DNA from: a virus
Virus record (IMG/VR): IMGVR_UViG_3300029448_000230
Coordinates: 1-31,202 of that record
DNA: 31,202 nucleotides
Direction: 5' to 3' (one strand)
Shown here in pieces: positions 1 through 31,202 of the stretch; the stretch's first letter is position 1, and each line of letters begins with the position of its first letter. A program made the position numbers and the translations under genes. The notes under the pieces were generated by a model. It was not told where the DNA came from. It worked only from the letters and a program-made list of their open reading frames with translations, and did not search any database.

Positions 1-2110
1 GCATCTCATTATTACCAGCTTGTCCATCCATACCAATCATACAAATACTCTCACTCGCATCATTGTAAGGAACTGCTACAATAGCATTTGTTTTTCTTGT
101 GGCCGTACCTGTTCTTGACTGAATGGTCAACTTTCCTTTTTGGTTACCCCCTCTACCGATTATCGTATCACCATTGATGACCGCTCCTCCATTGACATCT
201 AATTTTGCGGTGGGACTAGAACTGCCGATACCCACGCTGCCATCTGTTTCAATACGCATTCTTTCAGCTACAGTTCCTGCTGCGGCAGTAGCAAAACCAA
301 TCCTACCATCATCCTTGTTACTTGTATCCGTGCCCGTAAACATACTAATCCGTGCTACGTTTGTTCCGTTCCAATTAGCATCTATGAAAGCGATATTGTC
401 TGCGGCTGAACTAATATTTCCATCAAATATTAAATTGTTTCTTGTGTCACCTGTGCTTTTTAAAAGAATACCCTCTGCACTATTATCAGTATGTAAATGT
501 AAGTTATTACCTGGACTCGCTGTGCCGATACCCACCGCACCAGCAGATGTAATACGCATATGCTCTGTAAGTGTATTACTTAACATTGTCTTAAAAGTCA
601 TATGTGAATCTGTCGCGGCTGCGTCATCCCAATCATCATCTTTACCTATAGTAATACGACCAGCATCTCTCATTGTTGATGCTTGAGCTAATCTCATATT
701 AATTGCTACTGATTGACCTGTCTCTCCACTCGCATGGTCAGTATTGTCTATCTGCAATCCTTCAAAAAGTCCATTATCAGCTGCTCCTACTATGTGTAAT
801 GCCTTTGCGGGACTACCAGTGCCGATACCCACGTTGCCTGTTCCATCTATACGCATCGCCTCTGTAACACTATCAGAAATCCTTGTCTTAAATATTAAAG
901 CACCTTTAGTGGTAGCTCCATCGTCATCAGCTGATATCTCTGCTCTAGCTGCTAAACCTGTAGCTTCGGTGGATTGAAAATTTATACTTGGATTATTACC
1001 AGCATCCGTGCCAGTAGACCTAATTTTAATCGCCGCAGTTGCACCGTGCACCTCCAACTCATCAGCGGGTGCATCTGTGCCTACGCCCACGTTGCCACCT
1101 ATAAATGTAGTTACACCAGTGCCTTTGGTAACGATTGAACCAAATGAACCAGTCGATGTAGCTGAACCACTTATCGTGTTACCTTTAAAATCGTGAACAT
1201 CATCGCTACTGTTACCAAATTGGGTTGAACCACTCGTAAATAGAATGGAAGCTGACTCAAACTCCGTGTGAACCTCTTGTGCCGTTAAAGTGCCTCCTAC
1301 AGCAAAATCACCAGTTATTGTACCAGCTGCGAATGTCGGCGATGCATCCGTGGTTAGGTCTTGATTTACGTTTGAGTTCTCCTCCACCGTTAAAGTTTTA
1401 GATGCCCCACTAAAAGTTATCGTACCATCGTTTCCGTCACCCACGGTGAGACTTTCATTTAAGGTTAAGGTTCTTGCCGCACCTACTGCATTTACCGTAA
1501 CGTTATTGTTTTGTGTTGTGAATGTGCCTGCTGTAGTTAAATCCCCACCAAGAGTCAAAGTATTTGAACCAAATAGCGCATTAGCTTGATGTGTCTGTAA
1601 TCTACCAATCGAACCTGTTGAGATTGATGAAGCGCTGATACTACGATTAAATGTAGCATCACCTGCCTCTGACATATCTAATGTTAATGCGGTTATCGTT
1701 GCTGAATCGTCAACACCTTTGAAAAGAATATCATTATTATTACTTATGGATTTTATTACTAAATCGGATGAGACCCTACTAATTCTACCAAATTCTGTAC
1801 CGTCGTCTTTTAATTTTACATCAGCACCATCGGCGTCAATAACGACATCTCCAGCTGAATCTATGGTTAAATCTCCAGCATCATTTGAGATTGTTCGGGC
1901 ATTGACCGAAGAACCACTTATGACACCACTAGCGGTCACCTCATTAAATAGAACATCATCAGTCGTACCAACCCTTTGGTTACCAAACGAACCGCTGATA
2001 TGTCCTGCGAAACTTGATGATATGTCTACGGCTTGAATCGTACCATCATCTATGTTTGAGGTATTAACAGTTATTGGGTCTGCACTCTGTGGTTTACCGA
2101 TGTAAGGCAT
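1..2110 (-). CDS. Tail-fibre-type virion protein, 3' end outside window
   Basis: The frame is open from an ATG at 2110 to the window edge, giving 703 codons with no stop, so the C-terminus is missing. The start overlaps the TAA of the upstream gene (TAATG). The N-terminal part carries ISGS/TGSFG elements like the fibre gene upstream. Around residues 300-330 it has the shared element GTLTAQEVHTEFESASI followed by a SGSTQFG turn. From about residue 340 there are four spaced copies of a G-[NS]-VGIGT-x2-P-x4-L-x-V type repeat (near residues 341, 427, 523 and 626), known from phage fibres that often end in an intramolecular chaperone/peptidase S74 domain; that end would lie outside the window. Likely a distal fibre or adhesin subunit. 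The class is fairly certain; the exact role is not. Confidence 0.75.
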   Translation of the reverse strand, partial: MPYIGKPQSADPITVNTSNIDDGTIQAVDISSSFAGHISGSFGNQRVGTTDDVLFNEVTASGVISGSSVNARTISNDAGDLTIDSAGDVVIDADGADVKLKDDGTEFGRISRVSSDLVIKSISNNNDILFKGVDDSATITALTLDMSEAGDATFNRSISASSISTGSIGRLQTHQANALFGSNTLTLGGDLTTAGTFTTQNNNVTVNAVGAARTLTLNESLTVGDGNDGTITFSGASKTLTVEENSNVNQDLTTDASPTFAAGTITGDFAVGGTLTAQEVHTEFESASILFTSGSTQFGNSSDDVHDFKGNTISGSATSTGSFGSIVTKGTGVTTFIGGNVGVGTDAPADELEVHGATAAIKIRSTGTDAGNNPSINFQSTEATGLAARAEISADDDGATTKGALIFKTRISDSVTEAMRIDGTGNVGIGTGSPAKALHIVGAADNGLFEGLQIDNTDHASGETGQSVAINMRLAQASTMRDAGRITIGKDDDWDDAAATDSHMTFKTMLSNTLTEHMRITSAGAVGIGTASPGNNLHLHTDNSAEGILLKSTGDTRNNLIFDGNISSAADNIAFIDANWNGTNVARISMFTGTDTSNKDDGRIGFATAAAGTVAERMRIETDGSVGIGSSSPTAKLDVNGGAVINGDTIIGRGGNQKGKLTIQSRTGTATRKTNAIVAVPYNDASESICMIGMDGQAGNNEM

Positions 2111-2448
2111 TAAGTAATCTCCAATACACTAACCACGACATCTAATGACGTTGCCGTGTCGCTTTGAAATTGTAAAACATCTGCGGCTTGTAAAACGACC
2201 TTGTTACCCGCCATGACCTCAACACTTGAACCAACTGGTACAGGCGCAGTCTTAACAACGAAGACATCGTCTTGACCTGCCGCACTCCCATCCTTTTTCA
2301 ATTTTATTGAACTTCCGATTGGTGATGAGTGTGTGTTAGCCATACTAGCACCGAGCACGATTGATGTTGTTGAGCCTGGACAGGTATAAACACCTACGAG
2401 AGTTGTTCCGATACTACCACTTGTTATTGATTTAAATGTGTTTGCCAT
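2110..2448 (-). CDS. Small conserved virion structural protein (112 aa)
   Basis: A 112-residue, beta-rich protein without membrane segment or signal peptide. It has a regular pattern of short hydrophobic strands and turns (GTTLVGVYTCPG, GNKVVLQAADVLQFQS) and ends in SVLEIT. From memory, this pattern recurs in small virion proteins of marine T4-like phages; I cannot name a function. ATG at 2448 is preceded by GGAT about six bases upstream. Its TAA overlaps the next ATG by one base, so it is translationally linked to the fibre gene downstream. Position between two fibre genes suggests a fibre- or head-decoration role (inference). Confidence 0.65.
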   Translation of the reverse strand: MANTFKSITSGSIGTTLVGVYTCPGSTTSIVLGASMANTHSSPIGSSIKLKKDGSAAGQDDVFVVKTAPVPVGSSVEVMAGNKVVLQAADVLQFQSDTATSLDVVVSVLEIT

Positions 2449-2465
2449 TTTTTATCCTTATTTAC

Positions 2466-2473
2466 TATAAATA
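2466..2473 (+). promoter_or_regulatory. TATAAATA octamer, plus-strand orientation
   Basis: Exact T4-late-promoter octamer in the gap between the large fibre gene and the 112-aa gene. It reads TATAAATA on the plus strand, so relative to the genes it appears as TATTTATA. Activity is unproven. Confidence 0.3.
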
Positions 2474-5400
2474 TTATCCTAACGCAATTGATAATGCTAT
2501 TATGTCACCATCCAACGTGTCTAATTTTGTTGCCACCGAAGAGCTAAATGTTGTTAGTGATTCTATACTCATACCACCAACTTGAACCTCACCAAAGGAG
2601 CCGGTTGAGGTAGCCGAACCACTTATGTTACCGCTTGGGTTAACCACCGAACCACTTATATCAGCGGCTATCTGAGCAGATGAACTTATTACAGAACCCT
2701 CAGCCTCACCCTCCTCCGAGGTGATTCTTGATGCGAGACTTGCTGAGACCGCATTAAATGAACCGCTTATCGTGGTTCTATCTAAACTTCTAATCACATC
2801 AGCGTTATCACCAAGTGAACCACTAATGTCTGCAGCTATTTGAGCTGATGAACTTACGACCGAACCCTCAGCCTCACCCTCTTCAGCTGTCAATCTCGAT
2901 GATATGCTTTCTGATACCGAGGTGAAAGAACCACTAATTGTATCTCTTGTTAGGGTTCTGATTACAGCTGCGTTAGCACCTAACGAACCGCTTATATCAG
3001 CTGCTAGTTGAGCTGAGCCAGATACTAAGGTTTCTCCTAATTCATCCTCAGCGGTGGTTATCCTCGATGCTAAACTTGAACTCGTGCTTGTAAATGAACC
3101 ACTAATCGTTTCCCTTGTTAAACTTCTAATAACATCAGCATTATCCCCAAGTGAACCGCTTATATCAGCTGCTAGTTGTGAGGAACCTGAAACTATTCCA
3201 ACCTCTAAATTTCCTATGGCAGCGTTTGATAGTGAACCGCTTATATCTGCAGCTATTTGAGCTGATGAGCTAACAACGGAACCCTCAGCCTCGGCTTCCT
3301 CCGCGGTAATCCTCGAAGCTAGACTTGAGGATACCGAAGTAAACGAACCGCTAATTGTTGTTCTATCTAAACTTCTGATGACATCAGCATTTGAACCTAA
3401 TGAACCACTTATGTCAGCTGCTAATTGAGCTGAACCTGAAACCAATGTATTTTCTAACTCATCTTCTGCTATCGTTATTCTCGATGCTAAACTTGAGCTT
3501 GTGGTTGTAAATGAGCCACTAATGGTGTCCCTTGTTAATGTTCTTATTACGCTAGCATTAGAACCCAAGGAACCGCTGATATCTGCCGCCAGTTGTGCTG
3601 AACTTGTGACAACATTAGCTACATTTGCTCCTAAATGTTCCTTTGAGAATGAACCACTTATGTCGGCTGAAATCTGTGCTGAACTTGATAAAGCTCCGAC
3701 AAAAGTTCCCTCGAAACTATCTGCCGACATGCTACCTGTGGTGTTCACAGAGCCAGTAATATTATGAACATCATCCATACTATTACCAAATTTAGTAGAA
3801 CCACTTGTGAATAGTATTGATGCTGATTCGAACGCTGTATGCACCTCTTGTGCGGTCAAGGTGCCTGTTACAGTAACATCTCCGATTGTGGTCACGCCAG
3901 AAACTTGTAGGTTATCATCAATTACGACTGTGCCACCAGCGGAATCTAATGTAAGATTACCAGCCGAGGTATCAACCTCACTAGCCGCTGTAACACCTAC
4001 CTGTATATTACCTAAAGTAGAACCGCCAGATATATCACCCATATAGGATTTTAATCTTGACATCGTGGCTTTTCTATTTGTACCACCAGCTCCGTCATCT
4101 AAAATAAATAAATCAGCATCAACAATCGCCGCACCAATATCATCAGCACCATCTATATCAATTTGGGTTATATCAAAAGTTGTTAATCGGGTGGATAGTG
4201 ATGCACTTAGAGCGGTTGATGAACCACTTATGTCGGTTGCTATCTGTGCCGAGCTGGTGACAACGTTAGCTACTTTATCACCTAAATGTTCTTTCGAGAA
4301 TGAACCGCTTATATCTGCGGCTATTTGAGCAGACGAGCTAACGACTGAACCCTCAGCTTCACTTTCCTCAGCGGTCAGTCTTGATGCTATACTCTCTGAA
4401 ACAGCCGTAAATGAACCACTAATAGTTGTCCTATCTAAACTCCTAATGACCGCTGCGTTATCACCAAGTGAACCGCTTATATCGGCTGCTAGTTGAGCCG
4501 AACCACTTACTAAAGTCCTAAATCCATTTATGTCCTGCACCAATGCATTTTGACCTGTGTGTATCGCCCATCCCATATAACCATGAGAAGAACATTGGTA
4601 GTAAATTATCTGAGGACTATCCTTGTCAATCAGTAATGTGATTACGTTACCATCCACCGATACGTGAGTCGATGGATTATATTGGGTCGTCTTAGCCGCA
4701 TCAAAATAAAATCTTATCGGGTGTGATGTTGCACCACTATAATCAAACTTGTAATAACCCTCTGTTAAATATAAGAAAGGGGTTTCAACACCATCAATAA
4801 TATAACCTTGACTCGAACCCGAATCCTTATAAGGATGGTTTGATGTTTTTGTTGCTGCTGTTGCTGTAAATGTGTGAGCGCTTGCAGCTGAACTTAACTT
4901 ACCCTCTGCTAATCTAGCTAAATAATTAAAACCTTGTACTGGCTCTCTTCCTAACTCTATCTTACCTGTGGTCGTTAGGGAACCAGCTAAACTCACGTCG
5001 TCGTTAAAATCTATTGTCGCTCCACCAGTCGTTGAAACAAAAGCATCGGCCGATACTGTACCACCAGCTTCAACCCTACCAAATGAACCAGTTGAGGTAG
5101 CCGAACCACTTATGTTGACAGTTGGATTTGCGATTGAACCGCTTATCTCGTCAGCTATTTGTGCTGAACTCGATACGAGTGTTTTTGAGGTACTACCCGC
5201 CTCGACATCGGTGACCCTTGTTGAAAAACTCGAGCTTGACTCTGTAAACGAACCACTAATTGTTGGTCTGGTCAGACTTCTTATTACATCAGCGTTGACA
5301 CCGAGTGAACCGCTTATATCAACCGCTATCTGTGCAGATGAACTTACAACCGAACCCTCAGCTTCATCTTCCTCCAATGTCAGCCTAAGAGCTAGACTTT

Positions 5401-5749
5401 CAGAAACGGATGTAAAAGAACCACTTATATCACTAGCTATCTGTGCCGATGAACTTACAACCGAACCTTCAGCCTCACCCTCTTCAGCGGTTAGTCTTAG
5501 AGCTAAACTTTCAGATACGGCTGTAAATGAACCACTAATATTATCTGCTATCTGCGCCGAACCTGATATAACACCATTAAATGTACCAGTAAAATTATCT
5601 GCCGTAATATTACCACTACCACTAATATCACCGCTGGCGGTCACACTACCTTGAAAGTCAGAACTACCTATAAGTGTCTGAGTTGAACCAGACAGTATAA
5701 ATGAGCCTGTTAATTTAGGATTTAGTTGTTTGCTGTCTAATAAAGCCAT
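2474..5749 (-). CDS. Large repetitive tail-fibre-type protein (1091 aa)
   Basis: A 1091-residue Ser/Ala/Ile-rich protein built mainly from copies of a ~55-60 residue unit: [SG]SAQ[IL]AxDISGS, a linker such as LGDNADVIRSLDR, TISGSFTxxSxSLxSRLTxEE, then acidic EGEAEGS. I count 15 copies of the AQ/SQ-[IL]-x3-ISGS element. The AQ...SRLTAEE phasing suggests alternating beta turns and short coiled coils in a trimeric fibre. Two non-repeat inserts break the array: a cupredoxin-like domain (about residues 285-395) and a segment near residues 610-680 with the element GTLTAQEVHTAFESASI shared by three neighbours. ATG at 5749 lies inside the end of the upstream zinc-finger gene (35-bp overlap). No catalytic enzyme domain seen. 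Structural role likely; receptor specificity unknown. Confidence 0.8.
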   Translation of the reverse strand: MALLDSKQLNPKLTGSFILSGSTQTLIGSSDFQGSVTASGDISGSGNITADNFTGTFNGVISGSAQIADNISGSFTAVSESLALRLTAEEGEAEGSVVSSSAQIASDISGSFTSVSESLALRLTLEEDEAEGSVVSSSAQIAVDISGSLGVNADVIRSLTRPTISGSFTESSSSFSTRVTDVEAGSTSKTLVSSSAQIADEISGSIANPTVNISGSATSTGSFGRVEAGGTVSADAFVSTTGGATIDFNDDVSLAGSLTTTGKIELGREPVQGFNYLARLAEGKLSSAASAHTFTATAATKTSNHPYKDSGSSQGYIIDGVETPFLYLTEGYYKFDYSGATSHPIRFYFDAAKTTQYNPSTHVSVDGNVITLLIDKDSPQIIYYQCSSHGYMGWAIHTGQNALVQDINGFRTLVSGSAQLAADISGSLGDNAAVIRSLDRTTISGSFTAVSESIASRLTAEESEAEGSVVSSSAQIAADISGSFSKEHLGDKVANVVTSSAQIATDISGSSTALSASLSTRLTTFDITQIDIDGADDIGAAIVDADLFILDDGAGGTNRKATMSRLKSYMGDISGGSTLGNIQVGVTAASEVDTSAGNLTLDSAGGTVVIDDNLQVSGVTTIGDVTVTGTLTAQEVHTAFESASILFTSGSTKFGNSMDDVHNITGSVNTTGSMSADSFEGTFVGALSSSAQISADISGSFSKEHLGANVANVVTSSAQLAADISGSLGSNASVIRTLTRDTISGSFTTTSSSLASRITIAEDELENTLVSGSAQLAADISGSLGSNADVIRSLDRTTISGSFTSVSSSLASRITAEEAEAEGSVVSSSAQIAADISGSLSNAAIGNLEVGIVSGSSQLAADISGSLGDNADVIRSLTRETISGSFTSTSSSLASRITTAEDELGETLVSGSAQLAADISGSLGANAAVIRTLTRDTISGSFTSVSESISSRLTAEEGEAEGSVVSSSAQIAADISGSLGDNADVIRSLDRTTISGSFNAVSASLASRITSEEGEAEGSVISSSAQIAADISGSVVNPSGNISGSATSTGSFGEVQVGGMSIESLTTFSSSVATKLDTLDGDIIALSIALG
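2640..5575 (-). repeat. Array of ~55-60-residue ISGS fibre repeats
   Basis: Fifteen protein-level copies of [SG]S[AS]Q[IL]xxx ISGS within one gene, most followed by TISGSFTxxSxSLxSRLT. At DNA level the copies are similar but diverged at third positions, so the array is old rather than a recent slippage product. It is interrupted by the domains at roughly 4565-4897 and 3700-4060. Confidence 0.8.
4565..4897 (-). other. Cupredoxin-like domain inside the fibre protein
   Basis: About residues 285-395 of the 1091-aa protein have a sequence character unlike the flanking repeats: aromatic beta strands (TPFLYLTEGYYKFDY, HPIRFYFD, VITLLIDKD, PQIIYYQCSSHGYMGW). His343, Cys386, His389 and Met392 are laid out as H-(42 residues)-C-x2-H-x2-M. 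Type I copper proteins such as plastocyanin use H-(46)-C-x2-H-x4-M, so the layout is close, though the last loop is shorter. Related C-x2-H-x2-M segments occur, from memory, in other marine phage structural proteins. Copper binding is not established. Confidence 0.5.
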
Positions 5750-6008
5750 ACTCTACTTCTTGTTGTTTTCTATCTTCCCACCAATTTGTAATTGATTTAG
5801 AAATCTTCTTTTTATGTTCAACCGTTTTTGGTTGTTTCATTTTTTCTATAGTCTCTAATGTAAATTTTCTATCTTGTTGTGCACAAGATTTACAAACACT
5901 ATTATTACCAACCGCTCTGTCGAAAGAATCTTTACGAGTGTAGGTTAACATCTTCCCACAGTCAGGACACGGACGATTCTTTCTATTTTTCCAATGTCTT
6001 TTTCTCAT
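5715..6008 (-). CDS. Small zinc-finger protein with NUMOD3-like motif (97 aa)
   Basis: The N-terminal half has C14-x2-C17 and C39-x2-C42, a likely zinc finger, in a strongly basic context (RKRHWKNRKNR). Residues 49-78 (FTLETIEKMKQP...EHKKKISKSITNWW) resemble the NUMOD3 DNA-binding motif found after the catalytic core of phage homing endonucleases. No GIY-YIG or HNH core is visible, so this is either a stand-alone DNA-binding protein or the remnant of a homing endonuclease. It sits between two fibre genes and its 3' end overlaps the next gene by 35 bp. ATG at 6008 is preceded by only GGT. Moderately sure it is real because the cysteines and motif are coherent. Confidence 0.6.
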   Translation of the reverse strand: MRKRHWKNRKNRPCPDCGKMLTYTRKDSFDRAVGNNSVCKSCAQQDRKFTLETIEKMKQPKTVEHKKKISKSITNWWEDRKQQEVEYGFIRQQTTKS

Positions 6009-6011
6009 ACC

Positions 6012-6019
6012 TATAAATA
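6012..6019 (+). promoter_or_regulatory. TATAAATA octamer, plus-strand orientation
   Basis: Exact octamer only three bases upstream of the minus-strand ATG at 6008. If it were the -10 element for that gene the transcript would start at or inside the ORF, which argues against a simple promoter role here. Confidence 0.25.
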
Positions 6020-6046
6020 TCTAACAATGGTAAATCGAATGTGGTG

Positions 6047-6871
6047 TTACGAATTAAATTTACCAAAAGCTACAATTTCATCATCATTATCTATATCATA
6101 TCCGATTGAGTCGGTATTTACAAATAAAAACATTGAGTTACCGCTTTGTTTGATTGATAATGCATCGGTTTCCATAAAAGCTCCGTTATTGAAAAACATA
6201 AAATCTTCAACCGACGTTGCGGATAAATCTGTTGGGGATGAAGCCGTCACCGCCGTAAAGCTTTGTGTTGTAGCACTCACAAAACTTCCCGTGTGTGCAA
6301 AACTTTTTCTTAGATAAATTTGAAAATCGTCAGTCTGCTCCGTCACATAATTCTTCAAGGCATTTTCTGTTACAATCGCGGTAGCCGCTCCATCAACAAT
6401 CGTATTAGATATTTCATTAAAAGAAAGACCATTCAGAACGATTGAACCACTCGTATTTAAACTACCAGTAAGATTATGAATATCGTCTAACGTATCCCCA
6501 AAAGCGGTTGAACCACTTTCAAATATTGTTATTGATTCACTAAGTTCAGTCTTAAAATCACCAGCGGTCAATATACCATTTACGCTAGCGCTCTGTAATC
6601 CAACTAAATTTGAAGATATTGTTAGGTCACCTGTTACGGATAAACTGCCTGATATTGATTGGTCTGCTATCCTTAATGTTGAGTCGTTAATATTGATTAG
6701 AGGGATTGTTACTTCATCAAAACTAACATCCGAATCCGTCGATACATCTTGTCCTATATTAAAGGTTACGGTAACATTATCCCTTAGAATTATATCTTCG
6801 TTTCCGTTGGTTATTGAAAAACCAACACCATCATTAAATCTAATCGGTTGCTTTAAAATAAAACGAGCCAT
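6047..6871 (-). CDS. Fibre-type virion protein paralogous to the C-terminus of the gp15 fusion (274 aa)
   Basis: N-terminal residues 1-70 (MARFILKQPIRFNDGVGFSI) form a probable attachment region. The middle contains the shared fibre element (LTAGDFKTELSESITIFESGSTAFGDTLDD). Residues ~135-274 align by eye with the last ~150 residues of the next gene upstream: SFTAVTASSPTDLSATSVEDFMFF versus SFSAVTASAPDGLTAVSENDFVFF, NTDSIGYDIDNDDEI versus NNDSIGYDLEADDEI, and both end in GKFNS. This is a clear duplication. Only nine bases separate it from the upstream stop. Likely a neck or tail appendage; function not recognised. Confidence 0.7.
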   Translation of the reverse strand: MARFILKQPIRFNDGVGFSITNGNEDIILRDNVTVTFNIGQDVSTDSDVSFDEVTIPLININDSTLRIADQSISGSLSVTGDLTISSNLVGLQSASVNGILTAGDFKTELSESITIFESGSTAFGDTLDDIHNLTGSLNTSGSIVLNGLSFNEISNTIVDGAATAIVTENALKNYVTEQTDDFQIYLRKSFAHTGSFVSATTQSFTAVTASSPTDLSATSVEDFMFFNNGAFMETDALSIKQSGNSMFLFVNTDSIGYDIDNDDEIVAFGKFNS

Positions 6872-6880
6872 TATAAAAAC

Positions 6881-8569
6881 CTAACTGTTAAATTTTCCGA
6901 CCGCTAATATCTCATCATCCGCCTCTAAATCATATCCAATGCTATCGTTATTTACTTTTAATAAAAAATTAGATGCGGCTTGTTGTATCTCTATCGCATC
7001 ATGTTCCATATACTGTCCATTTATAAAGAAAACAAAATCATTCTCAGAAACCGCAGTCAGACCATCAGGTGCTGAAGCGGTCACCGCACTAAAACTAGCC
7101 GTCGCCGGTATTGTAATTGATGATGAGGTCTTAACAAATTGTTTTCTTAAAAAGGATTGTTGTGTATCTGTTGAATTATCCACAAAAGTTTTAGCCGCAT
7201 TTTCTGTGATTAGGGCTGTAGAACTTCCATCGGTTAGGGATGTGTCATTGGATACCTCATTTACCGTATATTGATTCAAAACTAAAGAACCTGAAGTTGA
7301 TAAACTTCCTGTAAAATTATGGGTGTCCGATGTGTCATCCCCAAACTTGGTGGAACCACTACTAAAAATGATTGAGGCTGAGACAAAGACAGTCTTTAAC
7401 TCTTGTGCTGTAATTGTACCAGCGATTGTAGCGTTTCCATTTACAGTTAAATCACCCGTATTTGTGAGTGAGCCTGTTAAAGATAAATTATTTGATGTGA
7501 TTGATGAATTCTCAATTCTTGTATCTCCTAATATTACTGAACTAGCTGATACAGAATTAAAAACAACATCACTTGTTGTTGCTACCGCCTGACCGATGGT
7601 GAATGTAGCAATACCTGTACTACTACCATCAAAACTTAAATTGTTAGGAGAAACTGTTACACCCGTACCTTGAGACAAAGTCAAAGTATTTGTTGTTGTA
7701 ACACCTAAATCGGTTGTTTCAGTAGAGCCTGGTAAGGATGTTGCTGAATCAACGACACCCTCAACAAATTGTCCAGCCCTACCTGTTACCGTATCAACCT
7801 TTGAATCAACCTCGGAGCCAAACACAACCCTTTTAGGTGATAAATATTTTTGTGTAGTAGACCTATGGTCAAAATTAGCCTTTGGTAATAAGTAACCTTT
7901 TAAAGTTACAGAAAAGTTTGAACGAACCAATCTCTCAGCATCATTAATTTCGGTTGCATCCGTTATGCTATCAACGACAGAGCGAAATCTCATTCTATCA
8001 GGCTCACCCCAATAAGCTCCATCAGAGTAAACGATTCTCTCTAATATTTTATTCATTTGTTCAATATAGCTTGTCCAAACAATAAAATCATAAGAGACGG
8101 TTACATAATCTGGCACGGTTACATTGTAATACTCTCTACTTGGTTGATTTCCAATTTGTATGGAGAAATTGTCATATTTATTTTCGGATGAAAATTTCTT
8201 TTCAAAAGTATAAAATAAATTTGGGTTATTAGCGTCCAACTTGTCTTGAGGTAAAGTGTCATCCTTGTCGATGGACGTTCTTTTATAAGCTATGACTGGT
8301 GTTATAATTTTGTCTTTCTTGTCCCTCATAAAACCATTTTTTTGAATAGCGCTCCAACGTTCTGGCGATGCGTACATTATTGGAACTTTTACATTTTCAC
8401 CATTATCCTCAACGGACGGCTTTATAACATTATTGAAATAAAAAGTAATAGCGCTATCTATATCTAAAAGGGTAACCTCTGGATTCTTAACGTCATCTTT
8501 TTTTCTCGAATATATAAATCCTCTATTTAATACTCTTTTTTTTCTTGGTAATGGTTTAGTTGTCGCCAT
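6881..8569 (-). CDS. 15: gp15-like tail terminator/sheath stabiliser fused to fibre-type domain (562 aa)
   Basis: Residues 1-~255 match the pattern of T4 gp15, which caps the tail tube and sheath and joins the tail to the head: VKVPIMYASPERW (T4 IRVPITYASKEHF), YDFIVWTSYIEQMNKILERI (T4 YELSIFTRYEDDMFQIVEQI), RSNFSVTLKGYLLP (T4 WSLTFEVNGWMYP) and a closing FGSEVDS. T4 gp15 is ~272 residues; here about 300 extra residues follow. They carry fibre elements (GTITAQELKTVFVSASI, SGSTKFG) and a C-terminal domain duplicated in the neighbouring 274-aa protein. ATG overlaps the preceding TAA (TAATG). The comparison with T4 is from memory; the position after gp13/gp14-like genes supports it. Confidence 0.72.
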   Translation of the reverse strand: MATTKPLPRKKRVLNRGFIYSRKKDDVKNPEVTLLDIDSAITFYFNNVIKPSVEDNGENVKVPIMYASPERWSAIQKNGFMRDKKDKIITPVIAYKRTSIDKDDTLPQDKLDANNPNLFYTFEKKFSSENKYDNFSIQIGNQPSREYYNVTVPDYVTVSYDFIVWTSYIEQMNKILERIVYSDGAYWGEPDRMRFRSVVDSITDATEINDAERLVRSNFSVTLKGYLLPKANFDHRSTTQKYLSPKRVVFGSEVDSKVDTVTGRAGQFVEGVVDSATSLPGSTETTDLGVTTTNTLTLSQGTGVTVSPNNLSFDGSSTGIATFTIGQAVATTSDVVFNSVSASSVILGDTRIENSSITSNNLSLTGSLTNTGDLTVNGNATIAGTITAQELKTVFVSASIIFSSGSTKFGDDTSDTHNFTGSLSTSGSLVLNQYTVNEVSNDTSLTDGSSTALITENAAKTFVDNSTDTQQSFLRKQFVKTSSSITIPATASFSAVTASAPDGLTAVSENDFVFFINGQYMEHDAIEIQQAASNFLLKVNNDSIGYDLEADDEILAVGKFNS

Positions 8570-9060
8570 TATACACTTCTCACTCTCTCTATGTTAAGAT
8601 GTGAAAGTCTTGTTAAGTAAGCGCTACATACCACCGAGTGTATGTAATTAGCATCGGTCTGACCACCAATTAACTGATTTTCATTCTTCGATGTTATTTC
8701 CCAAAAACCCTCGTTCCAATTGACGATATCACCAACATCAACAACAAATTCTATATCTCGTAAAGTTTTTCTTAAGAATGAAAAAGAAACATTTTGCTCT
8801 CTATCAGGCCCAAATTCATCGGTATTTGTGGTTTGGTCTTCTGCATCTACCAATGATGCTATTTGTACACCAGATTTAAATACCTTTCCCCCCACAGTCT
8901 CACCATACACATTTGTCCTTGTATCTTTTACCGATATTTTATAGACGACAACCTGTTGAAATATTATACCATCTTTCTCATTAACAACATCACCAACAAG
9001 TTCTCTATTGAATCTGTCGAATGTATCCAAATCCAACTGTGAGTAAAAACGTTGTGCCAT
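8569..9060 (-). CDS. 14: Neck protein, gp14-like (163 aa)
   Basis: A 163-residue soluble protein with YGETVGGKVFKSGVQIASLV, EFGPDREQNVSFSFLRKTL and VDVGDIVNWNEGFWEI, a pattern I associate with the gp14 neck protein of T4-like marine phages. It is shorter than T4 gp14 (256). It sits between a gp13-like gene (four-base gap) and a gp15-like gene (one-base overlap), the same 13-14-15 order as T4, which is the main support. ATG at 9060 follows AGGAT. It would form part of the collar connecting portal and tail terminator. Confidence 0.55.
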   Translation of the reverse strand: MAQRFYSQLDLDTFDRFNRELVGDVVNEKDGIIFQQVVVYKISVKDTRTNVYGETVGGKVFKSGVQIASLVDAEDQTTNTDEFGPDREQNVSFSFLRKTLRDIEFVVDVGDIVNWNEGFWEITSKNENQLIGGQTDANYIHSVVCSAYLTRLSHLNIERVRSV

Positions 9061-9064
9061 TTGA

Positions 9065-10219
9065 TTATCCTATATAAATTGGGTAAGGTACTTTTTGTAA
9101 CTTCTCTTGTAAAAATTCAGCTTCATCCTTATCAGCCTCTAATAGAGCTTTTCTACTCGTCTGCTCCAACATTTCTCTAAGTTGGGTAATCAAAGCTTCT
9201 TTCTCTGCGGATGCCTCGGCTCTTAACGCATCTCCATCTAAAGTCGTGTCAGAATTTGGTATAGGAACAGTTCCGTATTTCGACCTTATTATACCGAGTA
9301 ATTCTTTTGTGAGTGCTAATCCATACTTTCTAATCCATTGTTTTCCTACATCATTGATATGTATAAACTGCATATTATCATATTGAACATTTGAATAATC
9401 AGAAACCACATCTGATGAACCACTCATTTCCGTTTTTAACGGGTCGTCCCTATCAGACCTAACAACATAATCGAAGTATAAGGTTCTATTTTTTTCCGGG
9501 TCTGGAAAAACTCTTAATTTATTATTTGTTAGTGTAAACGTATAGGCTGATTTTCTTATTTGGTCATTCATCTCAATTGCTTGAACACGTAACAAATCCT
9601 CAAATATAGGCATTAGTGTAAAAGAAACCGCAGGTGAATAATCACCAAAACCAAAACCCTGCACTAAATTCATTGTACCATATCCAGTTGTCGCGTATGG
9701 GTCGAAATATCTTTGTATAGCAGGAGTGGCTTCATAATAAACTCTTTTTATTTCTATAGCCTGACCACTTTCTGAAACATTTGCGTAAAGAGCATTTAGG
9801 TCATATTCTTGTGAACCACTTGTCACAGAGATAGACCCTTTTTTTACATCAGTATTTCCACCCACTTTGGCTTCTGTACCATATTCTTCCGCTAATCTGA
9901 CCGTGTTACCAAAAGTAGGGGTTACCCTCTTATGTGTAAAGTTAGAGCCTGTTGATTGCCCTCTTAATGTTAAAAGATTATCTACAATATTAAATTGGTT
10001 TACTTGTGCGGAATATTCAGAAACGCTTTCTTCTAAACAAGCATAAAATTGAACGTCTTGTAATTCCACGGACATTATCGGATAACCTAATCTCCTAGCA
10101 CACCACGTTGCAAATTGTGGTGCTTCAGTTTGAAAATCAGAATCTTCATCATAAAATCCGAATGGTGTTGAGCCACTTACTGCTGAACCACTACCTGGCC
10201 ATATTGGTTGTTGAGCCAT
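9065..10219 (-). CDS. 13: Neck/head-completion protein, gp13-like (384 aa)
   Basis: First gene after the capsid terminator. The start region is Gly/Ser-rich, then FATWCARRLGYPIMSVELQDVQFYACLEESVSEYS, a helical hallmark of head-completion proteins in T4-like phages that lack close similarity to T4 itself. The middle is beta-rich and the C-terminus (from about residue 320) is a Glu/Lys-rich helix ending PYPIYIG. It is longer than T4 gp13 (309). ATG at 10219 has a good GGAG five bases upstream. Assignment rests mainly on order (13-14-15) and the N-terminal pattern; it could alternatively be another head-tail connector. Confidence 0.55.
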   Translation of the reverse strand: MAQQPIWPGSGSAVSGSTPFGFYDEDSDFQTEAPQFATWCARRLGYPIMSVELQDVQFYACLEESVSEYSAQVNQFNIVDNLLTLRGQSTGSNFTHKRVTPTFGNTVRLAEEYGTEAKVGGNTDVKKGSISVTSGSQEYDLNALYANVSESGQAIEIKRVYYEATPAIQRYFDPYATTGYGTMNLVQGFGFGDYSPAVSFTLMPIFEDLLRVQAIEMNDQIRKSAYTFTLTNNKLRVFPDPEKNRTLYFDYVVRSDRDDPLKTEMSGSSDVVSDYSNVQYDNMQFIHINDVGKQWIRKYGLALTKELLGIIRSKYGTVPIPNSDTTLDGDALRAEASAEKEALITQLREMLEQTSRKALLEADKDEAEFLQEKLQKVPYPIYIG

Positions 10220-10230
10220 TTAAATCTCCA

Positions 10231-10238
10231 AATAAATA
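10231..10238 (+). promoter_or_regulatory. AATAAATA octamer, plus-strand orientation
   Basis: NATAAATA match lying just upstream of the ribosome binding site of the gp13-like gene. Reads in the plus direction, against the gene. Confidence 0.25.
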
Positions 10239-10250
10239 CTACTATTCATT

Positions 10251-10258
10251 AATAAATA
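10251..10258 (+). promoter_or_regulatory. AATAAATA octamer, plus-strand orientation
   Basis: Second NATAAATA match in the same gap, located directly downstream (in gene direction) of the capsid terminator. Its position fits a promoter for the neck/tail genes, but its orientation is opposite to that of T4 late promoters. Confidence 0.28.
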
Positions 10259-10269
10259 TAAGCATAAAC

Positions 10270-10298
10270 AAAAAGGGGAGACATAAGCCTCCCCTTTT
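10270..10298 (-). terminator. Rho-independent terminator after major capsid gene
   Basis: A perfect 10-bp stem (AAAAGGGGAG / CTCCCCTTTT) with an 8-base loop. In the minus direction it is followed by TTTTTG. It lies about 30 bases after the gp23 stop. The stem is GC-rich at its core in an AT-rich region. The flanking A-tract could let it work in both directions. Confidence 0.85.
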
Positions 10299-10325
10299 AG
10301 TTACATGATATATAAAGGTCTAAAT

Positions 10326-11969
10326 TTAGACTTTATCAATATCTGCTATTCTTACTAATCCGTAGAATTCAGGACGTACCATCTTCTTAGCGTAACGAGT
10401 CATCACACCTTTACGTGGAGTAAAGTTGGTTGGGTCGTATACTAATGGTGTCATAATCATTGGGACGTAAGGTGCGTACACCGCGCCAGTTTCTAAGAAA
10501 TTACTTCCTCTGAAACCACAAAGAATTACGTTCTCAAACTGATATGGGTTCTTGTAAACAGTATATCTGTTATTCAAGAGACCAGCTTTTTGAACGCCCA
10601 TTGCGTAGTTTCCACCAGCTGCATCGCCATCTGAAGATGTTGCGTATCCAGGAATTGATTCCAAGATAGTAGCAGTTTCAGGACTTACAACGATGAAGTT
10701 AGCTCCACCACGTAGGGTCTTTTGATGAATTGCGTTGGAAACAGACTGTATCTTGTTACCAAGAGTCTGGAACCACTCACCTTTTGTGTATGCATTTGAG
10801 TTTGCTGAAGTTTCTTCAAACAGGCTAGTAGCCGAGTTAAACTCAAATCCAACCTTTGCAGAATAGTTTTCTGTCTTAGCAGTTGCATTGCTTCTTAACA
10901 TATCTAAGATTTCTAAATCAATTTCCATTGATACGTACTCAGATAGTAAAGCAGTCAATTCTGCTTCAGCGTCTACACTATGGTATGCATTAAGGTCTTG
11001 AGCCAACTCAGGTGTCCATACAGCTTTCAACTTTCTTGTCTTAGCGACAATAGGAATTGAACGCATTTGTATATCAATCTCAGGTATACCTGCATCTGAT
11101 TCTGCGCCAGTACCACTTGCAGTTGCTTCAAAGTCACCTCTTGTTGAATCGGTTGGTTGCTTATGATAATCAACCACCACGTTACCAACGAGTGTTTGAG
11201 CTCTGTCTTTTCTAACGATAAATGAGATTTCAGTTTCAGCTGCATTCAATTTTGTATGTGCAGGAAAGAACTCATCAAAGTTCGAACCAGAAATGTTGAA
11301 TGCTCTAACACCTTCAGGGTCGAAACCACTTAAAGCTGCTGTAGCAACTGTGACTTTCATTAATCCATTATCAGCATCAGCACCTGCCGACATTGATGCG
11401 GATAGGTCTGGTTCAAAGTCGATATCATCGAAAGTTACCGAACCAGTAGCATAGTTGCCATCTGCTGCGGAAGCTGCTTTTGATTGGGCTGCTGATGAAG
11501 TGTCATTTGCTGAGTAAGCGAAACGACCTGCACCATATAGTCCAGATGTTGGGTCGCCAGAACCTGAAGTGAGACCGAATACATCGTTACCACTTGTAAA
11601 TCCACCTTGTGCTGTTCCATACTTGAAATCAAGATAGAAAATCAGACCTGATGGTAGGTTCATTGGCTGAACAGAAACAAACTCTTGTGCGGCTAGCTCA
11701 CCAAAGATTTTTCTGACCAATGGTAAAGCAACGCCTGACCATTGTTCTGAATCACTATTGGTTCCTGCTTGAGATGCCTCGTCAATTAACTGACGTGCTT
11801 GGTTCTCAAGTAGGACTGCCATACCGTGAGTTTTCTGCTCATCTTGGAGTCCTTCTAAAAGTCCTGTGGATTCCCACTTTTTGACTAGACCTTTAGTTTC
11901 TTCCATTCGCTGACGGACAGGATTATATCCATCCATCAACTTTTCGATAGTGCCTAATTTATTTGACAT
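10326..11969 (-). CDS. 23: Major capsid protein gp23
   Basis: 547 residues against 521 in T4. The N-terminal delta region (helical, acidic) ends in NQARQLIDE, with predicted prohead-protease cut after Glu64 (T4 gp23 is cut after Glu65). After it comes the mature shell sequence including LPLVRKIFGELAAQEFVSVQPMNLPSGLIFYLDF, matching the T4 VQPMNSPTGQVF segment. Further hallmarks are IPEIDIQMRSIPIVAKTRKLKAVWTPELAQDL and FIVVSPETATIL. ATG at 11969 has GGAGA upstream. It follows scaffold gp22 by 23 bases and is closed by a strong terminator, so scaffold and shell form one unit. HK97-fold shell subunit; high confidence. Confidence 0.97.
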   Translation of the reverse strand: MSNKLGTIEKLMDGYNPVRQRMEETKGLVKKWESTGLLEGLQDEQKTHGMAVLLENQARQLIDEASQAGTNSDSEQWSGVALPLVRKIFGELAAQEFVSVQPMNLPSGLIFYLDFKYGTAQGGFTSGNDVFGLTSGSGDPTSGLYGAGRFAYSANDTSSAAQSKAASAADGNYATGSVTFDDIDFEPDLSASMSAGADADNGLMKVTVATAALSGFDPEGVRAFNISGSNFDEFFPAHTKLNAAETEISFIVRKDRAQTLVGNVVVDYHKQPTDSTRGDFEATASGTGAESDAGIPEIDIQMRSIPIVAKTRKLKAVWTPELAQDLNAYHSVDAEAELTALLSEYVSMEIDLEILDMLRSNATAKTENYSAKVGFEFNSATSLFEETSANSNAYTKGEWFQTLGNKIQSVSNAIHQKTLRGGANFIVVSPETATILESIPGYATSSDGDAAGGNYAMGVQKAGLLNNRYTVYKNPYQFENVILCGFRGSNFLETGAVYAPYVPMIMTPLVYDPTNFTPRKGVMTRYAKKMVRPEFYGLVRIADIDKV

Positions 11970-11992
11970 TATATTTCTCCAAATGAAATATG

Positions 11993-13093
11993 TTAATTGT
12001 TAAATTTAGTAATCCCGGCTAACTTCTTAAATCTGTCTCTCAACTCTGAACCTTCAGAAATAATTTCTTGTTTTTCAGATTTTGTTGAGGCTACAGGCTT
12101 AGAAGCTGAACCCTTGGATTCTTTGATTTCTTGAGGTTTCTTAGTCTGAAATGACTCAACTAATGTTGAGTAAACTAATTTTACCTCTCTTAAGTTAGCT
12201 GCTCTATCAAAAGTTTCCACAACTTTCATTTTCTGGTCATTGGATAAACCAAATCCACGGAAAAGTTTGTTTGTGAATAATAATTTTGCGTTAAGCAAGT
12301 TAACTTCATTTAATTTGCCACGTAGATACTTGACAACTTCGCGATGCTCATCTAATTCAGATTGTAGATTTTTAACTTCATCAACTTCTTCAGCGACTTC
12401 TTCTTCATCTTCCTCAGTTAAAGCTTTTAATACTTCATCAAGGTCAATGTCTTCGTCTAACTCGTCAGCTGATTCGGTAAACTTAGCTTTGTCAGCGTTA
12501 CCGATTTCAGTTGAATCACCAGCTTTTTTATCGACTTTGTTGTCAGCTGCTCCGATGCCTGAAGAAACGTCATTTTCATCAACTTTTTCTTCTTCTTCAT
12601 CTTCATGAGCACCTTCTTCAACGTCTTCGTCTAAGTCGGCTTCAAGTTCTTTAAGAACGCTTTCAAGGTCGAGTTCTTCATCAACATCATCTTCATCTTC
12701 CTCATGTGCGCCCTCTTCAACTTCATCTTCATCCTCATCATGCATTCTTTCTTCAACTTCATCATCGTCTTCTTCACCGTGCATTCTTTCTTCTACATCT
12801 TCATCATCTTCATGTGCACCTTCTGAAGCATCATCAGTTGGGTCTTCATCGTCAGCTTTTAATCTCATCTTTTCATCTACGTCATCTTCATCTTCATCAT
12901 GCATTCTTTCATCGACATCTTCTTCTTCTTCATGTGCGCCTTCTTCAACATCAATTTCAGATTGAATCTTCTTTGATAACATGGATTGTAAACGAGGTGT
13001 AAAAGCTTCCTCTAATGCAATCTTAGCATTTTCAAGAGCTGTTTCACGAACTGCTTTTGCATCCGCAATGGCTTCTTTTAGTAAATCATCCAT
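11993..13093 (-). CDS. 22: Prohead scaffold protein gp22 with acidic repeat insert
   Basis: 366 residues, longer than T4 gp22 (269) because of an acidic repeat region at residues ~49-173. The C-terminal third is typical gp22: coiled coil (LQSELDEHREVVKYLRGKLNEV), then NLLNAKLLFTNKLFRGFGLS, VVETFDRAANLREVKLVYSTL. Candidate gp21 cut sites include LNE and IISE near the C-terminus, fitting a core protein degraded during maturation. ATG at 13093 has a strong AGGAGA ribosome site. It is the first gene after the non-coding region 13094-13251 and directly precedes gp23, as in T4. Confidence 0.93.
   Translation of the reverse strand: MDDLLKEAIADAKAVRETALENAKIALEEAFTPRLQSMLSKKIQSEIDVEEGAHEEEEDVDERMHDEDEDDVDEKMRLKADDEDPTDDASEGAHEDDEDVEERMHGEEDDDEVEERMHDEDEDEVEEGAHEEDEDDVDEELDLESVLKELEADLDEDVEEGAHEDEEEEKVDENDVSSGIGAADNKVDKKAGDSTEIGNADKAKFTESADELDEDIDLDEVLKALTEEDEEEVAEEVDEVKNLQSELDEHREVVKYLRGKLNEVNLLNAKLLFTNKLFRGFGLSNDQKMKVVETFDRAANLREVKLVYSTLVESFQTKKPQEIKESKGSASKPVASTKSEKQEIISEGSELRDRFKKLAGITKFNN
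12575..12949 (-). repeat. Acidic repeats in scaffold gene
   Basis: Residues ~49-173 of gp22 alternate four copies of EGAHE with three copies of RMH[DG]E, separated by runs of Asp/Glu and V[DE]E. DNA copies are rich in TTCATC-type triplets on the plus strand and remain similar, which suggests expansion by unequal exchange or slippage. Confidence 0.8.
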
Positions 13094-13112
13094 TACTTTT
13101 CTCCTATGATTA

Positions 13113-13120
13113 AATAAATA
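13113..13120 (+). promoter_or_regulatory. AATAAATA octamer, plus-strand orientation
   Basis: NATAAATA match just upstream of the gp22 ribosome site, inside a short GATTA...TAATC inverted repeat. Pointing in the plus direction, it would lie at the start of the candidate small RNA 13127-13219. Confidence 0.28.
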
Positions 13121-13126
13121 ATCATT

Positions 13127-13219
13127 AGTTGGAATTAATATAGTTATTGGGAACTATAATGTGAATTTCTTCGGTTACACTACATGATGAACGGGTGTTC
13201 GTAGTGTATTTGTTTTTTG
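13127..13219 (+). ncRNA. Candidate plus-strand small RNA or structured leader
   Basis: The 158-bp gap between bS21 and gp22 holds two inverted repeats. The first is TATAGTT(13139-13145)/AACTATA(13152-13158) with a 6-base loop. The second is TACACTAC(13176-13183), a 5-base bulge, GAAC-GGGT-GTTC, then GTAGTGTA(13201-13208). On the plus strand the second is followed by TTTGTTTTTTG, the form of an intrinsic terminator. With AATAAATA at 13113 this could make a ~90-base RNA opposite to the genes. On the minus strand the same hairpins would sit in the gp22 leader. Both readings are inference. Confidence 0.35.
13176..13219 (+). terminator. Plus-strand intrinsic terminator-like hairpin
   Basis: A 12-bp interrupted stem with GGGT loop followed by a T-rich tract on the plus strand only. 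In the minus direction no T-run follows, so it would not stop gene transcription there. Confidence 0.45.
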
Positions 13220-13223
13220 TATA

Positions 13224-13231
13224 TATAAATA
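13224..13231 (+). promoter_or_regulatory. TATAAATA octamer, plus-strand orientation
   Basis: Exact octamer inside an extended AT alternation between bS21 and the hairpins; its position would suit a promoter for the scaffold-capsid unit, its orientation does not. Confidence 0.25.
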
Positions 13232-13240
13232 TATAGTTAC

Positions 13241-13260
13241 AAAAAAAAGTGTTAACTTTT
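13241..13260 (-). terminator. Weak terminator-like hairpin at end of bS21
   Basis: AAAAGT/ACTTTT six-bp stem with a 4-base loop, followed in the minus direction by further T residues. It overlaps the bS21 stop codon. The stem is AT-rich, so it is probably inefficient. Confidence 0.3.
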
Positions 13261-13440
13261 GAGACTTTTTTTGTGTCTTATTTTTGATTTTGCCCGTGCT
13301 AATCTTTTTTTCACGGAGGGTTTAGTATAATGTTCTCTCTCTTTCAATTCTAACATTAACTTTGATTCTTTTACTTTTTTCTTTAATATACTAAGAGCCT
13401 TATCTATAGACTGTCCTCTACGGAGTTTTACGTATAACAA
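13252..13440 (-). CDS. rpsU: Ribosomal protein bS21, phage-encoded
   Basis: 62 residues with the full pattern of bacterial small-subunit protein S21: VKLRRGQSIDKALSILKKKV, then ELKEREHYTKPSVKKRLARA and a lysine/arginine-rich tail. It matches the E. coli form by eye (V-x-V...ALRRFKR, EVRRREFYEKP). The start is TTG at 13440, preceded by AGAGGT; this start aligns with the usual bS21 N-terminus. bS21 is loosely bound near the anti-Shine-Dalgarno end of 16S rRNA and influences mRNA selection, and phage copies are known from marine phages including SAR11 phages. It lies among late head genes, nine bases after a core-type protein, so it would be made late. A role in favouring phage mRNAs is inference. 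Confidence 0.93.
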   Translation of the reverse strand: MLYVKLRRGQSIDKALSILKKKVKESKLMLELKEREHYTKPSVKKRLARAKSKIRHKKSLKS

Positions 13441-13448
13441 TTTTACCT

Positions 13449-14117
13449 CTAATCTGTTTCTTTCTCTGCTTTATAATTTGCATCGACATAGTTAAAAAAC
13501 TTTTTCTTTTCATCATCATCTAAATCAGCTGGTGATTTTATACCAAACTTTTTCATAGCTGATTTAAAAAATTCATCATAATCACCTTGTTCGATTGTAA
13601 ATTTAGTCTCACTATCATCTTCTTTTTCAGGTGTCATATCATCGTCTGTATCATGACCATCCACATGACCCTCACTCATGTCATAATATCTTCCAAGAAT
13701 ATTACCCATGTCCTCATATAAAGCACCCATCCTTTGTTGTAAAGAATTAGCTTCATCGGATATTTTTGTGAATGATTTTGAAAGATTTGTTAACTCTTTC
13801 ATATTACGATTTACGGTAATCTTGTCAAACCAATCTTCCGTCTCACTCAATGTGTGATTCTTAGCTTGACTAGCAATCCAGCTTAACTTTTCCGCCACAC
13901 TTTTAATATCTGATTTACCAAAAATTGTCTCACCCAAACTACCAAAACTTGATAACTCATTAGTCAAACCTTTTACGTCAACTTTTTCTTCCTCGACATT
14001 ACCATACTTTTCTTTAACTAAATTTGTTAAACTCATGTTGGTAGCAAAAGGTTTTTGTGACACAACACCACCTATTACCGTGTTAAAATGTTCTTTGAAT
14101 AAACTTTTCTTTTTCAT
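13449..14117 (-). CDS. Prohead core-type protein of unknown function (222 aa)
   Basis: A helical, charged protein with no membrane segment. Residues ~85-150 form helices (ETEDWFDKI, NLSKSFTKISDEANSLQQRM). A highly acidic stretch follows (DGHDTDDDMTPEKEDDSE). The C-terminus has KKFGIKSPADLDDDEKKKFF and NYVDANYK, a motif I recall from similar genes near the scaffold in marine phages. ATG at 14117 has AAGGAA upstream. The acidic segment and location just before bS21 and gp22 fit a prohead core component (compare T4 gp67/gp68), but I do not recognise a specific family. Confidence 0.6.
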   Translation of the reverse strand: MKKKSLFKEHFNTVIGGVVSQKPFATNMSLTNLVKEKYGNVEEEKVDVKGLTNELSSFGSLGETIFGKSDIKSVAEKLSWIASQAKNHTLSETEDWFDKITVNRNMKELTNLSKSFTKISDEANSLQQRMGALYEDMGNILGRYYDMSEGHVDGHDTDDDMTPEKEDDSETKFTIEQGDYDEFFKSAMKKFGIKSPADLDDDEKKKFFNYVDANYKAEKETD

Positions 14118-14137
14118 GATAGTTTCCTTAATTCAAA

Positions 14138-14145
14138 TATAAATA
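14138..14145 (+). promoter_or_regulatory. TATAAATA octamer, plus-strand orientation
   Basis: Exact octamer in the 29-bp gap between the 113-aa gene and the 222-aa core gene, reading against the genes. Confidence 0.25.
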
Positions 14146-14146
14146 T

Positions 14147-14488
14147 TTAGTTTCTAAGTTTTCCACGTTTCATATATCTACGGAATCCATCCCTCACCCT
14201 ATTCCAAAGGGTTCTCATTAATTCTATTTGACCTGTACCAGCCCTTTTAGCTGGCCCACTCATTATAGCTCTCTGTAAATCTAAAGCATCATATCCACCT
14301 GCTTTAACACCATCCATCATTACCCTAATTGCTTGTGCTGATGCCTTACCGATAATCTTACCAATCTTCATCACATCCTTTTCTGCTAGTCTTCGGGCTT
14401 CTATAGAACTAAAAGGTAATTGTGATGGTGAGTCCAATGGAGCCTCACTTATTTCCATTAATCTTTTATATGATGTTTTGTTTTTCAT
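14147..14488 (-). CDS. Small basic protein with capsid-targeting-like leader (113 aa)
   Basis: Begins MKNKTSYKRLMEISE followed by APL, which looks like a T4 capsid-targeting sequence ending in a hydrophobic-x-Glu cut site (I-S-E before A16). The remainder is strongly basic and helical (KIGKIIGKASAQAIRVMMDG; C-terminal RVRDGFRRYMKRGKLRN), consistent with an internal DNA-associated head protein. ATG overlaps the preceding TAA by one base. No family recognised; the internal-protein role is inferred from leader, charge and location. Confidence 0.6.
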   Translation of the reverse strand: MKNKTSYKRLMEISEAPLDSPSQLPFSSIEARRLAEKDVMKIGKIIGKASAQAIRVMMDGVKAGGYDALDLQRAIMSGPAKRAGTGQIELMRTLWNRVRDGFRRYMKRGKLRN

Positions 14489-15051
14489 TATTTATTTCTA
14501 TTTAAAGCATCTAATATATCAGAAACTCTAAAATTATCCTTTTCGATATAATATTTATCCTCACGATTCTTCAAGATTTTTTTAATAATATTTTTCTCAC
14601 CCGCTGTAATCTTGTATGGTTTTTGTTTTTGTAACGATTTCTCTCGTTCTACACCACCACCTGAATAGTAAGGGTCTTGATGAGCAAATTTTGGTTTAGT
14701 TACGAAAGTAACAATTTTAGATGAAGCGTCTCGGGCGGCGGGGAAATTATCTGTTACCAAAGTTATCTCCTCACCTTTATTATCTTTTTCTTTATATGCA
14801 AAGCCTGCATCTGTTTTTTGTTCATTTAATCCTTCAACCACAGGTATTAAGTAAGCACCCTTTACCATATCCAATCCAAAAGGATTTCTACCAGTGCCGT
14901 GTGATTTATTTCTTGTAAGTAGGTTATACATTGTAACATTCTTCCCACCGACCTTGGTTTTAACCTTTTTAATCTTGTAAACCTTAGCACCACCAGTGTC
15001 CTTCATGGATTTCACTTTTTTTATACCATCTGCTTTAGAATATAATTTCAT
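14488..15051 (-). CDS. Internal-protein candidate with internal LNE site (187 aa)
   Basis: Lys-rich and beta-patterned N-terminal module (KVYKIKKVKTKVGGKNVTMYNLL), then VVEGLNE with a candidate gp21 cut after Glu77, then a second module (DNFPAARDASSKIVTFVTK) ending in a helical tail (FRVSDILDALNRNK). Starts ATG in a TAATG overlap and ends in another TAATG overlap with the 113-aa gene. Unlike its neighbours it lacks an N-terminal MIKL leader. Function not recognised. Confidence 0.55.
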   Translation of the reverse strand: MKLYSKADGIKKVKSMKDTGGAKVYKIKKVKTKVGGKNVTMYNLLTRNKSHGTGRNPFGLDMVKGAYLIPVVEGLNEQKTDAGFAYKEKDNKGEEITLVTDNFPAARDASSKIVTFVTKPKFAHQDPYYSGGGVEREKSLQKQKPYKITAGEKNIIKKILKNREDKYYIEKDNFRVSDILDALNRNK

Positions 15052-15344
15052 TAAAATGCTCCGTAGATATCATCATAATTATCGTATGTTCTCTTAGCTA
15101 ATTGAAAAAACTTCTTATCAACATCATCTCTATATTTCATCAACCCTCTTGGCATACTTCCCTCTCTATCCGCAATCATCTTAATACCTTGATAAATGTT
15201 CTGATATTTGAGATTGTTCATAGCTTTAGCTAATTCCATCCGTGCTCCATTATGGTCATTTCTATCGGTCATTTTAGCTATGTCATCAACGATAGATTTG
15301 GATAGTTCTTTTTTCTCTGTCAGTATATCTTGTAATTTAATCAC
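15051..15344 (-). CDS. MIKL-leader small protein, copy 2 (97 aa)
   Basis: Starts MIKLQDILTE, then KKELSKSIVDDIAKMTDRND. The same length and residue pattern occur in the preceding 97-aa gene: KK near residue 11, IA-x-M, N-x-H near residue 30, an AR-x-E, R-x-L/M-x-K...RD-x2-DK-x2-F-x-L-x-K. These are tandem paralogues. The start is GTG overlapping the previous TGA (GTGA). The leader with L-T-E resembles a capsid-targeting sequence removed by gp21. Probable packaged internal protein (inference). Confidence 0.6.
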   Translation of the reverse strand: MIKLQDILTEKKELSKSIVDDIAKMTDRNDHNGARMELAKAMNNLKYQNIYQGIKMIADREGSMPRGLMKYRDDVDKKFFQLAKRTYDNYDDIYGAF

Positions 15345-15634
15345 TTTAATGCCTTTGTAACATCATTAGGATTACTTGTCATGCTCTTGACAAGTTTAAA
15401 TAAATTTTTATCCGCTAAATCACGAACTTTTCTCAATTCACGTGGATAGTTTAGACTTAATTCTAACTTGTAGATATGGTTGTAAACCTGTGACATAGAT
15501 TTGTGAGGTAATCTATCTGCAACTTCTATTCTTGCTATTGTAGAATCGTGTTTGTTTTTGTTCATTTGTGCAATCATTTCTAAATTACCTTTGAAATCTT
15601 TTTTCTCATTTAACATATTTTTTAGTTTAATCAT
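15341..15634 (-). CDS. MIKL-leader small protein, copy 1 (97 aa)
   Basis: Starts MIKLKNMLNE, then KKDFKGNLEMIAQMNKNKHD. Paralogue of the following gene over its whole length; lysine-rich and helical. ATG overlaps the previous TGA (ATGA, 4 bases). Candidate gp21 cut after Glu10 (L-N-E). Function of the mature part unknown. Confidence 0.6.
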   Translation of the reverse strand: MIKLKNMLNEKKDFKGNLEMIAQMNKNKHDSTIARIEVADRLPHKSMSQVYNHIYKLELSLNYPRELRKVRDLADKNLFKLVKSMTSNPNDVTKALK

Positions 15635-16812
15635 GATAATTTTACCTGTCTACCAAATTTGTTCCATAGTTTACCCATGAACACATATAGTTGTTTTTCA
15701 CTCATTTTGTCAATTTTATCTTTTGAGTTTTGTGGTGCCTTATCGTATACCGCTTTAAATAATCCAGCGGTCATACCATCTACGGTTCTACCTGCAATCT
15801 TTCCAAATGATTTTTCATCCGCCATCTTTAAAACCTTTTCAACACCCTTACCTTCATTTACGGATTCACTTTTTACTTTAATATTTTTCATATTTGATTG
15901 TTTATCAAGAAACATTATTACGTGAGTTTTTTCCAAACTTTTTGCATATCTCAGAGCTAATATTTTACTTTTGAATTCTTCGGCTTCAGGTTTATTAGTC
16001 GTACCCTTTTTCTGACTTAATACGTAAAAATTTTCATTTATGGATTCATTATACCTTTTGTTTTTCAACATCTTCTTCATTTCGGTAGCTTTATCATAGA
16101 TGTATTCTATCTCAGGTAAAACCCTATTATCTTCCTGTTTCTTTATACCTTTGTTTAAATCTTTCAAAGCTACCGTAATACTGTATGCAGCTTTTCTAAG
16201 GAAGTAATAACCTGCAGATGTTATGTCTTCATTTACGGATTCGGCTGGATTCATAATGTAATCACGAGACTTACCAACATAATCTTTAGCTAGTGTAATC
16301 TTATCAGTCCACCAGCTTGGTAGTGAGTCCTCATTGGATAAACTACGTAGTGCATTAAGTGTGTCCATAGCATCTTTTATAATCAGTTTGAGTTTTCTCT
16401 CAGCTGATGCTACGTCTGTGTGTCCATCTTCTTTAAGGTTTTCAACAACACTCATTTTTCCATTAGATTTAACTCTGATAAGATTCATCTTACCATATTT
16501 CTTACCCATTTTCTTCATCTGTTTCTTAACTTTATTTAAGTTATTATCCTTGAAGTAAACTTGGTCATAGTCTTGTTTTCTATCATCGTACTTATCAACT
16601 ATAGCAAACACATCTTCATTCATGTTTTCACTTCTTACCTTGTTAGGTAGACCTTTATGTTTTGTAGAAGCCATTTTTTTAGTTGACTTCTTTTTCATTG
16701 ATTTAGCCGCGTCCTTTACTGCCTGACTGACCTGACTCGCTGGAACCTCACCCTTTTTATAAGCGTGAACCAATCCCATAAATCTTTGTTGTGCTTTACT
16801 TACTGATGGCAC
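15631..16812 (-). CDS. Modular internal protein, candidate prohead-protease polyprotein (393 aa)
   Basis: Begins at GTG overlapping the previous TAG (TAGTG). Residues 1-66 (MPSVSKAQQRFMGLVHAYKK ... TKHKGLP) match the short bacterial/phage family I recall as DUF3008. Five Glu linkers then recur: NMNE66, NLKE128, SVNE195, SINE260 and SVNE320. They divide the protein into modules of about 66, 62, 67, 65, 60 and 73 residues. Module 3 contains DGHTDVASAERKL and LPSWWTDKITLA, which I recall as a recurring stand-alone block in marine phage head genes. All linkers fit the T4 prohead-protease rule (hydrophobic-x-Glu). The arrangement suggests one translated precursor cut into six head peptides. Confidence 0.65.
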   Translation of the reverse strand: MPSVSKAQQRFMGLVHAYKKGEVPASQVSQAVKDAAKSMKKKSTKKMASTKHKGLPNKVRSENMNEDVFAIVDKYDDRKQDYDQVYFKDNNLNKVKKQMKKMGKKYGKMNLIRVKSNGKMSVVENLKEDGHTDVASAERKLKLIIKDAMDTLNALRSLSNEDSLPSWWTDKITLAKDYVGKSRDYIMNPAESVNEDITSAGYYFLRKAAYSITVALKDLNKGIKKQEDNRVLPEIEYIYDKATEMKKMLKNKRYNESINENFYVLSQKKGTTNKPEAEEFKSKILALRYAKSLEKTHVIMFLDKQSNMKNIKVKSESVNEGKGVEKVLKMADEKSFGKIAGRTVDGMTAGLFKAVYDKAPQNSKDKIDKMSEKQLYVFMGKLWNKFGRQVKLS

Positions 16813-17294
16813 TATTCTTCTTCTTGTTTATCAGCTATCTTGATACTATCTTTTCTGTTTATGATTTCCATAATATGAAGTTTTAGAAAGCTTGTATCCC
16901 TCTCAAAATCATCATTAATCATACCACCGATACGACCTAACTGATAGGATACTATATTAATAATCTCCACACCCATGTCGATTGGGTCATGGTCTAACTC
17001 CTCACCCCTAACAACCTGTTTTTCCATCTCGAACAGATGGTCGAGTTGTTTTGCTGAACTAATAATTAAATCTTGTGCATCTGTATTATCCACATCCTTT
17101 ACTAATCGTTTGTAAAGGATTACAGCTGACTGACAAATATCAAAGTGCTCTGTCTGATAATCTAAAATCTTTATGTTTTCACCACCACCAAAGTGTTCTG
17201 GTTCATCTTGTTCCAATCTTAGGGTTGGTAATGCTTCACCAAACTTACGACCAGTCCAATAATTTTCATTCATTATATTTTTTAACTTAATCAT
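16812..17294 (-). CDS. MIKL-leader internal protein with RKFGEALPTL (160 aa)
   Basis: Starts MIKLKNIMNE, candidate gp21 cut after Glu10, then NYWTGRKFGEALPTLRLEQD. The RKFGExLPTL block is shared with the gene just upstream, which has the same leader, so the pair is paralogous at the N-terminus. The remainder is an acidic helical region (ILYKRLVKDVDNTDAQDLI; EIINIVSYQLGRIGGMI) unlike its partner. ATG overlaps the previous stop (ATGA). Probably incorporated in the prohead; function unknown. Confidence 0.6.
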   Translation of the reverse strand: MIKLKNIMNENYWTGRKFGEALPTLRLEQDEPEHFGGGENIKILDYQTEHFDICQSAVILYKRLVKDVDNTDAQDLIISSAKQLDHLFEMEKQVVRGEELDHDPIDMGVEIINIVSYQLGRIGGMINDDFERDTSFLKLHIMEIINRKDSIKIADKQEEE

Positions 17295-17608
17295 TTTAGT
17301 TTCTTTCTTAGTTTAATCATCTCTCTCATAAACTTTGTAACCGTATCCTTGTAAACTTTTTTGATATCTTTAGCTAATTTTACATTCTCAGGTCGTGCAT
17401 CTCTTAAAAAAATCTGTTCTAACTTAAGCATTCTCTCACGAAGAGTAGCCTCAGCTTTTACAATTCTTTGAACTTCTTTATCAGCTGGTCTTTGTTCGTC
17501 TGGCCCCTCTTCTACCTTATCCATAATTGTTTTTAAGGTTGGTAAAGGCTCTCCAAACTTCCTATCCCAAACATATGCTTCTGATAATATTTTTTTAAGT
17601 TTAATCAT
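17291..17608 (-). CDS. MIKL-leader internal protein with RKFGEPLPTL (105 aa)
   Basis: I place the start at ATG 17608, giving MIKLKKILSE then AYVWDRKFGEPLPTL, because this matches the leaders of three neighbours. A longer reading frame begins with TTG at 17635 but adds nine unmatched residues. The chosen ATG overlaps the previous stop by eight bases (ATGATTAA). Candidate gp21 cut after Glu10 (L-S-E before A). The rest is helical and basic at the C-terminus (TKFMREMIKLRKKLK). Paralogous N-terminus with the next gene. Confidence 0.6.
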   Translation of the reverse strand: MIKLKKILSEAYVWDRKFGEPLPTLKTIMDKVEEGPDEQRPADKEVQRIVKAEATLRERMLKLEQIFLRDARPENVKLAKDIKKVYKDTVTKFMREMIKLRKKLK

Positions 17609-17882
17609 CGGTGTTTTTTCTTTTGAAGTCAGCAAATTTTACTTTTAATTCTATCAAGTTTCTTTTGTACAAACGTTGAAGTTCTGTGACCTCTTTCTTA
17701 TAATCACCATCCTTATCACGAGCTAAATCTTTGATTAGTGTTTTAAAATTTCTTTCTACCTTATCTATAGCTTTTTCTATAATATCAAAATAGTTTTTGT
17801 AACCAGCAAAACCCATCGGTATCTTATCTTCTTCGAGTCGCCAATCTCTCCATTTTCTCCACATTTTTATAGAATCTTTCAT
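17601..17882 (-). CDS. Small basic helical protein after prohead protease (93 aa)
   Basis: Starts MKDSIKMWRKWRDWRLEED, a tryptophan/arginine-rich beginning, followed by coiled-coil-like helices (YFDIIEKAIDKVERNFKTLI; VTELQRLYKRNLIELKVKF). ATG at 17882 directly follows the gp21 stop (TAGATG). No known family recognised. The L-E-E near residue 18 could be a gp21 site but is weaker than in neighbours. Confidence 0.5.
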   Translation of the reverse strand: MKDSIKMWRKWRDWRLEEDKIPMGFAGYKNYFDIIEKAIDKVERNFKTLIKDLARDKDGDYKKEVTELQRLYKRNLIELKVKFADFKRKNTDD

Positions 17883-18494
17883 CTAACCTCTCATTATATC
17901 GTTAATGATTGACTCAACTTTACAATACTCATCACAACTTCTATCTTGAGTTTTATCAACTGATTCGTTTACGGGATACATAAAAGCACCGTGTGTTGAC
18001 GGATTGGATACAAAGTCAAATGCAATTAGTTCAAAATCTGGTTGTACCTCCTGCGCCTCAGCACCATTTTCATTAACCGTTTCAACCGAACCCATACCTC
18101 TTGAGGATATACCTAATTTAATACCAGATTTAAATAATTCTTTTAAAATGTTACCACTTGGTGTGCCTAATACCTCTACCTCACCCATTAGGTTGTCACC
18201 TTCAAAATGCATCTTCTTTACATTATGGGAGACGTTTTGTAGATTTACTACTGAAGATTCTGGATGGTCTAATTCACCCATAGCTCTACGTTCGTTTATA
18301 AATTCATCGGTATATTTTTTTGCTTCTCTCATCAAAATATCTTTTGGGTATACTCTTCCGTTCTGATTTTTAGATTCAGCCCTTTGTAACACACCCTTGA
18401 CTACTAACTTTCCATTATTTTCTTTTATGGATTCGTTAATTTGGTCTGGTTCTATTTCAAATGGTAGATAATCTACTATTAGTTGCTTATTCAC
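17883..18494 (-). CDS. 21: Prohead maturation protease gp21
   Basis: 203 residues, close to T4 gp21 (212). Signature blocks are NGRVYPKDIL (residues 45-54), GELDHP with probable catalytic His77, and GISSRGMG with probable nucleophile Ser130/131. These fit the herpesvirus-assemblin-like serine protease fold of T4-type prohead proteases. Possible self-cleavage sites of the same form as in its substrates are QINE21, TVNE142 and PVNE177. The start is GTG at 18494 with a good AAGGAG site six bases upstream. It cuts scaffold, internal proteins and gp23 after hydrophobic-x-Glu during head maturation. Its position among many putative substrates fits. Confidence 0.92.
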   Translation of the reverse strand: MNKQLIVDYLPFEIEPDQINESIKENNGKLVVKGVLQRAESKNQNGRVYPKDILMREAKKYTDEFINERRAMGELDHPESSVVNLQNVSHNVKKMHFEGDNLMGEVEVLGTPSGNILKELFKSGIKLGISSRGMGSVETVNENGAEAQEVQPDFELIAFDFVSNPSTHGAFMYPVNESVDKTQDRSCDEYCKVESIINDIMRG

Positions 18495-18505
18495 ACCTAA
18501 CTCCT

Positions 18506-19153
18506 TTAGTATAGTTGTCCAACTTTATTGGCTAATTTAACCAATCTCTCACTAATTTTTTTCATGGCAACGTGGGTTCTTTTCCAATAGGTTTTAGAAT
18601 CTACGTTTAATTCATTTTTAAGTCTTACATTTATCTTCACAAGTTTATCGAGTTCATTTAATTTATCACGAACCTCTCTCATGGATAAACCAATTTTTTG
18701 TTTTGCTGTCATAGTGTCATCATTACGATAATTGTGATATTGTCCTTCATTCACATTCTCTAATCTTTTATCAATTTGTTTGGCAGCACTTGACTGAACT
18801 CTTGTAACATCAAATATATCTTTTTGTCCACCCTTTAATGATTTTGCAACTCTCATTTTTGCTTCACCTTTTGAAGTTGCATCAACTATTATAGTCGCCA
18901 TCTGGTCTACACCACCTGGTTTTAGTTTAAATTTGACTGCAAATCTAGCTTCCTTAACCTTCATATACCCACCAGCGGTTGTGATAGCTTTTTCTTTATC
19001 TTTATCTTTTTTTGATTTTGGTTTTGTTTGAAAAGCATAAGGGGTTTTCGGTGGGCCCTCTCCACCATCGAGATTACCTGTCATTGATGCCTCTTCAATT
19101 TCCTTACGAATGAGGCGTCTTATAATCTCTTTAATTTTTTCCGCTGTGGACAT
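18506..19153 (-). CDS. Two-module prohead/internal protein (215 aa)
   Basis: Starts with a basic amphipathic leader (MSTAEKIKEIIRRLIRKEIE) ending E21, before ASMTGNLDGGEGPPKTPYAF, a Gly-rich block I recall near the protease gene of other marine T4-like phages. A beta module follows (residues ~70-118), then LENVNE136 as linker, then GQYHNYRNDDTMTAKQKIG and a long helix. Cuts after Glu21 and Glu136 would release two peptides. ATG at 19153 has GGAGA upstream and overlaps the end of the preceding gene by 23 bases. Function unknown; likely prohead core. Confidence 0.6.
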   Translation of the reverse strand: MSTAEKIKEIIRRLIRKEIEEASMTGNLDGGEGPPKTPYAFQTKPKSKKDKDKEKAITTAGGYMKVKEARFAVKFKLKPGGVDQMATIIVDATSKGEAKMRVAKSLKGGQKDIFDVTRVQSSAAKQIDKRLENVNEGQYHNYRNDDTMTAKQKIGLSMREVRDKLNELDKLVKINVRLKNELNVDSKTYWKRTHVAMKKISERLVKLANKVGQLY

Positions 19154-20006
19154 TTTTTATCTCCTTGACTAACTCATAATATCTCATCAAATTTAAAACT
19201 TGCTTTTCTTGTATTACTCTACCCTTAGTTAAATTGACTATCTGTTTTATGGCCTCGTACAATTTAATTTTTGTAACCTTATCTTTTACTTTTGGTAGAT
19301 GATATTGTAATTCTTTTTTTACTGAATTTACTTGCTCGTTTACGAACTCTCTCATTTGATTTGTATTACTGATATTATTTATATAATTTTTTAATAGCCC
19401 TTTTTGTGACTCATCTAAAGATTTATATTTTTTATTGAATTTATCAACCAAAATTTTATATGTTAATAACCTCAAATCCTTATCATTTTTACTATATTCT
19501 TTTATGATTTGGTTTTGTTTATCGTCTTTGCTCATATTTTTATTAGTTATATGCTCTAATACAGTAAACTTTGAGTTTATGACCTGTTCAGCGTTATATT
19601 CTTCTTGTGATGACTCACTCTGAAAAACATTATATATTGAAGCTAATACTTTATAGTTTGATATCCTACCATTGAAAAAATCTTTTGTATCAAAAGTTTC
19701 ATTGATTTTCTTGATAAGATTATACTTTTCATTTTTAATTTTAGCATTAGAGATTCTTTTTCTATTATTAACCACTATCTCTAACAAATGATTTGCTTTA
19801 CTCTCAGATTTATAATTTTTTTCTGTTAGAAGCTTGTATAATTCTAGCTCTCTACCTAAACAAGTGTTTTGGTTGAATGCTTCTTTTACTATCGATACTG
19901 CCTTAGAATCTTTTCCATTCAAAACATCGACTGTGATTTGTCTAGTAAGTAATTCGTAAAGAATGCCAGTATTTTTTATTTTAGAATGCTTTAATTTTTT
20001 ACCCAT
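19131..20006 (-). CDS. Conserved helical protein downstream of portal (291 aa)
   Basis: I place the start at ATG 20006 because GGAG lies nine bases upstream; an ATG at 20021 has no ribosome site and adds five residues. The N-terminus GKKLKHSKIKNTGILYELLTR is a block I recall in genes next to gp20 in marine T4-like phages. The rest is Lys/Asn-rich and predicted all-helical, with no cysteine cluster and no membrane segment. Function is not known; the constant place between portal and protease suggests head assembly. Confidence 0.65.
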   Translation of the reverse strand: MGKKLKHSKIKNTGILYELLTRQITVDVLNGKDSKAVSIVKEAFNQNTCLGRELELYKLLTEKNYKSESKANHLLEIVVNNRKRISNAKIKNEKYNLIKKINETFDTKDFFNGRISNYKVLASIYNVFQSESSQEEYNAEQVINSKFTVLEHITNKNMSKDDKQNQIIKEYSKNDKDLRLLTYKILVDKFNKKYKSLDESQKGLLKNYINNISNTNQMREFVNEQVNSVKKELQYHLPKVKDKVTKIKLYEAIKQIVNLTKGRVIQEKQVLNLMRYYELVKEIKNVHSGKN

Positions 20007-20042
20007 TGTAAAAAGCTCCATTTTTGTATATATATGGTTAAT

Positions 20043-20050
20043 TATAAATA
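20043..20050 (+). promoter_or_regulatory. TATAAATA octamer, plus-strand orientation
   Basis: Exact octamer in the 59-bp gap between the portal stop and the 291-aa gene, again pointing against the genes. Confidence 0.25.
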
Positions 20051-20065
20051 TAAAGTAAAGTGATT

Positions 20066-21880
20066 TTATTCATTTGTTAGTGAATCAACTTCGTCAATAT
20101 ATTCATTTTCTAATTCGTTTGTCTCATTTAAAATTTTAGTCTCATTATCTAGCTTCATAGATTTTTTAAGTTTATCGAAGTGTGCTAATGCTAAAGTCCT
20201 ATTTGATTTTGTGGCGTTTTTCCTATCCACATTTCCTAAAGGGTCACGACCTCTGGCGCTACCATCTTTACCATACTTTGGTGTCTCTTTTGGTCTTCCC
20301 GCGCCTTCAAAACCACCCTCAGGTGCTCCACCTTTATCATCTAACTCATGTCCTGTTCTTCCCATAGCCATATCGGATGGAGTCCCTTGTGTTTCACCAC
20401 TTTTTGCTGGGTCATTACCCTCAGATTCTATCTGAGAACGTCTAAATTTATTTTTATAATCATCAATAATACCTGTATCCTCACTTTTTATTTCTTCATC
20501 GGTAAAATTAAATATATTTTTGTATATCCATTCCGATGATAATAAACCATCCTGTAACATTGATGATGCTAATCTTGTCTTGGAATCCCACAACTCTATC
20601 TTTTCTTGTTCGTAAATTGTAGATGGACTTGTTAGTTTTAAATCAAAGTCAATTAAATCACTATCTTGATATCCTTGTGCATATAAATGTACAATAGCTA
20701 TCTTAGTCAATTCACTTACAGATATTCTTTGTATTCTTTCGATTGTTCTGGCAAATCTTACATCTTCAGCTGCTAAAGTAGCTTTCGAACCAACATTCTC
20801 TTCAAATCCCAAGAATGCTTTTGGTATTCTCAAGGAAGATAGTAATTTATTTTTAAGATATTCAATGTCTTCAGTAGCTTCATAGGTTAAACCAGGTAAT
20901 GAATCTATACTCGTACCACTATCACCTCCTCGTACGGGTAAGAAAAAGTCCTCAGTTATATTCTGCATATTATATCTTAAGTTGTAATCACCTGTCGTCT
21001 CATCGATGATAGGTGCTTTTTTCATTTTATTTATAACCTGTTGCATATAGTTGTCAACTTCTGCTGGTGGTATGTTACCGATGTCTAACTTAAACACTCT
21101 TTTTTCTGGTGCTCTCATGATACGATGAATCAACATGGCATCTTCCATAAGTGTTAGCTGTTTATAAATTTTTCGACCACCCTCAATTTGTGATTTACCA
21201 TAGGGTAAATAATTTGAATCGGACAATAGTCTAAAGTGAGCAACCTGAAAGTTTTCTAATTCTTCTTTTGATGCTGAATTTTGTTTTCTATATCGAGATG
21301 GTTGGCTATCTGATTCTATTACAAACTTGACGAACTCAGGATTCTCCGGGTCTAAACCCTCTAATCTTGTAACGTCATATACAGGTAGAGGTACTACATT
21401 TGTTATACCATATTTTTCATCAATATCTAACTTCAAAAAGAAATCCCCATACTTACACATATTTCTAATCCAAGGCCATAGGTTAAATTCTATATTCAAT
21501 ATATCATAAAAAAGATTATGAAGTATTTTTTTAATTTGGTCATTACTTGAATTTATCGTTAAAACTTCACCATATTCTGATTTCATGGTTGACTCATCAG
21601 AATAGATATCTAAGGCTGATGATATTATTGCATCAGCATCCATAGCCTCATAATCTTGAAATAAATTCAATCTCATTGATTTTGTGGTAAGACTATCGGA
21701 ATATCCGCTTAAACCTGCACCAGCATATATTTTTTGATATCTATCTACTAAATTACTACGAGAATATGCTTGTGTTCTACTTGTATCAGCCACTCTTAGT
21801 TGTTTACCACCAACGTTTCTTACAATTACATTTGTAGAAAATAATCTTTGTAGTCTTGCAAATAAACTTGTATCTGCCAT
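20066..21880 (-). CDS. 20: Portal protein gp20
   Basis: 604 residues versus 524 in T4. Typical gp20 blocks: MRLNLFQDYEAMDADAIISS, EFNLWPWIRNMCKYGDFFL, RIMRAPEKRVFKLDIGNIPP, and LPGLTYEATEDIEYLKNKLL followed by RIPKAFLGFEENVGSKATL and RFARTIERIQ. It forms the dodecameric ring at the packaging vertex that binds terminase and, later, the neck. The C-terminal ~115 residues are a Gly/Glu/Lys-rich tail, longer than in T4, with an ILNE element that might be trimmed by gp21 (inference). ATG at 21880 has GAGGT upstream and lies eight bases after the terminase stop. Confidence 0.96.
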   Translation of the reverse strand: MADTSLFARLQRLFSTNVIVRNVGGKQLRVADTSRTQAYSRSNLVDRYQKIYAGAGLSGYSDSLTTKSMRLNLFQDYEAMDADAIISSALDIYSDESTMKSEYGEVLTINSSNDQIKKILHNLFYDILNIEFNLWPWIRNMCKYGDFFLKLDIDEKYGITNVVPLPVYDVTRLEGLDPENPEFVKFVIESDSQPSRYRKQNSASKEELENFQVAHFRLLSDSNYLPYGKSQIEGGRKIYKQLTLMEDAMLIHRIMRAPEKRVFKLDIGNIPPAEVDNYMQQVINKMKKAPIIDETTGDYNLRYNMQNITEDFFLPVRGGDSGTSIDSLPGLTYEATEDIEYLKNKLLSSLRIPKAFLGFEENVGSKATLAAEDVRFARTIERIQRISVSELTKIAIVHLYAQGYQDSDLIDFDLKLTSPSTIYEQEKIELWDSKTRLASSMLQDGLLSSEWIYKNIFNFTDEEIKSEDTGIIDDYKNKFRRSQIESEGNDPAKSGETQGTPSDMAMGRTGHELDDKGGAPEGGFEGAGRPKETPKYGKDGSARGRDPLGNVDRKNATKSNRTLALAHFDKLKKSMKLDNETKILNETNELENEYIDEVDSLTNE

Positions 21881-21888
21881 TTTTTACC

Positions 21889-23472
21889 TCACTTAATTAA
21901 CCACTCTAATGATTCTTCTTGTTTGTTGACTTTCATAGTCCAAGAATCATTCTTTTGGATTTCGTTTGTATAAATCCCTTTATGAGAATTTATATTTGTT
22001 ATTGCTGTTTTTTGTAATTCTATACCCTCTGCTCTCAATCTTAGGGCTGTCTCTCTTATCCAAAGTCCCATCGAGAAAGACATGACTAAGTCATCATTAT
22101 ATCCTCTCATAGCCTCGGCTCTACTTCCGTTATATATAAATACAAACAACTCATCAATTAATCGCTGAGAGCGAACTATTACGGATTTTTCCCTAAAAAA
22201 CTCCTCTAATTTAGCTATCACTAAGGGTCTTGTCTTTGATGTTAGAGTAAATCCAGGCACTAAGCCCTTTTCTGTTCTGTTAATCTTATTATTTACTTGT
22301 CTATGAACATCAACAACTTGTAAATCCTTACTCATATAGAATAGATTTTCATATCCTCTATCAATCACTTGTTGGATTGTTGCCCAACCAATGTTGTTAT
22401 TCTCAATAACAAGTAATGCGTTATTATATTCAGTCGCCATATTAACTAAAAGGTTACCATAATCTCTAGTAGATATTCTACCTTTATATTCAGCTACTTG
22501 TTCTAAACTTTCTACATCTAAAACGTGAAAAGCCGAATAGTCTGTTGAATCTCCTCTACTAACATCTGCACAAACTATATAATCTTTTGTGTAGTTTGGT
22601 GGTTCCCATATCCAAACATTAGAATCTACACCTCTTTTTTCAATCGGTTCTTGTAGATGTTTCTGTCTGTATTCCTCTAAGATAAGTCCATCAACCACGG
22701 ATTGACCAGATGTAATAAAATCACAATCACATTCTTGTGCAGCCATCGATGGCCCTAATAGTTTATCCTGCTCTTTTCTCCAATCCTCACCTCTATCAGG
22801 ATGAACCGTCCAATGTAACTTGGTAAAATTAAAATCGTTTAATCCATCCATCGAGTCCATCCAAGTTCTATGGAACCAATTACCTACACCATTAGGAGTT
22901 GATAAAGCTATACATTGTCCACCAGTTGATAAGGTTTGTGATGCCGCTGCCCATATCCCATCAATCTTCTCAATAAACGCTGCCTCATCAAGTATTAATA
23001 AAGATAGAGCCTCTGAACGACCACTATCCTCACCACTTGATACCGCTTTTATTTGTGAACCGTTATTATATCTTAAACTAAGTTTATTGTCTTCAACACA
23101 AGTTTGTTTCAACCAACTTGGTAAATTAGCATGCATCACCCTTACTTTTGTTACCAAGTTTTTAGCAACTTCTTGTTTTGTTGCAATTACTAAAATGTTT
23201 TTATCTTGATGAAATGTCATCATCCATAAACTATAACCAGCCGTTAAAGTTGATATACCTAATTGTCTAGCTTTTAAAATTATGTTCAATCTATTTGTGA
23301 CTAAATCACTAACCGTTTTTTCTTGAAAATCATATAAGTGAAAAGGTATCTTACCTTTTATCGGATGTTGTATCACACAATACTTTTTTAAAAAATAGAC
23401 CGGGTCAGCAGCACACTTAACGTACTCCTGCTTTATCACATCTTTTAATTGACCCTTTTTATTTCTTTCCAT
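21889..23472 (-). CDS. 17: Terminase large subunit gp17
   Basis: 527 residues; T4 gp17 has 610. The ATPase half shows a Walker A variant KARQLGIST (residues 67-75), Walker B LLILDEAAF with Asp162-Glu163, and coupling motif STPNG. The RNase-H-like nuclease half has CADVSRGDSTDYSAF with Asp303, VIENNNIGWA, and GYNDDLVMSF with Asp460/461. It drives DNA into the prohead and makes the headful cut. Start overlaps the previous gene by 14 bases. In T4 the sheath and tube genes 18 and 19 lie between 17 and 20; here portal follows directly. Confidence 0.97.
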   Translation of the reverse strand: MERNKKGQLKDVIKQEYVKCAADPVYFLKKYCVIQHPIKGKIPFHLYDFQEKTVSDLVTNRLNIILKARQLGISTLTAGYSLWMMTFHQDKNILVIATKQEVAKNLVTKVRVMHANLPSWLKQTCVEDNKLSLRYNNGSQIKAVSSGEDSGRSEALSLLILDEAAFIEKIDGIWAAASQTLSTGGQCIALSTPNGVGNWFHRTWMDSMDGLNDFNFTKLHWTVHPDRGEDWRKEQDKLLGPSMAAQECDCDFITSGQSVVDGLILEEYRQKHLQEPIEKRGVDSNVWIWEPPNYTKDYIVCADVSRGDSTDYSAFHVLDVESLEQVAEYKGRISTRDYGNLLVNMATEYNNALLVIENNNIGWATIQQVIDRGYENLFYMSKDLQVVDVHRQVNNKINRTEKGLVPGFTLTSKTRPLVIAKLEEFFREKSVIVRSQRLIDELFVFIYNGSRAEAMRGYNDDLVMSFSMGLWIRETALRLRAEGIELQKTAITNINSHKGIYTNEIQKNDSWTMKVNKQEESLEWLIK

Positions 23473-23737
23473 TATTGTTTGTTGAATATTTTAATCCAAC
23501 CCTTTCCATTATATCATTCAAGGTATACTGACCTGTTACTTGACAGAGGTCTAACTCTGAAAAAATATCAGATTTTAAGACTTCCTCAATTAATTTTTCA
23601 AAATCTTCCTCAATTTCATATCCACTACCAGTTTCATCCGCATAATCACCTGCAATATCTCTTAAGTCCTCAATCAGTTCTAATAATTTAAGGATTTTTT
23701 TTCCACTTATCACGTAAGATTTATCGTGTTCTAACAT
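23459..23737 (-). CDS. Small acidic protein before terminase (92 aa)
   Basis: Acidic helical protein (KKILKLLELIEDLRDIAGDY, EIEEDFEKLIEEVLKSDIF) with DLCQVTGQYTLNDIMERVGL near the C-terminus. The ATG directly abuts the previous TAA, and the 3' end overlaps terminase by 14 bases, so the three genes are coupled. It could be a packaging accessory or a small-terminase-type factor by position, but no helix-turn-helix or known family is evident. Confidence 0.5.
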   Translation of the reverse strand: MLEHDKSYVISGKKILKLLELIEDLRDIAGDYADETGSGYEIEEDFEKLIEEVLKSDIFSELDLCQVTGQYTLNDIMERVGLKYSTNNNGKK

Positions 23738-24259
23738 TTATGTCAGCTCTTCCTCCATCTTGTTAAGGTATTCTATTGCTTCATCTGCTTTTTTATTTAA
23801 TTCTTTACTATCACTTAACCACTTTTCTTTAGCCAGTTGTTGTCCGTCTGGATTTATCTGATTATAGACCGATGGTGCTTTCTGATTTCTCCATACCTCA
23901 ATGGATTCTTTTTGCTCTTTAATCCACGCTATCTTATTTTCTTTTTCTTTACTTTTTATCCATTCTTCGTAAGTCCCATCCACCCTCATTTTATGTTCTT
24001 CTTTTATCTGACAGTCAAAACAATGATTATATAAAAGCCACATTTTATTGTCTAACCTTTTTTTCATAACTTTTTTACAACTCGGACAGAACCAAGGCAT
24101 TCTAGCCTCTTTCATAATTTCAGATAATCTATCTATCTGGTCTCCGCTCGTTTCAGTTTTGTTTTCAAAACCGACCATAATCCTTTTTTCAGGTGCTTCA
24201 TCTCTTAAGATAGCACGCAAAGCATCATTTTGTCTTACTTCTTCTTTACTTCTTGCCAT
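23738..24259 (-). CDS. Zinc-ribbon protein upstream of terminase (173 aa)
   Basis: Contains C58-x2-C61 and C80-x2-C83 with His79 adjacent (FCPSCKKVMKKR ... NHCFDCQIKEEHKMR), a clear zinc ribbon. Arg/Lys-rich helices flank it (SKEKENKIAWIKEQKESIEVW). Located two genes before the large terminase, it is a candidate for the DNA-recognition partner (gp16 role), though T4 gp16 has no zinc ribbon, so this is position-based inference. ATG at 24259 is preceded by AGAGG. Its C-terminal helix is acidic. Confidence 0.6.
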   Translation of the reverse strand: MARSKEEVRQNDALRAILRDEAPEKRIMVGFENKTETSGDQIDRLSEIMKEARMPWFCPSCKKVMKKRLDNKMWLLYNHCFDCQIKEEHKMRVDGTYEEWIKSKEKENKIAWIKEQKESIEVWRNQKAPSVYNQINPDGQQLAKEKWLSDSKELNKKADEAIEYLNKMEEELT

Positions 24260-24268
24260 TTGTAACCT

Positions 24269-27200
24269 CTAAAAATTTAATAATCCTAATATTTGATTTA
24301 CGGGTGCAAATGCGCCTGTAAATTTATAAGTCTTTCCCTTATATTTAAATACAATCCCCTCTGTGGGTACGATTGATGAGAGTCCACCAATCTTTTCTAA
24401 TTTACTTAGTTGATGTTTTAAGGTCTCTATTTTTTTAATATCCCCACCACTTCTTACAGTCTTGATTGCATTTATTACATCTTTTCTAATTTTTTGGACA
24501 GCTTTTTTTGGTGAAGCAACCAAATATCCACTAATATTCTTTAGTATCTCTGCTCCTACGTCAAAAAACAAAACCTCAAATGGTTTCATATTATCTTTAA
24601 TATATTTTTTATGGTCGGTCTTATCAAATGATAAAGCCCATTCTAAAAACTTTTCATTATCTATGTCTTTTCTCATTTGTTGAATCGAATATGATTTATC
24701 CAAGAAAGCCCATCTTTTTGTTAAGTTTACCAAAATACGGTTTGGTATCTTATAACGATATTGTTTAGATGCATTAAATATGAACTCTTCCCAAAATTTT
24801 TGATGATATAGTGATAGGGTATCATTATCTTTTAAAGCATATTGTCTTTTAAGTTTATCTAATCTTGCCAAATATGTTTTTTTCTTCGTACCGAAATTTT
24901 GTGATTTTGGAACATTTAAAAATAAGGGTTTTCCTATTTTAAATTGTTTTTGTATATTTTGATTTACCTGTTTTATCATACCAGCTAACGTACGAGCTGA
25001 ATCTTTTGGTTGACCTATAGCTCTACCACTTTCATCATACTCTAAAGTTCCATGAAAGATAATCTCTGATTTATCATAGTCTATCACATTAGCCGAAGCA
25101 GGATATATAACCTCTAAGTTCATCCACTTTTTACCATTTCCGAAAACTTTATCTTTTTGTTTATCAGTTAATTTACCAACTGCTCTACTTAAATCTTTCA
25201 TCGCAAAAACAAAAGCATTTTTAATATCACCCCTACCTGCAAACTTTGCTGCTACTCCAGCGGTATCCATAGCGGTTGAACCATAATTCTTTAACTGACC
25301 TTTGTTTCTTGCAGTAACCAATTTACCATTAACCCACGAAATCATTAAGTTTTGTCCATCTAATTTTTCCGTAACGTTATCCTCTCTATTTAGTTCACCA
25401 CCGAGTCCATTAATAATTATCTGCTTTAAATCTGAAAACTTAAGATTTTTATCATCAAAAGGATGATTCATGTGTCCATATGCACCACCCTCTATTATTA
25501 ATTTAACTTCCTCTTTTAAATCTAATTTGTCTAACTCTGTATTTGCTACATTATCTTTACCAACACCACCAACAACAGGCGTTTCTACTTCCACGCCAGT
25601 TACAGATTTACCATCAGCGGTTATTCCCATCCATTTGATTAATTCATAACCTATATTTCTTAGAACTACATCGTTAATATAAGATTTGTAAGACTCAATC
25701 GGATTATTAACACCAAACCTTGAACCATAATCACCAGATTGTTCATGTCCGTAGGCTACTGCTGGAACCGTACTATAACTTAATGTATAATCATAATCAG
25801 GATTAATCGCGTGCTTTGAAAGTATATAATTAATTACCTCCCAACCTTGTCCTGCGTACATATCGTCCAACCATTTTTTAGAGAACTTCTTGTAATCATC
25901 AAATCCCTTATGAAATGTTGGTGGCCCATCATCTGTTGGTGATAATACGGTATTGCTTACCTCGGATAATAACTCGGATAATTTATTTCTTATTAAAAAG
26001 GTATCTATGCTTTCGAATAATTTTTTAAATTTATTAGTCATCATATTAAAGATACCCTTATCATAATAACCAAAAGCTTGTTTGAATAATTTTTCTCTAT
26101 CTTTTTCATAATCTGGTGAACCGAGTAATTGTCTCATTACCGTACCACTCACCTCTTTACCAGCTACCTTAACTGATTGATGTGGCGCTGTAAGAACATA
26201 CCCGTTCTCTTCATAACCACTCATGTTGTTTTTATTTTTATTATAATCTTGAAAATACTTTCCACCCTTTAATCTACCTGCATCCTTTGAACCAAAAATA
26301 TAAACAACAGCGGTCGTATCTTTATCGTATTTTTTCAAAACATTTTTAGCAACATAAGGTGATTTTTCTTGAACTATACGATTCTTAGGTATACCCATTT
26401 TAACCATATGACGAATCTTTTCCTTAAAATCCATTGGGTGTCTTGGTGGTTGTTTTATATTTGATGTAGTGATGTAAACGTCATCAACTCTTTTCTTTAG
26501 CCACTCATAAGTTTTTTTGTGGTGAGGGCCAAATGGTTGAAATCTACCACCATAGATACCTACAACCTTTTTTATTTCTTTTTGTTCTTTGATTTTTTTA
26601 TAACCACTACCATAAGGAACTGAAGTATTACCCTTTTTCTTCATCTTCTTAACAAGTTTTCTACTCGGTGATGGGACTGTTCCGTCAAAACTAAAGGTCT
26701 CTGTTTTTCCTGTATCCGTTTTTAGAAAAGGCCCTCTTCTAAGTGTTCGAAACCTAACAGGTACCTCTTGTCCAAATAATTTTTTAGGTGCTAAAATTCT
26801 GAGTGTAACTAATTCTTTAGGATTATCTACTTTAATAACTTCAAACTCTATCTCTTTATACCTTTTACCCTGATGTTTAAGATTCTTACCAGTAATGAAT
26901 TTTTCTATCTTGTTACCTCTAACCGCAAAAGCCTCTTTCATAATCTTTTGTTTTTTAATCCAATTTTTTCCACGGAAATTCTTCACTGGTTTTCTAATAA
27001 ATTTACCAACACCTTTTTTAACGAGTATCTCAAATCTTTTTTGTGCGGCTTCCTCATCTAAAGTTTTTGAATTATCAACTAACAAGAAATTTGATGCACC
27101 AAATATACCTTGATATGCACCCTTATTAGCTTGAACCTCATTCCAAGAATCTTCAACTATCTTTGGTTTTAATTTTCTCTTTCTTGCCATGTTTCTTTTC

Positions 27201-28141
27201 TGTGCAACCTCTAACTTGGTATGAACAAAAACCATGTAACAATCATATCCAATTTTTTCTAATTCTTCTTTTTGTTTTTTTATCTTACTAAATTTATCAC
27301 CAGTACCATCAATAATCATTCCCAATCTACCATTCTTATAAAGTTCTTTACGAGCCTTTGTCAATTCTTTAGCACGTGTTCTTAATCCACTATAGTCCTC
27401 ATAATCAGGGTCTGTTAGTTGTCTGAAAATCTCATCTGGCATAGCATCCAAATCAGTTCCAAATCCATACTTGTCTAACATACGTTCTAATTCAGTATCA
27501 GAGTTTACAACCTTTAATCCATATGCTGAAAGTGTTATTGTTTTTGGTATACCAAATAAACCTCTTGTTACATATGTTTTACCACTACCAGGCCCACCTG
27601 CTAAGAATACTGCTTTAAGAATACCAGGGTCATTGACACCCTCATTGACATTTTCTTTTTTTAAGACCCTAAATGTTGTAATCTTTTTACCATTGATAGT
27701 CGGCATTCCATGTTCATCTTTGTCGATTGACTTAACTATAACCTTTTTATTTTTAAATCTACCAGTAAGAATAGTATCACCAATTTTAACAGGTATGTTA
27801 ATATCTTCGTTCTTCTTTTTGGTTTTCTTTTTCATCTGATTGATGTATTTACGATACACGGCGGCTTGTGACTTTTTACCCATCTCACGAGCACGTTGTT
27901 CCATAGCTACTGCAGCTTGTATCTTATGCGCGTGGGAACGACCACTCGACTTAATTTTACTTACCGATGCTTGTGCATCTTTTACGGTAGCAAACTTAAG
28001 ACCCTTGATGGTTCCTTTTGGGTTTTCATCCGTGTATAAATCTGAATGAGATTTGGAGCCACGATGTTGTCCTTTTTTTCTTGGGACTCTTGGTGCCTCA
28101 GTTAGTATAGTCTCTACTAACCATCTTGTGAGTTTGTTCAT
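24269..28141 (-). CDS. Giant P-loop kinase / nucleotidylyltransferase / polynucleotide ligase fusion (1290 aa)
   Basis: Start chosen at ATG 28141, one base after the previous TAA, rather than a GTG at 28174. Residues 1-15 (MNKLTRWLVETILTE before AP) resemble a capsid-targeting leader. Residues 16-167: basic module with SHAHKIQAAVAMEQRA and YRKYINQMKKK. Residues 168-403: P-loop kinase, GGPGSGKT at 182-189 with Lys188, zeta-toxin/polynucleotide-kinase-like. Residues ~404-515: beta-rich. Residues ~520-710: nucleotidylyltransferase with GRFQPFGPHH (532-541, HxGH altered to GPHH) and SGTVMR (665-670). Residues 728-884: unknown, with GPPTFHKGFDDYKKF. Residues 885-1290: ATP-dependent RNA/DNA ligase pattern with KLDG (Lys926), Glu1010 in MNLEVIYP, EGIVFK (1261-1266) and K1268/K1273. 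Glu linkers at 167, 403, 727 and 884 lie at the borders. Domain calls good; biological role inferred. Confidence 0.8.
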   Translation of the reverse strand: MNKLTRWLVETILTEAPRVPRKKGQHRGSKSHSDLYTDENPKGTIKGLKFATVKDAQASVSKIKSSGRSHAHKIQAAVAMEQRAREMGKKSQAAVYRKYINQMKKKTKKKNEDINIPVKIGDTILTGRFKNKKVIVKSIDKDEHGMPTINGKKITTFRVLKKENVNEGVNDPGILKAVFLAGGPGSGKTYVTRGLFGIPKTITLSAYGLKVVNSDTELERMLDKYGFGTDLDAMPDEIFRQLTDPDYEDYSGLRTRAKELTKARKELYKNGRLGMIIDGTGDKFSKIKKQKEELEKIGYDCYMVFVHTKLEVAQKRNMARKRKLKPKIVEDSWNEVQANKGAYQGIFGASNFLLVDNSKTLDEEAAQKRFEILVKKGVGKFIRKPVKNFRGKNWIKKQKIMKEAFAVRGNKIEKFITGKNLKHQGKRYKEIEFEVIKVDNPKELVTLRILAPKKLFGQEVPVRFRTLRRGPFLKTDTGKTETFSFDGTVPSPSRKLVKKMKKKGNTSVPYGSGYKKIKEQKEIKKVVGIYGGRFQPFGPHHKKTYEWLKKRVDDVYITTSNIKQPPRHPMDFKEKIRHMVKMGIPKNRIVQEKSPYVAKNVLKKYDKDTTAVVYIFGSKDAGRLKGGKYFQDYNKNKNNMSGYEENGYVLTAPHQSVKVAGKEVSGTVMRQLLGSPDYEKDREKLFKQAFGYYDKGIFNMMTNKFKKLFESIDTFLIRNKLSELLSEVSNTVLSPTDDGPPTFHKGFDDYKKFSKKWLDDMYAGQGWEVINYILSKHAINPDYDYTLSYSTVPAVAYGHEQSGDYGSRFGVNNPIESYKSYINDVVLRNIGYELIKWMGITADGKSVTGVEVETPVVGGVGKDNVANTELDKLDLKEEVKLIIEGGAYGHMNHPFDDKNLKFSDLKQIIINGLGGELNREDNVTEKLDGQNLMISWVNGKLVTARNKGQLKNYGSTAMDTAGVAAKFAGRGDIKNAFVFAMKDLSRAVGKLTDKQKDKVFGNGKKWMNLEVIYPASANVIDYDKSEIIFHGTLEYDESGRAIGQPKDSARTLAGMIKQVNQNIQKQFKIGKPLFLNVPKSQNFGTKKKTYLARLDKLKRQYALKDNDTLSLYHQKFWEEFIFNASKQYRYKIPNRILVNLTKRWAFLDKSYSIQQMRKDIDNEKFLEWALSFDKTDHKKYIKDNMKPFEVLFFDVGAEILKNISGYLVASPKKAVQKIRKDVINAIKTVRSGGDIKKIETLKHQLSKLEKIGGLSSIVPTEGIVFKYKGKTYKFTGAFAPVNQILGLLNF

Positions 28142-28142
28142 C

Positions 28143-28424
28143 TTAGAATAATACGTGAATTGTTCCGCTGCCACTAACTTTAGATACGCCTATTTCAAAT
28201 AGAGTTTTAACCGTAAAAGCTGAAGCGGCTACTGCCTCTCCGTTAGTCGGAGTTATCACAGAGCTACCAGCTGATTCGACGATGAATCCACTTGTGCCAG
28301 ATAAAGAACCTGTAAATTCTAATTCCTCGGTTGCCGTTGTACGAACTCTGCTAAATTTAGCATTATCGACGTTGTTGGTTTTACTTCTTCCGCTTATACC
28401 ACTTGTTTGGGTTTGGGTTGCCAT
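28143..28424 (-). CDS. Small fibre-like structural protein (93 aa)
   Basis: Starts MATQTQTSGISGRSKTNNVD; then ELEFTGSLSGTSGFIVESAG and SVITPTNGEAVAAS, Ser/Thr/Gly-rich and beta-patterned like the fibre proteins at the other end of the window. ATG at 28424 has a strong AGGAGA site. It is followed after one base by the start of the giant enzyme. Probably a virion component; no family named. Confidence 0.6.
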   Translation of the reverse strand: MATQTQTSGISGRSKTNNVDNAKFSRVRTTATEELEFTGSLSGTSGFIVESAGSSVITPTNGEAVAASAFTVKTLFEIGVSKVSGSGTIHVLF

Positions 28425-28434
28425 TTACTTTCTC

Positions 28435-28932
28435 CTAAACTGAAAGAGCTCTCTTATACCATCCGTATATGAATCTCTCTTGTTCTGGTTTCTTGTTTAC
28501 TAAATCATAATAATGTTTTAATCGATAACAACGAACCCTATCGGTGGAGGGTTTGTATTTAGCCAAAGCACCTTTTGTGCCTGGCCCGAATCCACCGTCA
28601 ACTGTTAAATCACCACCTTTACCGTTGATAGCTCGTTGTAATATTTTTACCGCAGTACCCCTACCTTGATTCACACACATATCAAAAAAGATATGTTTTA
28701 GTTCATCAGGTAATTCGTCCACCTTATTTTTGTCCCAATAATCTTTTCTATAAATATCTTTAGCGCCATCCTCAGTAAGATTTTTTATATCGACATCAGG
28801 ATAGAATCTTTTTGCTATTCCGTAATTAGTCTCACCACCTAAATCCGTTGGGTCGTGTACATATCCACCCTCATGGTCAAGGGTAATCTGAATAATCTCA
28901 TCGAATGTTGTTAGAACTTTGTCTGTTTTCAT
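28435..28932 (-). CDS. Endolysin, GH108-type N-acetylmuramidase (165 aa)
   Basis: Pattern of the GH108 (formerly DUF847) lysozyme family: LDHEGGYVHDPTDLGGETNY with probable catalytic Glu21, NYGIAKRF, and a C-terminal peptidoglycan-binding block with TVDGGFGPGTKGAL. The family cleaves the glycan backbone of peptidoglycan. Start placed at ATG 28932, supported by AGGGAG about seven bases upstream; a longer frame from ATG 28986 adds 18 residues with a hydrophobic core (IYNIFNFIIKLL). No holin gene is evident in the window. Location upstream of a virion protein leaves open a virion-associated role instead of late lysis. Confidence 0.9.
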   Translation of the reverse strand: MKTDKVLTTFDEIIQITLDHEGGYVHDPTDLGGETNYGIAKRFYPDVDIKNLTEDGAKDIYRKDYWDKNKVDELPDELKHIFFDMCVNQGRGTAVKILQRAINGKGGDLTVDGGFGPGTKGALAKYKPSTDRVRCYRLKHYYDLVNKKPEQERFIYGWYKRALSV

Positions 28933-28987
28933 AGGTTTGCTCCCTAATAACTTTATTATAAAATTAAAAATGTTGTATATATTCATT

Positions 28988-28995
28988 AATAAATA
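28988..28995 (+). promoter_or_regulatory. AATAAATA octamer, plus-strand orientation
   Basis: NATAAATA match in the 86-bp gap before the endolysin, overlapping the upstream alternative ATG at 28986. Points against the genes. Confidence 0.25.
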
Positions 28996-29018
28996 TCTTT
29001 TTAGTTTTTTTTCACATA

Positions 29019-31202
29019 TTAAGCTGTTGGTTGATGAGTTACTTTTGCGGTGTGCATTGTACTAGAGGCAACTACCGTGCTACCACCAGAATCCTTAACA
29101 ACGGCTGTTATTGTTATATCCTTTTCTTGTACAGCAAATGCATTGTTATTGTTTCCATCGTGTGTTGCTTTGAGTCTTACATTAAATCCATTACTTCCTG
29201 CACTCAAACCAGTGAATGTTATTGTCCGTGCACTACTTGTGGTTATACCACCTGATTCAGTAGCACTTGTGCCAGCTGTGCTTCCATCACTAGTATCGAA
29301 TGGTGACGTGGATGCACCACTCTTATTAGCCGCCATAGTGACAGAAATATCAGTCAGATTTTCATTCGTGGCGGTAGCGGTTATCTCTACCGAGTCATTT
29401 GAGACCGCGTTACCGACGACTATCCTAAATAAGTCTGAAAATTTATTAAGAGCTGAAAAACCAGAGAATGAAGTACCAACAAATTTCATTGTTGTATCAG
29501 CTGTTGCTGAATCATCGACAGATAGTGTTCTCACCACAGCTGCAGTCGTAATATTTGATGTGCTTGATTGTGTGCCTGTTTTATCATTGTTTTTTGGTGT
29601 AACAAAAATAGCGTGTGATTTATTTCCATCTAAACTACTAAACGTAATATCCTGTGTATGACTCGATGCTTGTGAACTTACCGTATGATTAGCGGTTGTT
29701 GTACTACCACCACTTGGCGTGATACTCGTTGTAAAAGTTCTTGTCACCTCTGTATTCGCTGAAACCCTTATCAATATACTATCATCCGTAAATGAGCTTG
29801 ATGCGATGGTCGGTTGGTTAGGAGTTCTACTTCTAAAACTTGACACCACACCAGAATCATTAACTACAAATACGTTACTAGCATTACTATAGTGTTGACG
29901 TGTATTATCATTTAATGGGTCTCCGTCAAAAGCAGTTGCGAGTGTTGCACTTGTAAATAATGTTCTACTATCGGCGATAGTGCCAATCAGATGAACCGTC
30001 TCTGTCGTATTTGTTCCCTCTGGTGTCGTATCCGCCGCATCCAATAATGTTGGATATCCGATTTCAGCTCCAAGTAGTGTTTGTGTATTTATTGTATCAG
30101 TCGCTTGTGGGAATAATTGAAAAGCGTTTGTGAACGCTGTGGCTTGTATCGTTCCACCTGAATCCTTACCTATAAGTTTTATTTTAAATCCATCTTCGCC
30201 GGTGGCTTGAGCTGGCGAACCAATACTAAAATCAGTCTCAGGATTTATATTTGTTGTATTTGTGCTCGTTAAAGTTTGTGCAGCTCCGAATGATACACCG
30301 TTTTCAAAGATTGCGGTTGAACCTATTTTTGTGTCCAAATCATCCGTATCATATAACTCACCATCAATTCTAGTAGCTGTGAAACCTTGAACTGTATATT
30401 GAACACCAAGCTGTTGATTGAAACCCCTATCGGAACCCTCTTGTAATCCAGTAGGTGTAACCTCTTCGGAAAAATTTACGGTTATAGCCTGTGTAGAAAC
30501 AGAAGTTTGATTTGAATTACCCGCTATATCTAATTTTACCGTCGCACTACCAACTTGAGTTCCACCACCAAACGTCGTTGTTGCGGCGGAGTGAGATGTC
30601 GCATTATCATTTTCAAACGTGTGGCCTGACAAACCATCGGTCGAATATTGTCTACTCGTCACATTATCGGTAGCAGTTCCTGGTGTGTTAAAAGAACAAC
30701 TTATAGGGGATGTCAGATTTTGTTTCGTATTATTTGTAGTTGAGAATATTGTCGTTATATCAGGATTGATTGTATTCCTATTACTTCTTATTTCTGGAAA
30801 ATAATTAAAAGTGCTCGTATTCGCACTATCACCATCCACATCTGCAACAACCCTACCTTGTAAGGTTTGTGTCGTTGTTTGGTCAGCTGGTGTGATGCTC
30901 TCACTAAAACTACGTTGTGTAAATCTTGAATCAGGATTTGTTGTCTCCTCTGCTGACTTACCAGCTATGAACGATGTTGTACTATCCGAGGTCACTAGAC
31001 CTGTTGTTACACCATTCTCAAATCCGCTATGATTACCTGAGAGTGTTATAGCATTTGTCCCGTTTGTATCAGATATACTATCAATACTGATTGCATCAGC
31101 TAACTCAACGTCTATGTTTTTTTCCGCAGTAGCGGTCTGACTTGTCCTACCAAAAAGAGTGAGTCTGATTGTCTTGTTTTGTTCAACATCATCAAAACGA
31201 AC
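29019..31202 (-). CDS. Thr/Ser-rich virion protein, 5' end outside window
   Basis: The frame stays open to the right edge (727 codons visible), so the N-terminus is missing; the GTG at 30995 is internal, not a start. Composition is Thr/Ser/Asn-rich with almost no cysteine, in repeated beta-sandwich-like blocks. A fibronectin-III-like stretch is visible around TPNQPTIASSSFTDDSILIR and HAIFVTPKNNDK. Later come FVGTSFSGFSALNKFSDLFR and a last block ending TAKVTHQPTA. Likely a long tail or surface fibre or adhesin; no enzyme domain seen. The preceding part must be read outside the window to place it. Confidence 0.7.
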   Translation of the reverse strand, partial: VRFDDVEQNKTIRLTLFGRTSQTATAEKNIDVELADAISIDSISDTNGTNAITLSGNHSGFENGVTTGLVTSDSTTSFIAGKSAEETTNPDSRFTQRSFSESITPADQTTTQTLQGRVVADVDGDSANTSTFNYFPEIRSNRNTINPDITTIFSTTNNTKQNLTSPISCSFNTPGTATDNVTSRQYSTDGLSGHTFENDNATSHSAATTTFGGGTQVGSATVKLDIAGNSNQTSVSTQAITVNFSEEVTPTGLQEGSDRGFNQQLGVQYTVQGFTATRIDGELYDTDDLDTKIGSTAIFENGVSFGAAQTLTSTNTTNINPETDFSIGSPAQATGEDGFKIKLIGKDSGGTIQATAFTNAFQLFPQATDTINTQTLLGAEIGYPTLLDAADTTPEGTNTTETVHLIGTIADSRTLFTSATLATAFDGDPLNDNTRQHYSNASNVFVVNDSGVVSSFRSRTPNQPTIASSSFTDDSILIRVSANTEVTRTFTTSITPSGGSTTTANHTVSSQASSHTQDITFSSLDGNKSHAIFVTPKNNDKTGTQSSTSNITTAAVVRTLSVDDSATADTTMKFVGTSFSGFSALNKFSDLFRIVVGNAVSNDSVEITATATNENLTDISVTMAANKSGASTSPFDTSDGSTAGTSATESGGITTSSARTITFTGLSAGSNGFNVRLKATHDGNNNNAFAVQEKDITITAVVKDSGGSTVVASSTMHTAKVTHQPTA

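Follow-up and report, generated by a model that had tools for sequence, protein, structure and literature searches.

A possible RNA-repair kit encoded as one leader-directed polyprotein beside the head genes of marine T4-like phages

Introduction

Why would a virus of bacteria join a kinase, a nucleotidylyltransferase and a ligase-like module in a single chain, and encode that chain beside the genes that build its head? This question is raised by a locus in a 31,202-nucleotide stretch of viral DNA (IMG/VR record IMGVR_UViG_3300029448_000230), referred to here as the window. An earlier note on this DNA had described the product as a megaprotein with a T4-like leader that may be packaged and injected. 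We analysed its modules, the fold of its C-terminal part, its candidate cleavage sites, the protease gene of the same genome, and module shuffling and synteny among relatives by sequence comparison and structure prediction. The window comes from a marine T4-like virus of bacteria, in which the long chain appears to be loaded into the head and cut there.

Results

The gene lies on the minus strand, as do all the features of the window described below. Its open frame (24269-28174) starts from GTG and encodes P0001, a protein of 1,301 residues whose numbering we use throughout (residue n of the earlier note is n+11 in P0001). An ATG at 28141 gives a 1,290-residue protein and a gene at 24269..28141, defined by the open frame and its translation, the upstream stop codon and the starts of relatives. 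Because this ATG stands one base past the stop codon of the upstream gene and opens a leader common to the relatives, we consider it the better start.

The chain begins with a predicted capsid-targeting leader, MNKLTRWLVETILTE^A (28097..28141), whose cut would fall after E26 by comparison with T4 IPIII and gp23. The T4 protease gp21 recognises L/I-X-E and cleaves behind it, and the N-terminal 10 residues of IPIII are enough for packaging (PMC9026906); the T4 record gives MKTYQEFIAE^A for IPIII and FLTE^A for gp23. The 15-residue leader ending in ILTE before A-P, which the earlier note had likened to those of T4, is found again here as MNKLTRWLVETILTE^AP, at a position conserved in the relatives. 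It is followed by a basic module with a pI above 10 (residues 27-123, 27806..28096, ending TKKKNE^DIN), which also occurs in small cyanophage head-region proteins, and by a small KOW-like module (124-178, 27641..27805, ending ENVNE^G) recognised by a weak Pfam KOW match, by shuffling and by the strict cleavage site at 178.

The kinase module comes next (179-414, 26933..27640, ending KIMKE^A), and then two small basic modules, AFAVRGN and PSPSRK (together 415-530, 26585..26932, ending KKIKE^Q), which are marked by the strict site at 530 and by shuffling, each moving independently of the other among relatives. The remainder of the chain consists of the NMNAT-like nucleotidylyltransferase module (531-738, 25961..26584, ending LLSE^V), an acidic module of unknown fold that is missing from some relatives (739-895, 25490..25960, ending LIIE^G), and the RNA-ligase-like covalent nucleotidyltransferase (896-1301, 24272..25489), assigned from invariant motifs, AlphaFold and VIA-align. 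Matches of region 766-842 to beta-lactamases (E about 0.7) were dismissed as chance.

The kinase matches the Pfam families AAA_33 and Zeta_toxin, and its P-loop lysine, K199 in GPGSGKT (194-200), is invariant in the relatives; this is the Lys188 from which a P-loop kinase had been proposed. Its profile matches are weak (PSTK at 5e-5 and the kinase domain of C. thermocellum Pnkp, CthPnkp, at E 0.005), and no riboside kinase was matched at the thresholds used. The Pfam matches fit zeta-type sugar kinases as well. No 3'-phosphatase domain was recognised by Pfam in the window protein. The transferase, placed after the kinase in the chain, matches Pfam CTP_transf_like, and its best PDB profile matches are archaeal NMNATs. 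It contains the GRFQPF block read by the earlier note as nucleotidylyltransferase (GRFQPFGPHH, 543-552) and an intact SGTxxR motif; its HxGH motif reads GPHH, with the first histidine missing, and the same position is HSGH or HNGH in some relatives. The kinase-NMNAT pair could also serve NAD-related functions.

Motifs and modelled fold identify the C-terminal module as a covalent nucleotidyltransferase whose closest kin are RNA ligases. Since the motif residues K, D, G, R, E, E and K are invariant in all homologues, down to 34-37% identity, the motifs are not due to chance. K937 in EKLDG (936-940), E1021 in NLEVIYP, E1272 in EGIVFK (1272-1277) and K1284 of motif V are invariant in sets of 20 and 25 homologues and in the distant set; the KLDG ligase module of the earlier note, with its Lys926 (K937), Glu1010 (E1021) and EGIVFK block, is therefore borne out. 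An AlphaFold model built from a more diverse alignment (pLDDT 87.8, pTM 0.84) replaced an earlier one (pLDDT 71), which gave weak matches only and no significant Foldseek match. With the new model, VIA-align ranks 1-44 are exclusively ligases or capping enzymes and RNA ligases stand above DNA ligases, the best being a Naegleria RNA ligase (Z 8.6 over 184 residues), with T4 Rnl1 at Z 8.0; the top match in plain Foldseek is 2vug (E 3e-3). The earlier note would have given up its reading had structural searches placed this module outside the ligase superfamily, and what they found is a ligase fold, with a large helical insert between motifs III and IV. Pfam returned nothing for this part of P0001, and because no ligase match was found in Pfam, NCBIfam or PDB sequence profiles, we regard the module as a new sequence family within the ligase fold. 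A scan with the LR756508 ligase yielded zero additional relatives.

In about 150 related loci, modules of the N-terminal part have changed places, disappeared or given way to others, while the order NMNAT-[acidic]-ligase persists at the C-terminus; the most constant pairing is that of the NMNAT with the RNA-ligase fold. Some relatives contain PolyA_pol/CCA-adding modules, a few (including L167) an HD domain, and one (L119) a Zn_protease module. The CCA-adding/poly(A)-polymerase and HD modules point to RNA end repair, and so lend support to the RNA-repair idea of the earlier note. In two distant loci, L169 and L170, three genes lying side by side encode the ligase, the kinase and the nucleotidyltransferase, and each has a T4-like leader of its own (MALLSYTQFLNE, MGLKYLKSLTEFIRE and MKYVNTFAEFIFE, resembling T4 MKTYQEFIAE); no recognisable terminase or portal gene was found in the 13 kb of sequence covered there. 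Among cultured phages, Microcystis phage Mel-JY01 has the NMNAT-ligase combination, and Escherichia phage Lw1 has a relative of the kinase that bears a leader. A cellular origin was considered and rejected: in 84,980 genomes, the only matches were three MAG contigs, of 4.5, 4.5 and 13 kb, which are probably phage sequence.

The polyprotein gene is followed by terminase and portal genes in 104 of the 104 loci with sufficient downstream sequence, in agreement with the head-region location first noticed in the window. In the window these are the terminase large subunit (21889..23472), which follows the polyprotein in every relative that could be checked, and the portal protein (20066..21880). The same genome encodes a prohead protease of the T4 gp21 type (17883..18494; phrog_207 E 4e-55; PF03420 Peptidase_S77 E 2.5e-28), the predicted processing enzyme, and a major capsid protein (10326..11969; phrog_138 E 4e-74) with a predicted maturation site after E64, which reads LIDE^A as against FLTE^A in T4 gp23. 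In Atu_ph07, the kinase-bearing gp53 (our numbering, accession minus 94812, which fits gp4 and gp18) lies inside the CDS 31-76 gene cluster, which contains 29 virion proteins.

The module boundaries of the related loci are marked by a site like that of T4 gp21, [LIVMF]-x-E^[A/G]. In the window protein there are just four strict sites, at E26, E178, E414 and E530, and every one is at a junction; the E123 junction is without a hydrophobic P3, and the glutamate of the ligase junction is lost in some relatives (ELLLMGG, for example in L030 and L040). We collected 81 module starts with a glutamate at the boundary, whose upstream sequences are mutually non-homologous and in whose selection P3 played no part. 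P3 is L, I, V, M or F in 63 of these 81, compared with a background of 27.5% (p 8e-21), and P1' is G or A in 44. Among 31 non-redundant relatives, 88 strict sites fall in linkers versus 7 in cores, or 0.093 versus 0.006 per glutamate (p 1e-24). Together, the P3 test and the contrast between cores and linkers rule out chance glutamates at linkers. A genome-wide control in HTVC008M gave no overall excess of the motif (82 found, 75.5 expected), and the motif is therefore meaningful by position only.

Discussion

We think it probable that this gene encodes a cargo polyprotein, which would be packaged, cut by the gp21-type protease and injected, and whose products would heal and seal RNA; we infer these steps, and RNA as the substrate, from the features above. 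The N-terminal leader would pull the entire chain into the prohead core, where the protease would cleave after glutamate both at the leader and at junctions between modules. This would release a polynucleotide-kinase-like P-loop kinase, the NMNAT-like transferase, the RNA-ligase-like enzyme, the acidic module and a number of small basic peptides, and the freed modules may stay beside the packaged DNA and accompany it into the next host. There the kinase and ligase, joined in some relatives by CCA-adding and HD modules, would heal and seal RNA of the host or the phage, the target probably being tRNA cut by host anticodon nucleases and the repair preceding phage gene expression. The role of the NMNAT-like part may be to provide or replenish NAD+ or a different nucleotide cofactor. 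Of the injected megaprotein proposed earlier, the three modules and the leader stand; a single intact chain is less likely, since sites occupy nearly every junction, and the evidence favours a precursor that is divided into separate enzymes at almost all of its domain boundaries.

The proposal has several close parallels among known systems. The T4 internal proteins IPI-IPIII and Alt share with the window protein a short amphipathic leader ending in hydrophobic-x-Glu, a gp21-family protease of their own genome and a late head-gene context, and the leaders of L169 and L170 closely resemble MKTYQEFIAE^A; in T4, however, there is one gene per cargo, whereas here many cargoes would share a gene with internal sites between them. 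Polyvalent proteins, which are predicted to be injected and which their authors liken to polyproteins (Iyer et al. 2017, PMC5512222), also combine multiple effector domains in one chain and shuffle them. Their release is by peptidase domains within the chain (PMC5512222); the window chain is coded with virion genes, contains no peptidase domain recognised by Pfam and would instead be opened at defined sites by a separate head-maturation protease. In the giant phages phiKZ and SPN3US (PMC10052503), a Glu-specific prohead protease likewise makes several cuts in one head protein, but those cuts remove N-terminal propeptides, whereas here they would part folded enzymes. The pairing of a PNK-like kinase with an RNA-ligase fold recalls T4 Pnkp and Rnl1, fungal Trl1 and bacterial Pnkp, and the CCA-adding and HD modules of the relatives extend the likeness to RNA end-healing enzymes; the window protein differs in its extra NMNAT-like module, its helical insert, the lack of a recognised 3'-phosphatase and its probable cleavage into separate proteins.

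The NMNAT-like module invites a different account, in which the packaged and cut chain is an NAD+ or nucleotide-cofactor kit: kinase and transferase would work one after the other, as do those of NadR, which converts nicotinamide riboside by way of NMN into NAD+, and would restore NAD+ depleted by host defence, with the ligase-like module using or serving the cofactor. A kinase with a HIGH-type nucleotidyltransferase is indeed the NadR combination, with the NMNAT ahead of a ribosylnicotinamide kinase in NadR and behind the kinase here; phages use NadR, NadM and NadV for NAD+ (PMC9503650), and in PDB profiles the transferase best matches archaeal NMNATs. NMNAT-like proteins have moreover been found in cyanophage virions, and the authors of those proteomes propose NAD+ synthesis (PMC9602691, PMC10665884). 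These proteins (in S-SCSM1, S-CREM2 and S-CBWM1) are HIGH-type nucleotidyltransferases of T4-like marine phages, and that of S-SCSM1 begins MKSFLQFLKE^A; they differ in being stand-alone genes of another subfamily (GRFNPPTVGH), without a ligase or equivalent kinase, the S-SCSM1 protein is only distantly related to the window module, and its authors allow for co-purification with virions (PMC9602691, PMC10665884). We hold the cofactor kit to be unlikely, as the kinase matches tRNA(Sec) kinase and Pnkp rather than riboside kinases at the thresholds used, the NMNAT has its most constant pairing with the RNA-ligase fold, the relatives' extra modules are RNA enzymes, and HxGH is degenerate in the window copy.

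Two further accounts dispense with injected cargo. The protein might be an uncut, unpackaged repair enzyme of the cytoplasm, a late multidomain protein encoded beside head genes whose Glu-rich linkers are flexible hinges; T4 Pnk and the RNA ligases are absent from the listed T4 internal head proteins (T4 record annotation, PMC9026906). The linker enrichment of sites with a specific P3 preference, leaders like those of T4 internal proteins, an invariant place before terminase and portal and the presence of NMNAT-like proteins in cyanophage virions (PMC9602691, PMC10665884) make this account quite improbable. The position immediately upstream of terminase, and very basic modules that could bind DNA, might also suggest a part of the prohead core or work for the packaging motor, such as sealing or capping DNA ends, with no effector role in the host. 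This we regard as very improbable: the fold ranks RNA ligases over DNA ligases, DNA packaging has no use for CCA-adding or HD modules, and the stand-alone leader-bearing genes of L169 and L170 lie away from any terminase or portal gene recognisable in the 13 kb covered.

Returning to the cargo polyprotein, it would explain the reordering of modules in about 150 marine loci. If it is correct, capsid maturation doubles as polyprotein processing: a single leader admits many enzymes, and whatever module is gained between two Glu sites is added to the injected cargo. It would also give a reading rule for hundreds of unannotated head-region proteins, namely to split them at hydrophobic-x-Glu junctions, and the ligase extends the RNA-ligase fold by a new sequence family. 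In its fullest form, which we put forward tentatively, abundant T4-like phages may load their heads with an RNA-repair kit as one leader-directed polyprotein whose modules are freely swapped. Once the prohead protease had released them in trans, the kinase, the CCA-adding enzyme and the RNA ligase would mend cut tRNA from the onset of infection, before phage gene expression. If true, the proposal would also answer a practical point in phage defence: in T4 the enzymes that mend tRNA have to be made once infection has begun, whereas these phages could arrive carrying theirs.

A modular gene in the phage head block

The window, an IMG/VR virus fragment of 31 kb, has nearly all its genes on the minus strand, and its gene set is that of a T4-like phage head block (major capsid protein, scaffold-like acidic protein, prohead protease, portal and terminase). 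The terminases closest to its own are those of Microcystis phage Mel-JY01 (56%), followed by Flavobacterium phages of the immuto group (54%). The gene studied here occupies 24269-28141 on the minus strand, in a frame that reaches 28174 from a GTG. We number residues in this GTG-started form (P0001), which adds 11 to the numbers of the earlier note; all residues named there were found in their places. That note had proposed a packaged, injected kinase-transferase-ligase: its observation is right, and indirect evidence gives good support to its core idea, a packaged ligase-containing protein. The sequence extends 3.5 kb or more past the ligase end in 104 loci (distinct loci are somewhat fewer, since about 10 contigs were counted twice), and all 104 have a terminase downstream of the ligase, at a median distance of 1.27 kb, as well as a portal.

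A comparison of P0001 with 158 loci (about 146 once duplicate contigs are removed) divided it into a leader (residues 12-26), a basic module (27-123), a KOW-like module (124-178), a kinase (179-414), two small basic modules (up to 530), an NMNAT-like nucleotidyltransferase (531-738), an acidic module (739-895) and a ligase-like module (896-1301). The order NMNAT-(acidic)-ligase at the C-terminus is constant across relatives; the N-terminal modules vary in order, and some are absent or form separate genes; complete chains show some two dozen architectures. The kinase is its own gene just upstream in eight loci (L054, L068, L069, L073, L117, L119, L132 and L133). Inserted modules include a poly(A)-polymerase/CCA-adding head with its RNA-binding domain (L073, L133, L134, L149, L162, L167), an HD domain (L145, L152, L167) and a Zn-protease-like module (L119). 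Another insert, without a Pfam match, is shared by 19 relatives (residues 451-690 of the L040 protein and 18 others) and, judged by eye, is possibly an Ntn-type hydrolase.

Predicted cutting sites between modules

Each junction in P0001 ends in Glu, usually with a hydrophobic residue two places before and Gly or Ala after (ILTE^A, ENVNE^G, KIMKE^A, KKIKE^Q, LLSE^V and LIIE^G, where ^ marks the predicted cut). L/I-X-E is the site of T4 gp21, which cleaves after Glu (PMC9026906). A gp21-type protease is encoded in the window, and the FLTE^A of T4 gp23 corresponds to LIDE^A at residue 64 of the window capsid protein. The prohead protease gene itself (17883-18494, minus) contains four strict sites, that is, matches to the gp21-like pattern (0.6 expected, p 0.003), which is compatible with self-processing.

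In different relatives, unrelated upstream sequences converge on the same site before a given module start. At the kinase start Glu was found in 19 of 19 non-homologous contexts, whether a leader or another module lay upstream; over all modules it was found in 81 independent contexts, and P3, which played no part in choosing them, was L/I/V/M/F in 63 of the 81 against a background of 27.5%. Among 31 non-redundant relatives, the strict pattern [LIVMF][NKST]E[AGSDNQ] had 88 matches in linkers and 7 in module cores (0.093 versus 0.006 per Glu); a few residues had been taken off both ends of each core, so that conserved domain edges were scored as linker. P0001 contains four strict sites, every one at a junction.

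Stand-alone relatives carry leaders

The strongest comparative point in the sequences is given by L169 and L170, loci of phages 60-65% different in the ligase, where ligase, kinase and nucleotidyltransferase are separate genes near one another, each bearing a leader: MALLSYTQFLNE^KL...LLNE^GGAYGHL for the ligase, MGLKYLKSLTEFIRE^S for the kinase and MKYVNTFAEFIFE^H for the nucleotidyltransferase. The next gene in the series starts MSLLNFFEFLNE^Q and, without a Pfam match, looks like a Pol-beta-type transferase; several further small leader-bearing genes flank the series (e.g. MKHIKTFEGFLNE^A). For comparison, the leader of T4 IPII and IPIII is MKTYQEFIAE^A. A stand-alone ligase in a 462-kb phage starts MKFLKSYEEFLNE^N, and kinase relatives with leaders occur as separate genes in Melnitz (MKTFAELQE^G), HTVC008M (MIPFILKE^G) and coliphage Lw1 (MKSFKDFVSLDE^A). 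In Agrobacterium phage Atu_ph07 the kinase of the chain MKWNDLNE^A...VTE^GVND follows an N-terminal region that by eye resembles ADP-ribosyltransferases, and the gene sits in a cluster with 29 proteins detected in virions. Given these separate leader-bearing genes, the fused chain resembles several packaged proteins joined end to end, having sites inside the chain where the separate proteins have leaders.

The wider run in L169 (3788-13214) and L170 comprises about a dozen genes with T4-IPIII-like leaders (MKxxKTFEEFLNE), including the ligase, kinase, nucleotidyltransferase, possible Pol-beta-type transferase and a DUF5824 protein, with amidase and RimK-like ATP-grasp genes interspersed; it looks like a capsid-cargo gene cluster. 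Atu_ph07 also has a row of paralogous genes (39484-49507; L177/L178) starting MKWEQLTE or MRWEQLTE, one of which continues into the kinase via VTE^G; their pattern YRGM...FICST suggests ADP-ribosyltransferases, and the one paralogue tested had no Pfam match.

Virion proteins and other candidate cargo

According to published mass spectrometry, the virions of S-SCSM1, S-CREM2 and other phages contain NMNAT-like proteins, and that of S-SCSM1 begins MKSFLQFLKE^A. ORF93 of S-SCSM1, a stand-alone virion protein of 69 residues, is 63% identical to the first module of the window gene at 15631-16812 (minus). In this second polyprotein-like gene, MNE^D, LKE^D, VNE^D, INE^N and VNE^G mark the borders between a DUF3008 module and five more stretches; it has 5 strict sites, where 0.68 would be expected.

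Small head-region genes at 14147-17608 and 18506-19153 (minus) have leader-like starts (MIKLQDILTEK, MIKLKNMLNEK, MIKLKNIMNEN, MIKLKKILSEA and MKNKTSYKRLMEISEA), with VNE^G/VKE^A sites inside 18506-19153, and probably encode further packaged cargo. In the cultured cyanophage P-TIM68 a short polyprotein-like gene (AIR93449; L182 1243-2364) directly follows the major head protein and combines the basic module with the sites DFSE^N, RMNE^G, KVDE^S and SFME^A. At 2474-5749 (minus) the window encodes a tail-type protein made of repeats of the form SSSAQIAADISGSLGDNADVIRSLDRTTISGSF.

Possible functions of the modules

An AlphaFold model of the ligase-like module, from an alignment of 25 diverse sequences, had pLDDT 87.8 and pTM 0.84. 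In VIA-align, ranks 1-44 were covalent nucleotidyltransferases throughout, led by the Naegleria RNA ligase (Z 8.6, 184 residues, 4.0 A), with T4 Rnl1 (8.0), T. brucei REL1 (7.9), T4 Rnl2 (7.8), fungal Trl1 (7.5), archaeal RNA ligases (about 6.5), DNA ligases (6.3-5) and capping enzymes (about 5) also matched. Plain Foldseek gave borderline E-values only (best 3e-3, an archaeal RNA ligase). In an earlier, poorer model the motif lysine K937 (model residue 47) aligned with K99 of T4 Rnl1 and K92 of the Palaeococcus ligase, as named in the PDB titles. A large helical insert separates motifs III and IV, and no curated sequence family covers the domain, making it a new sequence family within a known fold.

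The kinase profile gives weak hits to L-seryl-tRNA kinase and to the kinase domain of bacterial Pnkp. Together with the RNA-ligase fold and the CCA-adding and HD modules of relatives, these hits favour RNA end repair as the best single reading; T4 is an established case of a phage that repairs tRNA against anticodon nucleases (PMC7824862). The NMNAT-like module sits less easily with this reading. Its activity may be NAD+ synthesis, which has been proposed for the NMNATs of cyanophage virions (PMC9602691), or it may act on RNA; its HxGH motif reads GPHH in the window copy, leaving the activity of that copy uncertain, and is kept as HSGH or HNGH in some relatives.

Polyvalent proteins with embedded peptidases are a known concept (PMC5512222), as is extensive proteolysis of head proteins in giant phages (PMC10052503); a module-shuffled cargo polyprotein cut by the head protease was not found in the literature searched. 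We propose, as the new element, that the gene encodes such a polyprotein, whose shuffled cargo modules would be set free in trans by the head protease.
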